The notes beneath the pieces are model-generated. The model was not told the DNA's origin. It saw only the letters and a list, made by a program, of their open reading frames with translations, and did no database searches. Made by a program: the position numbers and the translations under genes. Source: a virus. From it: a DNA stretch of 34,680 nt. Within the stretch, counting starts at the first letter, position 1, and the number at the start of each line of letters is the position of its first letter. The stretch is from positions 1 through 34,680 of IMG/VR virus record IMGVR_UViG_3300027980_000074; one strand, 5' to 3'. Below are positions 1 to 34,680 of this stretch, one piece after another.

Positions 1-100
1 TAACTCTCTGAAAAAATAAAAAAAATGAACAAAATGGTAAATTTTTTAGACTTTTACATGTTAAATCAATGTTATGTGTATGGTCAACCTATATTTATAC

Positions 101-127
101 TTGACTAATATTATGTCGTATTATATT
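101..127 (+). promoter_or_regulatory. Predicted sigma70-like promoter before the head genes
   Basis: TTGACT (101-106) and TATATT (122-127) are separated by 15 bp, in a 160-bp AT-rich stretch without an ORF upstream of the first head gene. The same TTGACT plus 15-bp spacer arrangement occurs at 4904-4930. The TAA at bases 1-3 could be the stop of an upstream gene such as terminase, but that cannot be shown from this window. The 15-bp spacer is shorter than the usual 17, so this is a moderate call. Confidence 0.35.
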
Positions 128-162
128 TTGATAGTGTTAACTCTCGATTAAAGGTATATTTA

Positions 163-468
163 ATGTCAAAAACAATTAACCCTGCTTATTTTGCTGCGTA
201 TTTCACAGCCGAAGAAATCAAAGCAAAAATTGATTCTATACTTGAAAATATAGCAATCGCAGAGGCATCCGTAAAAGATTCCTTCTCAGACACCCAGGCA
301 CAACAGCAAATTCAAAGACAAAAACTAGATGCTCTTTATGCTTCACTGGAATTATGGATTGAAGCAGGATTGAAACAAGCTGACGATCCTTCAGTGTATG
401 CAACAATCATAGCAGCACGATATACAGGTCGTCGGGCTTTACCATCTATCACAGGAATAACAATATAA
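163..468 (+). CDS. Small head protein in the gpW (head-tail joining) position
   Basis: A 101-residue, mainly alpha-helical protein sits directly before the portal gene. Its TAA stop overlaps the portal ATG (TAATG at 466-470), so the two are translationally coupled. In lambda-type phages the small gene at this position is gpW, which joins head and tail, and it is usually 60-100 residues. I see a helical hairpin-like N-terminal half (about residues 15-75) and a basic C-terminal patch TGRRALPS. I do not recognise gpW residues with certainty, so the assignment rests on size and position. The start is supported by AAAGG about 8 bases upstream. Confidence 0.55.
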   Translation: MSKTINPAYFAAYFTAEEIKAKIDSILENIAIAEASVKDSFSDTQAQQQIQRQKLDALYASLELWIEAGLKQADDPSVYATIIAARYTGRRALPSITGITI

Positions 469-2111
469 TGGGTATACCTTTTTACACAAAAATGATGGCT
501 GAAAGATCAAATAGAATTCAGGCCCAAACAGATTTGATCAATCAACAAGCTGCATCATTTAGAAAATCAATCGAATTGAAAGACAAAGCCATGGAAGCTG
601 TAATGGAAATGGCAAAGCCTCAAATGTCATTGAATCAAGAGCTTTATGGTTCCGGTGGTGGTTCAGTAGACATTTTCAACAAAAACATAAGTACATCAAG
701 AAGATTGACACGAATAGCCTACTGGTCAAGTCCTGATGCACAAGCTATGTTAGGACGTTTTGGTGATTTAGTTATCGGGCCAAAACTTGATTTGCAATCC
801 TCACCTCTATTCGACCTCATTGACGGAGCACCAGAAAGTAAAGATGAGCGTGAAAAAATAAGAAACCTAATTGAAAAACGATATAAATTATGGTCAAGTT
901 CAATTGACTCAGATTATGAAAAAGATTTGAACCATTACAAGAGATCAAGGCAAGATTTCCTCACTTTGCTTCTCGATGGTGAATATTTTGATTTACTCAG
1001 ATATTCAAACACCAGAAAAAGAAACCCTCTAACAGTTCAGAGAATACCAGCCGAAAACATTCAAAAAACTACATCAAGAGTTGCTGATGGTAATACTGAA
1101 GTCAATGGCATCGAGTACAACAGAAAAGGTGCTGCAGTTGCCTATCATATCATGGGTGCTAATGGTAATTCAACCAGAGTTTCACGTTTTGGAGAGAGAA
1201 ACGGCCTTGTCAATGTAATTCACAATAAAATCGGTGGCGGTCGTCGGGGTGTTGGTATTCTTGCAGGGATCATTGAAGAAATAAAGAAACTTGCAGACTT
1301 TACAGCCTTAGAAATTCAAGCAGCTGTTATCAATTCAATGTTTGCAGTTGTTCTCGAGACTGATGTTATGGGGGATCCAAAAGCATTAGTCAATAAAGAT
1401 GGTATTGGTGGCATTGGTCAAAATCTTGAATATCCAAAAGCAGCAAATGATTCTAATTTTGAAGCCCAACTTCAAAAAACTAATTTTGATACTGGTGGAT
1501 TTATTGTCGATGGTCTTGGCAACGGTCAAAAGCTAAAATCATTCGATACAAAACGACCTACAGCAAATTTTGAGCAATTTTACAAGACAGTACTTAGAGG
1601 ATTGTTTTCAGCTAAAGGAATGCACCTTGGTTCAGCTCAATATGATATGAATGGCAGTTATTCTGCAGCTCGTGGTGAATTACTTGTTTTCTGGAATAGA
1701 ATAATGACATTACGCTTTGATCATGGCAATGATTATGAATCAGTTATATATCAATCATGGTTGTGGGGAGAAAATGCAAGAGGAAAGTTGGATCTTGTTG
1801 GTTTTGATGATTTTGAAACTAGACAAGCATGGTCAAATGCATTGTGGATTGGTCCTTCAAAACCGGATATTGATCCAAAACGATCTGTTGATGCTCATGT
1901 AATTGAAGATGAAAAAGGCTATAAAACTTCAACTCATATAACTGCTGAAAGAGGTGGTGGAGATTGGAGCGAGAATATAGATAGAAAAAGAGTAGAAAAT
2001 TCAACCAGGGCTGAAGTGAATAAGCCTGAAATTGAATTGAATAATACATCATATAGTAATAGTGATAATAAAACAGTATCAAAATCAATAACAGTTGATG
2101 AGGGAGAATAA
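468..2111 (+). CDS. Portal protein, lambda gpB family
   Basis: This 547-residue protein would form the dodecameric portal through which DNA is packaged and ejected and to which head-tail connectors bind. Lambda-family features visible here are the stretch with RIAYWSSPDAQAML (about residue 83), a following GDLVIGP segment, the DFLTLLLDGEYFDLLRYS region (about 163-180), RIPAENIQ (about 194) and the later SAKGMHLGSAQYDMNGSYSAARGELL region, which corresponds to the family's conserved 'SYSSxR' area. The length is normal for the family. The last ~60 residues are polar and Ser/Asn-rich and probably disordered. The gene is coupled to the upstream gene by TAATG and lies in the standard terminase-connector-portal-protease order. 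Confidence 0.92.
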   Translation: MGIPFYTKMMAERSNRIQAQTDLINQQAASFRKSIELKDKAMEAVMEMAKPQMSLNQELYGSGGGSVDIFNKNISTSRRLTRIAYWSSPDAQAMLGRFGDLVIGPKLDLQSSPLFDLIDGAPESKDEREKIRNLIEKRYKLWSSSIDSDYEKDLNHYKRSRQDFLTLLLDGEYFDLLRYSNTRKRNPLTVQRIPAENIQKTTSRVADGNTEVNGIEYNRKGAAVAYHIMGANGNSTRVSRFGERNGLVNVIHNKIGGGRRGVGILAGIIEEIKKLADFTALEIQAAVINSMFAVVLETDVMGDPKALVNKDGIGGIGQNLEYPKAANDSNFEAQLQKTNFDTGGFIVDGLGNGQKLKSFDTKRPTANFEQFYKTVLRGLFSAKGMHLGSAQYDMNGSYSAARGELLVFWNRIMTLRFDHGNDYESVIYQSWLWGENARGKLDLVGFDDFETRQAWSNALWIGPSKPDIDPKRSVDAHVIEDEKGYKTSTHITAERGGGDWSENIDRKRVENSTRAEVNKPEIELNNTSYSNSDNKTVSKSITVDEGE

Positions 2112-2113
2112 TT

Positions 2114-2410
2114 ATGGCTTTAACATATCCACAATTAAATGAAGGTGAATGGAATCTAATAGTATCTAATGTTGTTACAGGATATTTAACTCAGTTGAAA
2201 TCATCGTATAGATATTTTGTAACTCATGTTAAATCGGGGGCAACAGCACCACTTGCAGCACAAAAAAAAATTTCTCCTGCTTTATTTGAGGATGGAAATC
2301 AAGATGAAATAGAATCAAATCAGTCTATTGATATTTATGTATGGCCTGAAAACTCAGAGACTAAGACCGATGATCAAAATATTGAAAACGCTATAGAGGT
2401 AAGTTCATGA
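2114..2410 (+). CDS. Small predicted virion protein, function unknown
   Basis: A 98-residue acidic protein begins 2 bases after the portal stop with a good GGGAG site (about 2101-2105). The middle (YRYFVTHVKSGATAP, then LFEDGNQDEIESNQSIDIYVWP) reads as short beta strands, such as those of small virion or decoration proteins. It overlaps the next gene by ATGA (2407-2410). I do not recognise a family. Its place among portal, accessory virion proteins and protease argues that it is a structural or assembly protein expressed with them. Confidence 0.6.
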   Translation: MALTYPQLNEGEWNLIVSNVVTGYLTQLKSSYRYFVTHVKSGATAPLAAQKKISPALFEDGNQDEIESNQSIDIYVWPENSETKTDDQNIENAIEVSS

Positions 2411-3156
2411 AAATAGGAAATGGTAAATATGGCGTTCCTGGGGCCGGATCTGATGCTATAAGTAAATTTGGTGAAAATTCAGATATTGATACAGCTGATG
2501 CCCCTGTAGAAGTTTGGTCCCATGGTGCGAATGGAACAAGATTCCCATTTATAGACACTGGAATACCGATGGATATCAAATCAAGTAGCGCAGATGACAC
2601 ATTACTTGGAATAGGTGGCCAACAGGCAACATTGACTTTTTACAGAACCGATAACACAAAAGTAGTAAAAACAGTTGATTTAGATGGTATAACACAAGTT
2701 GAAATTGATGATGATGTAAAAATATGTACTAGAATACAGATTAAATCAGGAACAAACAAAACAAATGTTGGTGAAATAAATATTGTAGATAGAGCAACCG
2801 GTTTAGTTGTTTATCAGTCTGTTGAAATTGGCGAAGGTCAAACTTTATCCGCAATACAAATATGTGAAAAAGACAAAAAAGGTAAAATAAAATTTCACTA
2901 TACAACTTTTTCAAGGGCAAGTGCTGCATTTGGAAGTGCTCAAATGAGATTGAGATTAAGAGCAGTTGACGGATCAATTTTAACAAAATACAATACAACA
3001 ATATCAGCAAATCATCCCAGAGACGAAAGAACATATGGTGATGGTTTCGGATTAGATATTGTAGAAGGTGAAATATTTTTTTGGGAATGTACTAGCGTTT
3101 CCGCAAATGACACTCCAATTGAAGCTGGTTTTGATTTAATGATTGAGGATGTGTAA
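2407..3156 (+). CDS. Beta-rich accessory virion protein (decoration or fibre-like)
   Basis: The 249-residue product contains MDIKSSSADDTLLGIGGQQ (about residue 57), a TLTFYRTDNTKV strand and a VKICTRIQIKSGTNKTNVGE segment. This arrangement (SSSAxDT, then a Gly-rich turn, a strand, then 'GTNxxNVGxI') is, from memory, typical of a family of phage virion proteins found in many environmental tailed phages. No catalytic residues are evident. It starts with MKIGNGK, and the next gene product starts with the same seven residues. ATGA overlap with the upstream gene implies coupled expression. The precise location on the particle is inference. Confidence 0.6.
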   Translation: MKIGNGKYGVPGAGSDAISKFGENSDIDTADAPVEVWSHGANGTRFPFIDTGIPMDIKSSSADDTLLGIGGQQATLTFYRTDNTKVVKTVDLDGITQVEIDDDVKICTRIQIKSGTNKTNVGEINIVDRATGLVVYQSVEIGEGQTLSAIQICEKDKKGKIKFHYTTFSRASAAFGSAQMRLRLRAVDGSILTKYNTTISANHPRDERTYGDGFGLDIVEGEIFFWECTSVSANDTPIEAGFDLMIEDV

Positions 3157-3158
3157 TC

Positions 3159-3929
3159 ATGAAAATCGGCAATGGTAAAATTGGAGCTAATAAAAAAGGC
3201 AAAATTGATGTTTTTGTTAATGATCAAACTAATCCTTTGTTTCAAAATTTTTTAATGAATGAATTGAAAGATGATATAACGCTCACAAGTCCAGCATTGA
3301 AAAATGCTGAAGTAGTAAGTGTTTCTACTGGGCATGGGTTCACTGTTGCTGATGGTGAATACATTACAATTTATGAAAATAATAGATGGGTGCAAAGTAG
3401 GGTTGTTTCGGTTGATGGTGATGATATTGGACTAGATGAGCCACTAGCATTTGAAATTTCTACCGATGCAATCGTAATCAGAGGCAATAATTTATTAAAT
3501 GTTGATGGATCAACCGATGAAGTTGAATTTTCATTTATGTTGAGAAGTTTTACAATACCTATTGATATTAGCAAAATAATAATTTTGGCTATTCATCCGG
3601 CAGAGGGAGATTACACAAAATTCACAGGTATAACAGAACTACCCAATGGCATATGGTTTAGAAAAGAAAATGGAGTTGATTTTAACCTTGGAAATTATAA
3701 AAATAATCAGGATTTCAGATTAAAAGGTGCAACAGTTGATTTTCCAGACAAAGCACCTGCAGGAGCATTTGCAACTGAGATAGTTTTTGATATGGTTGAC
3801 ATTTTTGGTCAAGTTATGAGGTTTTATCCTGAAGACGATGACACATTTAAGGGTACAGTAAGAGACGCACTCCAAACAATAACCAGTTTACAGGTTGCTT
3901 TAATTGGAAGTTACACAGACGAATCTTAA
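3159..3929 (+). CDS. Accessory virion protein sharing its N-terminus with the upstream product
   Basis: The 256-residue protein begins MKIGNGKIGANKKG, repeating the MKIGNGK opening of the 249-residue neighbour although the rest differs. The body is beta-rich: HGFTVADGEYITIY followed by VVSVDGDDIGLDEPL looks like a small barrel (about residues 58-95), and the C-terminal half has alternating strands with aromatic residues. I do not recognise a family. Position between portal and protease, equal size to its neighbour and the shared N-terminus suggest that both are virion surface or connector components. A GAGGA element about 14 bases upstream of the ATG serves as its ribosome binding site. Confidence 0.55.
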   Translation: MKIGNGKIGANKKGKIDVFVNDQTNPLFQNFLMNELKDDITLTSPALKNAEVVSVSTGHGFTVADGEYITIYENNRWVQSRVVSVDGDDIGLDEPLAFEISTDAIVIRGNNLLNVDGSTDEVEFSFMLRSFTIPIDISKIIILAIHPAEGDYTKFTGITELPNGIWFRKENGVDFNLGNYKNNQDFRLKGATVDFPDKAPAGAFATEIVFDMVDIFGQVMRFYPEDDDTFKGTVRDALQTITSLQVALIGSYTDES

Positions 3930-3964
3930 AATATTTTTTTACGTAAAAGAAGGATGAAAATGAA

Positions 3965-4225
3965 ATGCCGGATAAAATGCAGTTATATATTAAAATCGCT
4001 GGTTGGTTGCTTGGTGTTGTCGGGCCTCTTGTTACATTCTGCGGGCTGGCTATTGGTTATGTCTACAGAAACGATAAAAAACAAAACACCAAAGACCACA
4101 GCGACACAACAAAAAAAATCGATGATAACAAAAAAGAAACCGATAAAAAAATTGATGATATTGACGACAAAACCGATAGCAATAGCGAGCGCATATCAAA
4201 AATAGAGGGAGCACTTGACATATGA
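3965..4225 (+). CDS. Membrane-anchored coiled-coil protein, possible i-spanin
   Basis: The 86-residue protein has one N-terminal hydrophobic segment (about residues 8-33, IAGWLLGVVGPLVTFCGL) and then a strongly charged Lys/Asp-rich helix to the end, typical of a coiled coil. This N-in membrane anchor plus external coiled coil is the layout of inner-membrane spanins (Rz-like); a small holin-associated protein is the alternative. AGAAGGA (3948-3954) favours this ATG over the overlapping frame at 3954. It forms an ATGA-coupled trio with the next two genes, the third of which has a lipobox, as o-spanins do. The assignment rests on topology and context, not sequence similarity. Confidence 0.5.
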   Translation: MPDKMQLYIKIAGWLLGVVGPLVTFCGLAIGYVYRNDKKQNTKDHSDTTKKIDDNKKETDKKIDDIDDKTDSNSERISKIEGALDI

Positions 4226-4479
4226 CAAAACAAACAAAAAAACAACTTGATGCTGAACAAAAAGAGCACAAAGAAAATTTAAAAGCTGCAAAAAATGTGA
4301 CAAGCTTCTGGACTCTCATCGCTTTTCTTTTTGCCAAAGATTCAGAGAGCGACAGCAAGACATTTTTCAAGATTGTATCTTTTCTTGAGTTTATTATTAT
4401 TATTATTTTAGTGGCGACATATACGGATTTATTTAAAGTTATTTTTAAATATTTGATGTCTTTGATGGGTGCAAAATGA
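4222..4479 (+). CDS. Small membrane protein, holin candidate
   Basis: The 85-residue protein has a charged, helical N-terminus (about 1-25), a weakly hydrophobic stretch (28-37) and one strong membrane segment (about 50-68, FLEFIIIIILVATY), followed by a short amphipathic end. Size and topology fit a holin or antiholin that would release the endolysin or collapse the membrane at lysis. It overlaps both neighbours by ATGA (4222-4225 and 4476-4479), so all three are translated as a unit. I do not recognise a specific holin family, and no endolysin gene follows, so the call is based on context. Confidence 0.4.
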   Translation: MTKQTKKQLDAEQKEHKENLKAAKNVTSFWTLIAFLFAKDSESDSKTFFKIVSFLEFIIIIILVATYTDLFKVIFKYLMSLMGAK

Positions 4480-4895
4480 AAAATCTAATATCATTTACAA
4501 GAATAAATAGAGAAAGAATAATATCAGCAATAATGCTTATAGTTATTTTTGTAGGTATAATATTCCTGAGTTCTTTATTTTCTGGATGTGATAATAAGAA
4601 AACTCCAGGACTTGAGGGTTTTGATATCATAAAATTACCAACTGAATGTAAATTGTATATTTTATCAGTCGATGCAATAAAAAATAATGACGGTGGTGGC
4701 CTTGTTAAAAATAAAGGTGCTGAAAAGAATTTTACTCTTGCATCATTTTTTGCTAATCCTTGTTTAAATGCAATTAAGGAAATGAAATCAGATGAAAAAC
4801 AAAAATTAAAAGATATTATAAATAATTTAAAAACAGAAAATAAAGAATTAAAAATGAAACTTAAGTTTTTAAAAGAAAAGATTGAAAGTCAATAG
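4476..4895 (+). CDS. Predicted lipoprotein with coiled-coil tail, possible o-spanin
   Basis: The 139-residue product has a long basic n-region, a hydrophobic stretch (about 16-36) and a lipobox LFSGC ending at Cys38, so the mature protein would be lipid-anchored. Residue +2 is Asp, which in E. coli keeps lipoproteins in the inner membrane; this rule may not hold in the host. The C-terminal 35 residues form a Lys/Glu/Leu coiled coil. Together with the upstream membrane-plus-coil protein it could form a two-component spanin that links the membranes at lysis. It is longer than classic Rz1, and Rz/Rz1 genes are normally nested, so a different envelope role is possible. Confidence 0.45.
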   Translation: MKNLISFTRINRERIISAIMLIVIFVGIIFLSSLFSGCDNKKTPGLEGFDIIKLPTECKLYILSVDAIKNNDGGGLVKNKGAEKNFTLASFFANPCLNAIKEMKSDEKQKLKDIINNLKTENKELKMKLKFLKEKIESQ

Positions 4896-4903
4896 GAAAT
4901 TTA

Positions 4904-4932
4904 TTGACTTATAGAGACATAATATATAATAT
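4904..4932 (+). promoter_or_regulatory. Predicted promoter for the protease-capsid genes
   Basis: TTGACT (4904-4909) is followed after 15 bp by TATAAT (4925-4930); TAATAT at 4927-4932 gives the alternative 17-bp spacing. It lies in the 58-bp gap between the lysis-like cassette and the protease gene, one of the few real gaps in the late block. The TTGACT box matches the one at 101-106. A start here would raise protease, scaffold and capsid transcripts independently of the upstream genes. Confidence 0.45.
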
Positions 4933-4953
4933 AACAGATTGAAAGAGGTTACT

Positions 4954-6042
4954 ATGTTTAAAATAAAATTATCTGGCGAAATAGGATGGGACGTAATGTC
5001 CTTTGAAATTGAAGACCAATTAAAAGAAGCCAATGGTCAAGATCTTGAAATTGTATTCAATACTCCTGGTGGTTTTATCTCAGAGGGTAACTTGATTGAT
5101 GACATGATTTTACAGTATAAAAAGGATTTTCCACAGTCTCAAATTATGGCAAATGTAATTGAAGCGCAAAGTTATGGAAGTTATCTACTTTCAAATCCTG
5201 CTTTTGATATGATCGTTGCAAGAACTAATTCAGTAGTCATGATTCATAACCCTCTTATGGGTGTTATTGGTGACTATAAAGAAATGAGAAAGAATGCTGA
5301 TGTCCTTGAAAGAAAAGCTGCAATGTTTGCTGAAAGATATAGCCAAAGAATGAAAAAATCTGTTAATGATGTAAGATCAATGATGGATGAAGAAACATAT
5401 TTTATAGGTGGCAAAGAAATTGTCGAATCTGGATTAGCTGATGAAGTTGTATCAGATAAAGACTCATTGAAAGATTCTATGTCATTAAGAGCAAGTGCAG
5501 AAACAAAAATTGACATACTGAAATTGAAAATAAGAAACACAAAAGAAGATTTTGAAAAGATTGCAGCAATGACAAAAGATAAAAATATTGCTGATGACAA
5601 AAAGAAAAGCACACAACCCGCCCAGGGCGGTAATAATAATAATCAGGAGGAAATTACTATGAAAGATAGTAATGAATTACTTGAAAAGTTTCCTACTGTT
5701 CACGCCGAAACAATGAAGGCGGGGGAGCAGTCAGGCAGAGATGCAATATTAAAAAATAATGCAACTCTCATGGAAATGAAAAAAAGTGAAGAATATAAGG
5801 ATATTCCAGAAGTTCAGGCAGTCCTTGACGAATCACTTGAAAAAGGAAGATCTGTTGAAGAAACAAACCCTCTTATAATGGCAACTATGGTTAAAATTAT
5901 GAGTGATCCAAAGAAAGCTGCTCTCATGAGAGCTTCAAAAGATTCAGCAGATGATATTGATCTTGGAGATGTTGGTACTGTCAGTGGTGAAGTTGTCAAA
6001 ATGTCAGCAGCAGAAAAATCTAAAAAGAATGAGGAGAACTAA
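4954..6042 (+). CDS. Prohead protease (ClpP/S14-like) fused to scaffold
   Basis: From this ATG the product has 362 residues. An in-frame TTG at 4939 is also possible, but GAAAGAGG at 4941-4948 lies inside that extension and is well spaced for 4954. Residues about 1-150 are ClpP-like: GGFISEGNLIDD (39-50) matches the ClpP Gly-Gly loop, AQSYGSYLL (71-79) carries the likely nucleophile Ser73, and MIHNP carries His98. The protease would cleave scaffold during prohead maturation. Residues about 150-362 are charged and helical, as expected for scaffold, with an Asn-rich linker in between. The lambda C/Nu3 arrangement is the known parallel, and an internal start at 5659 supports it. Confidence 0.88.
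   Translation: MFKIKLSGEIGWDVMSFEIEDQLKEANGQDLEIVFNTPGGFISEGNLIDDMILQYKKDFPQSQIMANVIEAQSYGSYLLSNPAFDMIVARTNSVVMIHNPLMGVIGDYKEMRKNADVLERKAAMFAERYSQRMKKSVNDVRSMMDEETYFIGGKEIVESGLADEVVSDKDSLKDSMSLRASAETKIDILKLKIRNTKEDFEKIAAMTKDKNIADDKKKSTQPAQGGNNNNQEEITMKDSNELLEKFPTVHAETMKAGEQSGRDAILKNNATLMEMKKSEEYKDIPEVQAVLDESLEKGRSVEETNPLIMATMVKIMSDPKKAALMRASKDSADDIDLGDVGTVSGEVVKMSAAEKSKKNEEN
5659..6042 (+). CDS. Scaffold protein from an internal in-frame start (Nu3-like)
   Basis: Inside the protease gene a full AGGAGG (5645-5650) lies 8 bases before an in-frame ATG (5659), directly after the Asn-rich linker. Translation from here gives 127 residues (MKDSNELLEKF...), a free copy of the charged helical scaffold domain without protease. 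Lambda makes Nu3 from the 3' part of gene C in the same way, so that scaffold outnumbers protease. The Shine-Dalgarno match is better than that of most genes in the window. The existence of the product is predicted, not proven. Confidence 0.65.
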   Translation: MKDSNELLEKFPTVHAETMKAGEQSGRDAILKNNATLMEMKKSEEYKDIPEVQAVLDESLEKGRSVEETNPLIMATMVKIMSDPKKAALMRASKDSADDIDLGDVGTVSGEVVKMSAAEKSKKNEEN

Positions 6043-6044
6043 TC

Positions 6045-6497
6045 ATGGCATATACAGTAGTTAAACCAAATGCATATAATTTCTCTGAATTAACAGAGAG
6101 TGGGAAAGGTGACACTCAACCACTTATCACTAATACAGAAGGTAGAACTGCGTTGCCTTTTGAGATTATACTACAAGCTACAGCTCCTTTTTATTGTGGT
6201 GAAATTAGAGAATATGATGGAATTGCAGACGATGGTACAGGCAGAATTGAAATTGCTGAAGATCGTGTAATTAGAACCGAGCAAATGGAGGCGACAGACA
6301 CTTTTGTTGTAGGTGCTGAAGTTTTCTTTCATCCTGGTGGGTCTGGGGCAGCTGGTAAAATTGTTGACACAGCAAGCAAACTAGCTGGTGACATAGCATT
6401 CGGTAGATGTGAAGGTTTTGGCGGTGCAGCAACAGCCCATACTTACATTGATGTTAGACCATATGCTTTTGATTCAGCAAGAGCACTGGAAACATAG
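6045..6497 (+). CDS. Head decoration protein (gpD/DUF2190-like position)
   Basis: A 150-residue beta-rich protein lies between protease and major capsid genes, the standard place for the trimeric decoration protein that stabilises the expanded head. The pattern GEIREYDG...VVGAEVFFHPGG...AGDIAFGRCEGFG...HTYIDVRPYAFD resembles small capsid-stabilising proteins, in which a G-x-V-F-x-x-P strand and a later 'G.a.eg.' strand are common. It starts 2 bases after the protease stop with GAGGAG just upstream. I infer the role from position and fold-like pattern. Confidence 0.65.
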   Translation: MAYTVVKPNAYNFSELTESGKGDTQPLITNTEGRTALPFEIILQATAPFYCGEIREYDGIADDGTGRIEIAEDRVIRTEQMEATDTFVVGAEVFFHPGGSGAAGKIVDTASKLAGDIAFGRCEGFGGAATAHTYIDVRPYAFDSARALET

Positions 6498-6510
6498 GAG
6501 ATAATTTAAA

Positions 6511-7761
6511 ATGGATATAAAATTTATTACAAAAGATAAGCTTCGAGCAGAAGCAAAAAGTAAAATAGAATCTGGAATTATTGTTCCACATGATCAAATG
6601 TGTGATGTCGTAAGCCCAGTTCTTAACGGTAGAAGTGGCAAAATTGGACCAACAGATGCTCTTTTTGATAGAGCAATGAAAGCAAAAACCGTTGGACGTG
6701 AGTCTATAATGGTAGGCAAACTTGCCAAAGAATATGGATCAGGATTTGACATTCCACGATTTTGTCATGGCAAAGATAAGGAAATGTCTGTACGTGAAAT
6801 GTTGAAAGCTGGTGTTTTTAATGATACTAAAATGTCATCAAACTCACTCATTCCAGACTGGCAATCTCTATGGGATGCATTAAGAATTGATATTTCAATC
6901 AGAAAAGCAGCTCAAGGAACTATCAGAGAAAACATTTATAATATTGAAAATATGCCTAATTCAAGTAAGATTTTCAAATCTACTGAATTTTTTCCATATG
7001 CTGTTATCTTTGAAGAAAATAATGGTGAAGGTCAATCAGTAAGACAGGGAGAAACAAGAGCTGGTCAGTATGAAGATATTGAGCATTTCATTTATGCAGC
7101 TGGTTTTACTTGGACTCTTTTGGCTGATCTTTTTGATGAATCTCTTAATACAACAAGAATAAGTGATGCTGTATCAGTTGGTTATGATGCAAAGAGAGAT
7201 GATCTTGCAATATCTCCTATTCTAAATTTCTCTTATTCAGGTGCTCAACAGACAGCAGCTTCAACTGTTGGTACTCAAAGACAAGAGCTTCTATATAACA
7301 CAATCCAAGATGCAATTGATGATCTTGCTGAACGTGTTGATCCTGTGACATTGAGAAAGATCGATGCAAGTGATCTTACAATTCTTGCAAGTCCTAACGA
7401 TGCAAGACACATTTCACAAGTTATTGGTGGATTTAATACTAATACTGTTGGCGGTCAAGATGCTCCTAAGAGCCTTGATGCATTGAGTGAAATTTCTCAG
7501 ATAATTGCATATGATGGCGAAGTTATTGAAGGTCGTGCGGAGACAACAACCTACTCAGGTGTAACAAATGGAACTGCATATCTTATCAGAAAAAACCGTT
7601 ATATGAATGTAGGAATCAAGAGAAATCTTCAAATGGAATCTGATATGACTCCTGATGTTACTAAACTTTCTCAGGAAGAAAGATCATGGTACTTTGTTGA
7701 AGGCCAGCAAACAACTGGTATACAGTATTTCATCCAAGAAATAACACTACCTACATGGTAG
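6511..7761 (+). CDS. Major capsid protein
   Basis: The 416-residue protein follows protease and decoration genes and is the right size for an HK97-fold coat subunit. An N-terminal helical region (about 1-60) could be the delta domain; EFFPYAVIFEENNGEGQSVRQGET (about 154-177) looks like the E-loop/spine region, AAGFTWTLLADLF is a typical core segment, and the C-terminal NRYMNVGIKRNLQMESDMTP region fits the A-domain to P-domain return strand. I see no cleavage site that I can name. A strong AGGAG (6497-6501) precedes the ATG, consistent with high expression. Confidence 0.85.
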   Translation: MDIKFITKDKLRAEAKSKIESGIIVPHDQMCDVVSPVLNGRSGKIGPTDALFDRAMKAKTVGRESIMVGKLAKEYGSGFDIPRFCHGKDKEMSVREMLKAGVFNDTKMSSNSLIPDWQSLWDALRIDISIRKAAQGTIRENIYNIENMPNSSKIFKSTEFFPYAVIFEENNGEGQSVRQGETRAGQYEDIEHFIYAAGFTWTLLADLFDESLNTTRISDAVSVGYDAKRDDLAISPILNFSYSGAQQTAASTVGTQRQELLYNTIQDAIDDLAERVDPVTLRKIDASDLTILASPNDARHISQVIGGFNTNTVGGQDAPKSLDALSEISQIIAYDGEVIEGRAETTTYSGVTNGTAYLIRKNRYMNVGIKRNLQMESDMTPDVTKLSQEERSWYFVEGQQTTGIQYFIQEITLPTW

Positions 7762-7775
7762 AATAGGAGAAAAAA

Positions 7776-8012
7776 ATGCAACTAGATAGTGCAATATATG
7801 AAGTTCTTGAAACTAAAGATAAAAAAGGAAATGTTGTTGGATCTGGACTTACAGTTAATAGCAAAGTTTTCAAAGTCGGTCAAAAGTTCACAGCTGTTCA
7901 GTGGGCATGGGGCGAAGATGCTTTGAAAGAAGCTGTTAAAAATGGCAGATGTAAGAAAATTTCTGAAGGCAAAAAAGAAGATAAAAAAGCCAAAAAGGAA
8001 GATGACAAATGA
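7776..8012 (+). CDS. Small post-capsid protein, tandem paralog A
   Basis: The 78-residue protein has a compact N-terminal domain with FKVGQKFTAVQWAW and ends in a very Lys-rich tail (EGKKEDKKAKKEDDK). It resembles the next gene product: both have a VGQ motif, an aromatic/Trp segment, an 'xNGxxxxIS' turn and a charged Lys/Ser/Glu tail of similar length. Genes here usually encode head-completion or packaging-accessory proteins (lambda FI position); FI is also charged. A good AGGAG precedes the start, and its end overlaps the next gene by ATGA. The exact role is unknown. Confidence 0.6.
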   Translation: MQLDSAIYEVLETKDKKGNVVGSGLTVNSKVFKVGQKFTAVQWAWGEDALKEAVKNGRCKKISEGKKEDKKAKKEDDK

Positions 8013-8248
8013 TTGTCAATAAGCCAATAGGCTCTGTTAAAATCGGGAATACTATTTCCCGATTAACAGTTGGACAACAAGTTCCACAGAATGTCATTGA
8101 ATTCTGGAAAGCTCAAAAAATATATCAAACTATGATTGACAATGGTTCAATTTCTGAGTCAGGCAAAGAATCAAAAAAGCCTGATATAAAAATTGAAAAG
8201 AAATCAGAGTCAAAAAATGAGTCTGTTATGTTTAAGGATAATGAATAA
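8009..8248 (+). CDS. Small post-capsid protein, tandem paralog B
   Basis: The 79-residue protein has a short beta-rich N-terminus (KPIGSVKIGNTISRLTVGQQ), a helical segment with FWKAQKIYQTMIDNGSI and a Lys/Ser/Glu tail. It parallels the upstream 78-residue protein and probably arose by duplication. ATGA overlap (8009-8012) couples the two. A 13-bp imperfect hairpin lies within its first 60 bases. The position after the capsid gene suggests head completion; I do not recognise a named family. Confidence 0.6.
   Translation: MIVNKPIGSVKIGNTISRLTVGQQVPQNVIEFWKAQKIYQTMIDNGSISESGKESKKPDIKIEKKSESKNESVMFKDNE
8035..8068 (+). promoter_or_regulatory. Strong hairpin inside the start of paralog B
   Basis: TGTTAA (8035-8040) plus TCGGGAA (8043-8049) pair with TTCCCGATTAACA (8056-8068) across a 6-nt loop, with AA bulged at 8041-8042. 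That is 13 pairs including five G-C, unusually stable for this AT-rich sequence. There is no U-run, so it is not an intrinsic terminator. It could slow transcript decay from the abundant capsid mRNA or tune translation of paralog B. It is coding sequence, so chance cannot be excluded. Confidence 0.4.
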
Positions 8249-8250
8249 CA

Positions 8251-8625
8251 ATGACATTTTTCGATAGAATACAAGCTGATAATAAAAGAATGCTAACTGA
8301 TGATATGCATACTATAACTTTGTTCAATAATGAAAGTCCACGTGAAAGCCTTGAAAGTAAAGGACGTTTTACAGATGTTGGATTGACTTTTGATCAATAT
8401 GGTATGCCAAAACAAACAACAAAAATGACAGTAGCTTTTAATATCAGTAATTTTAGTTCTATCATTTCAGATATTACAAAAGAAAATTTTGAAAATTGGA
8501 TATGTATATTTTTGAACTCAGAAGGTCAAGAAAGGATTGGAAGATTTATTGAGCCTTTCATTGATAAAACTTTTGGTTATGTTGTAACAACTTTAGTAAA
8601 AACAGATGATCCGAGGACTGCATAA
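8251..8625 (+). CDS. Head-tail adaptor candidate (gpFII position)
   Basis: The 124-residue protein follows the post-capsid genes and precedes the tail-end protein, which is the usual place of the head-tail connector/stopper. The region 'HTITLFNNESPRES...GRFTDVGLTFDQYGMPK...TVAFNISNF' reads as a small beta barrel, as such connectors have, and the C-terminus (FGYVVTTLVKTDDPRT) could be a final strand. No diagnostic motif is known to me. Its TAA stop overlaps the next ATG (TAATG at 8623-8627), so connector and tail-end protein are translated together. Confidence 0.55.
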   Translation: MTFFDRIQADNKRMLTDDMHTITLFNNESPRESLESKGRFTDVGLTFDQYGMPKQTTKMTVAFNISNFSSIISDITKENFENWICIFLNSEGQERIGRFIEPFIDKTFGYVVTTLVKTDDPRTA

Positions 8626-9224
8626 TGTCATATATTGATCCATCAGAACCAGGTGCAATTCCCAATTACCTATGGGTGAAAGCTCAAGATGGTATTAGGG
8701 CAACATTGCAAGAGGTTAGTGATAATCAATCTGCATTGAATTCTTCATACAAGTTTGAAGTTAAAACAAATTTATGGAGGCCTGTTCTTGAGGATGATGA
8801 CAATGCAAAACTCGCAAATATTCTGATAGGTCGGGTAAGAGAAGAAAACAAGACTGCAAGATTAAAGAACCATGTAGTTGAATATTATGTTGACTGTCAT
8901 GTTCGCAGTGCTGATGAATCAGGAATACCAGCAGATGAAAGAGCGGTTGAATGGTTGCAATATTTGACAGCTATGGTTGAGTTTGGTTTGTCATGGCTTG
9001 AAAGATATTATAAGTCTTTGGGTTCGGGGCAAATTGCACCACGTTCACTGACTCTCGAATATGATGTTGTAGATGGAGCAGATGAGGCAACTCAAGTTTA
9101 TGCCCCTGCAAGATTTATTTATACATGTGCATTTCCTTATAGTGCACAGGATTTTGTTAATTTACCAGATCTTGAAAAAACTAGAGTTACGTTAGACAAC
9201 TTTGCAACAGAAATTACATATTAA
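8625..9224 (+). CDS. Tail terminator/completion protein candidate
   Basis: A 199-residue protein ends the connector set and lies directly before the sheath gene, where phages with contractile tails usually encode the tail terminator that caps tube and sheath. The sequence alternates strands and helices; KNHVVEYYVDCHVRSAD and RFIYTCAFPYSAQDF are the clearest strands. It is coupled to the upstream gene by TAATG. I base the role on order and size, since I do not see a family signature. Confidence 0.5.
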   Translation: MSYIDPSEPGAIPNYLWVKAQDGIRATLQEVSDNQSALNSSYKFEVKTNLWRPVLEDDDNAKLANILIGRVREENKTARLKNHVVEYYVDCHVRSADESGIPADERAVEWLQYLTAMVEFGLSWLERYYKSLGSGQIAPRSLTLEYDVVDGADEATQVYAPARFIYTCAFPYSAQDFVNLPDLEKTRVTLDNFATEITY

Positions 9225-9246
9225 AATGATTAAATAGGAGGATAAA

Positions 9247-10761
9247 ATGACTATAACTTTTAAAGATGTTCCGGCCAATGCAAGAGCTTCGAAAAACTTT
9301 GTTGAGCTTGCTGGCACAAAAAGATCATTGGGAAGTTTATTTATTCCTGCAACTGGTGGCGTTATCGGCCAATACGATCCTGCAAAAACCAGTGTTGTAG
9401 ATTATGCAAGAGTAAAAATGCAAAACTCGGATGATTTTGGAAGTCAATTTGGTTTCGGATCACATATACATCGGATGTCTTTGAATTTACCTGATGCTGT
9501 TTTCTTGCAGGGTGGGGGCATATATGCTTTTCCAGTTCCTGAAGCAGGTGGTGCAACTGCAGCTGATCAAGATATTACTATTGTTGGTACCGTAACAAAA
9601 GCAGGTACACTATTTATTGATATAGGTGGTGAACTTATCCAAGTTGGTACTTCAATTGGTGATACTGAAACTGAGGTTGCAGCAGCAATAACAACTGCCA
9701 TCACAGCAAAAAGAGATGTTGCGGTAACTTCAACTTCAGCTCTTGGTGTTGCATCAACTGTAGCAAAATTCAAGGGAACTGCAGGAAATCAGATATTGAT
9801 TAAAATCAATCCTGATGGTGAAACTCAAGAATCAAAAAATCCTGAAGGTATCACGGTTACTCTTGAAGAAACTGATGGTTTTCTTGCAGGTGGGGCAACT
9901 GATCCAAGTGTTGAAGAAGTATTTTTTGAAACTAATGGTGATGATAAGCTTGGTTCTGAATGGTATACAATGTTCAATGTACCTTTCACTGATCAAACTA
10001 ACATTGATTTTCAAGTTCAAAGCGCAGTGAATAGAAGTGATGCAGCAATTAACAGAATGTTTGCTAATATTGCAGGTTACTCAAAAGAAACTTATGCAGC
10101 AGCTTTGGCGCTACCTGAAAATACTAACTCAGAATGGTTTATTCCAATTTGGGATGACAGATATGAATCACCAGCTTTTGAACAATCTGCAGCTACCATG
10201 GGTAAAATGTTAGATTCTCAGAATGAAAATCCTGCATTGCCTTTTAAGACTCTTGAAGTTTCAGGTTCTTATGATGATACAGTTTCAGATAAGAATTATG
10301 CTCAAATTTCAGCACTTGTTGAAGCTGGCATGAGTTATATGTTAAGCGGAACTGGTAAATTAAGACTTGGTGACATTGTAACATCAAGACGGACCAATGA
10401 TTCTGGTGGTGATACTGAAGAATGGTTTTTCGCTCAACAGCTTTTTAACAGACAAGCAAAAGCGTATAGCATTGAACAATTATTCCTTGATGAAAAATAT
10501 CAAAGAGCAACTGTCATTAGTGATGCGGATGTTTCTTTCGTTGAAACTGCGATTGCACCTAAAGATGTTGTTTCAGATATTGAATTTTTAGTTACTTCTT
10601 TATGGGTTCCTTTTGGATGGACTAAGAATCAAAAAGAAGTTGTTGATTCAATAGCTGCAGAAATCGATGCAACATTCAATGGTAGAATCGATTCTGTTGT
10701 GACAGACGATCCTGCGGAAGCATTAAGAATTATAGCAACTAAATACGAATATTTATATTAG
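9247..10761 (+). CDS. Contractile tail sheath protein (Mu gpL-like)
   Basis: The 504-residue protein carries the Mu-type sheath pattern 'ITIVGTVTKAGTLFIDIGGE...GDTETEVAAAITTAI' (about residues 112-170), a barrel found in gpL relatives, then a central SEWYTMFNVPFTDQTNI region and the conserved C-terminal contraction domain with NRQAKAYSIEQLFLDEKY and VTSLWVPFGWTKNQ. It would polymerise around the tail tube and contract on infection, which places this phage in the myovirus morphotype. An AGGAGG site (9236-9241) precedes the ATG. The tube gene follows after 13 bases. Confidence 0.9.
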   Translation: MTITFKDVPANARASKNFVELAGTKRSLGSLFIPATGGVIGQYDPAKTSVVDYARVKMQNSDDFGSQFGFGSHIHRMSLNLPDAVFLQGGGIYAFPVPEAGGATAADQDITIVGTVTKAGTLFIDIGGELIQVGTSIGDTETEVAAAITTAITAKRDVAVTSTSALGVASTVAKFKGTAGNQILIKINPDGETQESKNPEGITVTLEETDGFLAGGATDPSVEEVFFETNGDDKLGSEWYTMFNVPFTDQTNIDFQVQSAVNRSDAAINRMFANIAGYSKETYAAALALPENTNSEWFIPIWDDRYESPAFEQSAATMGKMLDSQNENPALPFKTLEVSGSYDDTVSDKNYAQISALVEAGMSYMLSGTGKLRLGDIVTSRRTNDSGGDTEEWFFAQQLFNRQAKAYSIEQLFLDEKYQRATVISDADVSFVETAIAPKDVVSDIEFLVTSLWVPFGWTKNQKEVVDSIAAEIDATFNGRIDSVVTDDPAEALRIIATKYEYLY

Positions 10762-10774
10762 GAGGTGAGAAAAA

Positions 10775-11146
10775 ATGGCAAACGGAAGCACTGTAACAGG
10801 CGGTCCTTTAAGAGATTTAAAATATGGTGGCTTTGTACTCACTCCTGATAGTGAAGCAAAGCATAAAAAGCAAAGTGCAAAAATGCAATATGAAGCTAAA
10901 CGTTCACCTAACGGTAAGACTTATTCAACAGCCGAAAGTGTAACAGGATTTATTGAGCAAGATTGTGTTTTTCAAGGAAGTGAGTTTTCTGAATTTGAAG
11001 AATTACAGGACGGTGTTGAAAGATCTTTTGTTGCAACTACTGAAGCTGGTACCGTTATCACTGGTAAGGGTATCATTGATGGAGAAATGCAAGAAGATGA
11101 TGGAAAAGCAACTGTCAAAATATCAGGAACATGGACAGAGCGTTAA
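10775..11146 (+). CDS. Tail tube protein (Mu gpM-like)
   Basis: The 123-residue product fits the ~120-residue gpM tube family: it has 'FVLTPDSEAKHKKQSAKMQYEAKRSPNGKTY' and a C-terminal 'GTVITGKGIIDGEMQEDDGKATVKISGTW' beta hairpin that resembles the strand which closes tube rings. Hexamers of it would form the inner tube inside the sheath. AGGAGGTGAG precedes the start, the strongest ribosome binding site of the tail block, as expected for an abundant protein. An intrinsic terminator overlaps its stop codon. Confidence 0.88.
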   Translation: MANGSTVTGGPLRDLKYGGFVLTPDSEAKHKKQSAKMQYEAKRSPNGKTYSTAESVTGFIEQDCVFQGSEFSEFEELQDGVERSFVATTEAGTVITGKGIIDGEMQEDDGKATVKISGTWTER

Positions 11147-11163
11147 AACTCTGTCTTTCTTTT
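11134..11163 (+). terminator. Rho-independent (partial) terminator overlapping the tube gene stop
   Basis: GACAGAG (11134-11140) pairs perfectly with CTCTGTC (11149-11155) across an 8-nt loop, and TTTCTTTT (11156-11163) follows at once. The tube stop codon (11144-11146) lies in the loop. No promoter is obvious before the chaperone gene 24 bases further on, so this is more likely an attenuator that lowers transcription of the low-copy chaperone, tape-measure and baseplate genes than a full stop. Confidence 0.7.
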
Positions 11164-11186
11164 AAAAAAATAAAAAGGATAACAAA

Positions 11187-11678
11187 ATGGAAAATAATTT
11201 AATTGATAAGGCAAAAGAAAAGTTCAAAGGCAAACAATCAAAAGAGATTACTGAAGTAGAAGCATATGAAATAATTGATGGATGGGGTGAAGATCTTGAG
11301 GTAAGATTGAATCAAGAAGATTTTGAAGCAGTTCAGAAAGAAGTATGGAAAGCAGTTTCAAAAGAAAGATTATTATATGATAATAATAGAGAGATTTTCA
11401 CCTATGTACTTAAAAAGCCTATAGAATTTCTAGATGGTTCAGGAAGAATTTCTATAATTGAAATACATGAATCTGATATGCAGTCAAAAAAGAAAATGTC
11501 AAAATTCAAAGATGATATAGATAAGGCTGCTGCATTACTTCAGGCTCACTGCAAAATGCAAGATGGATCTGAAATTGAACACGGATTTTTAACAAGAATA
11601 AAAGATAGAGACAGTGCAATTATAATGGCGGTTATACTTGGTTTTTTCGTTCAAGCAGTTCCAGAATCAAGGCAGTAG
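11187..11678 (+). CDS. Tail assembly chaperone, upstream frame (gpG/Mu gp41-like)
   Basis: The 163-residue acidic, helical protein lies between tube and tape-measure genes, the invariant position of the tail assembly chaperone. It would coat the tape-measure protein during tail assembly and is absent from virions. Near its C-terminus the codons GGT TTT TTC (11640-11648) form a -1 slippery heptamer, nine codons before its TAG stop. Some ribosomes would shift there and make a longer fusion. The start has AAAGG about 9 bases upstream. Confidence 0.85.
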   Translation: MENNLIDKAKEKFKGKQSKEITEVEAYEIIDGWGEDLEVRLNQEDFEAVQKEVWKAVSKERLLYDNNREIFTYVLKKPIEFLDGSGRISIIEIHESDMQSKKKMSKFKDDIDKAAALLQAHCKMQDGSEIEHGFLTRIKDRDSAIIMAVILGFFVQAVPESRQ

Positions 11679-11953
11679 GGGGGCTTGATTTTTCTGCTGA
11701 GTTTGAAGTTGTGGGACTGCTTGCAAAATATTTTAGTGGGGGGTTTTCGATACCTCATCAAATGACATTGACGTTCAAAGAGGTTTTCTTTTGGTTTGAA
11801 AATTATGAATTACAAGCCACTGAAGATGAAATTATTGAAGAATTAAGATACGACAAAGATGGTAAAGTCAAAGACCTACCATCAACAGAAACAATAAGAA
11901 AAAAGACCTTGAAGAGAATGAAAGAAAGGAGAGAAAAACTAAATGCCATCTAA
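11187..11953 (+). CDS. Frameshifted tail chaperone fusion (G-T type, -1 at 11642-11648)
   Basis: Reading frame 0 from 11187 and slipping -1 on T TTT TTC (11642-11648) joins the upstream chaperone to the frame that runs to 11953. After GFF the fused product continues RSSSSRIKAVGGLDFSAEFE, then VVGLLAKYFSGGFS and a charged helical tail ending KERREKLNAI. The second frame is open through the whole junction and has no convincing start of its own (only a GTG at 11711 without a ribosome binding site), which argues for frameshift expression. The T part would recruit tube subunits, the G part the tape measure, as in lambda. The product overlaps the tape-measure ATG by 11 bases. Confidence 0.8.
11642..11648 (+). 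promoter_or_regulatory. -1 programmed ribosomal frameshift site (T TTT TTC)
   Basis: The heptamer fits X XXY YYZ in the correct phase: the zero-frame codons are TTT TTC, and the shifted codons are TTT TTT. It lies 27 bases before the zero-frame stop TAG. Just downstream, TCAAGCAG (11651-11658) can pair with CTGCTGA (11694-11700) with one bulge, but that helix starts too close to the site to be sure it acts as a stimulator. A run of six G follows the TAG. Confidence 0.75.
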
Positions 11954-13814
11954 AACTAGATTTTCAATTGAAGGTGTAGTCTCATTGGTACAGAAAGTAA
12001 CAATGCCAATGAAACAAGCTACAAAAGCCGTCACTGGTTTTTCTCGAAAAATGAGAAATCAATTCAGGCTTGCTGATATGTCAGCTCAAAAAATAAATAG
12101 ATCCATCAATAGAATTGGTGCACCAGCTGCAAAGGCTGGTCTTGCTGCGTTGGGGGTCGGTGTTGCGGTCGTAGGTAAACAATTCGTTGAGTTCGATGAT
12201 GCTATTTTTGCAGCAACGGCCCGTTTTAAGGCTGCAGAAAAACCAGGCACTGACATGACTAAGGTCATGGAGAACTTGAGAAAAGAAGCTCGTAAGATGG
12301 GTGCAACAACTCAATTTTCAGCAGTTTTAATGGCTCAAGGTTTGGATAAGTTCGCTTTAGCGGGCTTTACTTCTAAAGAAGCTATTATGTCATTGAAAAC
12401 TCAGGTTGATCTTGCTACAGTAACAGGTGAAGATTTCATGCGTGTTGCTGATATATCATCTGACTTACTCGGTGCATTTGGGGGGTCTGCTCTTGATAGC
12501 ACTGCAAAAATAGCCAAACTGAAGGAAATGAATTCACTCCTTGCCGTTGCTACATTATCAGCTAACGTAACAATGGAAGATCTATTTGAAACATTAAAAC
12601 AAGCGGCTCCAATTGGCACAATGCTTGGAAAATCAATGGCTGATGTTATTGCAACCACATCAGTGTTAGGTTCTGCGGGCATAAAGGGATCAATGGCAGC
12701 AACCGCAATGAAAAATATTTTCTTAAGATTGGTTAAACCAACTGAAGACGTAAATGAAGCATTAAGACAAATGAATTTAAAACAAAAAGATTTTGTTACA
12801 AAGTCTGGAAAGATGAAATCAACTGTAGAAATTTTCAAACTAATAAATCAACAAACAAAAAAATTCAGTGATGTAAAAGTTGCTAGATTATTTGCAGCTC
12901 TTGCAGGGCTAAGAGGAACAGCCGGAGCAGCTGTAATTGCTAAAAATGTTGGTGAAATCAGAAAACAACTTATAAAAATGGGTAAAGATCCTCAAAAAGT
13001 CATGGCCCAAACTGCTGCCTTTATGCGTCAATCGATGGGAAATAGAATCAAGGCTTTAGGTTCTGCATTTACTGAATTAGGTTTCAAAATATTTTCTGCT
13101 TTTGCTGGTGACGGTAAAAAGGGAATTGATAAAATGACAAAATCTATTCTCAAATTTGATGTTAAACCAATCATAGCACTGTTGAAAGTTTTGGTGGGAG
13201 TTTTCAAAGTCTTTGGATCAGTACTTATGTTTTTAGCTCCATTCATGAATTTAATAATAGCTTCATTTGTTGGATTTAAAGTTGCAATGTTGGTTGCATC
13301 GGTGGCAGCTGGTATTTTTGGAGTTACATTAAATTTTGCTGTACTTGGTCCGATAATGTTAATAATTGGAGTTATAACATTTTTGGCTTTAGTTATAGTT
13401 AAAAATTGGGATTTTATAAAACAAGTAACATTCCAAGTTTGGGGAAATATAAAAAGATTCTTTGGTGAAGTTCTTGATGGAATGAAGATAGGAATGTTTA
13501 CTTTTGTAGATATGTTTATGACTACATGGGGAAATCTATTTAAATTTATTCTTATGGGGTATTCAAAAGTCAAAGGTGCTTTGGGTGGTGACACCACAAC
13601 AGTTGATGCAATGATAACCAAGGTCAGTAAAATTCAAGCTGATGTTAGGGCTAAATCTGCTTTTGCTTCACCAAATAGTCGAGGACAAAACGGTACTACT
13701 AATAAAACAGAGGGCACATTAAATCTGAATGTACAAACTCCTGCAGGTAGCAAAACAGATACCTCAACAAGTGGTGTCATAGATCCTTTTACATTAAACT
13801 TAGGTGAGGGTTGA
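11943..13814 (+). CDS. Tail tape measure protein (TP901 core type)
   Basis: The 623-residue protein carries the TP901-type tape-measure core: FVEFDDAIFAATARFKA (about residue 76), then LRKEARKMGATTQFSAVLMAQG, LALAGFTSKEA-like and VDLATVTGEDFMRVADISSDLLGAFG, followed by SANVTMEDLFETLKQAAPIGTMLG and the IKGSMAATAMKNIFLRL segment. Residues about 420-500 are strongly hydrophobic, with several membrane-length segments that could insert into the host membrane on DNA delivery. At roughly 1.5 angstrom per residue it predicts a tail near 90 nm. It begins inside the end of the chaperone fusion gene, so the two are coupled. Confidence 0.92.
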   Translation: MPSKTRFSIEGVVSLVQKVTMPMKQATKAVTGFSRKMRNQFRLADMSAQKINRSINRIGAPAAKAGLAALGVGVAVVGKQFVEFDDAIFAATARFKAAEKPGTDMTKVMENLRKEARKMGATTQFSAVLMAQGLDKFALAGFTSKEAIMSLKTQVDLATVTGEDFMRVADISSDLLGAFGGSALDSTAKIAKLKEMNSLLAVATLSANVTMEDLFETLKQAAPIGTMLGKSMADVIATTSVLGSAGIKGSMAATAMKNIFLRLVKPTEDVNEALRQMNLKQKDFVTKSGKMKSTVEIFKLINQQTKKFSDVKVARLFAALAGLRGTAGAAVIAKNVGEIRKQLIKMGKDPQKVMAQTAAFMRQSMGNRIKALGSAFTELGFKIFSAFAGDGKKGIDKMTKSILKFDVKPIIALLKVLVGVFKVFGSVLMFLAPFMNLIIASFVGFKVAMLVASVAAGIFGVTLNFAVLGPIMLIIGVITFLALVIVKNWDFIKQVTFQVWGNIKRFFGEVLDGMKIGMFTFVDMFMTTWGNLFKFILMGYSKVKGALGGDTTTVDAMITKVSKIQADVRAKSAFASPNSRGQNGTTNKTEGTLNLNVQTPAGSKTDTSTSGVIDPFTLNLGEG

Positions 13815-13817
13815 TAA

Positions 13818-15086
13818 ATGTCATATCTAGACAGAATGAGACCTAATGCATCTTTTATAGATCCAAATGGTACAGAGCATTTTTTCAATGTTGACACGCT
13901 CACTCGTACCGGTAGCAAAAAGGGATCTACTCAGGAAATACTTGATAGTGTTGAGAGTAGAAGTCAAGATCAGGGAAACAAAGCCACCACATTCAATATG
14001 TCAGCTTATTTCACTGGTCAGGATTATGACATACCCACTGATGCATTTTATAAGGCTCTTGAATTGCAATATACAATTGATAAGCCAGGGATTTTAAAAC
14101 ATCCACGATGGGGTAATATCAATGTTTTTCCTTTGGGTGATTTCCCTCAAACAGAGGAGCTGATTTCCGGTGCTATGGTTGGTCGTATTGATATTACATT
14201 TACAAAAGTTTTTAATAGATCTTTTCCAGAAACAACAGGTGGCTCTTTATCCACAGCACTCACAAATATTGATGAGATTGAAGAAATCAGTGATGAAATA
14301 GCAGAGGGTATTGATGTTTCAAATACAAAACTTGAAACTAGCATACAGGCAAAATTGCAAAATGCAGTTGGTATAATTTCTAATAGTTTAAGTGAGATAA
14401 CAAAACAAGTTAAAGCCGTTCAAGATGAATTTACAGCTATTCAAGATGCTATAAATAATACAATTGATGATGTCGCAGGAAATATCATTGAACTTATTTC
14501 TCAGACTCAACAACTTATACGACTACCTGCCAAAATAGTACAGTCATTTGAAGATAAAATCAATGGTTATGCCAGCATGATTGAAACTCTTTGTGATAAT
14601 TTCAATGATCCTAATGAGGTATCACAGGCAAATAGAAAAAACAACGCTCTCATGATGGAGTTATTTTCTGGTTACGGTGTTGCGGTTTTATCTGAAAGCA
14701 CTTCTTTTGCTGATTATTCAATAAGATCTCAGGCCATATCATCAACAGAAATTATAAATGATAGTCTTGATTTTTTTACAGATTCATTCAATGAGGCACG
14801 AGCCTATGGTTTAGCAGATGAAGAATTTTCAGGAACTCATAATTTATGGTCTTTGATGTTTGACACCACTGCAAGAATTAAAGAATTATTATTACTTCAG
14901 GCTTTTGACTTGAAAGCAGAAAAAAGAATTATTTTGAATAATAATATTGACATAGTTAATCTTTGTTATGAACTATATGGAAACATTCAAGAAGAAACAT
15001 TACAATTTTTTATTCTAACAAATGGATTTAATAATGATGATTTTTATGAACTTTCAGCAGGGACAGAGATTGTAAGTTATGCCTAA
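13818..15086 (+). CDS. Tail/baseplate hub protein, DNA-circularisation family (Mu gpN-like)
   Basis: The N-terminal ~140 residues match the DNA_circ_N family in pattern: ASFIDPNGTEHFFNVD, then GNKATTFNMSAYFTGQDYD, FYKALELQY, GILKHPRWGNINVFPL and a closing VGRIDITFTKVF strand. The family name is historical; Mu gpN is now regarded as a tail/baseplate hub component that connects tube and baseplate. Residues about 150-230 form a coiled-coil-like helical region, and the rest is helical. The gene lies between tape measure and gpP-like hub as in Mu, and overlaps the next gene by 8 bases. Confidence 0.85.
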   Translation: MSYLDRMRPNASFIDPNGTEHFFNVDTLTRTGSKKGSTQEILDSVESRSQDQGNKATTFNMSAYFTGQDYDIPTDAFYKALELQYTIDKPGILKHPRWGNINVFPLGDFPQTEELISGAMVGRIDITFTKVFNRSFPETTGGSLSTALTNIDEIEEISDEIAEGIDVSNTKLETSIQAKLQNAVGIISNSLSEITKQVKAVQDEFTAIQDAINNTIDDVAGNIIELISQTQQLIRLPAKIVQSFEDKINGYASMIETLCDNFNDPNEVSQANRKNNALMMELFSGYGVAVLSESTSFADYSIRSQAISSTEIINDSLDFFTDSFNEARAYGLADEEFSGTHNLWSLMFDTTARIKELLLLQAFDLKAEKRIILNNNIDIVNLCYELYGNIQEETLQFFILTNGFNNDDFYELSAGTEIVSYA

Positions 15087-16398
15087 TTACCTAAAATTTG
15101 AAACCAGAAATAAACTCTTTGAAACAATAGTTCAAAAAGATACTAAAAAACGTCCTATTCCCGGGACTAATTATGTAGTTCCAAAGGGAGGTTTTCTTGA
15201 TACAATATCACTCAAAGCTTATGGATATAATCGTGTATCTGATATTGAAAAAGCAAATGAAGAATTATTAAAAAGTAGGAATAGAATACAGGGTATAAAA
15301 AACGTTTATCCTGGTGATGTAATATGGCTACCACCTGGACTTGCAAGGGAAGTAACACCAGAACAAATTGATTCAGATTCACCAGATGAAATAGCAATTA
15401 GAATCAATGGTAAAATTTTCAAAGGTTATACAGCTTCGAATATAAATAGGTCGTTAAATTCTGTTGCGGATGGGTTCTCTTTTACTGCTCCATTTAATCC
15501 AGATGATCCAGATAGTGTATATCTTGATCCACATACTTTTTTACCAGCCGATATTTTTATTGGTGGTGAACTTTATATTTCTGGTAGATGCGAAAAATGG
15601 GACCCTGCTTTTGATGAAAATTCAACAAGTACAAATATTCAAGTCAGGTCTTTGGCCGGTGTATTGGTTGATTGTGTTTCAGAGGATAAACAAAGGAATT
15701 ATATTAGTCAATCACTCAGTCAAATAACAAATAAACTTCTTAATCCATTTGGTATAAAGTCAATATATCCAGATGGTGACGGTGGTATAATTGATAAATC
15801 AAAAAGAAATCCTGGGGATAAAATTTATTCTTTTCTTCAGGGACTTGCTAAGATAAAGGGATATATAATAAATTCAACTGTTGACGGTGGCATTTCCTAT
15901 GATAGAGCCAATATAAAAGGGAAACCAATATTTCAACTTAAACAGGGAAATTGGCCTTTGTTAAGTGCAAAGCCTTCATATGATGGGACTAAAAGATTTT
16001 CACAATTTACAGCAATAGCGCAAGGCAAAAAAAATGTTGTGATAAGATCTTCAGTTGTCGATAAATCAGTGCCGGTAAAAAGACCAACTGTTATTGATGC
16101 AAAATATTCAAGTAAGGGAAATGTGAAAGAGGCTGCAGAATGGGCAAGATCAAGATCGCTATCGAGTTCATCACCTTGCACTGTAACGGTTGCAACATGG
16201 CGTGATGATAATGGCGATTTAATAAAAGAAAACAATATAGTTACTCTTTTATGTCCTAATGTTTCGGTATATAGAGAAACAAGATATTTAATAGAAAAAG
16301 TACAATTAGCTCAAGATGGTAAAACTGCTCAATTGACTTTGGTTTTACCAGAGGCTTATACTTTAGAATTTCCAGAGGTTTTCCCATGGCAGAGATAG
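15079..16398 (+). CDS. Baseplate hub (Mu gpP/gp44-like) with N-terminal LysM-like domain
   Basis: The 439-residue protein starts with a LysM-like segment (about residues 30-90): VPKGGFLDTISLKAYGYN, then KNVYPGDVIWLPPG, the 'xGDxLxxIAxxxYG ... PGxxLxIP' pattern seen in tail protein X/LAMB-LysM domains. The remaining ~340 residues follow the gp27/gpD hub plan, with INGKIFKGYTASNINRSLN as the first hub barrel, FIGGELYISGRCEKW as the second and a C-terminal VTVATWRDDNGDL...YLIEKVQL barrel. It would be the trimeric hub that holds the spike. Mu keeps these functions without a LysM fusion as far as I recall. It overlaps the previous gene by 8 bases. Confidence 0.85.
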   Translation: MPNYLKFETRNKLFETIVQKDTKKRPIPGTNYVVPKGGFLDTISLKAYGYNRVSDIEKANEELLKSRNRIQGIKNVYPGDVIWLPPGLAREVTPEQIDSDSPDEIAIRINGKIFKGYTASNINRSLNSVADGFSFTAPFNPDDPDSVYLDPHTFLPADIFIGGELYISGRCEKWDPAFDENSTSTNIQVRSLAGVLVDCVSEDKQRNYISQSLSQITNKLLNPFGIKSIYPDGDGGIIDKSKRNPGDKIYSFLQGLAKIKGYIINSTVDGGISYDRANIKGKPIFQLKQGNWPLLSAKPSYDGTKRFSQFTAIAQGKKNVVIRSSVVDKSVPVKRPTVIDAKYSSKGNVKEAAEWARSRSLSSSSPCTVTVATWRDDNGDLIKENNIVTLLCPNVSVYRETRYLIEKVQLAQDGKTAQLTLVLPEAYTLEFPEVFPWQR

Positions 16399-16402
16399 TA
16401 TT

Positions 16403-16897
16403 ATGATTGAGATAGTAACCATAGAAAATGCCAAAGTCAAAGACAACGGAATTGAATCAGATGTTGAGGGTTTTGGTGGCACTGAGGATGATACTAATAT
16501 TTTTGGTATTACTGGTGTAAAATCTTTACCTCATGATGGTGAAACAGGTGTCATGATTGATGCCAAAGGTGAAAATTATGTTGTTGGCACTAATAATTAT
16601 AATATAAATATTACTCTTGACAAAGGGGAAATAGTTATTTACTCTTCAGATTCTAGTGGAAATATATTGAGTAATGCTAGATGTAATAAAGATGGTGAGT
16701 TTGTTGTAAATGATGGTGATCGTTCGGCGGTTGCTTTTGATAAATTGAAAGAGGGCTTTGATCAATTTGTTTCAGATTATAATGCTGAATTGATTGAAAT
16801 ACAGGCAGGAATAACAAGTGCAGGGGGGGTGTATACTCCGACTTCGACAACTGCTAATGTTGATGGTTCTGAAGTAGATGAGGTGAAATTACCATGA
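16403..16897 (+). CDS. Baseplate puncturing spike protein (Mu gp45-like)
   Basis: The 164-residue product follows the hub gene and has the gp45/gpV layout: an OB-like N-terminal part with GETGVMIDAKGENYVVG, a KGEIVIYSSDSSGNILSNA strand set, then a helix DKLKEGFDQFVSDYNAELIEIQAG and a polar end. Mu gp45 and P2 gpV form the trimeric needle that pierces the outer membrane. I see no C-terminal His-x-His iron site in this short version. Its stop overlaps the start of a 53-aa gene by ATGA (16894-16897). Confidence 0.82.
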   Translation: MIEIVTIENAKVKDNGIESDVEGFGGTEDDTNIFGITGVKSLPHDGETGVMIDAKGENYVVGTNNYNINITLDKGEIVIYSSDSSGNILSNARCNKDGEFVVNDGDRSAVAFDKLKEGFDQFVSDYNAELIEIQAGITSAGGVYTPTSTTANVDGSEVDEVKLP

Positions 16898-17055
16898 GAT
16901 ATAAATTTGTAAGTCTTAGAATTGAAGTAGTCAATGGCTTTAGATTTTTTCTAGTTAAGAATTTTTCTTTTAAAAATGGTAAAGGAAACGAAACTAATCA
17001 AGCATGTATTCAAGTTACTTTTATAGTGATATCAATTTTATGGATTTCTAAATAA
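16894..17055 (+). CDS. 53-residue basic/hydrophobic protein between spike and gp46, unknown
   Basis: An ORF too short for usual cut-offs opens at ATG 16894, overlapping the spike stop (ATGA), and closes with TAA at 17053-17055, overlapping the gp46 ATG (TAATG). Both junctions are the tight couplings used through this block, which argues strongly that it is translated. The product starts MRYKFVSLRIEVVNGF, has a basic middle and ends with a hydrophobic stretch (about 39-51, IQVTFIVISILW) able to span or lie on a membrane. Mu has no gene at this place. I do not recognise it; a baseplate assembly or lysis-related role would be a guess. Confidence 0.6.
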   Translation: MRYKFVSLRIEVVNGFRFFLVKNFSFKNGKGNETNQACIQVTFIVISILWISK

Positions 17056-17495
17056 TGGCAACATACACAGGTGACATACTAATAGTTCAACTCGATGACG
17101 GGACCTTTGATTGGTTCTTTGAAAACGGTCAACCGTACATGACAGATGGACTTGAAACTATAACTCTTCTCGCTGTGTTTGGTGAAGATTACTATGGTAA
17201 TGACCTTGTAAGAACTGAATCTGAAAAAATGAAATCGGCATTTCCTGAAGTCATAAGAAGAAATACAGTGAGTGATGAAACCGTTAATGATGGAACTGAA
17301 GCAATAAAAGGTGCTTTAGATTTTTTCACATCTGAGAAAATAGCAAAATCTGTGACTGTTGAAGGTGAGATATTTTCTGTACATGGTATTGCATGGCAAA
17401 TAACAATAGAATCATTGACAGATGAAACATTGAGATATTTTATAAACTGGGAACTTGGGAAACTGAGATTTCAACAAGAATCAGCAAGGAGATAA
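17055..17495 (+). CDS. Baseplate protein gp46 family (Mu gp46-like)
   Basis: The 146-residue protein lies between spike and baseplate J genes as Mu gp46 does. Family-like features are the N-terminal ILIVQLDDGTFDWFFENGQ strand pair, the aromatic segment LLAVFGEDYYGND, and the C-terminal domain with SEKIAKSVTVEGEI...WQITIESL strands, which corresponds to the gp25-like wedge fold. It would join baseplate wedges to the sheath start. It is coupled upstream by TAATG and ends 3 bases before the next gene. Confidence 0.83.
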   Translation: MATYTGDILIVQLDDGTFDWFFENGQPYMTDGLETITLLAVFGEDYYGNDLVRTESEKMKSAFPEVIRRNTVSDETVNDGTEAIKGALDFFTSEKIAKSVTVEGEIFSVHGIAWQITIESLTDETLRYFINWELGKLRFQQESARR

Positions 17496-17498
17496 TTT

Positions 17499-18638
17499 AT
17501 GGCAATTCCTGATATACCGTCAATTGAAGAAATAAAAAATAGAATAGTATCAGATGTTACAGATAGTATAAATCAAGTTGTACCATCGTTTTTCATTTCA
17601 TTTGTAAGGGTTCTTGCCTCTGCAATTGCCTCAATGCACTACCTCACATATCAAGCAATTCTTTGGGTGTATAAGCAAATTTTTCCATCTTCAGCAGATT
17701 ACTTCAATCTTATTCTTTTAGGTAGGATTGTTGATGTAACACCAAAAGAGGCCACCAATGCAATAATATTGTGTACGGTGCCAGGTTCAGGAAGTGAAGT
17801 AACTCAGGGAACTACTTTTATTTATACAAATGATGTAACCTACAGAGTTGAGACAACTACTTTAATAGTCAGTGGTGAAGCTTTAAACGTTCCTATGAGA
17901 GCTTTGACATCTGGGGGTATTGGAAATGTTGCTGATGGTGAAATTCTCAATCTTACATCATCCACACTCGGACTTGATGGGACTGCAGAAGTTACAAGTA
18001 CAGATACCAGTGGAGCCGATGAAGAAAGTGAAGATTCTTTTGCTGCTCGTGTATCATTAAGATATAGAATAAAATTTATTGCCGGTACTCCAGGTGGTTA
18101 TGCTCTTTATGGACTTGAGACACCTAATTTCACATGGGTTGGACCTTATGCGGATGAGGATATACATAAACAAGTTAATATATATGGTCGTGTTGATAAT
18201 CAAACTGATGGAATACCAACAAGCTCACAGCTTGCAGAACTTGAGGAATATTGTTCTTTTGATCAAGAAACAGGAAAAGAAATAAGAAGAGCGATTGGAG
18301 ACGAATTAAACACCCTTGCAATATCAAGACGTGTATTTGATCTTGAGATTTTTATCAATAATTCTAACAGTGGAATAAATGCAGAAATTGAAAGTGCAGA
18401 AAATGACTTTATAGATACTCTTGAACCTTTTATACAGGGGGTTTCTTCAGTTAGAAGAGATGTTTTAACAAATACTGATACTGCCGGTGTTGCTGATGAT
18501 GTAGCAGAGAGAAACGGTGCGAAGGTTACTCAGGTTGTTATTACCGATACTGTGACAGGACTCACTGAAACTAATTACAGTTTTTACGGTGGTGAGTTTG
18601 GAAAATGGGGAACTATTACTTTTACGGTGGTATTGTAG
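17499..18638 (+). CDS. Baseplate J-like wedge protein (Mu gp47-like)
   Basis: The 379-residue product shows the baseplate J pattern: an N-terminal helical region that ends with HYLTYQAILWVYKQIFPSSAD, then GSEVTQGTTFIYTNDVTYRVETT, the characteristic VPMRALTSGGIGNVADGEIL segment, and 'DEESEDSFAARVSLRYRIK...GTPGGYALYGLE' (about residues 180-205), in which the family has 'E.dea.R.R.......p..gt..ay...a'. It would form the wedge arms that rearrange at infection. The start has AAGGAG about 8 bases upstream. The gp48 homolog follows after 3 bases. Confidence 0.9.
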   Translation: MAIPDIPSIEEIKNRIVSDVTDSINQVVPSFFISFVRVLASAIASMHYLTYQAILWVYKQIFPSSADYFNLILLGRIVDVTPKEATNAIILCTVPGSGSEVTQGTTFIYTNDVTYRVETTTLIVSGEALNVPMRALTSGGIGNVADGEILNLTSSTLGLDGTAEVTSTDTSGADEESEDSFAARVSLRYRIKFIAGTPGGYALYGLETPNFTWVGPYADEDIHKQVNIYGRVDNQTDGIPTSSQLAELEEYCSFDQETGKEIRRAIGDELNTLAISRRVFDLEIFINNSNSGINAEIESAENDFIDTLEPFIQGVSSVRRDVLTNTDTAGVADDVAERNGAKVTQVVITDTVTGLTETNYSFYGGEFGKWGTITFTVVL

Positions 18639-18641
18639 AAT

Positions 18642-19415
18642 ATGATACAATCAATTAAAAATACACTAATCAGATTATCAGGTAAAATATATTTATTCAA
18701 TCCTATAAAATGGTATCCTGAATTTATAGAGGGAATATCAAAAGAATTTGCTAGAGTTAGGGATTATAAAAATAATGTTTTATCAGCTACAGTTGTAAAT
18801 GACAATATGACACCTGATGCTATTGATGATCATAATAAAAAATATGGTATTCCTTCAAGTTTAACCGGCTCTGATGCCGAAAAAATATCAAGACTCATTG
18901 AAAAGGCTGATCCTTCAGGCTGGCCTGGCCCAGATTACATGGAAGAACAACTGGCTCAAGCTGGTTATGATTTATATGTTCATGAAAATTCACCACAAAC
19001 AACAAATGTTAGACAGTATGGCAATGATCAATATTCACCTGTTATTCAATATGGACTAACTCAGAGATATTTAGATCCTGATGATTTCCCTGGTTATTTA
19101 TGTGTAGGTTCACCACCTTCAGGAGAAGGAAGAATTTATCTTTCTCAGTATTCGACATCTAATCAATATGGTAATTTTCAATATGGTACACCAGATCCAA
19201 ATGCATTAAATCCACAACCGAAGCTATATGAAATTACTGATGATCCACAATGGTGGGGATTTTATTTTGTTCTATCGCCTTTCGAGGATAGATTAGCAGT
19301 TGATGAAAGTGAATTTTTAGAAGTACCAGAAAATCAGATTGACTATTTATGTGATCTAATTGTATCATTGAAACATACTACAATGAGAGCTATTGTGCAA
19401 GCAAAAAGTGTATAA
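18642..19415 (+). CDS. Baseplate/tail protein of the gp48/gpI family (DUF2313-like)
   Basis: The 257-residue protein follows baseplate J, as Mu gp48 does. The segment MTPDAIDDHNKKYGIP...SRLIEKADPSGWPGPDYMEEQLAQAGYDLYVHE (about residues 47-110) has the family's 'E..lGl......s...R...v......~s...~...~la..G....' pattern, and the end has two aromatic-rich repeats with QYGxxQY. The C-terminal ECD...WWGFYFVLSPFED segment leads into a helix DYLCDLIVSLKHTTMRA, common in this family. It would connect the wedge to tail fibres. Ribosome binding for the start is weak, so it may be coupled to the upstream gene. Confidence 0.8.
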   Translation: MIQSIKNTLIRLSGKIYLFNPIKWYPEFIEGISKEFARVRDYKNNVLSATVVNDNMTPDAIDDHNKKYGIPSSLTGSDAEKISRLIEKADPSGWPGPDYMEEQLAQAGYDLYVHENSPQTTNVRQYGNDQYSPVIQYGLTQRYLDPDDFPGYLCVGSPPSGEGRIYLSQYSTSNQYGNFQYGTPDPNALNPQPKLYEITDDPQWWGFYFVLSPFEDRLAVDESEFLEVPENQIDYLCDLIVSLKHTTMRAIVQAKSV

Positions 19416-19449
19416 GATAGATATAATGAAATATAAGGAGAAAAAATAA

Positions 19450-20481
19450 ATGAAAGAATTAGCTAGTTATCTGACAAATTTAGAAACAGCATCGGCAGGT
19501 TTTTCACTTGGGAAAATGAAAGATGATAGTGGGGCAAGTGATGGTACTGGTATTACCGTATTGACCCACAATGATTTTTACTATGCTTTTGAATCTGGAA
19601 TACTGAAATATCTTGGTGCTATGAGTGATGCGGACGAAAGTGAAACCGCATCTGATAACCTTGATGCTATGGAAACAATGACAGGTGTAAAAAATCCTAA
19701 TGTTTCAGAATATGATAATTCAACTGCATATGTTCAAGACGATCATGTCATGTATTTGGGTTCTCAGTATGTTTTGATGGATGTTTCTGGTAGTACAGGG
19801 AATAATCCTATTGATAGTCCTGATTTATGGTTACCTTGTTTTAATCGTGATGAAGCTTTAAGAAATTGGAGAGAAGGTCTCAATATTTCTGGTGGTTTTT
19901 CAGCACTTCATGACAAGAGAGATGTTACTAATTATAGAATGATCTTTGGGGATGGTAAATATAATTATGGCGGTGATGCAGGCAGAAACCTATCTTTTAC
20001 AGGATTACATCTTGATGGAACTCAGGTCACAGGTAATGCAACTCTTGAGGCTTTACTTGATGTTGGTGGTGGTGATGAATATCATCTGTTAGATGTTATT
20101 GCTCCTGATGTATTAGGCACTAGAACATTGATAGAAACACTTGCAAGAGTTGGACGTGTGGTTGATGACACTGCTGGATTGACTGAGGATGTTGGAGTTG
20201 TTCAAGAAGATGCGATGCAGAGAATTACAGGCGAGATAGCCACTGTTTTAGGGTCAAACGATTCACCTATTGATGTTAGTGGCTCGGTTAGTGGTGTCTA
20301 TTCAATAGGTTCAACAGTTTTACCTAATAGAGCAGGTCAGGTATCAGGTAATGGTAGAAATTTATTATTTGATTCAGCAAATTCAACATCTCCAAACACA
20401 GCAAAAACAAATGATGAGGAGACAACCATGGCTAACTATACTAAAGGTGTGGACTGGATTTTAATTATGCAAGAGATATAA
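19450..20481 (+). CDS. Tail fibre protein with carbohydrate-binding-like insert
   Basis: This 343-residue protein is the last late gene, where Mu-type phages carry the fibre. An N-terminal part (about 1-75) would bind the baseplate. Residues about 85-125 read SEYDNSTAYVQDDHVMYLGS and DSPDLWLPC, which resembles the short chitin-binding/CBM5-type domain (Y-xx-G/STAY-x-x-x-D-x-V-x-x-x-G-x-xY). The last 40 residues, with ANYTKGVDWILIMQEI after a Asp-Glu-Glu-Thr run, match the common fibre end 'R.~N~T.p.N.~~.~~I~~'. The role is host recognition. A clear AAGGAG precedes the start and an intrinsic terminator follows. Confidence 0.78.
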   Translation: MKELASYLTNLETASAGFSLGKMKDDSGASDGTGITVLTHNDFYYAFESGILKYLGAMSDADESETASDNLDAMETMTGVKNPNVSEYDNSTAYVQDDHVMYLGSQYVLMDVSGSTGNNPIDSPDLWLPCFNRDEALRNWREGLNISGGFSALHDKRDVTNYRMIFGDGKYNYGGDAGRNLSFTGLHLDGTQVTGNATLEALLDVGGGDEYHLLDVIAPDVLGTRTLIETLARVGRVVDDTAGLTEDVGVVQEDAMQRITGEIATVLGSNDSPIDVSGSVSGVYSIGSTVLPNRAGQVSGNGRNLLFDSANSTSPNTAKTNDEETTMANYTKGVDWILIMQEI

Positions 20482-20505
20482 AAAAATTAAATACGCATAT
20501 TAAAG

Positions 20506-20537
20506 AAAAAGCCTCTAAAATTATTAGAGGCTTTTTT
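20506..20537. terminator. Bidirectional intrinsic terminator between convergent blocks
   Basis: GCCTCTAA (20511-20518) pairs with TTAGAGGC (20524-20531) across a 5-nt loop; the stem is flanked by AAAAA (20506-20510) and TTTTTT (20532-20537), so it works for transcripts from either side. It lies in the 84-bp gap between the tail fibre stop and the stop of the convergent lipoprotein gene. Confidence 0.92.
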
Positions 20538-20565
20538 GTATTCAACTTTTATTTGTACTGACTTT

Positions 20566-21930
20566 CTACAATTTCCACATTTCACCTTTACTTGTCAAAA
20601 CAGTCATTGTAGCGGATTCAGTTGATTTAACAAAATACAACCCTGAATTCCTAACAATAGAATCATCATCAACAACAACATGAAATAATCCATAAAAAGT
20701 ATTATGATATCCTCTATAATAATCAGTAATCAAAACATTTCTTGGTCCAAAACCTATTGACATTATTACAATATCACTAACAATATAAGGATCATAAAAA
20801 TCTGTAGTTATCTGAAAATCTGCATGATCAAGTGTAACTCTGTTCTTAACAGGCTTTGCAAGCATTTGAGCTTGTGTGATTACATCAACAGCACTTCCAG
20901 ATTGTTTGACATAAATTATTTCACTATCAACAAGAGCTGAATAATATATAACACCATCAACAGTATAAAAAGATTGAAAACTTACTGAAACTGTATTATC
21001 TGAAAAACCACTTTGGGTAATAAGGCAATCAATTGAAACATTTTCCATAGATTTTGAAGTAGAATTTAATCCTTTGATATATCCGGTTGCAGTTTCATAG
21101 AAAAAATCATATCCTGTTATTTGATCAGGTGTGTATATTTTTGGGGCTGGTCCGGTAATACTTCTAAATAAAAGCAATGCAGCTTTAACACTTGAAAGTG
21201 ATGGAGTAGAACCATATTTATTAGTCATATTGATTTCAATTTGAGGTACATCAAGATCATAGAAATCATTATCAATCATTGATACATCAATAGTGCCATC
21301 TTCAAGATCTGTTGAGAGAGTAGTTAGCAAATTAGAAATTTCTGAAACGGTGCGACCTTTACATATTGCAGCTGATAATAATAACAGTTCTGCATTATTT
21401 GCAACTGATTGAGTTCCAGGATCAATAGTGGTCCAATCAAAATTAGAGAATAATTCTGTAATTGATTGATTAACTGAAGTATCATAATCTGAGCCTGATT
21501 CAATTAGAAACATAACTCTTTTTTGTATGATATGAGTAAGTACGTTTATATTCCATGGTGTTTTGGTACTATCGACCATACCATATAATTTAAGTGTAGA
21601 ATCAGAAATTAGACCAGTATTCTCATTATAAAAATATCCTTCAGCTTTTACATAAAGAATGTCTTTTATTTTTGTACTCTTGAGTGTGTAATTTCCGAGA
21701 TCATCATTTGTAACAGTTGCGAATGATTCACCAGTGAAACCGGTCACAGGGTCCCAACCGTATGCAATAATCTCAGCACCTTGTTGAAATGCACCCTTTT
21801 CTAGTTTACCAGTGAATGTTTTTTCTGATGGTGATGGGGTTGATGGTGTGTCATCACATGAGACTGTGAACATGAGACTTATTGTCAATATGATAATTGA
21901 CAATAGTAGATTGAATTTAATTTTTTTCAT
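20566..21930 (-). CDS. Chimeric surface lipoprotein with a C-terminal domain paralogous to the adjacent gene
   Basis: The 454-residue product has a signal peptide and lipobox FTVSC ending at Cys25, then Asp-Asp and a Thr/Pro/Ser linker. Residues about 35-250 resemble, from memory, a bacterial lipoprotein family with 'GxFxxGxxIxxYxWDPxTG', 'DDLGNYTL', 'VKAEGYFYNENTG' and 'INVLTHIIQKRVMFLIESGSDY' motifs. Residues about 270-454 align along the whole length of the 186-residue neighbour (shared DGxxYY/F strands, DF/Y-VSDI, GP-xxx-L, and the end GL-x-F ... GE-x-W). It has its own AAGGAG and a promoter at 21959-21986. A phage-encoded lipoprotein could alter the host surface or block superinfection. 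That is inference. Confidence 0.85.
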   Translation of the reverse strand: MKKIKFNLLLSIIILTISLMFTVSCDDTPSTPSPSEKTFTGKLEKGAFQQGAEIIAYGWDPVTGFTGESFATVTNDDLGNYTLKSTKIKDILYVKAEGYFYNENTGLISDSTLKLYGMVDSTKTPWNINVLTHIIQKRVMFLIESGSDYDTSVNQSITELFSNFDWTTIDPGTQSVANNAELLLLSAAICKGRTVSEISNLLTTLSTDLEDGTIDVSMIDNDFYDLDVPQIEINMTNKYGSTPSLSSVKAALLLFRSITGPAPKIYTPDQITGYDFFYETATGYIKGLNSTSKSMENVSIDCLITQSGFSDNTVSVSFQSFYTVDGVIYYSALVDSEIIYVKQSGSAVDVITQAQMLAKPVKNRVTLDHADFQITTDFYDPYIVSDIVIMSIGFGPRNVLITDYYRGYHNTFYGLFHVVVDDDSIVRNSGLYFVKSTESATMTVLTSKGEMWKL

Positions 21931-21958
21931 TACCTTCTCCTTTAAAGTTTGTATTTAT

Positions 21959-21986
21959 AATATAACTATAAACTGTTAAGTTGTAA
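21959..21986 (-). promoter_or_regulatory. Predicted promoter of the lipoprotein gene
   Basis: On the minus strand TTACAA (21986-21981) and TATATT (21964-21959) are spaced 16 bp. The box is embedded in ACAACTTAACAGTTT, which repeats ACAACTTAATAGTTT of the early promoter/operator at 33746-33767 with one change. The gene would therefore share a regulator with the early operon. The left half of the operator palindrome is less complete here. Confidence 0.5.
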
Positions 21987-22002
21987 GTTTATATGTATTT
22001 AT

Positions 22003-22563
22003 TTACCAGATTTCACCCTCTGGAAGTTTAACATAATTATAGCCAACTGATTCAACTGGCCAAAATGCAAGACCTGGTTTTCTAACCTTTGGACGGCCTT
22101 TTTTAATGTTGAAATATAACCCGATACCAGTGAAATATGAATATCCGTTTACGAGTAGGAATCTTTCAGGACCAGTTTTTACAGAAGTTATGTTGTTCAC
22201 ATCACTGCACATTTGACCTTGATAATCAAAATCTTTTATTGAAAATTCAGGATTACTGAGTGATGATCTTTGCAATTCTGGTTTTGTTGGTAGTGATGCA
22301 ACTTTATTAACAGCATCATTTTTATCTTGTTTGTAGAAAACTGTTTTTGTTGCTAGTATTTCTGGATCAGTGTTATCAACTTCTTGAGTAGTGAAATAGA
22401 GATCTTTACCGATTGCAAAGAAATCTGTGAGCATGAGTGGTTCACCATCTTGATCGATTATATCAAGTGATGGAGTTACATTTCCCTCAGTAAATCCATA
22501 GATCTTTTTTTGACCTGATGATGTGAAGTAATAATTTTGACATCTTGGTATTGATTTAAGCAT
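22003..22563 (-). CDS. Soluble paralog of the lipoprotein C-terminal domain, unknown function
   Basis: The 186-residue protein has no signal peptide. Its full length aligns with residues about 270-454 of the downstream lipoprotein: GKDLYFTTQ against DGVIYYSAL, TVFYKQDKNDAVNKV against IIYVKQSGSAVDVI, SIKDFDY against QITTDFY, GPERFLLV against GPRNVLIT, and GLAFWPVES...GEIW against GLYFVKSTES...GEMW. The DG-xx-YY ... IYK strand pattern resembles propeller-like repeats, but no count can be made. AAAGGAG precedes the ATG. It could be a virion or tail-tip component, an immunity partner of the lipoprotein, or simply its ancestor. Confidence 0.8.
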   Translation of the reverse strand: MLKSIPRCQNYYFTSSGQKKIYGFTEGNVTPSLDIIDQDGEPLMLTDFFAIGKDLYFTTQEVDNTDPEILATKTVFYKQDKNDAVNKVASLPTKPELQRSSLSNPEFSIKDFDYQGQMCSDVNNITSVKTGPERFLLVNGYSYFTGIGLYFNIKKGRPKVRKPGLAFWPVESVGYNYVKLPEGEIW

Positions 22564-22579
22564 TGTTTTTCTCCTTTAG

Positions 22580-22801
22580 TTATTTTGGTTGAAAAAATCT
22601 TTTATTATGGTCTAAGTGTTGTGTTCCTAACGGATTATCTTGACCATATGTATTAGAAATTTTTTCTTTTATTGATTCTATTTTGTCTTTTGCTAATTTA
22701 ATTGTTGTTCCACAGAAAGGACAATATCTTATATCGCAAAATCCGTTTTCACCAACATTGTAAGAAATATCAAAAGTTTTATTGCATGCTAAACATTTCA
22801 T
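22580..22801 (-). CDS. Small zinc-ribbon protein
   Basis: The 73-residue protein has CLACNKTF at the N-terminus and CPFCGTTI about 25 residues later, i.e. two CxxC knuckles of a typical zinc ribbon, and a charged helical remainder. Its ATG overlaps the stop of the RecT-like gene (ATGA at 22798-22801), so it is translated with the recombination genes. It may bind nucleic acid or protein; no specific function can be read. Confidence 0.72.
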   Translation of the reverse strand: MKCLACNKTFDISYNVGENGFCDIRYCPFCGTTIKLAKDKIESIKEKISNTYGQDNPLGTQHLDHNKRFFQPK

Positions 22802-24033
22802 AATTCTTTAATCTCCTTATCTTCATTAAACAACCCACCTTCATTTTTATCAACTTCTTTTTCTTCGACAGGTTCTTTTTCTTTAATGATCTCAGCATCT
22901 TTTATTGGTGGCTCTTTAGTTTCAAACTGACCTTTAGCGACATTCAGAACATGGTCTGCAGCCTGATCCATAGTTGAATCATCTGTTATGCTGTTGTCAT
23001 CACTCCACTCTTCAGCCATGGCAGAGGCATTTCTAACTTTCATATAAGGTCTAAAAAATGACTTTCCTGCTGCCTTTCTAAGCATTTCCGGTCTGTCTGG
23101 TCCATCATATGGATTGACTAAATCATGTTCATATATTTTCTTTGACCATGTGCCGCCGTCTCTTTTATCAAAAACTTTTTCAAAATATTTATGACCATTT
23201 TTATCTTCTTTTAGATTTCCCTCAGATTTTATTCTGTTGAATTGTTCAACATCAAGAATATAATTTTTATAACTTGGTGAATGTTGAGCTGCTTTTTCAA
23301 GTAGTCTTTTAACATCATATGCCTCACCAATATATTTACCGGTGTCATTTCTTTTTGCTCTAACTATCATTCCTGCCAACTCACCTCTTGGTAGGATTAT
23401 TTTAAAGTCTGCATGAAAACTACCATCTTTTTGATATATATCTATATCGGTATCATTTTCATATATAGGTTTTATTTCTATATCACTGAATGGTGGATTT
23501 TTGCCTTTACTCATAGCATTTTCGTAACACTCAACAGATGCAATAAATTCACAGCCATTTCCAAAGGGGACTAAATCACCCATTTCTCCAAGAATAGCAC
23601 CATAATAAAGAGCCTCTGAAAATCCATGTGTAATTGACTCTTGACCTTCATCAGTATTCCACACTTTATCCCATGCTTTCCCTGAAAGATTAGAAACATA
23701 TCTAACATTTTTTTCAATCATTCTTTGTGTTGCAGGCTTGTCAATGAATTGTGCCGATTGATTCATTAGAGCAATCATGTTATTTTGTGACCACGTTATG
23801 AGTGCGGTTCGGTCGTTTGGGATTTTTGCAAGTTGGGTTGATTGTGAAAGAGTGGTATTTATTTCTGACATTTTCTTTTCATCAGTCATAGTATGATTTT
23901 TAAAATAATCCTCAACGATTTTTTTATTGTAATCTTTCCATTTCAATCCACAAACTCCACATTCAGCATAAAACATGGTTTTGCCTTTGGAATTACCAGA
24001 TTTAATTTCTAGTGGTTTGTTGCAATGTTTCAT
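22798..24033 (-). CDS. RecT-like single-strand annealing protein with N-terminal Cys motif
   Basis: The 411-residue protein has an N-terminal HC...CGVCG motif (residues 3-29) suggesting a metal ribbon, then a RecT-like core: EALYYGAILGEMGDLVPFGN-type segment (about 142-162) followed by CEFIASVECYENAM, IKPIYENDTDIDIY, ELAGMIVRAKRND and RPEMLRKAAGKSFFRPYMK, which parallel the RecT 'liP~k......c..~i.y.g~~.~a', 'vye.D', 'g~~~~~~' and 'e~~~KTv~R~~~k' features. The acidic tail is disordered. It would pair DNA ends made by the exonuclease encoded upstream at 25348-26631. In-frame Met49 and Met55 lack good ribosome binding sites. ERF or another annealing family remains possible. Confidence 0.65.
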   Translation of the reverse strand: MKHCNKPLEIKSGNSKGKTMFYAECGVCGLKWKDYNKKIVEDYFKNHTMTDEKKMSEINTTLSQSTQLAKIPNDRTALITWSQNNMIALMNQSAQFIDKPATQRMIEKNVRYVSNLSGKAWDKVWNTDEGQESITHGFSEALYYGAILGEMGDLVPFGNGCEFIASVECYENAMSKGKNPPFSDIEIKPIYENDTDIDIYQKDGSFHADFKIILPRGELAGMIVRAKRNDTGKYIGEAYDVKRLLEKAAQHSPSYKNYILDVEQFNRIKSEGNLKEDKNGHKYFEKVFDKRDGGTWSKKIYEHDLVNPYDGPDRPEMLRKAAGKSFFRPYMKVRNASAMAEEWSDDNSITDDSTMDQAADHVLNVAKGQFETKEPPIKDAEIIKEKEPVEEKEVDKNEGGLFNEDKEIKEL

Positions 24034-24035
24034 AA

Positions 24036-24248
24036 TTATTTAACCCCCCTACTTGATTCAAGTGCTTTTCTCAAAATTCCAACAAGCATATCTTTTTGCT
24101 GTAAATTTAAAGACCAACCAAATAAATTTATAATCAATAATAATTTCCAATCATAAAAATATAAAGTTAATCCACATGCAACAGGAAATAAAATAAGCTG
24201 AAAAAATTTAGTTCTATTTTTTGATATAAGTTGTATTACTTTTTTCAT
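24036..24248 (-). CDS. Small membrane protein
   Basis: The 70-residue protein has a basic N-terminus, two hydrophobic segments (about 15-31 and 35-47) separated by a short YDW turn, and a charged helical end. It is probably an inner-membrane hairpin. It lies 2 bases before the RecT-like gene in the early operon. I do not recognise a family. Confidence 0.6.
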   Translation of the reverse strand: MKKVIQLISKNRTKFFQLILFPVACGLTLYFYDWKLLLIINLFGWSLNLQQKDMLVGILRKALESSRGVK

Positions 24249-24250
24249 AA

Positions 24251-24448
24251 TTATTCACCATCCTTAATCTTTTCAACATATTCATAAACATTTAAGCCCA
24301 TATAATATTCAGTGCCTTCAATTTTTTTTGCCTTCCCTGTTGATGCAATTCGATTAGTTTTACCTGAACCTGATAATCCATGTCTCTCTGATAGATCAAT
24401 TGTGAGTGTGAGAATGTTACCGTTTAATTCTTGTTTTATGTTTTGCAT
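24251..24448 (-). CDS. Conserved small phage protein of unknown function
   Basis: The 65-residue protein has LTLTIDLSERHGLSGSGKTN, then IASTGKAKKI and a closing MGLNVYEYVEK. From memory this 'TIDLSxxxGxSxSGKxxxIASTxGxxxI ... GLNVY' layout recurs in small proteins of many phages, often near ssDNA-binding or recombination genes. The Gly-Ser-Gly-Lys-Thr looks like a P-loop piece but is too short for an NTPase. AGGAG sits 9 bases before the ATG. Confidence 0.72.
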   Translation of the reverse strand: MQNIKQELNGNILTLTIDLSERHGLSGSGKTNRIASTGKAKKIEGTEYYMGLNVYEYVEKIKDGE

Positions 24449-24469
24449 TTTTAGTTCTCCTGTAGGTTT

Positions 24470-24715
24470 TTATTTTGGTTCTGTTTTTATACAATAGCTA
24501 TCTTTTAATTTATACTCATCAGCTGGACAAACGTCACTATCTAAAGTGCAATCGTTACATGAGTGCTTATATCCAGGTTTACATTCATAAATAAAGCAAT
24601 CATCTTGACATGGAATTAAATCATCAATTTCACATCCACACGGTACTTCTGGATTATACAGTCCGCTGAATTTATTTTGTTCTAAATATTTTATTACAAT
24701 TTCTTTTACATTCAT
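24470..24715 (-). CDS. Cysteine-rich small phage protein
   Basis: The 81-residue protein has a helical N-terminus (VKEIVIKYLEQNKFSGLYN) and then ten cysteines in about 50 residues (CGC, C-x3-C, C-x3-C in CFIYEC, CNDC, C, C), likely to bind metal ions. Proteins with 'L...~DGLYNP...CGC.~DDL~PC' are common in phage early regions. Its GGGAGG ribosome binding site is embedded in the last codons of the gene upstream (24719-24910). Function unknown. Confidence 0.72.
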   Translation of the reverse strand: MNVKEIVIKYLEQNKFSGLYNPEVPCGCEIDDLIPCQDDCFIYECKPGYKHSCNDCTLDSDVCPADEYKLKDSYCIKTEPK

Positions 24716-24718
24716 AAA

Positions 24719-24910
24719 TTAAGACCTCCCTAACATTTTACCGTTGATTTTCAATATAGTATCTTTTTGCTTATCTGACAAGAATTTATTATCTAAAATA
24801 TGCCATTGATAAACTGAAGAAATAAATTCTAATTCCCATGTAGACAACTCATCTTGATATCGGTCAACAATTCTTTCAATAATAGCTTTGTAATTTTTTT
24901 CCTTTGCCAT
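24719..24910 (-). CDS. Small helical phage protein
   Basis: The 63-residue helical protein contains DELSTWELEFISSVYQW and LSDKQKDTILKI, a pattern seen in small early-region phage proteins. Its ATG overlaps the stop of the preceding gene (TAATG). It may be a DNA-metabolism accessory protein, but nothing in the sequence gives a specific role. Confidence 0.65.
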   Translation of the reverse strand: MAKEKNYKAIIERIVDRYQDELSTWELEFISSVYQWHILDNKFLSDKQKDTILKINGKMLGRS

Positions 24911-25212
24911 TATGAAAGTTCTCCAGTTTCAACAAATTTAATCAAAAATGGTAACAATTCTTTTACTTGTTCTCTAGTCAAATGCATTCTTGTATTTGCT
25001 GAATAATGGTGCTCCATTGAGTGTTCATCAACTTCTGGAAATTCAGTCCAAGATAGAGGTATTCTATTCGCAACAAATTCTTTGAGTCCGATTTTATCAG
25101 CTCCCAACCATATGCAATCTTCAGTTGCAAGGGATGATTTTTGCAAAGTGCATTCTGTATAATTTCTGTCTTGAAATTCTAAAACATCAAATCCTCTTTG
25201 AGTTTTTTCCAT
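24910..25212 (-). CDS. Conserved phage hypothetical protein (GFDVLEFQDRN...CTLQKSS type)
   Basis: From ATG 25212 the product has 100 residues. AAGGAG (about 25219-25224 on the complementary strand) is 6 bases before this ATG; longer in-frame starts cross the upstream gene. The core RGFDVLEFQDRNYTECTLQKSSLATEDCIWLG and the late NTRMHLTREQVKELLPFLIKFVETGEL match, from memory, a family widespread in phages with unknown function. It lies among the recombination genes and is TAATG-linked to the next gene. Confidence 0.72.
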   Translation of the reverse strand: MEKTQRGFDVLEFQDRNYTECTLQKSSLATEDCIWLGADKIGLKEFVANRIPLSWTEFPEVDEHSMEHHYSANTRMHLTREQVKELLPFLIKFVETGELS

Positions 25213-25214
25213 CA

Positions 25215-25346
25215 TTATCTCCTTTTCAATCCCTTTTTGAATTGTCTCCAATAATAATTATAAGCACCTGATCCTCTTTGCTCATAAGTAAATCCACTCA
25301 CGTTTTCAAATGCTGCTCTTACTTTTTTTGTTCTTGATCCTGACAT
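25215..25346 (-). CDS. 43-residue basic protein between exonuclease and next gene
   Basis: A short ORF runs from ATG 25346 to TAA 25215-25217. GGAGG, contained in the last codons of the exonuclease gene, lies 6 bases before the ATG, and the TAA overlaps a following ATG, so both ends show operon-style coupling. The product is very basic (MSGSRTKKVRAAFENVSGFT ... WRQFKKGLKRR) and may bind nucleic acid. No family is known to me. Confidence 0.6.
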   Translation of the reverse strand: MSGSRTKKVRAAFENVSGFTYEQRGSGAYNYYWRQFKKGLKRR

Positions 25347-25347
25347 T

Positions 25348-26631
25348 TTAGACCTCCAATTCTTTTTCTTTTATTATTATACTAGGCTTTCTACTACTTT
25401 CAGATCTTTTAATCAATCCTTTTTTATTCATATACTTCAATAAAGTCTCACCATCTTCACGCTCTCTAATTTCTTTCAATCCAACAACACGATCAGATCC
25501 GGCGGTGGTTTTCCATTTTGCGATATCAGTCACAGATTCATTTACAACACCCTTGATGAATTCAGTATCTTTCAAGTGAATTGAAATTCTATGCTCACAA
25601 TCTTCTTTTTCATTTTTCCATTTCTTCTCTTTCTTTTTTGCTATGTAATATTCCTTTGCTATTTCCATGACTTCAATTAGTTCATCATTTGTAATCTCTT
25701 TGAAATCTTCTTTCAATTCTGGATAGAGAGATTGAATATCTTTGCTATTCATTACAAGTTCTTTGGGTGGGTTTTCCTCATCAATACATTTTTTCATGTA
25801 TGTGGCAAGTTGAATGAGGTCTTTTTGATGATCTATGTTTTTGTCAATTTGCCAGTAATGTTTTTCACTGGTATTATATCCAAGAGCCAAATAACAAATA
25901 TCAACATCATAAAGTAACATTTGAAATTGACATTGAAAATATACTTTTAGTGGGACACCCTGCCATTTTTTAAGAGTTAAATCATATCCTTTGTACTGGT
26001 CAAATTTTCGGGTACCTGCACTTTCTTTTGTTGCCGATTTTGCTTCAATGAGAAATGGTTTTGATAGATTGATTTTAAAGCCTTTAGCATCTAAGATCCA
26101 GTGACCATTTTTATCTTTCTCCATTGGAATATTCTTGAAAGATTTTTTCATTTTTTTGAAAAACATAAATTTAGAAAACATGTATTCCGGATCATATAAG
26201 CAATCACCATGGGCAACACCATAATAATTACTGGTTTCTGTATTATGTTTGAAAGGTGTTGTGTTGAATGGTTCAGGATTTATAACTTTTCCAAATTCAG
26301 CTTTTTGTTGTTCAATTTTATGTAATTGATATCCTCTGAAAAATTCAACAGCTATTTCTTTTGATATATTATCCTTGATGAATTCATATAGAATTTTACC
26401 TTCCATGTAGTGACCCATATCAGCAGAATAATTATACTCATATGGTGGTGGGGTTAATTTCTCATTGTATAGATCAAGAGCGGTGCGGTGTTGTCTTTTA
26501 CCGTTATTTGTCCATGCTGCCAATGATTCTATTGGTCTGTTGGGTGATGGAATGAGCATTGGGATGTCTGATGCACCGATTTTTTTATCTCTTGATTTGT
26601 GGAAGTTGGTTATGTATGTGTAGTTATTCAT
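25348..26631 (-). CDS. YqaJ/lambda-exonuclease-family recombination nuclease
   Basis: The 427-residue protein shows the family order: IGASDIPMLI (18-27), DMGHYMEGKILYEF with Glu77, YYGVAHGD with Asp143, FLIEAKSAT with the Glu196-x-Lys198 catalytic pair, and YFQCQFQMLL with the conserved Gln (about 233-237). These are the lambda Exo/YqaJ active-site motifs, so it should degrade one strand of duplex ends and feed the RecT-like protein. At 427 residues it is larger than lambda Exo (226): the segment between Asp143 and Glu196 is extended, and about 190 C-terminal residues, Lys/Glu-rich, are additional. AAAGGA precedes the ATG. Confidence 0.85.
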   Translation of the reverse strand: MNNYTYITNFHKSRDKKIGASDIPMLIPSPNRPIESLAAWTNNGKRQHRTALDLYNEKLTPPPYEYNYSADMGHYMEGKILYEFIKDNISKEIAVEFFRGYQLHKIEQQKAEFGKVINPEPFNTTPFKHNTETSNYYGVAHGDCLYDPEYMFSKFMFFKKMKKSFKNIPMEKDKNGHWILDAKGFKINLSKPFLIEAKSATKESAGTRKFDQYKGYDLTLKKWQGVPLKVYFQCQFQMLLYDVDICYLALGYNTSEKHYWQIDKNIDHQKDLIQLATYMKKCIDEENPPKELVMNSKDIQSLYPELKEDFKEITNDELIEVMEIAKEYYIAKKKEKKWKNEKEDCEHRISIHLKDTEFIKGVVNESVTDIAKWKTTAGSDRVVGLKEIREREDGETLLKYMNKKGLIKRSESSRKPSIIIKEKELEV

Positions 26632-26642
26632 TTAATTTTCCT

Positions 26643-26909
26643 TTAAGTTATTTCTGGAAATTCTTCTGAATGATAAAAATCTTTATCAGGAAATTTCTGT
26701 TTTAAAAAATAGCACATATTAGATGCATCCATAACATCAGAACCAGTAAAGCAAACTATTTTATCCTCACACAAAACAGCATAATTTGTAATTGAATACA
26801 TTTTGTTTCCATCCATGAACTCACATGCATCTGAAAGTATAGTTCTATAATCACTTTCTCTTGTTTCAATAAGTTTATCAATAATTTCGTGATGTGATTC
26901 TATAGCCAT
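26643..26909 (-). CDS. Small hypothetical protein
   Basis: The 88-residue protein has a helical acidic first half and a short beta-like second half (YAVLCEDKIVCFTGSDVMDASNM). The 'D-x-(I/L)VC-(F/Y)-(T/S)G' motif is also found in the 71-residue product at 28578-28793 (DQNGLVCYSGKQFKEA), so the two may be distant relatives. AGGAGG lies 8 bases before the ATG. Function unknown. Confidence 0.6.
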   Translation of the reverse strand: MAIESHHEIIDKLIETRESDYRTILSDACEFMDGNKMYSITNYAVLCEDKIVCFTGSDVMDASNMCYFLKQKFPDKDFYHSEEFPEIT

Positions 26910-26931
26910 TTTAAAGCCTCCTAAAATTTAT

Positions 26932-27105
26932 TTATTCCTTGTAAAAAATTATAAAATGTATAAAAGGGAAATCATCTTTTTTTGAAATACTTATAATTTT
27001 ATCCTCATTTATATTTTGATGTAATATTAAATCATTTAATATTTTTTCATCACTTAATCCTAACTTTGAAACATTGATTGCTTTATCACATATTTTTATC
27101 CCCAT
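26932..27105 (-). CDS. 57-residue protein overlapping the helicase end
   Basis: The ORF starts at ATG 27105 inside the last codons of the helicase gene (different frame) and ends at 26932. GAGGG lies about 9 bases before the ATG. The product (MGIKICDKAINVSKLGLSDE ... FIHFIIFYKE) is acidic-basic mixed with a hydrophobic end. It fills what would otherwise be a 186-bp gap in a tightly packed operon, which supports it. Function unknown. Confidence 0.5.
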   Translation of the reverse strand: MGIKICDKAINVSKLGLSDEKILNDLILHQNINEDKIISISKKDDFPFIHFIIFYKE

Positions 27106-28577
27106 TGTTTCATACCCTCTTTGAATTTACTTTTCACTCCAATACCAGTGAGACGCTTGCTCAATATTTCTTGTTTTTCTGCTTTTGTTTTTATTAGCAT
27201 TTCCCCATTAGAATTATTATTATCATTACTATTATTATCAATATTATTCCGTCTATCTCTATCACTATCCCCTCTTTCATCATCCCCCCTAAAATCATAT
27301 TCATCTAAGAAAACCAACCGACCATGGATAAATTTCGGCAGTTTCCTTTTTTTCTTCTTAACAACATTGCCCTCTGCATCGAGTTGAGTTACAAAATCAT
27401 ACTTGCATATCCAACACTTGATATTTTCCAAGCTGTTCATATTCCCGCAACAAGGACATTCTTTCATAGTTATTTTTTCATCATCATTATCTTGACCAGG
27501 TTCATACCCTGTATCAAGACTCCATTTTCTATCAATGTCAGGCCGTCCATGAAGCACACTAACACCAACGGGATCAACCATGACAAAATGTTTTTTATCC
27601 TCAGTTACATTTGATGGTCTGCCGTTAAACTGCATGTATATTGTGATAGATTCTGTGAGCCTCATCCATATAATTCCGTAAAGACCTTTGATAGACATTC
27701 CCTCAATACCAACACCAACAGTTACCAGAATATTTGTAACACCTTTTTTCACATTATTGATTATGATTTTCCTATCAACTTTTGATAATTTGCTGTGAAT
27801 ATGGTCAACTCTCCATCCTGCATTTCTATACATGTCAGTTACTTCTTTTGCAAATTCATGTGTCGTACATGGAATTATTACAGGCAATCCATCAAAAATA
27901 TTTTTATAAGTTTGAACCATGTCACCAATGATTTTTTTCTCTTGAATATGTTCTCTTTGAATTTTTCTGTTTATACCATCAACTGTAGGGACATGATTTT
28001 TATACTCATCAGGAATATGTATAATTGGTCTTGCAAGATATCCACTTTCGATTGCTTCACTGATTTTTATAGCTTCATACATATCTGTATAGAATTCACC
28101 TAATGGTAGGTTGTCAAGCCTGTATGGTGTTGCAGTGAGTCCGAACCTTAGACACCAATCAAAATGATTGAATATATTCACATAAGATTGAGCAGGGGAA
28201 TGATGACATTCATCAACTATTATAATATCAAATTGTTTACAAAATTTTTCAGGTAATGAAGTGAGTATATTTTCAAGACTTTGATACATGCAAAGATAGA
28301 CATCTTTATTTTTACCCATGACACCCTGGTCATTTATATATCCATAATTTATTTTTAATGATGAAAGGTCGTTTTCCCATTGTGAGAATATTTCAATTTG
28401 TGGTACGAGAATGAGAAATTTTTTCCTCAGTAATATTTGATCTTGCACGACCATCAGTGCAGTTGGTGTTTTTCCGGTTTGGGTTGGGCTGACAAGAAGA
28501 GGGTGTCTTTTATTGTTTAACATCCTGTTGCCCCAGTGGCGTGCTTTTTGTTGATATTCTCGTGGTTGGATTATCAT
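27096..28577 (-). CDS. SF2 DEAD/DEAH-type helicase with C-terminal zinc ribbon
   Basis: The 493-residue protein carries SF2 motifs in order: Q-like QPREYQQKA (4-12), Walker A SPTQTGKT (30-37), DECH (122-125), TATP (148-151), and in the second lobe PVIIPCTTHEFA, ILVTVGVGIEGM and the motif VI-like QFNGRPSN. Residues about 390-410 hold CPCCG ... CWIC, a zinc ribbon. A Ser/Asn/Asp-rich low-complexity segment follows. It would unwind or translocate on phage DNA during replication or recombination. The start directly follows the upstream TAA, so translation is probably coupled. Confidence 0.9.
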   Translation of the reverse strand: MIIQPREYQQKARHWGNRMLNNKRHPLLVSPTQTGKTPTALMVVQDQILLRKKFLILVPQIEIFSQWENDLSSLKINYGYINDQGVMGKNKDVYLCMYQSLENILTSLPEKFCKQFDIIIVDECHHSPAQSYVNIFNHFDWCLRFGLTATPYRLDNLPLGEFYTDMYEAIKISEAIESGYLARPIIHIPDEYKNHVPTVDGINRKIQREHIQEKKIIGDMVQTYKNIFDGLPVIIPCTTHEFAKEVTDMYRNAGWRVDHIHSKLSKVDRKIIINNVKKGVTNILVTVGVGIEGMSIKGLYGIIWMRLTESITIYMQFNGRPSNVTEDKKHFVMVDPVGVSVLHGRPDIDRKWSLDTGYEPGQDNDDEKITMKECPCCGNMNSLENIKCWICKYDFVTQLDAEGNVVKKKKRKLPKFIHGRLVFLDEYDFRGDDERGDSDRDRRNNIDNNSNDNNNSNGEMLIKTKAEKQEILSKRLTGIGVKSKFKEGMKQWG

Positions 28578-28793
28578 TTAATTTGTTTTATATATTACTA
28601 CTGGATATTTTGCTTCTTTAAATTGCTTTCCAGAATAACACACTAATCCATTTTGATCTATACATATTGTTTGATGACTAATTATTTTTTCAGTAAAATA
28701 CAAAGTTTCAAAAACTTTTTGAGCATTATCTATCCAATCTTCAAAAAACTGAAACATTCCTAATTTTTTTTCAATAATTATTTCTATTTTCAC
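28578..28793 (-). CDS. Small hypothetical protein with GTG start
   Basis: The 71-residue product starts at GTG 28793, which overlaps the upstream TGA stop (GTGA), with a GGGGG element 5 bases before it. The sequence is beta-rich; TICIDQNGLVCYSGKQF resembles part of the 88-residue protein at 26643-26909. It ends one base before the helicase start. Function unknown. Confidence 0.55.
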   Translation of the reverse strand: MKIEIIIEKKLGMFQFFEDWIDNAQKVFETLYFTEKIISHQTICIDQNGLVCYSGKQFKEAKYPVVIYKTN

Positions 28794-28972
28794 ACTATCC
28801 CCCTTTCAACCATACAATCAAATATTTTACATTGCTTCATAGTCATATCAATAGTATATCCATTTTGACGATATATTTTAATGAATCTGAAAACATCATT
28901 TATTTCTTCATAACTATAATCAGTTTCATTCACCATTTCACGCATTTTATTTTCTTTTATTAGATTTGACAT
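28790..28972 (-). CDS. Small helical hypothetical protein
   Basis: I place the start at ATG 28972 (60 residues, MSNLIKENKMREMVNETDYS...), with GAGG 12 bases upstream inside the preceding gene; the longer form from 29011 would overlap that gene by 65 bases. It is helical (YSYEEINDVFRFIKIYRQNG) with a C-terminal CKIFDC pair. Its end overlaps the GTG start of the next gene. Function unknown. Confidence 0.5.
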   Translation of the reverse strand: MSNLIKENKMREMVNETDYSYEEINDVFRFIKIYRQNGYTIDMTMKQCKIFDCMVERGIV

Positions 28973-29141
28973 TTTTGGTTTCAACCTCTTCAATATCACT
29001 TTTTGGTTCACTCATAATTTTTTTACACTTTGGACATTTGAAGTCATCAGTTCCTTTTTTTGGATTTTCACCATGGAATACACGTTCATAATCATTTGTA
29101 CTGTTTGGACACTTTTCATTTTTACATTTTAGTTTTGTCAT
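28947..29141 (-). CDS. Small zinc-ribbon protein
   Basis: The 64-residue protein has CKNEKC (residues 5-10) and CPKCKKI (about 36-42), a four-cysteine ribbon, and a charged Glu/Lys tail. The ATG overlaps the stop of the preceding micro-gene (ATGA at 29138-29141). It is one of a series of small Cys-pair proteins in this operon. Possible roles include nucleic-acid or RNA polymerase binding, but there is no direct evidence. Confidence 0.6.
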   Translation of the reverse strand: MTKLKCKNEKCPNSTNDYERVFHGENPKKGTDDFKCPKCKKIMSEPKSDIEEVETKNVKSNKRK

Positions 29142-29296
29142 TTGGTTAACACCTTTTTTGCTTTTCTAATCAATAACCATAGCTTAAATTTAATGTATAA
29201 ATTAGTTGATTTGCTTTTCATATATTCAAAGTCTTTGATTGTATTACATAAAATACTATCAATACCACCAGTTCCATATAATTCTTCTTTTCTCAT
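29138..29296 (-). CDS. 52-residue basic protein, unknown
   Basis: A short ORF from ATG 29296 to TGA 29138-29140 is preceded by GAGGGAAG and coupled at both ends by ATGA overlaps (29293-29296 and 29138-29141). The product (MRKEELYGTGGIDSILCNTI ... WLLIRKAKKVLTK) is helical and basic in its second half. Such double coupling makes it likely real. No family recognised. Confidence 0.6.
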   Translation of the reverse strand: MRKEELYGTGGIDSILCNTIKDFEYMKSKSTNLYIKFKLWLLIRKAKKVLTK

Positions 29297-29466
29297 CTTT
29301 TCACTTCCCTCTTCGAAAATTTACAACTACCATCATTTCTGCCACACTTGAAAAGATTATGAATTGAACATCTACAATTTGAGTCTGGATCTTTTAAACT
29401 TTTCATGCTGATTAGTATCATGTATTTTTTTATTACATATTTTATATCTTGGTCGGTGTTATGCAT
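29293..29466 (-). CDS. 57-residue Cys-rich basic protein
   Basis: The ORF starts at ATG 29466, one base after the preceding stop, and ends with TGA overlapping the next ATG. The C-terminal half has NCRCSIHNLFKCGRNDGSCKF: Cys-x-Cys, His, Cys, Cys, enough to bind one zinc ion. With the 52-residue gene it fills a 326-bp stretch otherwise empty. Function unknown. Confidence 0.55.
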   Translation of the reverse strand: MHNTDQDIKYVIKKYMILISMKSLKDPDSNCRCSIHNLFKCGRNDGSCKFSKREVKR

Positions 29467-29467
29467 A

Positions 29468-29719
29468 TCAATAGCCCAACTCTTCTTTATACTTTTTTAA
29501 ATATTCTTTATGATTCATTCCAAATTGATTATCAATTATTAAATATAATTTATCATCTTCATAACGGTTATCAAGAATTTTTGCTATTGTTAATTTTAGT
29601 TCTTTATTTTCGTTTTTGAGTTCATTAACATAATCAACTACAGGTTCTTTATACAAAAACTTATTTCCTTCTATAGCTATTTCATGTTCAATGCAACCAT
29701 CATATCTTTCTTTATTCAT
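29468..29719 (-). CDS. Small coiled-coil protein
   Basis: The 83-residue protein has a central helix VNELKNENKELKLTIAKIL with heptad spacing, then a basic helix HKEYLKKYKEEL. It overlaps the end of the VRR-NUC gene by 8 bases. It could be an assembly or regulatory partner; nothing specific is visible. Confidence 0.6.
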   Translation of the reverse strand: MNKERYDGCIEHEIAIEGNKFLYKEPVVDYVNELKNENKELKLTIAKILDNRYEDDKLYLIIDNQFGMNHKEYLKKYKEELGY

Positions 29720-30095
29720 AAATAACCCCGCAAAATATCAATAATTCCAAAAACTTTTCATAAGTATCTAAAACCTCAACACGATGACCTGAAGCACGTA
29801 TTTTCTCATGAATCTTCAATTGTGTTTCACTTGGTTTTTCACCTAATTTTTTCAATTCAATATAAATGCACTGACCACAATACAATAATACAAGATCAGG
29901 TACTCCAGGAACTAAACCCATTTTTTTAAGGAATTTAATTATTCCTGCAATTTTCCCCTCTGGAATTTTAAACATTCTCATGATCATCATTGCTGTTTCA
30001 TTCAATGGGGAATAGAAAAATATAGGCTCAGTTTGACCTATCTCCGTTAGTTTGTTTATGCATTTTTGTTGTAGAGTGCTTTCTTTTGACGGCAT
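29712..30095 (-). CDS. VRR-NUC domain nuclease
   Basis: The 127-residue protein is a stand-alone VRR-NUC domain: Glu-containing N-terminal helix (STLQQKCINKL), then GLVPGVPDLVLLYCGQCIYIELKK with Asp67 and Glu80-x-Lys82, then SETQLKIHEKIRASGHRVEVLDTYEKF with Gln92. These are the PD-(D/E)XK catalytic residues of the family, and length matches stand-alone phage versions. Such enzymes cleave branched DNA or Holliday junctions and may resolve replication intermediates before packaging. Shine-Dalgarno is weak; the start is 6 bases after the HTH gene stop. Confidence 0.88.
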   Translation of the reverse strand: MPSKESTLQQKCINKLTEIGQTEPIFFYSPLNETAMMIMRMFKIPEGKIAGIIKFLKKMGLVPGVPDLVLLYCGQCIYIELKKLGEKPSETQLKIHEKIRASGHRVEVLDTYEKFLELLIFCGVIYE

Positions 30096-30101
30096 GAGAT
30101 A

Positions 30102-30332
30102 TCACTCGACCCCTAACTTCTCAGCATATTTCAATACAGTATCGGCAGTGGCCTTTCCTCGTGGATGATCGTCACTAAAGCCCCACTTGAAATTATAAAT
30201 CTGTTGAGTTGAGATGTCAATAATATTTGCAGCTTTCCTTTCTGTGATTTCTTCAATCTTTTTTATGACTCGACTGTAAAGACCGTCAAGACCATATATT
30301 TCATTTTTGAGTTCATCTTTATTTAATGTCAT
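30102..30332 (-). CDS. Cro-like small HTH protein
   Basis: The 76-residue protein has a C-terminal helix-turn-helix: ERKAANIIDISTQQIYNFKWG with the recognition helix near STQQIYNF, then RGKATADTVLKYAEKLGV, in which 'A..~L.~A..LGV' is the usual last helix of small XRE/Cro proteins. It would bind DNA and regulate phage genes; the palindromic operator at 33746-33766 and the related site at 21970-21990 are candidate targets. It is transcribed inside the operon, not divergently, so it is not a classical CI/Cro switch as seen here. Confidence 0.65.
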   Translation of the reverse strand: MTLNKDELKNEIYGLDGLYSRVIKKIEEITERKAANIIDISTQQIYNFKWGFSDDHPRGKATADTVLKYAEKLGVE

Positions 30333-30739
30333 TGGTTGGTTTCTCCTTTGAGTCTGGTTATTTCTTTTTTTTGTTCTGTTATTAAAATATGATATTCTGG
30401 ATACATATTGAATTCACCCATTTGGTTTTTTACTTTTTCAAACATCATGTTGTAATTTTCTTCAGCAATTTCTAAAGCTGATTTTTTGATATAGCCAGTG
30501 TTTTTTAACTTTTCAATAAAATGTTTCTTTTTAATAATTCCATTAAGACTATCTAAATCATTATCATCATAAAATTTAGATGCTTGCTCTTCATTCATCT
30601 GTATTTTTTCCATTTCTTTTTCCTTTGATTTCCAACATAATGATATAGATATCAGCATTTTTTGATCTTTATTACAACATATTATAATATCATTACCTGA
30701 ATTATTCCATCCACAATTATGACATGAATTATTTGACAT
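30329..30739 (-). CDS. Hypothetical protein with N-terminal Cys motifs and helical body
   Basis: I choose ATG 30739 (136 residues, MSNNSCHNCGWNNSG...), which has GGAGAGAG about 5 bases upstream; the longer ORF from 30835 would overlap the preceding gene by over 100 bases. The N-terminus has CHNC and CC with a later Cys, a possible zinc site, and the rest is charged and helical, ending in a coiled coil (EQKKEITRLKGE). It overlaps the HTH gene start (ATGA at 30329-30332). Function unknown. Confidence 0.6.
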   Translation of the reverse strand: MSNNSCHNCGWNNSGNDIIICCNKDQKMLISISLCWKSKEKEMEKIQMNEEQASKFYDDNDLDSLNGIIKKKHFIEKLKNTGYIKKSALEIAEENYNMMFEKVKNQMGEFNMYPEYHILITEQKKEITRLKGETNQ

Positions 30740-30965
30740 TACTCTCTCCAAACTTCTTAGAACTATAAACCTTATATTCATCAAGCAATTTCTTATGATG
30801 CATAAAATCAAAAGATCTTTCAACACCACCGGCAAAAGAATTCATCTCAGATTTATAATGATTTTTTCTATTGTTGAGAGCTATGATTATTAGTGAGAGT
30901 GCAATTATTACAATCAACATTGCAAACATTATGAGCATGAGGTCTTGAGGGGTTATGTTATTCAT
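30729..30965 (-). CDS. Small single-span membrane protein
   Basis: The 78-residue protein has one strong membrane segment (about 8-31, LMLIMFAMLIVIIALSLIII) followed by a charged cytoplasmic-type tail. It overlaps neighbours on both sides (11 bases downstream and 8 upstream). It could be a membrane anchor, an exclusion protein or a holin-like protein; the sequence does not decide. Confidence 0.6.
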   Translation of the reverse strand: MNNITPQDLMLIMFAMLIVIIALSLIIIALNNRKNHYKSEMNSFAGGVERSFDFMHHKKLLDEYKVYSSKKFGESNVK

Positions 30966-31179
30966 TTATTTTACCTGTTTTTTTACTAGGTTTATTTATG
31001 TCAATATCCATTGTTATTTTTTCCATTGGTCCGTTTGGAGTTTTTATTATATTTACAATAGGTTTCTTCAAACTTATATCAATAGAAACCGTATCTTCAA
31101 AATCATACATAGATAGACTGTCAACATCCATATCATTTAAAGCTTTTATAATTTCATTTTTAACTTTTTCAAAAATCAT
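30958..31179 (-). CDS. Small beta-rich hypothetical protein
   Basis: The 73-residue acidic protein has a helical start (IFEKVKNEIIKALNDMDVD) and then alternating strands (VSIDISLKKPIVNI, KITMDIDINKP). ATGA overlap with the upstream membrane-protein gene (31176-31179). No family recognised. Confidence 0.55.
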   Translation of the reverse strand: MIFEKVKNEIIKALNDMDVDSLSMYDFEDTVSIDISLKKPIVNIIKTPNGPMEKITMDIDINKPSKKTGKINE

Positions 31180-31385
31180 TTAAAATTCCTCTCAACAAAA
31201 AATTTTCTCTTCTCTTCATTCATTTCATTTTGATATTTTACTACTTGTCTATGTTTGTACCATAATCTTAAACATGGAATAATAATTGCAAGAATAACCA
31301 CAGGAAATAAAACATAGTAAATAAAAATATCAAATCCAGTTAATATAAAAGGCGTTTTATCTATTATTGTTGTCCAGTGGTTCAT
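31176..31385 (-). CDS. Small single-span membrane protein
   Basis: The 69-residue protein has a hydrophobic segment (about 18-42, FDIFIYYVLFPVVILAIII) and a basic C-terminal helix. It starts 12 bases after the C39-like peptidase gene. If that peptidase is the endolysin, this would be a second holin candidate; that is only a positional inference. Confidence 0.55.
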   Translation of the reverse strand: MNHWTTIIDKTPFILTGFDIFIYYVLFPVVILAIIIPCLRLWYKHRQVVKYQNEMNEEKRKFFVERNFK

Positions 31386-31397
31386 GGTTACCTCACA

Positions 31398-31985
31398 TTA
31401 TTTAATAATAAATCCATAACTATATTTATAGCCATTATCTTTCTGTAAAAATATTTTCCAGTCATACTCTATATTATTACCATTTCGATCTTTATAATTA
31501 GTATGTGCATTTCCAAAAGGATCTTTAGTGGTTACAGTTTCTTTTTCAGTGTCATATCCAACTACACAAGTATAATGACCTGAAACATAGCTGATTGGTG
31601 AGAAGTCACCCAAACATACAAGAGGATTATTGTTATCAATATTTTCTATAACTTTATCAAGAGTAATTCCCCATGAAAGTTCAATACCAGAATATATTTT
31701 TTTACAAACATATTCAAGGATAGGCAAAACTTGAAAACCTCTATTATTATCTACATACCATTTCCATGTAGAATTTCCGTTGATTATCCCATATGCTATA
31801 TCTTTGGGTAGATCAATGCATTGCTTTGTAATGTAGTCTTCAAGTTGATATCCTTCATATGGATCAACAACACCTTTGTAATGTAGCCCTATTGCGGTTG
31901 AGGTATCACCACATGTAATTGATGGATTGAATATATTATTTCTTTGGGTGAATGGTTCGACGTTTTCTATTTGATTTTTTATCAT
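31398..31985 (-). CDS. C39-like cysteine peptidase, endolysin candidate
   Basis: The 195-residue protein has the papain-like C39_2 pattern: Gln14 and Asn near FTQRNN, the nucleophile in TCGDTSTAIGLHYKG (Cys25), GHYTCVVGYD with His137, and KDPFGN with Asp155. It has no signal peptide. C39-like enzymes cut peptide bonds; in phages they can act as peptidoglycan endopeptidases or prophage toxins. No other endolysin is visible in the window and a small membrane protein follows, so a lysis role is attractive but unproven. A clear AAAAAGGAA site precedes the ATG. Structured, tRNA-like sequence lies just upstream. Confidence 0.72.
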   Translation of the reverse strand: MIKNQIENVEPFTQRNNIFNPSITCGDTSTAIGLHYKGVVDPYEGYQLEDYITKQCIDLPKDIAYGIINGNSTWKWYVDNNRGFQVLPILEYVCKKIYSGIELSWGITLDKVIENIDNNNPLVCLGDFSPISYVSGHYTCVVGYDTEKETVTTKDPFGNAHTNYKDRNGNNIEYDWKIFLQKDNGYKYSYGFIIK

Positions 31986-32005
31986 TTTTATTTCCTTTTT
32001 AAAAT

Positions 32006-32099
32006 TGATATAGTGTCTCTCTTAAGAACCCCCCGTTTTGAGCTACTCTGGCTAGGAATCTCAACCTAATAAAAATTATTTGCCTTCACTCTCTATATC
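32006..32099 (-). other. tRNA-like structured segment, possibly a degenerate second tRNA
   Basis: On the minus strand GATATAG (32099-32093) can pair perfectly with CTATATC (32013-32007), followed by A (32006), like a 7-bp acceptor stem with discriminator 93 nt apart, the span of a long-variable-arm tRNA. Inside, GCCAGAG-TA-GCTC resembles the 5' end of the neighbouring tRNA (GTCATAG-TA-GCCC), and GGTTGAGATTCC resembles a T-arm, but these do not fit one cloverleaf. It may be a broken or rearranged tRNA, or unrelated structured RNA in the peptidase leader. Confidence 0.22.
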
Positions 32100-32117
32100 G
32101 ACCTGGGATCAGCCATT

Positions 32118-32192
32118 TGTCATAGGGCGGATTTGAACCACCGACTTCAGAACTTTTAGATTCTGTGCCTCTTCCTATTGGGCTACTATGAC
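32118..32192 (-). tRNA. tRNA with apparent 8-nt anticodon loop (identity unclear)
   Basis: The acceptor strands GTCATAG and CTATGAC pair over 7 bp with discriminator A; the D-arm reads GCC-CAATAGGAAGA-GGC after TA; the T-arm is GGTGG-TTCAAAT-CCGCC, a canonical T-loop. The anticodon stem CAGAA/TTCTG is perfect but encloses 8 nt, TCTAAAAG, instead of 7. Depending on which base is extra, the anticodon could be CTA, TAA or AAA, and none keeps both U33 and a normal stem. CCA is not encoded. It could be a frameshift-suppressor-like tRNA, a 6-bp stem with 6-nt loop, or a decayed gene. Confidence 0.7.
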
Positions 32193-32199
32193 GTTTTTG

Positions 32200-32233
32200 C
32201 CTGCCTGATGCGACTCAAGCAGGACTTTTTTTT
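32200..32233 (+). terminator. Weak plus-strand terminator-like hairpin upstream of the tRNA
   Basis: CCTGC (32200-32204) pairs with GCAGG (32219-32223) over a 14-nt loop, followed after AC by eight T (32226-32233). It would only terminate plus-strand transcription, where no gene exists. It might block antisense reading into the early operon or be a chance structure. The stretch 31986-32314 otherwise holds the tRNA, the tRNA-like segment and one hairpin element; I see no protein gene in it. Confidence 0.25.
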
Positions 32234-32266
32234 AAAAATTATTTTACCGAGTCTGTTAATATTATG

Positions 32267-32292
32267 TTAACCACCCTATACAGGGCAAGGTT
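32267..32292 (-). repeat. Intergenic hairpin element, copy 1
   Basis: Read on the minus strand, outer arms AACC and GGTT enclose linker TTG, inner stem CCCT/AGGG with loop GTAT, and a single T, followed by AA. The second copy at 32482-32507 keeps outer arms, linkers and layout but has inner stem CCAC/GTGG with loop TTAT. The paired changes maintain the inner stem. It lies 22 bases after the stop of the 45-residue gene. Confidence 0.6.
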
Positions 32293-32314
32293 TAAATAAG
32301 CAAGTGTTTTCAAT

Positions 32315-32452
32315 TTAATCTTTACAACTTTTCATGTTATGACTTACTGTTCCAAGCAATCTGTTTAGAACATCTAAATACTGAATGCTGGTCTTTTCGG
32401 ATTTCAATTGCTCGTCAATTTTGGCGATGAGAGTTTTTTGTAGCTCTTCCAT
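32315..32452 (-). CDS. 45-residue helical protein
   Basis: The true start is ATG 32452 with AAGGAG 7 bases upstream; the longer reading from TTG 32503 would run through the hairpin element. The product (MEELQKTLIAKIDEQLKSEK ... LNRLLGTVSHNMK) is one or two amphipathic helices. It is framed by the two hairpin copies. Function unknown. Confidence 0.6.
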   Translation of the reverse strand: MEELQKTLIAKIDEQLKSEKTSIQYLDVLNRLLGTVSHNMKSCKD

Positions 32453-32481
32453 TGTAATCTCCTTTTTTATTTTAGTATATT

Positions 32482-32507
32482 TTAACCACCACATAAGTGG
32501 CAAGGTT
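32482..32507 (-). repeat. Intergenic hairpin element, copy 2
   Basis: On the minus strand it has the same 26-nt layout as copy 1: AACC, TTG, inner stem CCAC/GTGG with loop TTAT, T, GGTT, then AA. It begins 8 bases after the stop of the gene at 32516-32704 and lies 30 bases before the next ATG. No U-run follows, so it is not an intrinsic terminator. Confidence 0.6.
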
Positions 32508-32515
32508 GCAATTGT

Positions 32516-32704
32516 TTACCGTCCAAACTTTACAAAAATATAATCATCAAATATTTTTTGTAATTCTGGATTGTCTTTTTTGAGTCTGTTAATGTGATTT
32601 CTTTGAGATTCACCTTCTCTATATTTTATAGGATCATCATATTTTGACCAGTTCCATTTATGATTTTCAAGTAGTTTTGTGAATTCTTCTTTTGTGGTGG
32701 TCAT
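32516..32704 (-). CDS. Small basic/aromatic hypothetical protein
   Basis: The 62-residue protein has HKWNWSKYDDPIKYREGESQ and a C-terminal helix with a basic end. It overlaps the stop of the coiled-coil gene upstream (ATGA at 32701-32704). The Trp/Tyr-rich centre suggests a small folded domain. I do not recognise it. Confidence 0.6.
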   Translation of the reverse strand: MTTTKEEFTKLLENHKWNWSKYDDPIKYREGESQRNHINRLKKDNPELQKIFDDYIFVKFGR

Positions 32705-33024
32705 GATAATTTTCTTTTGAATATATAATCAAATAGATTTCTTGATTTTAGCTGTCTATTTCTGTCTCTAAGTTGGTTGCATTCCTTGAAAAGTTTTTCA
32801 TTTTTTTCTATGACATCATTTTGGTCAATTGGAATATATGTTGTAAGCTTTTCAATCATACTTAACCTGTGTATTTCTTTTTTAACTATTATTCTGTTTT
32901 CTTTTATTGATTCTATTTCTTTAATCAATTCTTTATTCTCAGCTCTCAATAATAAGTTTTCTTGCGAATTTAAATCTTCCAATTGTTCTAATTTTTTTCT
33001 GTCTATAATTACTTGATCACTCAT
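32701..33024 (-). CDS. Coiled-coil hypothetical protein
   Basis: The 107-residue protein is almost entirely helical with heptad patterns (LEQLEDLNSQENLLLRAENK; VIEKNEKLFKECNQLRDRNR) and a basic end. It overlaps both neighbours by ATGA. It may be a DNA-structure or regulatory protein, but no motif gives a function. Confidence 0.6.
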   Translation of the reverse strand: MSDQVIIDRKKLEQLEDLNSQENLLLRAENKELIKEIESIKENRIIVKKEIHRLSMIEKLTTYIPIDQNDVIEKNEKLFKECNQLRDRNRQLKSRNLFDYIFKRKLS

Positions 33025-33398
33025 ACAACGCTCTCCAAATATTTATCACAAGCTTTTTCACATTCTCCGCACTCATTAAAATAAATGCAGTTAACAGGGA
33101 ATTTATTATTTTCTTCAATCAATTTTTCTGTTTCCAATTTAGATAAATACTCATCAACTTTCTTTGAACATTCTGGACACTCAACAAGACTTTCAATTAT
33201 AGATTGCAACTGGTTTCTATTCTTAAATAATTTCAATAGAAGTTTTGTTTTTTCCACTTCCTCTTTCAATTTTCTACCTGTAGTTATAATGGTTAATCCT
33301 TGATTTTCTATAATTTCTTTATCGTTTTGACATTTTATTTTTTCGGTGTTATTCAATAATGCTCTTCCTGTTTCTTGTTTGTATATTTGATTTTTCAT
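33021..33398 (-). CDS. Hypothetical protein with C-terminal double Cys motif
   Basis: From ATG 33398 the product has 125 residues; GTG 33410 in frame is an alternative, and AGTGAG lies 7 bases before the ATG. The first half is a helical region; the second has CPECSKKVDEYLSK, then CIYFNECGECEKACDKYL, seven cysteines likely to bind one or two metal ions. It ends with ATGA overlap onto the coiled-coil gene. Function unknown. Confidence 0.58.
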   Translation of the reverse strand: MKNQIYKQETGRALLNNTEKIKCQNDKEIIENQGLTIITTGRKLKEEVEKTKLLLKLFKNRNQLQSIIESLVECPECSKKVDEYLSKLETEKLIEENNKFPVNCIYFNECGECEKACDKYLESVV

Positions 33399-33424
33399 TT
33401 TTGCACTCACTTTTTATATTTTAA

Positions 33425-33463
33425 CTGACCGGCACAACATTTCTAAGAGGTTGAACCAGTCAG
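33425..33463 (-). promoter_or_regulatory. Long imperfect hairpin between the first two early genes
   Basis: CTGACCGG (33425-33432) pairs with CCAGTCAG (33456-33463) with one mismatch, and CAAC (33435-33438) with GTTG (33450-33453) inside. It starts 9 bases after the stop of the gene at 33473-33691 and has no U-run. On the minus strand it contains GGTTCAACC and is followed by GTTAAAATATA, similar to what follows the hairpin at 32482. It could stabilise or attenuate the early mRNA. Confidence 0.45.
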
Positions 33464-33472
33464 AGAAAAGGC

Positions 33473-33691
33473 TTAGATTGCTTTCAACATTGGGGACATT
33501 GAATATTTTCCTTGCGGATAACATGCTTCGGATTCTTCATAATTAAAAACTTTTACTTTTTTAATTTCATTCATAACTTTAATTGTTATAAATTTAGCTG
33601 TTCTTGAAATTACAGTGTAAGAAAAAATACAGTCATAATCACATATTGATCTTACTTGGTAAGTTTTTCCGGTTTCAAAAGTGTTTTTCAT
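33473..33691 (-). CDS. Conserved small phage protein (TYQVRSICDYDCIF type), first early gene
   Basis: The 72-residue protein has FETGKTYQVRSICDYDCIFSYTVISRTAKFITIKV, a beta-rich pattern that I recall from small proteins of many phages and plasmids; function is unknown. It is the first gene behind the strong promoter at 33739-33767, with AAAAGG about 8 bases before the ATG, so it should be made early and in quantity. A small SH3-like barrel is the likely fold. Confidence 0.75.
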   Translation of the reverse strand: MKNTFETGKTYQVRSICDYDCIFSYTVISRTAKFITIKVMNEIKKVKVFNYEESEACYPQGKYSMSPMLKAI

Positions 33692-33738
33692 AATGTTTTC
33701 CTTTTCTCGTTTATTAGTTATTCTCAGTAACTATAAAC

Positions 33739-33767
33739 AATATAGTGACAAACTATTAAGTTGTCAA
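33739..33767 (-). promoter_or_regulatory. Strong early promoter
   Basis: On the minus strand a perfect TTGACA (33767-33762) and TATATT (33744-33739) are separated by exactly 17 bp, 48 bases before the first early ATG. It is the best sigma70-type promoter in the window and is overlapped by an operator-like palindrome. Confidence 0.75.
33746..33766. promoter_or_regulatory. Operator-like palindrome within the early promoter
   Basis: TGACAA (33746-33751) and TTGTCA (33761-33766) are perfect inverted arms around a 9-bp centre, covering the -35 box and spacer of the early promoter. A related, less symmetrical sequence covers the lipoprotein promoter at 21970-21990. A repressor bound here would block the -35 region; the Cro-like protein at 30102-30332 or a host regulator could be the binder. 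Confidence 0.5.
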
Positions 33768-33807
33768 GTGAAAAAGGTTATTTTTTTGTTTTTAGTGATT
33801 TTTTTTA

Positions 33808-34023
33808 TCATTTTAACTCAATACCAACACCATTTCCCATTTCACCAAACAAACACTTCATACATTTTTTCAATCGATCAGGTTTCCCAACACTATAAAA
33901 AGCAATCTCTTGACCACAATCACATTTATATTCAACTTTAGTGTCATGATCATCTGTCAATAATGGATGTTTGAAAATTATTCGTTCAACTTTTGATATT
34001 TCTTTTCTTGTTATTTCTGGCAT
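33808..34023 (-). CDS. Small zinc-ribbon protein
   Basis: The 71-residue protein has YKCDCGQEIAFYS and, 18 residues later, CMKCLFGEM: paired CxC(G)...CxxC as in short zinc ribbons. A GGAG site lies 5 bases before the ATG. It lies upstream of the early promoter in the same direction, so it belongs to another transcript with the gene at 34033. No terminator is visible between it and the promoter. Confidence 0.65.
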   Translation of the reverse strand: MPEITRKEISKVERIIFKHPLLTDDHDTKVEYKCDCGQEIAFYSVGKPDRLKKCMKCLFGEMGNGVGIELK

Positions 34024-34032
34024 GATGTCTCC

Positions 34033-34677
34033 TCACTTTTTCAAAATCTTATTAGCTTTCAAATTAAAAATATTCTTCATCATATTAGGTTTCAATTTCT
34101 CAATAGACTTTTCAAACTTATGAGTGGCTTTAATTTTCTGAGTGGATGAGTCCAGTTGTCGTGTCATATGAATACGTTTTCCAAAAAGCTTAAAAACTCC
34201 AAGACCTCTATTCATTCCAGTGAAGAAAAATTGTTTTGCTAAATCCCAACCATAACGACCGACATTATGTTCTTGACCTCTGCTTGTATTTCCACGGCCT
34301 GATCCAGATCTACCAGTGTATTTATATAATATTGCCCACCTTTGAGCGCCATTTTTTGCATTAAAACCATCACCCTCAAAACCAATTTTTCTATTACCAA
34401 CTTTCAAAGTTTGAATTCTACTTGATTGCAGTCTTAAGGGTTTTGAAATTGGTCTTTTATCGTTCTTGCCGGTACGTGCCATGGTGGTCGGTTTTGCAAC
34501 TTTTCCCATGGTATTTGAACCACCGGTTTTTACATCACCTTTTTCTGATTTATTTAAATAGTGTTCTTTGCCACCTTTCATTTTTGGTACATAGACAATT
34601 GCATTGATCGCACCTATATCACGAAAGCCACCTGATGACTTTTGAGGTTTAGAAAATAAAATTCTTGGAGCATTCAT
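34033..34677 (-). CDS. Very basic protein of unknown function at the window edge
   Basis: The 214-residue reading is highly basic and Gly/Lys/Arg-rich, with VGNRKIGFEGDGFNAKNGAQ, RWAILYKYTGRSGSGRGNTS and a C-terminal helix with many Lys. A tail-completion/virion-morphogenesis type protein (with RWA...K and G-rich loops) is one possibility, but I cannot confirm it. The ATG lies 3 bases from the end of the window, and the frame could continue beyond it, so it may be incomplete. Its end contains the GGAG site used by the next gene. Confidence 0.6.
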   Translation of the reverse strand: MNAPRILFSKPQKSSGGFRDIGAINAIVYVPKMKGGKEHYLNKSEKGDVKTGGSNTMGKVAKPTTMARTGKNDKRPISKPLRLQSSRIQTLKVGNRKIGFEGDGFNAKNGAQRWAILYKYTGRSGSGRGNTSRGQEHNVGRYGWDLAKQFFFTGMNRGLGVFKLFGKRIHMTRQLDSSTQKIKATHKFEKSIEKLKPNMMKNIFNLKANKILKK

Positions 34678-34680
34678 AGT

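Follow-up and report, generated by a model that had tools for sequence, protein, structure and literature searches.

A modular phage lipoprotein with a bacterial-type N-terminal domain, encoded next to a free paralog of its C-terminal region

Why should a phage encode a lipoprotein and, directly beside it, a free protein that resembles the C-terminal end of this lipoprotein? The question is raised by a 34.7-kb stretch of viral DNA that was analyzed over its full length (referred to as the window) and that represents a fragment of a contractile-tailed phage, as indicated by library matches to its ORFs. Both genes are located where the two arms of this fragment meet. Library matches assign portal, ClpP-like head protease, sheath, tape measure, baseplate hub, Baseplate_J, and baseplate wedge proteins to the plus-strand arm, and a replication/recombination array with a helicase, a RecE-like exonuclease, and a VRR-NUC nuclease to the minus-strand arm. 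A nearly identical sister contig (8.3 kb, 99.8%) extends the window leftward and encodes a 667-aa ORF matching phage large terminase subunits. No integrase was recognized among the genes scanned in the window or the sister contig, and the relatives of tail sheath and terminase are too weakly similar and too scattered for a host assignment. The features relevant to the locus, in window coordinates, are as follows:

17499-18638, plus strand: Baseplate_J protein (Pfam match)
18642-19415, plus strand: baseplate wedge relative, phrog_203 (PHROG match)
19450-20481, plus strand: 343-aa protein in tail-fiber position, after the baseplate genes
20506-20536, no strand assigned: terminator-like hairpin with a 13-pair stem, between the tail-fiber-position gene and the lipoprotein gene
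20566-21930, minus strand: lipoprotein, 454 aa (ORF; relative of 39% identity in an unrelated phage)
20569-20820, minus strand: lipoprotein tip, residues 371-454 (matches the tip of the free protein)
20821-21156, minus strand: middle part of the C-region, residues 259-370 (common to the lipoprotein of a 155-kb phage)
21157-21822, minus strand: N-domain, residues 37-258 (AlphaFold2 model, PgcA fold match, 76 bacterial homologs)
21856-21930, minus strand: signal peptide and lipobox with Cys25 (PROSITE-type lipobox)
21962-21998, minus strand: weak imperfect inverted repeat in the 72-nt gap, possible operator (13-nt arms, 85% complementary)
22003-22563, minus strand: free paralog, 186 aa, without signal peptide (ORF; BLASTP match to the lipoprotein C-terminus)
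22006-22254, minus strand: tip of the free protein, residues 104-186 (matches the lipoprotein tip)
22580-22801, minus strand: zinc-ribbon-like protein (weak Pfam zinc-ribbon matches, best E 0.001)
22798-24033, minus strand: 411-aa protein (ORF)

The original prediction, made from the letters of the window, had placed the pair face to face with a tail fiber gene. Indeed, the lipoprotein gene converges on the adjacent 343-aa gene of the opposite strand, with the hairpin between them. The stem of this hairpin is reported on the minus strand, and since its flanks are A/T-rich on both sides, it may act as a terminator for both strands. For the 343-aa protein, no significant match was obtained in Pfam, PHROG, or the phage collection; we infer its tail-fiber function from the position after the baseplate genes.

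Within the minus-strand array, the free-protein gene lies 72 nt upstream of the lipoprotein gene, and a Shine-Dalgarno-like AGGAG precedes the ATG of both. A gap of 16 nt separates the free paralog from the zinc-ribbon-like gene directly upstream, which in turn overlaps the gene of the 411-aa protein by 4 nt. Because of this tight spacing, the free protein is most simply understood as the end of the minus-strand array and not as a tail gene. At E below 0.1, the 411-aa protein matches neither a Pfam nor a PHROG family, and we take it, by eye only, to be RecT/Erf-like. Among the PADLOC models, the zinc-ribbon-like protein weakly matches the candidate-defence model PDC-M14A (E=1e-4).

The lipoprotein gene had also been credited with a regulated promoter of its own, a claim that we do not retain. 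Its -35/-10 candidate scores 9/12, and 52 such sites were found where 42 ± 7 are expected by chance; the inverted repeat is matched or beaten by 23 of 300 shuffles. Neither the promoter nor the operator candidate thus rises above chance. A recent arrival of the lipoprotein gene was rejected as well, as its codon usage is the same as that of other phage genes.

As predicted, the lipoprotein carries a signal peptide and a lipobox (LMFTVS-C25), while its neighbor has neither: no lipobox and no hydrophobic N-terminus were found in the free protein. The +2 residue of the lipoprotein is Asp. In E. coli, Asp at this position retains lipoproteins in the inner membrane, a rule that is not general.

How closely are the two proteins related? 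The 186-aa protein had been proposed to align over its full length with the end of the lipoprotein. BLASTP aligns lipoprotein residues 333-452 with residues 70-186 of the free protein (E=1e-7, 26% identity), and none of 500 shuffles reaches their local score (z about 11). For the last ~84 residues of both proteins, the tips, the proposal holds directly (z 7.2), whereas the first half, lipoprotein 259-370 versus free protein 1-103, is not significant alone (z 1.1) and is connected only via a third sequence, the lipoprotein of the 155-kb phage, which links the middle parts with z 7.1 to the lipoprotein and z 4.9 to the free protein; on such short segments, all shuffle z-scores are indicative only. 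Judged from these alignments, the lipoprotein C-terminus and the 186-aa protein are homologous, and the lipoprotein is composed of three modules, namely the N-domain (37-258), the middle part, and the tip.

The N-domain is modeled by AlphaFold2 with pLDDT mostly above 90 over residues 37-258, as a beta-sandwich (37-128) combined with a helical bundle (130-258); one row of the underlying 69-row alignment (the free protein) was misplaced against the N-domain instead of the C-region, which should leave the N-domain result unaffected. By VIA-align, the model matches the non-heme domain of PgcA of Geobacter (PDB 9i0d) with Z 9.7, the next chain reaching 4.1; the superposition covers 155 residues of the 201-residue target with an rmsd of 4.2 and 12% identity. 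In PgcA as well, the fold belongs to a modular protein, there an extracellular one. PgcA, however, carries heme domains, and profile and phmmer searches gave no match between the two. As no sequence match supports it, we take the likeness to PgcA as one of fold, not of function. Pfam holds no entry for the N-domain.

Single-protein scans of phage and plasmid records, IMG/VR, and genome contigs revealed no relative of either protein, and the collections yielded no related phage that spans the locus. Relatives of the N-domain were found with a degenerate DNA pattern for its GYxxN...NxNxLT motifs, which was specific in the window. The pattern fixed one glycine codon (GGA; GGT only in viral contigs), so that the counts are lower bounds: at least 88 stretches in bacterial genomes and at least ten in viral contigs. 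At least 76 bacterial ORFs match the front of the lipoprotein (phmmer E about 1e-12 to 1e-29), which bears out the idea of a chimeric lipoprotein with the front of a bacterial surface lipoprotein. A lipobox precedes the N-domain in 62 of these 76 ORFs, and the window lipoprotein shares with them the columns of the motifs KG..., GYxxNE, and NxNxLTH of the ~220-residue domain. The C-terminal modules of the bacterial proteins, 36 of which were scanned, include SusD-type, TPR, Laminin_G, BACON, Ig, LRR, FGE-sulfatase, and Fib_succ_major.

On the taxonomic level, the N-domain is common in Fibrobacterota, where 62 of 168 genomes have it at E<=1e-15, and occurs there in multiple copies. With the thresholds applied to the other groups it is rarer: 3 of 395 genomes in Bacteroidota, 1 of 297 in the Desulfosudis phylum, 2 of 13 in Delongbacteria, and 3 of 245 in Fidelibacterota at E<=1e-18. 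Fibrobacterota contain large families of lipoproteins with this domain, many of them clustered; a single genome has 12 matches, ten of them on one contig.

The bacterial N-domain lipoproteins (Bacteroidota, Fibrobacterota, Fidelibacterota, Delongbacteria, and others) resemble the phage protein in their lipobox, in the N-domain built of beta-sandwich and helical part, and in a swappable C-terminal module. They differ in that none of their C-terminal modules is related to the phage C-region and in that the phage N-domains form a clade of their own. The full-length phage profile aligns with bacterial proteins over the N-domain only, to about position 250 of 456, and since the bacterial matches end there, the C-region is seen only in phages in the genomes searched. 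In the tree, the two phage N-domains constitute one clade on a long stem (support 100/100). Given this full support, they most likely derive from one source, which would be either a bacterial clade missing from the sampling or a lineage that has resided in phages for a long time.

A profile search of each half, proposed along with the original prediction, thus gave a divided outcome: the N-domain is found in several bacterial phyla, but for the C-region, searches of Pfam, PHROGs, NCBIfam, PADLOC, and the PDB yielded no relative. The PADLOC defence HMMs match neither the lipoprotein nor the free protein at E up to 1. AlphaFold2 models the lipoprotein C-region with pLDDT mostly below 50, its middle part being beta-rich in this low-confidence model, and the free protein, for lack of homologs, with pLDDT 33, too low for a comparison of the two folds; Foldseek found no confident match. 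Residues 314-354 gave VIA matches to blades of propellers and lectins (Z up to 3.9), which were set aside because the segment is too short to use. The tip was presumed to resemble the GYYxxGDGGG...GRWKR lead-in motif of tailspikes, a likeness that we rejected as no library match backs it.

The relative that links the middle parts is a lipoprotein of 456 aa encoded on two viral contigs, one of them the 155-kb phage record IMGVR_UViG_3300032397_000003. It aligns with residues 26-370 of the window lipoprotein by BLASTP (39% identity, E=1e-78) and with residues 25-370 by phmmer (E about 1e-75), the identity amounting to 52% in the beta-sandwich, 45% in the helical part of the N-domain, and 27% in the middle part. 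Between the tips, nothing exceeds chance (z -0.7), and the last 84 residues are unmatched. This protein also has a lipobox (FVA-C19). The 716-aa sheath of the 155-kb phage is unlike the window sheath and, among cultured phages, is best matched by large myophages of Erwinia and Escherichia; the genome is much larger, and this phage is not a close relative. No recognizable free copy of the tip protein was found in the 155-kb record, and the pair of lipoprotein and free protein is therefore not obligatory. A match of the 155-kb phage lipoprotein tail to a virion protein of Aeromonas phage ZPAH34 (E=0.3, 48 aa) was discarded as chance; this virion protein matches neither window protein.

Two observations concern the surroundings of the gene in the 155-kb phage. 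Directly before it, at 9512-9913 on the plus strand, lies the gene of a 133-aa protein in which a signal peptide is recognizable by eye and which has no PHROG match. Downstream, the ORF run 11564-21126 encodes, by eye, an RNA ligase, glycosyltransferases, a nucleotide-sugar dehydratase, FkbM-type methyltransferases, and a radical-SAM protein, and possibly constitutes a surface-glycan cassette.

What, then, could the pair do? That one form is anchored at the cell surface was part of the original prediction, and display is now better grounded, because in bacteria the N-domain is joined to SusD-like, lectin-like, and Ig-type modules; surface display is the best reading of the predicted N-domain lipoprotein. 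By analogy with known phage lipoproteins, we tentatively suggest, as the likeliest use of the pair though one that falls short of being probable, that the infected cell displays the tip, which occupies a phage receptor and excludes other phages. Host lipoprotein export would bring the phage tip to the outer membrane of the infected cell, either onto it or beneath it, where the tip would bind and occupy a surface component used by phages for adsorption. The occupied site would exclude later phages and keep progeny off infected cells and debris. A free copy with the same kind of tip would recognize the same ligand and, lacking an export signal, should leave the cell only at lysis, soluble or particle-bound. 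The tip is matched within one phage and not between phages, as would be expected if it sets a phage-specific target. In favor of receptor occupation we count the lipobox of both phage lipoproteins, the bacterial N-domain relatives with their lipoboxes and C-terminal modules, the C-region seen only in phages in the genomes searched, the separate clade of the phage N-domains, the recurrence of the lipoprotein in a phage whose sheath is unrelated and whose genome is much larger, the position beside the tail-fiber-position gene, and a tip common within the window next to a middle part common between phages. Against it we count the size of 454 aa, the Asp at +2, the C-region without known relative or usable fold model, and the non-obligatory pair.

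The known receptor-blocking lipoproteins are encoded directly downstream of the receptor-binding gene (PMC9586334). Llp of T5, Cor, and Rtp45, the latter of about 6 kDa (PMC12685063), are superinfection-exclusion lipoproteins of coliphages, encoded beside that gene, which stop further adsorption (PMC9586334; PMC12685063). Similar to these, the window lipoprotein gene lies beside a gene in tail-fiber position, here convergent and with a putative fiber function, an outer-membrane target is proposed (PMC9586334, PMC12685063), and a lipid anchor is predicted from the lipobox motif. In contrast, Llp, Rtp45, and Cor are very small (under about 100 aa), have neither the N-domain nor a described free paralog, and target FhuA or LptD from within the periplasm. 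The window lipoprotein is far larger and of different architecture and hence falls outside the Llp/Cor group. A looser likeness is given by Ltp of Streptococcus thermophilus phage TP-J34, in which an anchor and a spacer precede an active domain able to act unanchored; Ltp differs in its Gram-positive host, its length of 142 aa, and its architecture, with an active repeat domain that targets the tape measure protein (PMC3952083).

The main rival of receptor occupation is a surface moron whose displayed tip alters the binding properties of the infected cell, e.g., for glycan or nutrient capture or adhesion, without excluding phages, the free copy being a spare domain. It would fit the nutrient-binding (SusD) and lectin modules that bacterial proteins attach to the same N-domain, as well as the surface-chemistry neighborhood in the 155-kb phage, where the gene precedes glycosyltransferase-, epimerase/dehydratase-, and methyltransferase-like genes (by eye). 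We nevertheless regard it as somewhat unlikely: a lysogenic benefit is not obvious with no integrase recognized among the scanned genes, and the tip match to a cytoplasmic neighbor is left unexplained. The original prediction also considered the free copy as part of the virion. A free protein serving as virion adhesin, with the lipoprotein masking the receptor by presenting the same adhesin domain on the host, would agree with the common tip and with the location beside the tail-fiber-position gene. However, the free-protein gene closes the replication/recombination array (helicase, RecE-like exonuclease, VRR-NUC nuclease), while the structural genes are on the other strand, and no similarity of the free protein to any of the window's structural proteins was detected; a virion location has become less likely, and we consider the adhesin improbable. 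More doubtful still is a homotypic partnership, in which the free protein binds the lipoprotein tip by domain swap or co-oligomerization as cytoplasmic chaperone or neutralizing partner, with no external ligand; adjacent genes in one array, homologous domains, and the absence of a signal peptide in the free copy speak for it, the lipoprotein without recognizable free copy in the 155-kb record against it. That the free protein is the functionless leftover of a duplicated lipoprotein deprived of its front is equally hard to credit, since the low identity (26%) and the lost N-domain are opposed by an intact ORF, a good ribosome site, tight spacing with the upstream genes, and the codon usage of other phage genes.

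Receptor occupation may be extended to a reading of 'same tip, two carriers', by which a borrowed bacterial display module would be retained and would carry a phage tip that is exchanged from phage to phage, and the surface of the infected cell and the released material, with anchored and free copies of the tip, would compete for one host receptor. Taken as a whole, we hold this extension to be unlikely.

So far, receptor blocking by phage lipoproteins is known mainly from tiny proteins of coliphages. If receptor occupation is true, a large modular version would extend lipoprotein-based exclusion to uncultured phages of Bacteroidota, Fibrobacterota, and related phyla, and the N-domain together with a phage tip would provide a sequence handle for finding such proteins. 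As the tip is common to the free neighbor, the question of its ligand is directly testable.

Apart from the pair, three minor observations were made. On the sister contig, an ORF by eye similar to HNH-type homing endonucleases (2430-3218, minus strand) lies between the terminase gene and the pre-portal genes. The window contains a tRNA gene at 32118-32192 (minus strand; Rfam, 46.5 bits) with an anticodon that ARAGORN could not assign; its 8-nt anticodon loop by eye (UCUAAAAG) could hold CUA (amber) or UAA (Leu). A general recoding of TAG in the window is unlikely, because many of its genes end in TAG directly before the next gene. Finally, the replication array includes a Peptidase_C39-like protein (31398-31985, minus strand; E=2.5e-11), which also has a weak match to an endolysin PHROG.
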